Shown here piece by piece: positions 1 to 64,000 of a DNA stretch of 64,000 bases (the stretch's first letter is position 1; each line of letters starts with the position of its first letter). The stretch is taken from the NCBI RefSeq assembly GCF_023343835.1, contig NC_064449.1, forward strand, positions 3,819,778 through 3,883,777, read 5' to 3'. Origin of the DNA: Lagopus muta. Its lineage: Eukaryota; Chordata; Aves; Galliformes; Phasianidae. The notes below the pieces were generated by a model. It did no database searches, was not told the DNA's origin, and saw only the letters and a list, made by a program, of their open reading frames with translations. Made by a program: the position numbers and the translations under genes.

Positions 1-1795
1 ATTGTCTTTTTACTATTACATCCAACTGAATCTTCTCCTTCCAAACTATCATTTTCAATCTTCATCTCAATATCAGCCTTAAAAAAGTTACTGTTCAGGA
101 CAGCATCACCTACAGGTGTACTACTTGGTAAGATACTGGAAGTAGTGGAAGCTGTATGCTGGTCTTTTAAAGTCTGATTACTACATTTCCACGTGTTGCT
201 ATGTTCATTTTCTACACTCTCCACCTTCCCTTCTGAAGACTTCTTGTTCTCCTGGGAAATGTTGCCTGTCATACTGGATTCATCAGAAGTCTTGGGATTT
301 ATTGAGGACGTGAATTTGTCTTTATGCAGCACAAATTCAGCAACTTGTTCTTCTGTTTTCCCAGAAGAACCAAACAATTCTTTTCCAGATAGATTATCCT
401 GAACCTTGTCCTTGCTTGCAGCTTCATTAGCAGTACAAAACGGACACTCATCACAGTGAGGCTCTCTTGATTTTTGTGCAAGAGGAGGTAGAATTACATT
501 TAGTGTATAAATCAAATTAGTTTCTTTGTCAGAAAACTCTAACGTATTACTCTGGGATTCCTGCTCAAACAGTTGTACCTCAGGTGAATCATCTTCTAGC
601 TTGGCAGAAAGATCCTGACAGTCATGCCTAGTGGGAAAAGAAATTTTACTGTAGGCCTTATAAATGCCTACATCTGTCTGTACAGTTTCATGGGAAGCAG
701 TGCTATTTGTTTCCTTCAACAGAACACTTTCTTTTAAATCGTCCTTGCACAGATCACTTACAGAAAATTGCAACTGGTCCTTTTTCCACTTACTGGCTTT
801 TGACGGAATTGTTTCTAATTTTTCTTTTGAGAACTCCTCAGAGGATGGAGCAATAGAATTGAAAACTGATGGATGACAGTGCTCAACATCAGCACTCTCT
901 CGAGCTTCAATGTTACCCCCCACAGCAATTTCTCTCTGGATCTCAGCAGCCTCTTCAAATTCAGAGATGTATGACTTACTTGTACTATCATTTGTTTCCC
1001 CATCAGCAGTTTTATCACTAGATAATTCTTTCTTACTTAGCAGTGAGAGATGTCCTACTGGCATGGACTTGGAGGTGCAGTTCTTTACAAATCCAGTTCT
1101 GTGACCATAATTAGTCTGACTTGTCATGCTTTCAGGAAGATGCTTTTTTGAGGTTTCATTGATAATTCCATGGATTGCAGTACTGTTGTTGTCTAGTGAC
1201 ACATTTCTGAAGTCCAGATAACAGACGCTTTCCAGAACTGAACACATAACTTCAGAACTTTTTATGGAGAGCATTCTACAACTTCCTACTGATGATAACC
1301 TAACAGGTTCATTATGTCTACGTGGAAAAACGGTACAGAGGTCACAAGTATTGTTTTCTTCATTGTGATGATAAGTGTGACAATTATCAAGTGATGTATT
1401 GAATTCATTAACGAGATTTTGTCTAGGCAACTTTTCTTCTGTAGTCTCCAAAGTAGATACCACATTGCTCCCTGTTCTCAATGAGATGTCAGCATGGGCT
1501 TTCAACTCATTATATTCACTTATTTCTTGTGAGTGTTCTGTTGTTGATTCAACGTCCATAACTTTTAAAGGCTCTATGAAATCTAGCCTGGTGGTTTCTG
1601 AAACCTCAGCTCTAGCCATGACCGTGTCTATATTTGGGCATTCATCGCTCTCAGGTAGAAGACCTTTACTCACACTGCCATTCTGGTATCCTGCTTTACT
1701 AAATATTCTAGTCCCATCAGCCTTCATACCTTGTGCTTCTTCAGTAAGCTTTGGGAGAGTTTCAGCTGTCACCTGAACATTTGCTTGGTTTTCTC
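1..1795 (-). CDS. PRR14L: PRR14L giant exon, 5' part (runs off window)
   Basis: The minus strand is open for the whole stretch with no stop in one frame, about 598 codons. It begins right after a good acceptor (TTTCTTGTGCAG) at 1796-1800 with two bases that complete a codon from the 58-nt exon upstream (phase 1). The peptide starts ENQANVQVTAETLPK and is acidic, Ser/Thr/Asn-rich and low in structure, as expected for the long central exon of PRR14L. The Tantalus-like C-terminal domain known for this family would lie to the left, outside the window. PRR14L is a proline-rich, mostly disordered protein linked in mammals to the midbody/cytokinesis and to clonal haematopoiesis. Identification rests on synteny with DEPDC5, exon architecture and the N-terminal start motif, rather than on strong residue matching inside this exon. 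Confidence 0.85.
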
Positions 1796-2481
1796 CTGCA
1801 CAAGAAAAATAAAGCAAATCAGTACTATACAATGCATTTGGAAGGCATTTAGCTTACTATGTTTCTCTTGATGATATACACACTATTGTGTATAGTCTGT
1901 CTTGGTTATCAAAGCTTTTGAAGAAGTGAGAATTGAGGCTAGCAGTTCTAATACAAATCATTTTAAAAAAGCAAACAACTCCATCACAAACCTAATGTAA
2001 CAAATGTAGTCCTTTTTAGTAAAGACATTCCACGTGAGCAGCAGATATCCTGTATTTTTCAGATTCCTCTGATAACGAACCAGAAGCAATACAGGTTGTG
2101 TAACTCAATGCATTTGAAGTCTTGGTCCATCATAATATTTATTTGTTACATCAAAGCTGGGTACTTTATCTCCCGTATTCTAGAAACATGGCATTGAGTT
2201 GCCATTTCCATTTCTTCTTCCTTGAAGATATTTTTTGTCATAAGAAATCTACAGGAGGACAACCTATATCTCATTCTGTCCAAACAATTTGGATTGTTAA
2301 TAAACATTTTTGTAAAGTCATGAAGAGAATGACAAAGTTCAAAACTGAAAGTTGTTCAATATCCTTATATTCAAAACTTTACATATGCACTCATATTTCT
2401 GCACATCATTTTCATACTTCCAACTAAGGATCAAGACCAAATGGTATTATTAAAAAGTAATATTACAGCAAATTAAGACAG

Positions 2482-2546
2482 GGAAGTTGGACAGGATGAC
2501 CTTTAGGAGTCCCTTCCAACTCAAACAATTCTATGATTCTATGATT
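2482..2546 (+). repeat. CR1 LINE 3' tail
   Basis: The sequence reads as the CR1 3' end: a 'ggacaggatgacctttagga' block, then 'gtcccttccaactcaaacaa', then tandem ATTCTATG units (ttctatgattctatgattt). Only the last ~65 bases are present, a strong 5' truncation typical of CR1. It sits antisense inside a PRR14L intron. Confidence 0.9.
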
Positions 2547-3032
2547 TCCTCATCAACAACAAGGCATGAGAGAGGAAAAAAAAAAAAATAATTACTAGCT
2601 GTAGGCCAAGTGACAAAATCATTTGGAGCCAGAAAAATTACAGCTCATAATGAAACTAAGGATGAGTTTTACTATATTCTTCCTTTGAATTCTGGACTTG
2701 TAGTTTTCTAAAAATTAGAAAATGGATGAGTCCTATTTTTACATCTTTGTTATTACCACTGTTATGTAAGCCAGCTCTGAAGAATAAGGAAATGCAAAAC
2801 GTCTGCTACCAACAAGAGCTTCTGGTTTGGGTAAGTATTCCAGCAAAATAACTAACACACATCTTTTCTGTAAAAAGTCTTTAGGAGAGTATACAGGCTA
2901 TTGTAGAAAAGCGAAGGATGAAACTTTCATATTGTTTGAACAATGCAGAGAAATAGTTTCTACTGTAGAACAAATTCAGTGAGTCATCTTACAATTTTAA
3001 ATCAACAAAAAGGAATCTGAGAGAAAAGCAGG

Positions 3033-3058
3033 GGCACACAACACACACAACACACCAC
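3033..3058. repeat. Imperfect CA microsatellite
   Basis: The tract reads cacacaacacacacaacac, a degenerate (CA)n run just inside the PRR14L intron 3 donor side. It is a short site of little functional weight. Confidence 0.7.
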
Positions 3059-3068
3059 AAATACGCAC

Positions 3069-3126
3069 CTTTTGCGCAACAGCTAGCTGAAGAATTCACC
3101 TCATGCTTGTTTAGATGAGGATCCTC
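3069..3126 (-). CDS. PRR14L: PRR14L 58-nt coding exon
   Basis: On the minus strand an acceptor (TTTTTGTCATGTTCCAG) precedes GAG GAT CCT CAT and the exon ends GCA AAA G before donor GTGCGT. The 58 nt encode EDPHLNKHEVNSSASCCAK plus one base. It starts in phase 0, matching the exon ending at 4583. It ends in phase 1, so that G+GA makes Gly at the junction into the giant exon. Phase agreement on both sides is the main support for this small exon. Confidence 0.85.
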
Positions 3127-4582
3127 CTGGAACATGACAAAAATTGAAGTGGATATCGATCAGTTTTCTGAAACATTTCAGGGACTGCACCTGCTCACCT
3201 AGGTTAGCTCTGTCTGAGAACGACAAACCTCAGAACATGTAAGGCCTTCTACAGGCACTTGCCATTCCTTTCTGGCCCTATCAATCAACAGCAGCTCAGC
3301 ACTGAACAGTGATGCATACAGAAGACATATTTAGCATTGTAAAATGCTGTTGTATTTAGCAGCAGAAAAGTATTCCCATGCAAGCAGCTAAAATGTAGGT
3401 AGTTTAAATGGAAATTGTTGCAAATATGAATCAGAGGAATAATCCAGTCTCCAAGCCTTCCCAGGCTGTTACTGTATGCTTTTGGTAAGATGCATGTCTT
3501 TCCTGTTATGTACTAGAACTTGCCTTCTACCATTCCCTCCCTTGGCTCAAAAACCACATATATCCAGAACAAGTGACTTAGGTTTTGGAAAAAAACACAA
3601 AAAAATCCCAACCCAATCCAATAAACCGTCTCAATATTTGAAGTACATGAGAGTTCATCTTGGAAACACGACTATGGAAAAACGAATTATTTTCACAACT
3701 CTTCAAATAAATCAAACATATCAAAAAGGAAAATAGATGTATTTAAAATGACAAAATATTTTGCTATTCTGCAACATTGTAAACCATGCAACGTATCCAG
3801 ATAGGCTGGTGTATGTTCAGTCAGCATACATTTTTTTTCCCCTCCCCTGTTCTTCTATATATAAAAACCCTGTTTACAAACTTCAGAAAAATGATCAACA
3901 GGAACTAAAAAAATCTTGACGTTTTAATAAAGAGTTTTGCAACCCTTCAGTTGATGGTAAACTATTTGGCACATTTTTCAGCATGTCTTTGCCTAAAAAC
4001 ATTTTTATCATCAGCCTTTGCTACAGAGGAGGAAAAATAAACCATGACCTTGTGAGCTCCTTATTTGTAAGGGAACACTAACAGTTCACTAACTCTTGCT
4101 TTGTTACAAATTATAATTCCAAAAATGAAGAAGAATCTTCATTTTCAGATTAAAACTGAAATCCTGTAGCATTAAAATAGTTACCAGACTGAAATAGCTG
4201 TTACTTAGCAGTTAGTACTTTGACTACAAATCATAGTTGTAAAATGTGCTGTATCCACAGAACACAGATATTGGCATAAGAGCTTTCTCAGTTGTTTCTT
4301 TCTCCTTTTTAGCCACCAGTCAGCTTTAGTCTTTTCTCTGTTACATACCTGCTTTCTTACCATTCCAGTGGTACTTAAAAAAACCTTGATTTTTTTAAAA
4401 CACCACTGGTCTACTCAAATATAATCAGTTTTTCACTGGACCTATGATAATCTCTCTAAGGACACACGTGACTGAAGTCACAAATAAGTAGAAAATCACA
4501 TGGACAAAATCCTGTGTGTTGTTGTGCCAACCTTAATTTCCAAATATCACACAGATATGTTTTTTTTTCCTAATTTGCTTAC
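3127..4582 (-). other. PRR14L: PRR14L intron 2
   Basis: This is intron sequence between the start-codon exon (donor GTAAGC at 4577-4582) and the 58-nt exon. It is AT-rich and non-coding on both strands. I see no repeat element or RNA gene in it. Confidence 0.75.
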
Positions 4583-5076
4583 TTGTTTTAACCATTTTTC
4601 CCCAGGTTTTAGAGCACAGCATTCAGCGCGGCCCTCTTCAGTATCTTGTGCCTCTTTATCTCCTTGCTGGTATTCTCCACTAGAACAGTCTTGTTTCCAG
4701 CGAGTTTGTTTGTTTTCTTCATCCTTTTCAGCACCTCCATTGTGTAGTAATTCTTTGGTAAGAGGTTCTGCTGGCTCCCAATGACCCTCTCTGACCACAT
4801 CATCCACATGCGCTGCTTCCTCACCAAAGCCTTCTTCCTCCAAAGTCCTGTGGTGCTCTGATGACAGCTCACTACTGTGGGCCAGCTCAGGTGTGGACAC
4901 ATCAGGCTCTGCATCTAATCCAGCACCGGGCTCAGACACAGCCATAAGGCCAGCAGGGATGCTGAGCCCCTCGTGAAGGTCCTCAGTGCCAGTACAGGCA
5001 GAGGAGTCAAGGAGACATTCCACCCCAGATGAGAGCATGGGGGCAGCTGGAGGCCCACTGTCTTTCACAGTTTACC
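4583..5076 (-). CDS. PRR14L: PRR14L start-codon exon (CDS 4583-5038)
   Basis: The exon lies between acceptor GCTTTTATTTTTAG (5077 side) and donor CAA|GTAAGC. Translation starts at the ATG at 5036-5038, giving MLSSGVECLLDSS; MLSSGVE is how I remember human PRR14L beginning, so this start is chosen. A GTG-initiated upstream extension in the same frame is rejected because the upstream codons are leader. The 456 coding nt encode an acidic stretch rich in Glu/Asp/Ser. The exon ends in phase 0. It is preceded by 38 nt of untranslated leader. Confidence 0.88.
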
Positions 5077-6034
5077 CTAAAAATAAAAGCAACCTTAAAT
5101 CAACAAAGATAGGAGTAATCTCAGAAACGAAAGCTTTACTGTTCAAGGTTCAAAGATGCTCAGAGCTGGAGCACCCTTCCTATGGAGAAAGGCTGTTGAA
5201 GCTTGTTTAGCTTGGAGAAGAGAAGGCTCCAGGGAGACTTTACTGCAGTGCCTTTCAGTACTCGAGGGGCGCTTATAAACAGGAGGACCGACTTTTTACT
5301 CCATCTGACAGCGACAGGACAAGGGAGAACAGCTTTAAACTACGAGAGAAGATATAGGTTGGATATTAGGTGAAAATTCTTCACTCACAGGGAGGTGAGA
5401 CTCTGGAAAAGAAGAGCTGTGCGTGCCCCATCCCTGGACGTGCCTGAGGCCAAGGGCAGCCCGACCTGGGGGCAGCAGCACCCGGCAGGGCTTGGGGCTG
5501 TAAGATGCCCTCCGATCCAACACCACCACGGCTCCGTGACCCTGTAACTTCAGGGGGCTGAGAGCTATTAGGGCACCCAGGCCAAAGCTTCGTTAACAGA
5601 GACCAGCACTGCCGAGCCACGCTTCTACAGCTCCAACTGCCAGGGAACCCCGAAAGCGCCGCAGCGCACCTGGCGCTCGCAGCACGCTCTACTTCCCGGC
5701 TAACCCGAAGCGACCTTTTCCCTCCTGTCACTTTTCGAAGCTTTCAGCTGTCGCAAAGCCGCAATCCCGCGGCTCTTCCAACCCTCAGAGGCGCTCCGCC
5801 CAGAGCCCCGCACCGCGGCGGGACGTGACGCGACGCACCGCCGGCACCGGGCCGCCCCCAGCAGCGAGGGCCCGACCCGACGCTCCCGGAGCCGCGGCAG
5901 CCGCACGGCACGCTCCGGACGCGGCTTTGTTCGACGCGCGGCCCGGCGCCTCCCAGGCCTCTGCAGCCCCGCGCAGCGGGACAAGGCGGCCCCACCCGGC
6001 GAAGCACGACCACCGCCCGTCCCGCCGCCGTTAC
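5077..6034 (-). other. PRR14L: PRR14L 5'UTR intron 1 (inferred)
   Basis: This lies between the start-codon exon and a candidate donor (CCGCGG|GTAACG, minus strand) at 6034 in the CpG island. About 400 bp of it is a CR1 copy (5135-5545). The rest toward 6.0 kb is GC-rich island sequence. The first-exon donor is the weakest element of the PRR14L model. Confidence 0.5.
5135..5545 (+). repeat. CR1 LINE fragment, 5'-truncated
   Basis: Characteristic CR1 blocks are in order: 'gagctggagcacccttccta', 'ggagaagagaaggctccagg', a block derived from 'tgacagcgacaggacaaggg', 'ggttggatattaggtgaaaa', 'ggtgagactctggaaaagaa', 'tccctggacgtgcctgaggc'. The 3' tail is eroded and shows no ATTCTATG units. It lies about 500 bp from the DEPDC5 promoter, inside the first intron of PRR14L in antisense orientation. 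Confidence 0.9.
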
Positions 6035-6560
6035 CCGCGGCCGCCCCGCTCCTCGCCGCTCCACGGCCCGCTCACATCACTTCCTCATCCGGGCCCGCCG
6101 CCCCCTCCCCCGCGCGGTACGGCCGTTACGATGGCCCCGCCCCCGGCTCTCCCCTGCCCCGGAGCCCCGCCCACTCCGCCGCTCGGTGGCGGGCATCACG
6201 TGACGCGAGGGCCGGAACCCGGATGCGGAAGTGGTTCTTGGCGGCGCCGCTTCCGCCCGGTCGCTGGCGGGAGGTTAGCATCTGAGCTCGGCTCGCGCCC
6301 CTTAGCGCCGTCCCTTAGGCTTTGGCTCGCGGCGTTGAGTCGCGTTTCTCCTTCAGTCTCGGGGTTCTGGGCCGGGTGGGCTGTGAGAGTGGCGGGCGAG
6401 GCCTCAGCGCTCCTAATGTCCCGTCTGCGGCCCTGAGGAGCCCGGGAGCGGCTGACAAGAGCGGGTCGGGGGGAGCGGGCGCTGCATCCCGCTCTTCGGC
6501 ACCTGTGGGGGAAGCGTTGGTGTGGGAGCGCAGCTCTAAGGGTGGGTGTTGTGAGGAGAA
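5640..6560. promoter_or_regulatory. CpG-island bidirectional promoter, PRR14L / DEPDC5
   Basis: A dense CpG stretch separates the divergent first exons. It holds ETS-type sites in both orientations (CACTTCCT 6078-6085; GCGGAAGTG 6225-6233; CTTCCGC near 6250), a TCACGTGA palindrome at 6196-6203 and GC boxes. No convincing TATA box is visible, as is usual for housekeeping bidirectional promoters. The PRR14L first exon probably lies at about 6035-6110 on the minus strand. The DEPDC5 first exon probably ends at 6273 before GTTAGC. Exact start sites cannot be read from sequence. Confidence 0.85.
6196..6203. promoter_or_regulatory. TCACGTGA E-box (USF / MiT-TFE, CLEAR-like)
   Basis: This is a perfect 8-bp palindrome; in context ATCACGTGAC it matches the CLEAR consensus GTCACGTGAC at 9 of 10 positions. 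USF1/2 and the TFEB/TFE3 family bind this core. It lies about 25 bp upstream of the likely DEPDC5 first exon. Which factor acts here is inference. Confidence 0.6.
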
Positions 6561-6901
6561 AAGCGTGTGTTCTGGTGACGTGTCTGTAACCGATGTGGAG
6601 AGAAACTTGTCAGTGGTGGGTTTGGTTTGAAGCACGCTTCTGAAAAAGTACGCTGTGAAGGTCGTGCGCTGAAATAGCGCGTGGTGCGGGTGAGAGCAGA
6701 GGAACGGGATGTTGGCGGTGCAAAACCGTGAGGGACGGCGCTGTGTGGCTCTGGGGGGTCTGGGTGCTCCCTGCCTGCCTGCCTGCAGCGCTGGGCTTCT
6801 TCCTGACATAGAGAAGGTTAAACTTCAGTGCAGACGCTGCTGTCAGAGCCACTGAAGAACAGCTGTGCTGAGACCTGTGCTTGCTCTCGTTTCTGCTGCA
6901 G
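6220..6901 (+). other. DEPDC5: DEPDC5 untranslated exon 1 (to ~6273) and intron 1
   Basis: A donor-like GAG|GTTAGC at 6273/6274 would end a short untranslated first exon inside the CpG island. The intron then runs to acceptor TTTCTGCTGCAG at 6901. The intron keeps high GC content through about 6.56 kb and contains a (CCTG)n tract at 6770-6786. A plus-strand open frame at 6322-6630 is a by-product of GC content. The first-exon limits are uncertain. Confidence 0.5.
6770..6786. repeat. (CCTG)n tetranucleotide run
   Basis: Four adjacent CCTG/GCCT units lie in DEPDC5 intron 1, about 120 bp before exon 2. Short and probably polymorphic in length. Confidence 0.7.
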
Positions 6902-6943
6902 ATGTGCAGGATGTCCTCCGCCCTTTTTACTCGAAGTAACTGA
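6902..6943 (+). CDS. Upstream ORF in DEPDC5 leader (13 codons)
   Basis: Exon 2 opens directly with ATG TGC AGG ATG and runs MCRMSSALFTRSN before TGA at 6941-6943. It ends 18 nt before the main ATG at 6962 and is in the same frame. Use of a downstream acceptor-like GCAG at 6908 would remove the first but not the second ATG. Short uORFs of this kind usually lower main-ORF translation; the effect here is inference. Confidence 0.5.
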   Translation: MCRMSSALFTRSN

Positions 6944-6961
6944 GAAGGACAGGAGCTCAAG

Positions 6962-47766
<40,805 letters not shown>

Positions 47767-48230
47767 GATAGGGCTTTATTTCGTAAGGAGAAAGCTTTAC
47801 CTCGTGGCAAGGAGGCAGGGGGAGAGAATGACTGGAAATGAGCCCTTCTGGTGGTTCCATCGTGTGGCTCCAAGGGGACCTGATCAATATAGCTGTTGAT
47901 ATTCAACAGAATTCCTTTAAGCCCTTGGAAAAAGAACCTGAGCTCTTGGATTGCCCATACCTGTCACCGGACCTCTTTTTGGTGTCAAGTTGCTGCAGTC
48001 CTCAGTTGCCAGAACTTCAGTTAGAACAGAAGTAGAGCAAGAAAAGTGCAAATGGTCTTCAAGGGCAGTTCCATTCAACACAGAGTGATGGGGGCAGCTA
48101 ATGGGCACTGGAAGCGGGCGGTGCTGTTTGCCTACCTTGGCAGGCTGCAGTCCCTCTCTTGTCCTGTTGAGGTGTACCTGGTTGTGTGAATATGTATGAT
48201 AAAGTGTGAGAGATGGCTGTTAAATTTCAT
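47767..48230 (+). other. DEPDC5: DEPDC5 3' untranslated region (end uncertain)
   Basis: Sequence after the stop has no canonical AATAAA. A variant GATAAA at 48198-48203 followed by GT/T-rich text is the best candidate signal, putting cleavage near 48.22 kb. The 65-codon open frame at 47838-48035 has no recognised similarity and is treated as chance. Confidence 0.4.
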
Positions 48231-48744
48231 ATGTGTAAATAAGTAAAAATGCTGAAAATTGAGTGACCTGATGTTTTGTTGTAACTCCAGACAGCAATAC
48301 AGAAACAGGAAGTAAAAGAGAATGTCACCGAAGGAGGTGCTGCCACTGGTGTGCAGCATGGTCAGAGCCCAGCAGCCACAGTGGCACACAGTGGGAGCAC
48401 ACAGCCTGCTGCTGCCCTGCAGGGCCAGTATCCACCCTGCAGAGAACTCAGGAGCACTGACCACACGAAGCTGCTGATGGGAGGAAAGGAGGAATTGGAT
48501 TGTTAAGATAAGTCTGTATGCAGTGAAAGGAAGATGCCTGCATTCCAGTACACAATCACTGTCCAAGCAAATGGAAGGCAGCACACAGTGAGTGGGAGAA
48601 GTGGGTGTGGGGTGGATGCAGGACCCTGGGTGGGTGGCAGTTCCTGTTCTCTGTGCTCACTGCACTGAGGGCAGTGGAGGGCTGGCACCTTCTCACTGCT
48701 GTTCAGAGCTGATGCTGCAGTTCTATCCCTAAAGGTGATTGTCC
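48231..48744. other. Intergenic, nothing recognised
   Basis: Unique GC-moderate sequence between the DEPDC5 3' end and a CR1 copy. No open frame with family resemblance, RNA gene or repeat was seen. Confidence 0.6.
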
Positions 48745-49272
48745 CTTATGCTCTACTCAGTGCTGTGAGAACTCAGCTGGAGTGCTGTGTCCACATGTGA
48801 GGTCCTCAGCGCAGGAGAGACATGGATTGGTTGGGGTGCAGCCAGATGAGGGCCGCAAAAATGTTCCAAGGGCTGGGACACCTCCTGTGAGGACAGGCTG
48901 AGCTGGGGCTGTGCAACCTAGAGAGAAGGCTCCGGGGGAACTAAGAGCGGCCCTTTAGTATCTAAAGGGTTTTCTGTAAGAAAGAAGCAACAGACCCTTT
49001 AGTGGGGTCTGTGTGATAGGATGAGGGGAAATGGTTTACTAAAAGAGGGGAGATTCAGATTGGATATAAGGAAGAAGTTGTTTACAATGGGGGTGGTGAG
49101 GCACTGCACAGGATGCCCAGACAGATGGTGGTGCCCCATCCCTGCAGACACCCATGGTTGGGGATGGGGCTGTGAGCACTGATGGAGCTGTGGGTATCCC
49201 TGTGCACTGCAGGCAGTGGGACTAGATGTCCTCTGGGAGTCCGTTCCCCTTCAAATGATTCTATTTTTCTGT
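48745..49272 (+). repeat. CR1 LINE, longest copy in the window
   Basis: CR1 landmarks run in order: 'ctggagtgctgtgtccacat', 'gagacatggattggttgggg', 'gggctgggacacctcctgtg', 'agagagaaggctccggggga', 'gattcagattggatataagg', 'cagtgggactagatgtcctc', 'caaatgattctatttttctg'. The tail retains a single ATTCTAT unit. It lies just upstream of the homeobox-like locus. Confidence 0.92.
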
Positions 49273-49949
49273 TGTGTGATTGGAACTACTCACCTGTTAG
49301 TAGGTGGGACCTATCTAGGAAGGATGAGTTTGAGCTGTGTGCTCATTCAGTTCACATACGTGTGCTAAAGTTAACAGTGCGTGTCTGATCCCCATTAATA
49401 TCTTAAAATACTCTGCTGTAGCAGTAACTCATCATCTCTTCTACTGCAGCCTTACTCTGAAGGGATTGTGCATGCAGTCTCTTTGGCAGAACAAGTGCTG
49501 AGGTGAGGGGGAGGGAAGGGAGGGATGCTCAGAGCGTGCAGAGCCCAGGGGTCAGCAGGAGTTCACACCTGTAGGGCCGGGGGGAGAACCTTCCAGGCTG
49601 GGCAGGCAGCAGGGCAGGCAATGTAGCAGGCTGCAGGTAGTGAGGCTATGGTGGGAGGAAAGGCCAGCGTGGTGCTGCCCTGTGGGAGGTGTCCATGGGG
49701 AAATGGGGAGCAGGCCGGGTGCTGTGCTGGCTGCCTGACCTGTCCATCCTGCTGTGCTTGGGAGAAAAGCGCCCTTCTTGTCCGCTGAGTGTCTCTGTGC
49801 TTAATGTTGTAGTAGTTGGAAGCTGCAAGCAGTGGGCGTTAAGCTTCTTTTATTCTCCGTACCATAGGAACTAAAAATAGGAGAGACTTGTTTTTGTCTA
49901 ACCACAACCTTCTTCATTGCCTAGACAAGGTTTTCTGTGGGGCCTCAGC
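49273..49949 (+). other. Intergenic / possible leader of the homeobox-like locus
   Basis: GC-rich unique sequence (e.g. 49.50-49.75 kb) with no CpG island and no clear promoter motif. Nothing coding is recognised. Confidence 0.5.
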
Positions 49950-50198
49950 ATGAAGCGGTTCATGGCCACGCTGAAAAGGAACAAATCCAAGGACCTGCTG
50001 TGGAGCAGGCAGCACAGCTCTGCTGGGAGCTGCAGGGCTCACCTCCTGCTCTGGAGCAGCTGGCTGGGGCCATGGTGGACTGCAGGCAGAGGATGCATTT
50101 TCCTCACTAACGTCCATCTTGTCTGTGCTTGTGTGCTTGTCCACACCCATAAGGGCAATAGGGATGTGTTCTCCTTTGCTTCGTGGAGACAAAAATAG
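49950..50198 (+). pseudogene. ANHX: ANHX-like N-terminal segment with two frame changes
   Basis: From ATG 49950 one frame reads MKRFMATLKRNKSKD and stays open to TAG 50196-50198. The ANHX-like similarity leaves that frame near 49999 and continues in another frame as VEQAAQLCWELQGSPPALEQ and AMVDCRQRMHF. It returns to the first frame near 50100 as NVHLVCACVLV. The first switch corresponds to a net one-base loss and the second to a one-base gain. The pair leaves the frame open but scrambles about 33 residues of the SIX-like domain. No good donor was found at its end. Confidence 0.5.
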
Positions 50199-50404
50199 GG
50201 GTTTAAGTTGTTAGGGTTACAGTAAAATGCAGTGAGTGAAGTATTTCCTGCTGGTGTAGTGGAAGGCAATATGTGTGCAGTGGTTGTCCTGAAACAAAGG
50301 CCTGTTTTACTTTTTTACTTGATTGTGAATGAATCTTCTGCAGTCCATCTTGATCTTGTGCTCTGTTGTATACACGAGTCCTTATTTCTGTCTCGTGTGC
50401 ACAG

Positions 50405-50527
50405 GAATCCTCGCCTCCTTCCCTTTGTCCCACAGGTATGAAGAATAGGAAGTATTCAGGTGAAGTACACCAGCAGCTGTGCAGCTTTGCTGCAGGGATG
50501 ACAACAAAACCAAGCAAGAAACAATGG
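50405..50527 (+). CDS. ANHX: ANHX-like homeodomain, helix 1 exon
   Basis: After acceptor GTCTCGTGTGCACAG the open frame reads SPPSLCPTGMKNRKYSGEVH and then QQLCSFAAGMTTKPSKKQW up to donor TGG|GTAGGG. It matches the human ANHX text I recall (PPSLCPEGLKSRNF..EV). A further acceptor at 50435 would shorten it. Upstream, in another frame, a HRNP tetrapeptide fits the expected start of this block, which suggests one more frame break near 50410. Confidence 0.65.
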
Positions 50528-50680
50528 GTAGGGATATGCTACTTGCAGTCAGGTGCCTTTGCCACAGAAAAACTGTGTTCTGTGATAAGAGTCTATAACT
50601 GATCTCATCATACATCTGTCCTCAGAAGCCCTTGTGGAGCTGGGATTGCCCACGTTTGATCTTTCCCTAAAAGTTTCCTT

Positions 50681-50716
50681 AAAATAAATAAAAAAAAAAA
50701 AGAAAGAAAGAAAAAT
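50681..50716. repeat. A-rich / (GAAA)n tract
   Basis: AAAATAAATA then a 12-A run, then repeated GAAA units, in the intron between the two homeodomain exon segments. It looks like a simple A-rich expansion; no retroposon body is recognised upstream. Confidence 0.7.
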
Positions 50717-51217
50717 GATGCTGAGTAATTTCAGTTGCTTTGAACAAAAAGATCAAGGGAAGTTAAGTTCTTTGTTAGGCCTTTAACAGGTTTGATTTTG
50801 GACTTGAACGTAGGCAGGGAAACAACCTTCACTCACGAGGCTGTATTATGGTGATAAACAGTTCTGACTTGATTGGGCTGTAGGCTTATCCAATTGCATT
50901 TGCCTCACCAGAACATATTTTATACTGACTTATCACATTAAACTCACAAAATCTGGGGGGGAAGACTGTTGCTGTAAGCATGTATCTACCTTATCTGGAT
51001 GCAGACAAATTTGTAATGAAAGTAACCTGTGAATTATTTCAGTAACCCTTGTGTGCTACTGTCTTGCAAGGTAAAAGCTTCAGGTTCTGCAGTCTGTGGG
51101 TGCTGCTCAGTTTGTCCCATGTCCTTCTGTAAGACGGGATGGCCTGGGAAAAGGTCTGCAGCGTAGAGATGGTTTGTTTCCTATCACAAAGCAGGAGCAA
51201 CTTTCAAAATTCCATTA

Positions 51218-51262
51218 AACAAGAAACAAACAAACAAGAAACATCAACAACAACAACAAACA
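51218..51262. repeat. (CAAA)n/(CAA)n microsatellite
   Basis: The tract passes from AAACAAACAAACAAG to CAACAACAACAACAAA in the same intron. Likely length-variable. Confidence 0.75.
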
Positions 51263-51823
51263 GAATTGAGGGCATAATGAGGTTGTGCATGAAGAGATAC
51301 TAAAAGTCCTAGAAGGTCAGGATATGACAGCAACTTGTGCCTGAATTTTCAAACACTCCTCATTGATGCTATCTCATTCAGTTTATGTAGTTTAATACAG
51401 CAGACGTTTTTCTGTGAATGTGATACAGATGTTTGCTCAGGGTTAACAGGAGCTCCTTGGTGTTGTGAGTGCATTAGTGCTTGTGTCACGAGCGTTCTGT
51501 TGCTGATGTGAAGCTGTCATTCTGTGGGAAGAGCGTGCCTTGCGTGTTTAAATATAGCTGTATAAAATAACACTAAATGGCTTCCTTTAGCAAACAAATT
51601 GCCTAGGGGAGCAGGGTGAAATCTGTTTTCTGCCAACTGCTTTTGAGTTTATAAATCAATCTCCTTAATGGAATCCACACAGACTTATTGGAGACCGAGT
51701 GAACAAATGTCTCTGGTGGGTCTGAAAACTCTTCTGCCTCGCTACCTTTGGAACTGAAGGCGAAGACTTGATAGTTTTACTTGTTCTTTTTTCCCTGCTC
51801 CCTTTCTGCACCTGGGTTTGCAG

Positions 51824-51947
51824 GAGGGATTGGCTCAGGACGTGAACCTGCAGCCTGCTCAGGTCTATAACTTGTTTGCAAATTATCGACGATGTCAAAA
51901 ATCCCATCATCTTCATATGGAAAAGCTCATCAACTCGTGCCCTGCGG
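51824..51947 (+). CDS. ANHX: ANHX-like homeodomain, helix 2-3 exon
   Basis: Acceptor CACCTGGGTTTGCAG precedes GAG GGA TTG GCT. The peptide EGLAQDVNLQPAQVYNLFAN continues YRRCQKSHHLHMEK. F49, N51 and R53 of the homeodomain recognition helix are kept, but position 48 is Leu (TTG at 51872-51874) instead of Trp (TGG). The donor GCG G|GTGCTT is weak; read-through reaches a TAG 29 codons later. It joins 50405-50527 in phase 0 inside helix 2. Confidence 0.75.
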
Positions 51948-52900
51948 GTGCTTTGACCACACAAAGGAGCAGCTGGATATAGAGGTTCCTACACTCCACA
52001 AACTGCAGGTTTGTCTCTTGCTGATGGGTTTGGGTTGTGGTCCAGAAAGCTGAAAACCTCCCCTGGGAAGAGAAGGATAGAGAGGAGTTGGGTGCTGGAG
52101 GACTCTGCATCTGTGGAGTTCCTCATCCCTTGGCTATAGGCTGTCCCTTCTACAGAAGCAGCAAGTACTGACAAAGCTTGTGCAGGGAAAGGTGAACAGA
52201 GGTGCCAGAGTCAGAAGGGCACCAAATAGAAGCTAATATACGACAGACAGTAGGTTTTAGCTCTCAGCTTTGGGGTCAGGATGTGAATTTAAGAGACTGA
52301 TCAAAATGTAATCTTTGTACTCTGTGCATCTGTCACACTTTTGCTGATGTTAATGGCAAGTGATCACAACTTGCTATTTCATCTCTGGTCTCAGTGATCA
52401 CTGCTGTTATCAGCATTTTCTATCCTCTGTTGAAGAGGATGAAAGAGATGCCAGTGTTCATGTGGTGAAAAATTTGGCACCTGCTTCTTTCTACGTACAG
52501 CGGGGATCCAGTGCATCCCTACTGCAGCATCTTGCCTTCCGCCTGCCTGGCCGTTTTCACATTGCTTCTGTCTTTCTTGTAGCCTTCCCAGTGCTGGATT
52601 GGATGCAGAGTGCCTTTCAAAGGCAGCAAATACTGATGGTTTGAAGGAGCACAATAATAGTTCATAAACCTTTTCCTTAAAATGTGAAGAGGATTTTTAG
52701 AATGCAGATATGTCATTCTGAGCTCCAGTCCATTCCTGATTCCTTTAAAACCCATCCTTGTTGTGCTCCTTCACAGAGCCTTGACCAAATTTCAGTCGTG
52801 GGGGAAAATGAGGGTCTTGCTGCATTTGGCAAAATAGACCGTTGTTGGATTGCTTCTTAACTGTTCGTGTTTCTTTGCATGCCTGATTTGTACCTCTCAG

Positions 52901-52990
52901 GTGGACCTTCTGTAAGCATCAGCTCTGAGCAGATGGAGACAGCCCTCATGCCCTGTGACCCAGGGTGGGAGCAATCAGCTGCAGGCCTGG
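52901..52990 (+). CDS. Exon-like segment of the ANHX-like locus
   Basis: A strong acceptor (TTTGTACCTCTCAG) and donor (CCTGG|GTAAGT) bracket 90 nt that are open in phase 1-1: GPSVSISSEQMETALMPCDP and GWEQSAAGL. No family similarity is recognised. It fits the disordered acidic tail expected after the homeodomain. Confidence 0.5.
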
Positions 52991-53510
52991 GTAAGTCTCC
53001 TGAAGGAATGCATTTAAAGATGCTGGAATTCAGGTGATGTATGGAATCATCTTTGCAGTAACAGTTCAGAGAGGAAGCAACCCTTAAGCTTATGCATGGG
53101 ACTGTCTTGTATTCCAGTTCCCAGGGGATATCACTTAGAGAGCCTTGACTCCACAAATGGGAGCGGTCCATGCCCAGCTTCAGGAAACTGGCATGTCTAG
53201 TAGTTAACCCACCCCCTGCTGAGGACAGGTTTAGCCAGGGGATCTCCCTTTTCAGCAGAGCAGTATGTCTGACTGATTTACTGCAGCTTTACTCAGATCA
53301 GTGCACTGTGTGAAGTGAGGACAAGCCAGGCTTCGCTGACCCGTCACACTGCTGAACAACCTGTAGCTTTTGTCTCCAAGGCTGTGATGGAACCAGGAAC
53401 CCACTTCAACTCTGCCATCCTGCAGCCCAGAGAAGCAGCAAGCAGTGTTGATGCTTGCCTCCAGCTGAATAACTTTGCCCTATGCTCTTACAGGTCCTTT
53501 ACCTTCCCAG

Positions 53511-53579
53511 GTGGACATGTAACCATGTGGCAGGTCCCTTCTAGCACCACAGCCTCCATGTGGATCCCAGTAACAGAAG
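53511..53579 (+). CDS. Exon-like segment of the ANHX-like locus
   Basis: Acceptor GTCCTTTACCTTCCCAG and donor GAA G|GTCAGT bracket 69 nt in phase 1-1: GHVTMWQVPSSTTASMWIPV-TEG. An alternative upstream acceptor at 53493 would change the length by 17 nt and break phase. A longer open frame extends upstream to 53315 and could be part of a bigger exon. Confidence 0.45.
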
Positions 53580-54001
53580 GTCAGTGAAACTGCACCCAGA
53601 GTATTGCCCTGAAGGGTTTTCAATCACTCTTCAGGTGCTATCTGCTCCCCTTGCCACTTGACAGGCTCCTGGCTTTTAAAACCTCTAGGTTCATAAGACA
53701 AGTGCTAACTGAGCAGAGGCTGGATGCATAGTGCTCATCTTCAACACTTTCTCACTTCTGCTTTCTCTCTCCTTCCTATCCAGTCTTGTTCAGCTTTCTC
53801 ACCATATTTGTTCTTACTTCTTTTCTTTAGAATAGCCTTGATGGGATGTATAACACCTCCTTTTGTAGGCCTACAGACTGCTGTAGCTGCTGTTCAGGCA
53901 GCCCCTGGTGTATGTGCAGCAGGGAGAGGAAGACTAGCTTGGTCAGTGGTTGAAGTCATATTGTCTGTAATTGTGTTTAATAGTAACATTTATTTCAGCA
54001 G

Positions 54002-54147
54002 GTGTCACAGCTCCCTTGAGCAGAGTCCCTCAGGGTGTTTATATTGAGGCCAGTTCAGGAAGAATCATTCAGCAGCCAGATTTAGAGGCTGAAAGCTTTG
54101 TCCTTAGAGAAGGGCAGCTAGGACCCTGGAAGCTATTCCTCCCACAG
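54002..54147 (+). CDS. Exon-like segment of the ANHX-like locus
   Basis: The acceptor is a NAGNAG (TATTTCAGCAG|GTGTC) and the donor is CCACAG|GTAAAA. The 146 nt are open: VTAPLSRVPQGVYIEASSGR followed by IIQQPDLEAESFVLREGQLG and PWKLFLPQ. It enters in phase 1 and leaves in phase 0. Regular Pro/Glu/Leu text and clean sites make this the most gene-like of the 3' segments. Confidence 0.55.
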
Positions 54148-54669
54148 GTAAAAGAAGTGGAAAGCACAGGGCTTCTCAAAAGCATTGTCCTGATTTCCCT
54201 GTTGAAGAGAGCTGCAGAAAGTGTGGTAATGCATCTCGTTCCAGGGCCTGGCTTCCTGCTTGTCCTCATCAGATTTTGCAGATATTTTTATCTCTGCACT
54301 GAAAATGGGACATACTGTATAAGCATATGTGTGTTTTACAGTGTGGTTGGTACAAAGGAGATTCAGGGCCAGCATCATCAGAGAAGATATGTACCCCTCT
54401 CTACAGCAGGTCTGGCCTCTAAGCTACTTGCCTGGTTTTCTTTTTGACTGGAAATTGTAACTTACACAGATCTTAGTGAGAGCTGACCCTGCACACTAGG
54501 TTGGTAGGGCCTGTACTTAATCTAAAACAGTCTGTGTTTGGGATTGGCAGTTTTGAACTGTGGCTGAGGGTGATGAAAGATGAGTAAGGAACTGCTGGCA
54601 ATATTTTGGCTAGATTTAAAATTGCATGTTCTGCTTCTAGAGTTGAGCTCATGTTTATTTTTAAAATAG

Positions 54670-54786
54670 GTTCCAACACTAGAAGAAACCTATGGTGAAT
54701 GTGTCCCTGTTGGGTATGTCAGCTGTGCCAGGAATCCACACACCCTTTATCGTGTTCCTGGCAGGGACGTGACCTGCTGCTTCTAG
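54670..54786 (+). CDS. Possible terminal exon of the ANHX-like locus
   Basis: Acceptor TTATTTTTAAAATAG opens a phase-0 frame VPTLEETYGECVPVGYVSCA and on to TAG at 54784-54786. It joins the previous segment in phase. No AATAAA follows closely. Moderate to low support. Confidence 0.4.
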   Translation, partial: VPTLEETYGECVPVGYVSCARNPHTLYRVPGRDVTCCF

Positions 54787-57700
54787 TGAGGATACAGCTA
54801 TTTGGACTCCTGGTAATGCCTGTTTAGCCTGGTCCACGTGCCCCTGAACTCCCCATAATACAATGAATGCTACTGAACATCAGTCTCTTCAGAAGTGATT
54901 GAGCCTTAGGTTGCAATTTCATCCAGGCCTTTCTGCAGTCTCTCTCTAGAGAGCCTTGGGTGGGAAGCCTTGGGTGAGGCCTCTGCTCAGTGATGGGCAG
55001 TGAGCAAGAATCACCTTTGTTAGCAGGCAGGGCCCTGTTAGAAGTATGGTGTCACCCCAATTATCTTGAGCAATAATGATGAGATGAGCATATCTCATAT
55101 GGGGACTTAGGAAGGAAGAAGTCAGGAATCAGCTTAAACTGAGGTAGATGAGTGTTGTTACCCTAGAAAGACAGGGCAGAGAAACTATCCCTGCTCTGCA
55201 CATAAAAGTAAAACACAGAGAGAAAATGTTTATCCAAGGTCACCCACCTGGAGTAGACATCTAATATCACTGTTACTGCCTTGCCAGTGCCTCTCTGTCT
55301 GCTTCCTAAGTGCAGGGGTAGAGCTAGAAGTCAGCCAAAGGAACCTTAATCAGCTCGTCTCATTTTAGAAGTGCTCACCTGGAAAGGACTTGGCCTGAAA
55401 GCTTATTAGACCAATTTCGGTTTATTTCTTTTATGGTCTTTTTACAGTCAGTCCTACGCGCTTGGGCTGCATCCAAACCTCTTCTGCTCTACAGGGCTGT
55501 GAGGTGGGAGTGTGAGAGGGAGCTGGGCTGAGAGCTGACTGTCTCCATCTGCTCCTGCTGCCTGACGGGAGTTTGATCCAGCTACTGGACTGGAAGTCCC
55601 TGTGGGACAGCCAGCCTGCCTTCACAGAGAGTGCTGGTGTATCTCCTTCACTCTTCTGGTTTGGACAGGTGGAATGTAGCCCAGCTAATGCTTCATGCAG
55701 AATATAGCTCTCCTGTGCCTCACATTTCAAGCAGAAAAGCACACTGAACTCCGTGGAGTAAGACAAATTGCATTTATGATCCAGCATATTGATTTAGAAA
55801 ATACTGGTGCCAGCATGTTGATTGCAGCTTACCGCTTCTTCCTGTGCTTCTGGGATGTCAGCTCAGAGCACAGGAATCCTGCCATTAGGCCCTTCCCTCC
55901 GACAGCCCTGTGCCCATGATACTGGCAGGCAGCAAGTCTCAAATCTGCTAAAGCAGGCTACTTTTTGCTATAATTAAGCTATAGGACTTGTTGCTGAGGG
56001 TACTGCGCATGTTAAAATGTAAGCAAGCAATAAAAAAGAATGAGACAAATTGATGAGGGTAGGGGCTGAGTCCATTTGTCACTAGTAAATGTAATTGCAG
56101 CATGATGAAAATGAGCAAAATGAATGCAGCCTCCAGCAGAGCAGTCCCAAGGCTGACTGCTGAAACTTGGGAGCTTGGCAGAAACTTCTGTTAACCGACA
56201 CTTTTGGTCTGGTCTGTACAGCTGTGGTATGGGCAGCATTGTTGGAGTACGGATACCTTTGGTGATGAATGGAGAGAGCACCCTATCATGGAGCACCTTG
56301 TGTCTCCTACGTGGCCTGGTGCCTTGTGTGCTGTGACCTTTGTCCAGGTTGGATGGGGAAGCCACGTCCCCAGACTGACAGCCTTGAAAGGCTGTAGTGG
56401 AATTGCAGCTAATGTTGTGGCTGTGTTTAAAGCTACTTTTGTGTGTTTTGACTATGAAGATCTCTGTTTTCAAAATATCTTCCAAGAGAGAGACATTTGT
56501 TAGACATCTCTTTGTTTATGGAGAGTGTTCTGGGGGCATAAGGCAAGTTGCAAATGGAGATGTAGTCCTATGTACTGCTCCTGGTTAGGCTAGTCCTCCC
56601 TGTGCAGAATATGTTTTTTCAGCCTTTAACAATTTGAATAAATGACAGAAGTTTGTAGTCAACAGAACTCTCAGCAGCCCCTCTTGTCCTGCTGCAAGAC
56701 TACAATAAACGGCATAAACACAAATGCATTTGTACATCATCACATTTTCTTCCAGTTCCAGACAGACTGTGGTTGGCAGTCCTCAGTGCCCACCTGTTTC
56801 TTCAACCCTGCGTAGAAGAAAGCCAAGCCCTGGGACAGAGCCAGGTAAGAGAACACACCTAATGTTCCTAGAAGGGAGCTCAGACACACGCCATCCAGCT
56901 GTAGCACTCTCACAGGAGATGTGAAATCTCACATTGTATGTTGTGTGACTCATATAAAATCTAAGCATATCTTTGGCACCCAGCTCACTGTATTCTCACG
57001 GTAGCATCGAGCAGATGCTAGGACAGTTTTTTGTTGGTTCTGATGCATGGATTGCTTATCAGATCATGATTTTACTAAAAAATATCATAGGAACAATGGC
57101 CTGCGTAGATCCAAAGTACCATTTACATTTTGAGCAGCAGAGGATTCACCTTGCACCGTGCAAAGAAGATGACAGTAAGGTGGCTGCTTGACGGCCCTCC
57201 CCTTCTGAAAGGTTCTGCAGAATTTAACTCAGCTCTCTGAAACCTGTTCAAATCTTTCACGTCATTTTCATTTCCAAACTTGGTGTTGCTGAGGAGATTT
57301 TGCAGTGTTCTGAGATGGCCGAGAGAACTTTACAGAATAGTGGTATTATAGGAAATGATAGAAGAATTGACTTCCCTTCCATGATCTGATCTCAGTCTAT
57401 ACGCTTTCTTTTGCTTTTAAGGAGGTAGAGAATTAAACTCAGAAATTTACTGCTTTCAAGGGGATGGGAGCACATCCGTGAATGAAATGTTACTTAAAAA
57501 TAGGACCCAAGAAGGCCCTATCTAAACTGTAGAGTGAGCTGTTTGTCAACTTTATTTTCTGGCTTCAAGTGTATTTTTTTGCTTCAACCAATAAGTTAGC
57601 ATGCATTTCCATTTCTCTTGCAATGTAAGCTGCCAGAGAAAACCTTTTTGAAAGAGATTTTTGAAAAGCAGGAGACTTGTATCTGCTGGCCTCATTATGG

Positions 57701-59339
57701 GAAGTGGCTGCATTTCTGAGGGCAGTAACAGAACCTCTTTAGAGCCTTTGAAAGCATCAATATAAAGATCTGTATCTTGGAAAGTGGCCTTTTTACTGGC
57801 CATTATGGGAGCCAGATGAGAAGGAAAGCTTTGGGCATTAATAATGAATGAGCCTTTTCTAAGATTTCCCGAGTATGCAGTCTCTGTAGCTAGAGTTTTC
57901 CTCTTGCTATTTTGGATTTTTGCACTGATTTTACAGAAACATGACACTCAGTGCAATATGGGCTGGGGAACAAGATACCATGGGATGTCTGCAGATGTCA
58001 GAAGGGGACACCTCCAAGTCTTTGTAATAATTAGCCAGTTTGGGGATTCAGAAGAACAGCTTTTGCATATATTTTTTTAAAATGTGTGCTGTAGGAAAAT
58101 GAAGAGCCTGAATGGGTAAATGATTTTACAGCATTGATTGGCTTCCTGGGTGCCCTGTGTCTGTAGGATAAACTTCCCCTAGACTTGCTGTGGGGTTATG
58201 CAGATGTTTATTTCCTGTGTCTGAACCACAGAGTTGCAGATGTAGGCACCCCGTAGCACACACAACTTTCAGCTTGTTCTTTGTAGGTCATGTGAGAGTA
58301 GAACAAAAACCAGCTAACTCATTTTGGAAATGTTTCTTTCCCTTCCTGAACAGAGCTCCCTCGTCCAAGTGATCGTTCCCATCTTCATTAACTACATTAT
58401 GCTGGTTTTACCCTCCGCTGTTAACTTATTTTTATACTGAGCCGGTGCCTTGGGCAAAAAGAAGGGGATTGCTCTTCTCTGAATTAAGAACTGCACACAG
58501 ATTGCGCTTGCCATTTTTACCCCCACACCTTGTACAGGTGGATTACTCTACCTGAATTCAGAGGGGAACAAAGACTTCGTCCCTTCACACACAGTGCTCA
58601 CCACTGATGTCCCCTCCCATCCCGCAGTCCTGTGCCTCTGTACATTTGCTCAAAGCTCTTCATCAGTGAGAAACTGCACTTAAGATCCTATGTAGTGGAG
58701 CTTTGATTCCCTCCTGTCTTTCAGGTCCAGGAGGGGCTGGCTGGTGACCCATGGAGCAGTGACACGTTCCAGGCAGCATGGCTGTGCTCTGAATACTGAG
58801 CAGGGACGAATGTGCCCCGCCTGCAGAGTGGGACTGCACTTCTCCAGCAGAAACCTCATTCTTTCTTGGTTTTCTTAATACTTTAAATGAATGAGGAGCT
58901 TGATATGGAGATGAGGAACAGAAAGATTGGGGCAGAAGGATGAGGGCCTTTTCAAACAGTAAAGCTAACTAAAATGGGCTTTGTAGGTAAGAATTTTGCA
59001 AAGGATGTAAGAAAGGGAAGGTAGATTGTGGATTGTACGTTTTCACTGGAGCAGTCTGAAGCTTTTCTTTAGATGTCAAAAATACCAAGTTACTGATTCA
59101 GTGGCAGTGCCTGGTCAGGTCTCAGTCCATTATATCGTGAAGGCAGGTGAAACCCAGCTGAAAAGGAGGAAAACCTGTTATTTGCACATGGCCTTTCGGA
59201 GCCCACACCTGGGCACATGAGGCTGTGTCCCTGGTGCACCCAGTGCTCATTCCCTGGCTCTCCCTTGGGATGCCGTTTTCCCGTTGGCTGCTTTGTGCTC
59301 GCAGCCCGCCGACTGAAGGGCCATGTGTGCCTTCACACA
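54787..59339. other. Intergenic, no recognised gene
   Basis: Unique sequence with only weak candidates. An 89-nt segment at 56756-56844 has canonical sites (TTTTCTTCCAG / CCAG|GTAAGA) and is open in two frames. A segment from 56222 has an acceptor (GGTCTGTACAG) but no phase-compatible partner. Either could be a non-coding or 3' alternative exon of the locus upstream. No repeats are recognised. Confidence 0.5.
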
Positions 59340-59775
59340 GTCTCCTTTAACAGGGGGGCGCTGGGTGAACCGGCGCTGCTACGCAGGGAGGGAGAGGCGG
59401 GACGCGCTGTCCATGAGCCGCTCCGCACCCTTTTGCCGCTCTCTCTCCCGTCTCCAACGGGTCTTTCTGCCCTGAACCGCCCTGCAGGACCGCTAAGCAG
59501 AGGCGGTCCTTCCGCCGTCCAGCGCCATGGCGGCAGCGAGCCGCCTTCCTATTGGCCGTCCGACCCGCAGCGCCGGTAGCAACAGCGACAAATATATCGC
59601 CCCGCCTCCTGATTGGCTGCCGCCTCCCGCCGAGCCGTGGCAACAGCGGGGTGGGCGGGAGGGCGCGCGGCGACCGTTGGCGGGTGGGGCGGCGGAGGGT
59701 GGGTGGGCAGTTGTACCGTCCGTGCTGTTTGAACCCCGTTGGTCGGGTATTTGTGCTGTGGCGGGAAGGGTCTGA
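59340..59775. promoter_or_regulatory. Orphan CpG-island promoter
   Basis: A sharply bounded CpG-dense block holds GC boxes, two ATTGG (NF-Y) sites and two RFX-type GCAACAGCG half-sites. A plus-strand ATG in a strong context (GCGCCATGG at 59523-59531) opens an 83-codon frame, MAAASRLPIGRPTRS. That frame has no family match and is probably GC-driven. The transcript and its direction are unknown; no exon of YWHAH, the expected next gene, is visible. Confidence 0.7.
59551..59649. promoter_or_regulatory. Duplicated Y-box / X-box module (NF-Y + RFX)
   Basis: ATTGG at 59551-59555 and 59612-59616 is each followed, at exactly 28 bp start-to-start, by GCAACAGCG (59579, 59640). The first X-like site (AGCAACAG from 59578) lies 33 bp before GATTGG at 59611, which equals the X-to-Y spacing of the HLA-DRA promoter as I remember it. 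An X2 (CRE) match is weak (GCGACAA). Confidence 0.6.
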
Positions 59776-62700
59776 GCCCTGCCTGTTGTGGAAAGAGGAT
59801 AAAACAATGGGGTGGCTTTAATGCAGAAGCCACCCGTTAGCAAAATTCTCTCTGGGTCTTGATAGTCCTTTGAATGAGATACCATAAGATGCTTTATTTC
59901 TCAGAGCTCATGAGACAGCGCATCGCTGCTGTGATGTAGTTGGCAGTGCTGCACATCTGTACAGCTGAACGGAGCCTGGGCATGCCTTTCCCTGCTGCTG
60001 GAGATACGTGTTATCTGCAGCAATACCTCTGTTACAGTGAAAAGCATTTCCCTTTGCTCTCAGATGTTGGCACCGCTGCCTGCCAAAGAGATGATACAGA
60101 TCAGATGAATGTTACTACACCTGTATAGGTGTGGGCACTGTCAGCGTTTTAAGCAGTTGAAGAATGTGGTTATTATGACTGATGTAAGATGGCAGCTCCG
60201 GTCAGCAGAACTGCTGTGGAGTGCTGGGAACGAATCCTCACCAAACTGCATCTGGAAAAGGCTTTGCAGCTGAAGCAGAATCAAAGTTTTTTCTCTTGCA
60301 CTTCATTTAATGAATTTCATCTCCAGATTTGGCACAGTTGCTCTCTGGAGGGCCATTGCATTTTCTAGGTCATTTCCCAGATGAAATAACTTATTACTTC
60401 TCCATAAACTTACTTTAGGTGATTCAAAGTTTGATATGTGAAACCTAGCAAATTAGAAGTACACCTTTTTAAGAGACATGAAGTCCAGCGGCTGAAGTAC
60501 AGTATATCCCAGCCTGCCAGCAGCTCTGCTTCACACCACCTGGATGCTGAATCTGCATGAAACACATCAGAGGAGCTCATTGCATTGGAGTGAGAAGTTG
60601 CAAGCAGTGCCTGCCGGTCTCAGTGCTTCCATCAGCACACACAGGCTGGAGGCACTGCTGTGCAGCAGAGGAAGAAATCAAGTGAACCTGAACCCCAGTG
60701 GCAGCTGGCCTCCTGCCTGCGGTGCTGGGTGGAGCTGGTCTTCCATGGACAGTGCCGTGGAGTTCTGTGTGCTGTGCTCACACGTTTGAGTTGTTCCCTT
60801 TGCGTATTACCTTGTTGCTGTTTCCTAGATGTGATTTACATCCTCATTGTGATCTGCATTCCCTGTCCTGCCATATGTAGTGAGCTCTGGATGTGTTCAT
60901 GTTCTTCTTCTGTGGAGCTGTAATTAGAAATGCTCTGAGCATGTGACTGACCTTCCCTGAACTGAATGTACTGTACCTGCTGTTGTCATTCCTCCTCCTC
61001 AACATGGCGTGCCCTACCAAAGAGAGGAGCTTGTCCTAGATAGAAAACAGCTGTTTTTATCTTAAAATGCATATAAGAGCCCAAAGAACAGTATTTATGT
61101 TAACAGGTCCCAGAAAAGCGATGGAAATCTGGTTGTGTTTTCAAACTGTAGTTCCTTAGCTGCTGTAGAGGCAAGGATGCTTTCCCAATGGGCAGGCAGA
61201 CTTGTTTCCCAGCGCTGCTGCTGAGGTCAGACCAAGTGTTACCTACCAGCCTTCTTGGTTGGAAGTGTGGCATGGAAGTGGCAGCAGTGAGGTTCTGTGT
61301 GGCAGCTGCCCATGAATAGCTTCTCTGAAGTAATCCTCTACAGTACGAAAGATGATTAATGACGTGAGGTGCTGTTCTCCCTGCTTTCACGTGCCATGAC
61401 AGCTACAAGCTGGCGTTACTGAATGGGCTCACCTGAGGCCCACAGTGGACAAACATCAGGAGAGACAACTTCAAGGCCCATCTTTTCAGGAAGCTTCTTG
61501 TTCTGGGTGCTGGGCTCAACTTGCTTAGGGCCTCGTTTTCAGAAGAAATGAGCACTTACAGAAGCTTGAGTAGGGCGCCTGGAATAAGGGTCCGCTTTTG
61601 GAAATGTTGGCAAAGGTGTTTTATCTCTGTGCTTCGTTAGTCTGATCCCCAAAGTCTTTCATCCTATGTTCTGCAGTGAAAGGTCACTGTTTCAGATCAA
61701 CCATTTTCAGTGGGATTTAATCCAGTTCTGAGTAAGGCTAATCCTCTTTGGTGTAGTTTGAAGAGCAGTAAAAATTAATTTGTCAAGAAAAATCTGGGCA
61801 TATTTCTTAAATGTTTGCTGGTACTGAGTCCATAATTGGGTAGCCCTGAATGAGATGTTTTGGGGGTAGTTCCAGAAGTGCTAGACATGGAAATTCTGAC
61901 TTTATCCATAGGTTGCAAATGCTCAGCACCTCTGAAAAGCCCTGAGGTGGAGTAGGGTTGTTGGGGCTTCTTCATGAGGATGTGTGCGTGTTTGTGACCT
62001 TCAGTATTCACTTAGCATAGACGTCTTTTATACATAGAGGCTTTTAGCAATAGGATGCTCAGGTGTGAGTTCCTGATAAGCAAGCTTTTTTATTTTTTCC
62101 TATTTATGCTTGTAAATTCTGGTTGTATCCCTTTGATTACATAAAGAATGAAAACACATTCTTGTATCTGGACCAAGCATTGTGGTTTGAAGCAGCTCTT
62201 GAAGGGTTAAAGCTGCTTTCAATTAGGTGCTGTGTTCTTGCCACTGAGAGAAACCCCCACAACTGAGCATGCTTCACGGCCTCCTGTGCATATCCCTGAA
62301 TCATTCTGGCACCTAAAAACACTGCCATAATCTTTTATTCAGACATAGCACTCATTCTTCACTGGACTCCAAAATGAGCAAGTGCTCCAAAACAGCACAT
62401 TTTGCAGAGAGCTCTGAGGATCAGCTCCTGTCTGCATGGGATTTTGAACATGCAAAAGGCTGCTGTGATCCCCAGTGGGGTTGGTATACGTGTCTGCTCC
62501 CCTGAGGGAGGAAGGGCTTCACAGATGTTGTGCAAATCACTGCCCTTTTCTCTATCAATCTCCTGTTGGTGCAGATGTGCACTATGCACAGCTCACAGCG
62601 TGAGCCCTGCTGCTTTTGAGCAGCACTCCGCCGCTGCCATCTTCCTCTCTTCACTCTAGCTTTTACCTTTGAGTTACGAGGGAGGTTCTGTGAGAGTGAT

Positions 62701-63912
62701 TGAAGATTAATAAAACTTGAAATATGGCAAGTAGTAGAATATTTTCACGCACACTGTGACAGCCTAAAGAGTTCTGTTGCTTGTTAAACTCTGCTGTACG
62801 GTTTGGCCAGAAATATATCACTGAAATTACAGTCCCTTGAGGTTTGGGAAAGAATCATCACACTTCAGCTACACCCACTCCTATCTTCTGCTCTGATCTT
62901 GTCATTGGTTACAGCACCTTCCCTCCCTGATGTGCACTTATCTCACTTTGTTGTGGGGATGTGCTGCCAGGATTGTGCCCCACAGTTGCAGCATTTCCAG
63001 TATCAGATGCCCACAGACTCCCCACCTCTTTGTCTCCCCGCCCATCTCTATTTCCTGCCATGTGGTTCAGATGCTGGTTAACCTGCACTGCTCACTCCTT
63101 GCTTCTGTTCTGTTTTTCACTGCTTTGTCCCCAAGCCTGTATCACTTAGCAGCTCCCTATGTAAAACACTTCCATGCTGCAGCTCCAGGAATGAGGCAGA
63201 TGGTAGCAGGGATGTTACCTTGCCTTGGTGCTGTGAGTCTCAGGAGCAGTGCTGCAGGTGTGTGTGCTGCCAGAGCAACCAAACAGGTTGCCCAGGAGGC
63301 TGGGCAGGCTCCAGTATGCCGTGTGGCCGTTTCCCCGTTGCTTTTCCTTGTTGTCAGTGTGCCCTGTGGCTTGTGCCCTCAGCTGAACATCAGCATTGGG
63401 CTGCTCCGTGTGGCTGCCGCGCTGTCCCCAGCGCCTCACACAGCGAGCTGGCTCGGCCTTCCAGCAGGGAGCTATTTGTGGAGCAGCAGGGCTGGCCAGC
63501 ACACTTAGATGTGCCTATGGAGCAGAGCCACTGCCTGAGATCATGGGGCAATTATCAGAACCATGAGTTTCTCCATCTACAGATTCTCTCTGGGTGTGGT
63601 CACTGTGCCAGCAGCTCTAAATCCTGCCTTGTGAGCTCTGCTGGGAACGTGGAGCTCTAGGACATGAGGGCTGATGCCTGGCATCTGAACTTTAGCAGGA
63701 GGACAAGTTAGGTGCTTTGACAGCATGTTCAGCACTCCAGTAAAAGATCTGCTGACCTCTCCTTTCCTCTCTTCTCCTTTCCTTTCCCAGCTTACAATTA
63801 CTGTAGCAGATTAAGACTGCACAAGTTCTGATTTTTTTTCTCCTTGTTCCTTATGGATTCTGGGAGCTGCACTGCTGTTGTAGCTGAAGGTTGGAGCACT
63901 AGATACTGTATA
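59776..63912. other. Intergenic, nothing firmly recognised
   Basis: Unique sequence with moderate GC. Longer open frames such as 62930-63508 lack splice context and family resemblance. No repeats, tRNA or other RNA gene were seen apart from the short open frame at 60189. Confidence 0.5.
60189..60368 (+). CDS. Short open frame downstream of the orphan CpG island
   Basis: ATG in the context GTAAGATGG (60189) opens 59 codons, MAAPVSRTAVECWERILTKL then HLEKALQLKQNQSFF, to TAG at 60366-60368. The first ~33 residues look helical and coding-like; the remainder does not. I do not recognise it. It might be a first coding exon from the 59.5-kb promoter, or chance. Confidence 0.2.
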   Translation: MAAPVSRTAVECWERILTKLHLEKALQLKQNQSFFSCTSFNEFHLQIWHSCSLEGHCIF

Positions 63913-64000
63913 TGAGGGCTGCTCCAAAAGTAATGCCTTCTATTTTATCATGTTGGCCCACTGGTGGTACAGCAGTAGAAGTTGAACCTCCCCATCTCCC
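63913..64000 (+). mobile_element. Mariner DNA transposon terminus, Galluhop type (cut by window)
   Basis: Starting after a TATA context that could supply the TA target site, the text 'gagggctgctccaaaagtaa', 'tgccttctattttatcatgt', 'tggcccactggtggtacagc' reads as the terminal repeat and inner flank of the Galluhop/Mariner1 family known from galliform genomes. A short internal deletion relative to the consensus is likely after 'ttggccca'. The rest lies beyond the window. Confidence 0.8.

Follow-up and report, generated by a model that had tools for sequence, protein, structure and literature searches.

A probable unitary pseudogene of the homeobox gene ANHX next to DEPDC5 in Lagopus muta

Downstream of DEPDC5 in Lagopus muta, a homeodomain split over two exons raises the question of whether a working homeobox gene has been missed or whether a lost gene can still be read. 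A preliminary description of the window, i.e. the whole 64,000-nucleotide stretch analysed here, had proposed a live, fast-evolving homologue of ANHX (anomalous homeobox, formerly LOC647589) that was overlooked by annotation and composed of six segments. As judged from the sequence, we propose that the locus is an ANHX orthologue and very probably a unitary pseudogene decaying in place. It seems to be a case of gene loss rather than a missed working gene.

Relatives were found with a human ANHX query, for which the top match was a human entry at 95% identity. This yielded 197 proteins at E <= 0.1, and the best 120 were listed, comprising by their names 26 birds, 4 turtles and 90 mammals. The bird entries are P0094, P0096-P0102, P0104 and P0107-P0123, all but P0119 carrying the name ANHX, and the turtle entries are P0093, P0095, P0105 and P0106. 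With 26 bird proteins among the 120 matches listed, the suggestion that bird ANHX had escaped annotation did not hold. No galliform name occurs among the best 120 of the 197 matches, which is not evidence of absence because cluster members are unnamed. ANHX of Chauna torquata, a screamer and so an anseriform, is among the matches listed. In intact ANHX (two birds and human tested), both SIX1_SD and the homeodomain score above the Pfam cut-offs, with 33-55 bits for SIX1_SD.

In the window, the two homeodomain halves (50405-50527 and 51824-51947) join in phase 0 with the residues as first quoted, and their match to ANHX from birds, turtles and mammals is much closer than that to any homeodomain with a solved structure. 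In a tblastn search of 49.0-60.0 kb (E <= 0.01) with the 120 ANHX proteins, 115 of them matched the stretch with the first half and 112 the one with the second, and intact ANHX found the exons in order, all on the plus strand. Bird ANHX reached 50-60 bits per homeodomain half, compared to 19.4 bits (E 0.0096) for the best solved-structure homeodomain, two values that come from different programs; HNF1 followed at E 0.027 and MEIS near 0.35. Because these solved-structure matches are weak, the homeodomain is claimed by no standard class. Its general Pfam score in the six-segment model was 20.7 bits (cut-off 22.9), and the 83-residue homeodomain alone found no relatives as a protein-search query. 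No other homeobox class fitted better, and the similarity was not restricted to helix 3: collinear exons are present outside the homeodomain, where exons 1 and 3-7 were tested in eight stretches, each of them reached by 0/200 shuffles. Rfam, tandem-repeat and viral-contig scans gave nothing informative.

Judged by seven ordered exon remnants and by its place beside DEPDC5, the assignment to a bird ANHX orthologue appears to be right, and in this respect the preliminary description was borne out. The DEPDC5 end lies about 2.2 kb before ANHX exon 1. On the other side, a 14-3-3 gene, which we take to be YWHAH from its protein start, begins at L006:1753, i.e. window position 65,753. Thus, the relic is flanked in this bird by DEPDC5 and YWHAH, both neighbours being read from this genome. 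Introns remain between the remnants, which speaks against a processed pseudogene.

Several further elements were seen in the window. A CpG island at 59201-60000 lies just downstream of the relic; no gene was identified there, the 14-3-3 gene starting at 65.75 kb, and the island could possibly be the promoter of a non-coding RNA. At 1-5090, a minus-strand coding-looking sequence adjoins a CpG island at 5401-6800, and from the gene order it is probably PRR14L. Before the relic, 48700-49290 is presumably the end of a CR1-like retroposon, and 63910-64000 at the window edge is presumably a Galluhop-like mariner end. Literature on DEPDC5, YWHAH and chicken held nothing informative.

The anatomy of the locus was described by a frameshift- and splice-aware alignment to the consensus of five full-length bird ANHX, and where exons 6 and 7 end was taken from separate analyses rather than from that alignment. 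The relic comprises seven exon remnants on the plus strand, from 49950 to 58796. Seven frameshifts were returned by the alignment, of which one at 50330 was dropped and that near 50412 is uncertain, while five are firm in the assembly sequence. In the case of exon 1, the two frameshifts cancel and the ATG frame is still open. The missing 5' half of exon 2 corresponds to residues about 77-125, the second half of the SD domain, and 196/200 shuffles scored equally well there. A remnant of it that the aligner had placed at 50300-50404 was rejected as unsupported by shuffles. P0108 alone among the 120 tblastn queries bridges 50166-50404, in a gapped alignment of 30% identity. The exon 7 remnant corresponds to the C-terminus of isoforms from fulmar and turtles, an end that resembles that of the orangutan protein.

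Table 1. Coordinates of the window, the left neighbour and the ANHX exon remnants (window positions unless stated).
Feature	Position	Strand	Remarks
Window	bases 3819778-3883777 of contig 20		1.03-Gb assembly
DEPDC5 coding end and stop codon (left neighbour)	47461..47766	+	matched by solved-structure DEPDC5 chains; Pfam DEPDC5_CTD
ANHX exon 1 remnant	49950..50165	+	start MKRFMATLKRNK; frameshifts near 50001 and 50096; three sub-stretches, each 0/200 shuffles
Expected intron 1 and 5' half of exon 2	50166..50404	+	no remnant recognisable
ANHX exon 2, 3' part	50405..50527	+	first half of homeodomain; possible frameshift near 50412
ANHX exon 3	51824..52008	+	second half of homeodomain (YNLFANYRR) and linker; frameshifts near 51956 and 51979
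In-frame TAG	51980..51982	+	in the homeodomain frame, shortly past the homeodomain
ANHX exon 4	52901..53033	+	open; 0/200 shuffles
ANHX exon 5	53287..53579	+	open, 97 codons; 293 nt; 0/200 shuffles
ANHX exon 6 remnant	56756..56844	+	frameshift near 56812 in either annotated frame
ANHX exon 7 remnant	58725..58796	+	DTFQAAWLCSEY, stop at 58797; 0/200 shuffles

Exon 6 is read in two frames by annotated ANHX proteins, and both occur in birds and turtles: one group consists of P0118, P0111, P0113, P0115, P0110, P0095 and P0106, the other of P0098, P0093 and P0105. Only one of these frames reaches an end of the FWAAWLLFEFS type, like the mammalian end. The two frames could reflect either dual-frame coding through alternative splicing or annotation noise.

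The six segments proposed earlier could be confirmed in their coordinates, in their AG/GT internal edges and in their 669 nt (222 open codons plus a stop), but the downstream part of the model failed. Exon 3 extends to 52008, so that the donor at 51947 is wrong, as is the edge at 52990, exon 4 extending to 53033; the fourth segment (53511-53579) is just the last quarter of the exon that starts at 53287. No ANHX counterpart was found for segments 54002-54147 and 54670-54786, with 53590-56700 being matched by 0/120 proteins. Their bird-consensus scores were reached by 7/200 shuffles (borderline) and 145/200 shuffles, respectively, and better 3' exons, those at 56756-56844 and 58725-58796, lie outside the interval proposed. 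The model was therefore rejected at the edges 51947, 52990 and 53511 and in its last two segments. In a subsampled search, 47/150 random AG acceptors from the DEPDC5 region permitted a similar four-segment chain, and for this reason an open GT-AG chain to a stop is weak evidence alone.

With the protein of the six-segment model as query, three matches (P0001-P0003) were obtained. These are translations that cross exon-intron borders and were rejected as coding evidence on that account; P0001 and P0002 cover the fifth segment, P0003 exon 5. The three match parts of 53.1-54.5 kb, two of them with almost the sequence of the window and one diverging from it by about 10%. Thus, there are sequences from related birds on which the lesions could be tested.

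Important insight into constraint can be gained from the homeodomain and its N-terminal flank, where the window differs at 6 of the 35 positions that are invariant across 25 bird and 4 turtle proteins (P0108, which has no anchor motif, was left out). The six changes are E to T, R to H, V to M, R to W, W48 to L and R to C. In a leave-one-out comparison, each of the 29 birds and turtles differs at 0 or 1 of those positions. The number 48 follows homeodomain numbering, W48 being the core tryptophan. F, N and R of the helix 3 recognition core are retained in the window.

Identities to five birds showed a similar trend. In exon 1, the window shares 58-67% with them and they share 83-91% among themselves; in exon 4, the values are 57-77% and 74-100%. 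Exon 5 is loosely constrained throughout, with 54-73% among the birds and slightly lower values, 44-60%, for the window. The flattened profile across exons would fit lost constraint. For the homeodomain region, identity is 62-72% compared to 80-92% among the intact birds, and what had been called a fast-evolving gene is better read as decay. Purifying selection appears to have been lost, as judged at the protein level only. A 20-row tree was built from the window and from 19 of the 30 bird and turtle proteins listed. The window is not firmly placed in it, and its end branch was 0.49, about nine times the median of 0.055, with 0.067 for Chauna. This long branch suggests that constraint may have been lost early in this bird's lineage and predicts lesions common to its relatives.

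SIX1_SD was not detected in the window frames, in a 165-residue reading of the locus or on contig 20, and in the best window reading the homeodomain stays below the Pfam threshold with no SD match. The missing SIX1_SD argues against a functional gene but leaves the descent from ANHX untouched.

The ancestral gene would have been a SIX-type homeobox gene with an SD domain and a homeodomain, situated between DEPDC5 and YWHAH. An intact protein of the SIX-class type would be nuclear, bound to DNA via helix 3 and to partners via the SD domain. With half of the SD domain unrecognisable, the core tryptophan gone and the frame broken, the ancestral exons would yield no such protein. The live gene first proposed is hard to reconcile with the frameshifts, the premature stop, the loss of half an exon and the lost homeodomain constraint; a working product is not to be expected, and the loss is presumably old. 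Some signs count against a pseudogene: exons 4 and 5 (426 nt) lack any frameshift or stop, every internal splice edge of the remnants is GT-AG, a frame of 165 codons including the homeodomain exists, and exon 5 is also open in P0003 from the same species group. Weighed against the alternatives below, we consider these signs to count for less than the missing SD, a homeodomain that stays below the Pfam threshold and the substitutions at invariant positions.

The alternative that survives best, albeit an unlikely one, is a live shortened protein of 165 amino acids, in which half of exon 2 is skipped, translation stops at 51980 and the SD is absent. Its 165 codons are open over 49950-50165, 50405-50527 and 51824-51979 with GT-AG edges, and the helix 3 recognition core of F, N and R would be retained. 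However, exon 1 would be out of the ancestral frame for about 33 residues, the donor at 50165 is poor (GAT/gtgttc), no SD would accompany a homeodomain that is under the Pfam cut-off, and the altered 6/35 invariant positions include the core tryptophan. We give equally little credence to the idea that such a homeodomain protein, with its altered recognition helix, was kept after the loss of half of the SD as a lineage-specific germ-line regulator or as a competitor of SIX-type proteins.

Near to the preliminary description, a working full-length ANHX that only looks broken through errors in sequencing or assembly would agree with the open exons 4 and 5 and the preserved GT-AG edges. We consider it quite improbable, as a missing half exon and changed invariant residues go beyond base errors and the adjoining coding sequence of the same assembly is unbroken. 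Compared with solved chains, the DEPDC5 end has no internal stop and one single-residue in-frame gap; the 14-3-3 gene shows a 206-residue stretch without a stop, and 5/5 genomic SIX1_SD matches are in open frames.

Very little also speaks for the locus being a decayed duplicate of an ANHX that is intact at another place in the genome. Searching the genome for the SD family gave five matches, all on contigs C2 and C9, although such a search may pass over an SD that is divided between two exons; moreover, the locus has kept its introns and sits between DEPDC5 and YWHAH, not in a tandem array. A second intact copy is probably lacking. Finally, a different homeobox class (SIX, HNF1, TALE) or a chance match, to which the HNF1-like string of helix 3 might point, has practically no chance, being contradicted exon by exon by the bit scores given above and by the remaining exons, which match ANHX too.

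For a unitary pseudogene of ANHX, the published record offers some context. In the parts consulted of a 2011 survey, LOC647589 was scored absent in chicken and frog, presence being accepted on 90% identity or shared synteny (PMC3141429). As this rule demands 90%, a decayed copy fails its identity part; and because this bird is a chicken relative, the score points to loss. The same excerpts state that the class of ANHX (LOC647589) could not be placed and that the gene was datable only to before the Supraprimates/Laurasiatheria split (PMC3141429). ANHX proteins of turtles and many birds put the origin of the gene at least in the amniote ancestor. In the excerpted literature on ANHX/LOC647589 and on chicken homeobox gene loss, no bird relic was found, and such a relic would change one 'absent' to 'lost'. 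Since ANHX is proposed, in the text available, as a potential marker of spermatogonia in men (PMC9713473), it is conceivable that birds with and without ANHX could test the germ-line need for the gene. The locus also calls for caution, as a dead homeobox may get annotated as live.

ANHX is filed under the SIX class in one table of the source as excerpted (PMC5928047), and SIX1_SD is found in intact bird ANHX, whereas none was matched in the window. With bird and turtle ANHX, the locus shares the exon order, the MKRFMA start, SLCP before the homeodomain, the split of the homeodomain after residue 166 (bird protein), the exon 4-5 region and the C-terminal end; it differs in its broken frame, the unrecognisable half of the SD and the six changed invariant positions. 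LOC647589 was likewise lost in mouse and rat according to the survey excerpts (PMC3141429), again a loss that affects this homeobox gene in a particular lineage. In the case of the mouse losses described there, 7/8 occurred by deletion, with Tprx1 doubtful (PMC3141429), whereas here a readable relic is still in place.
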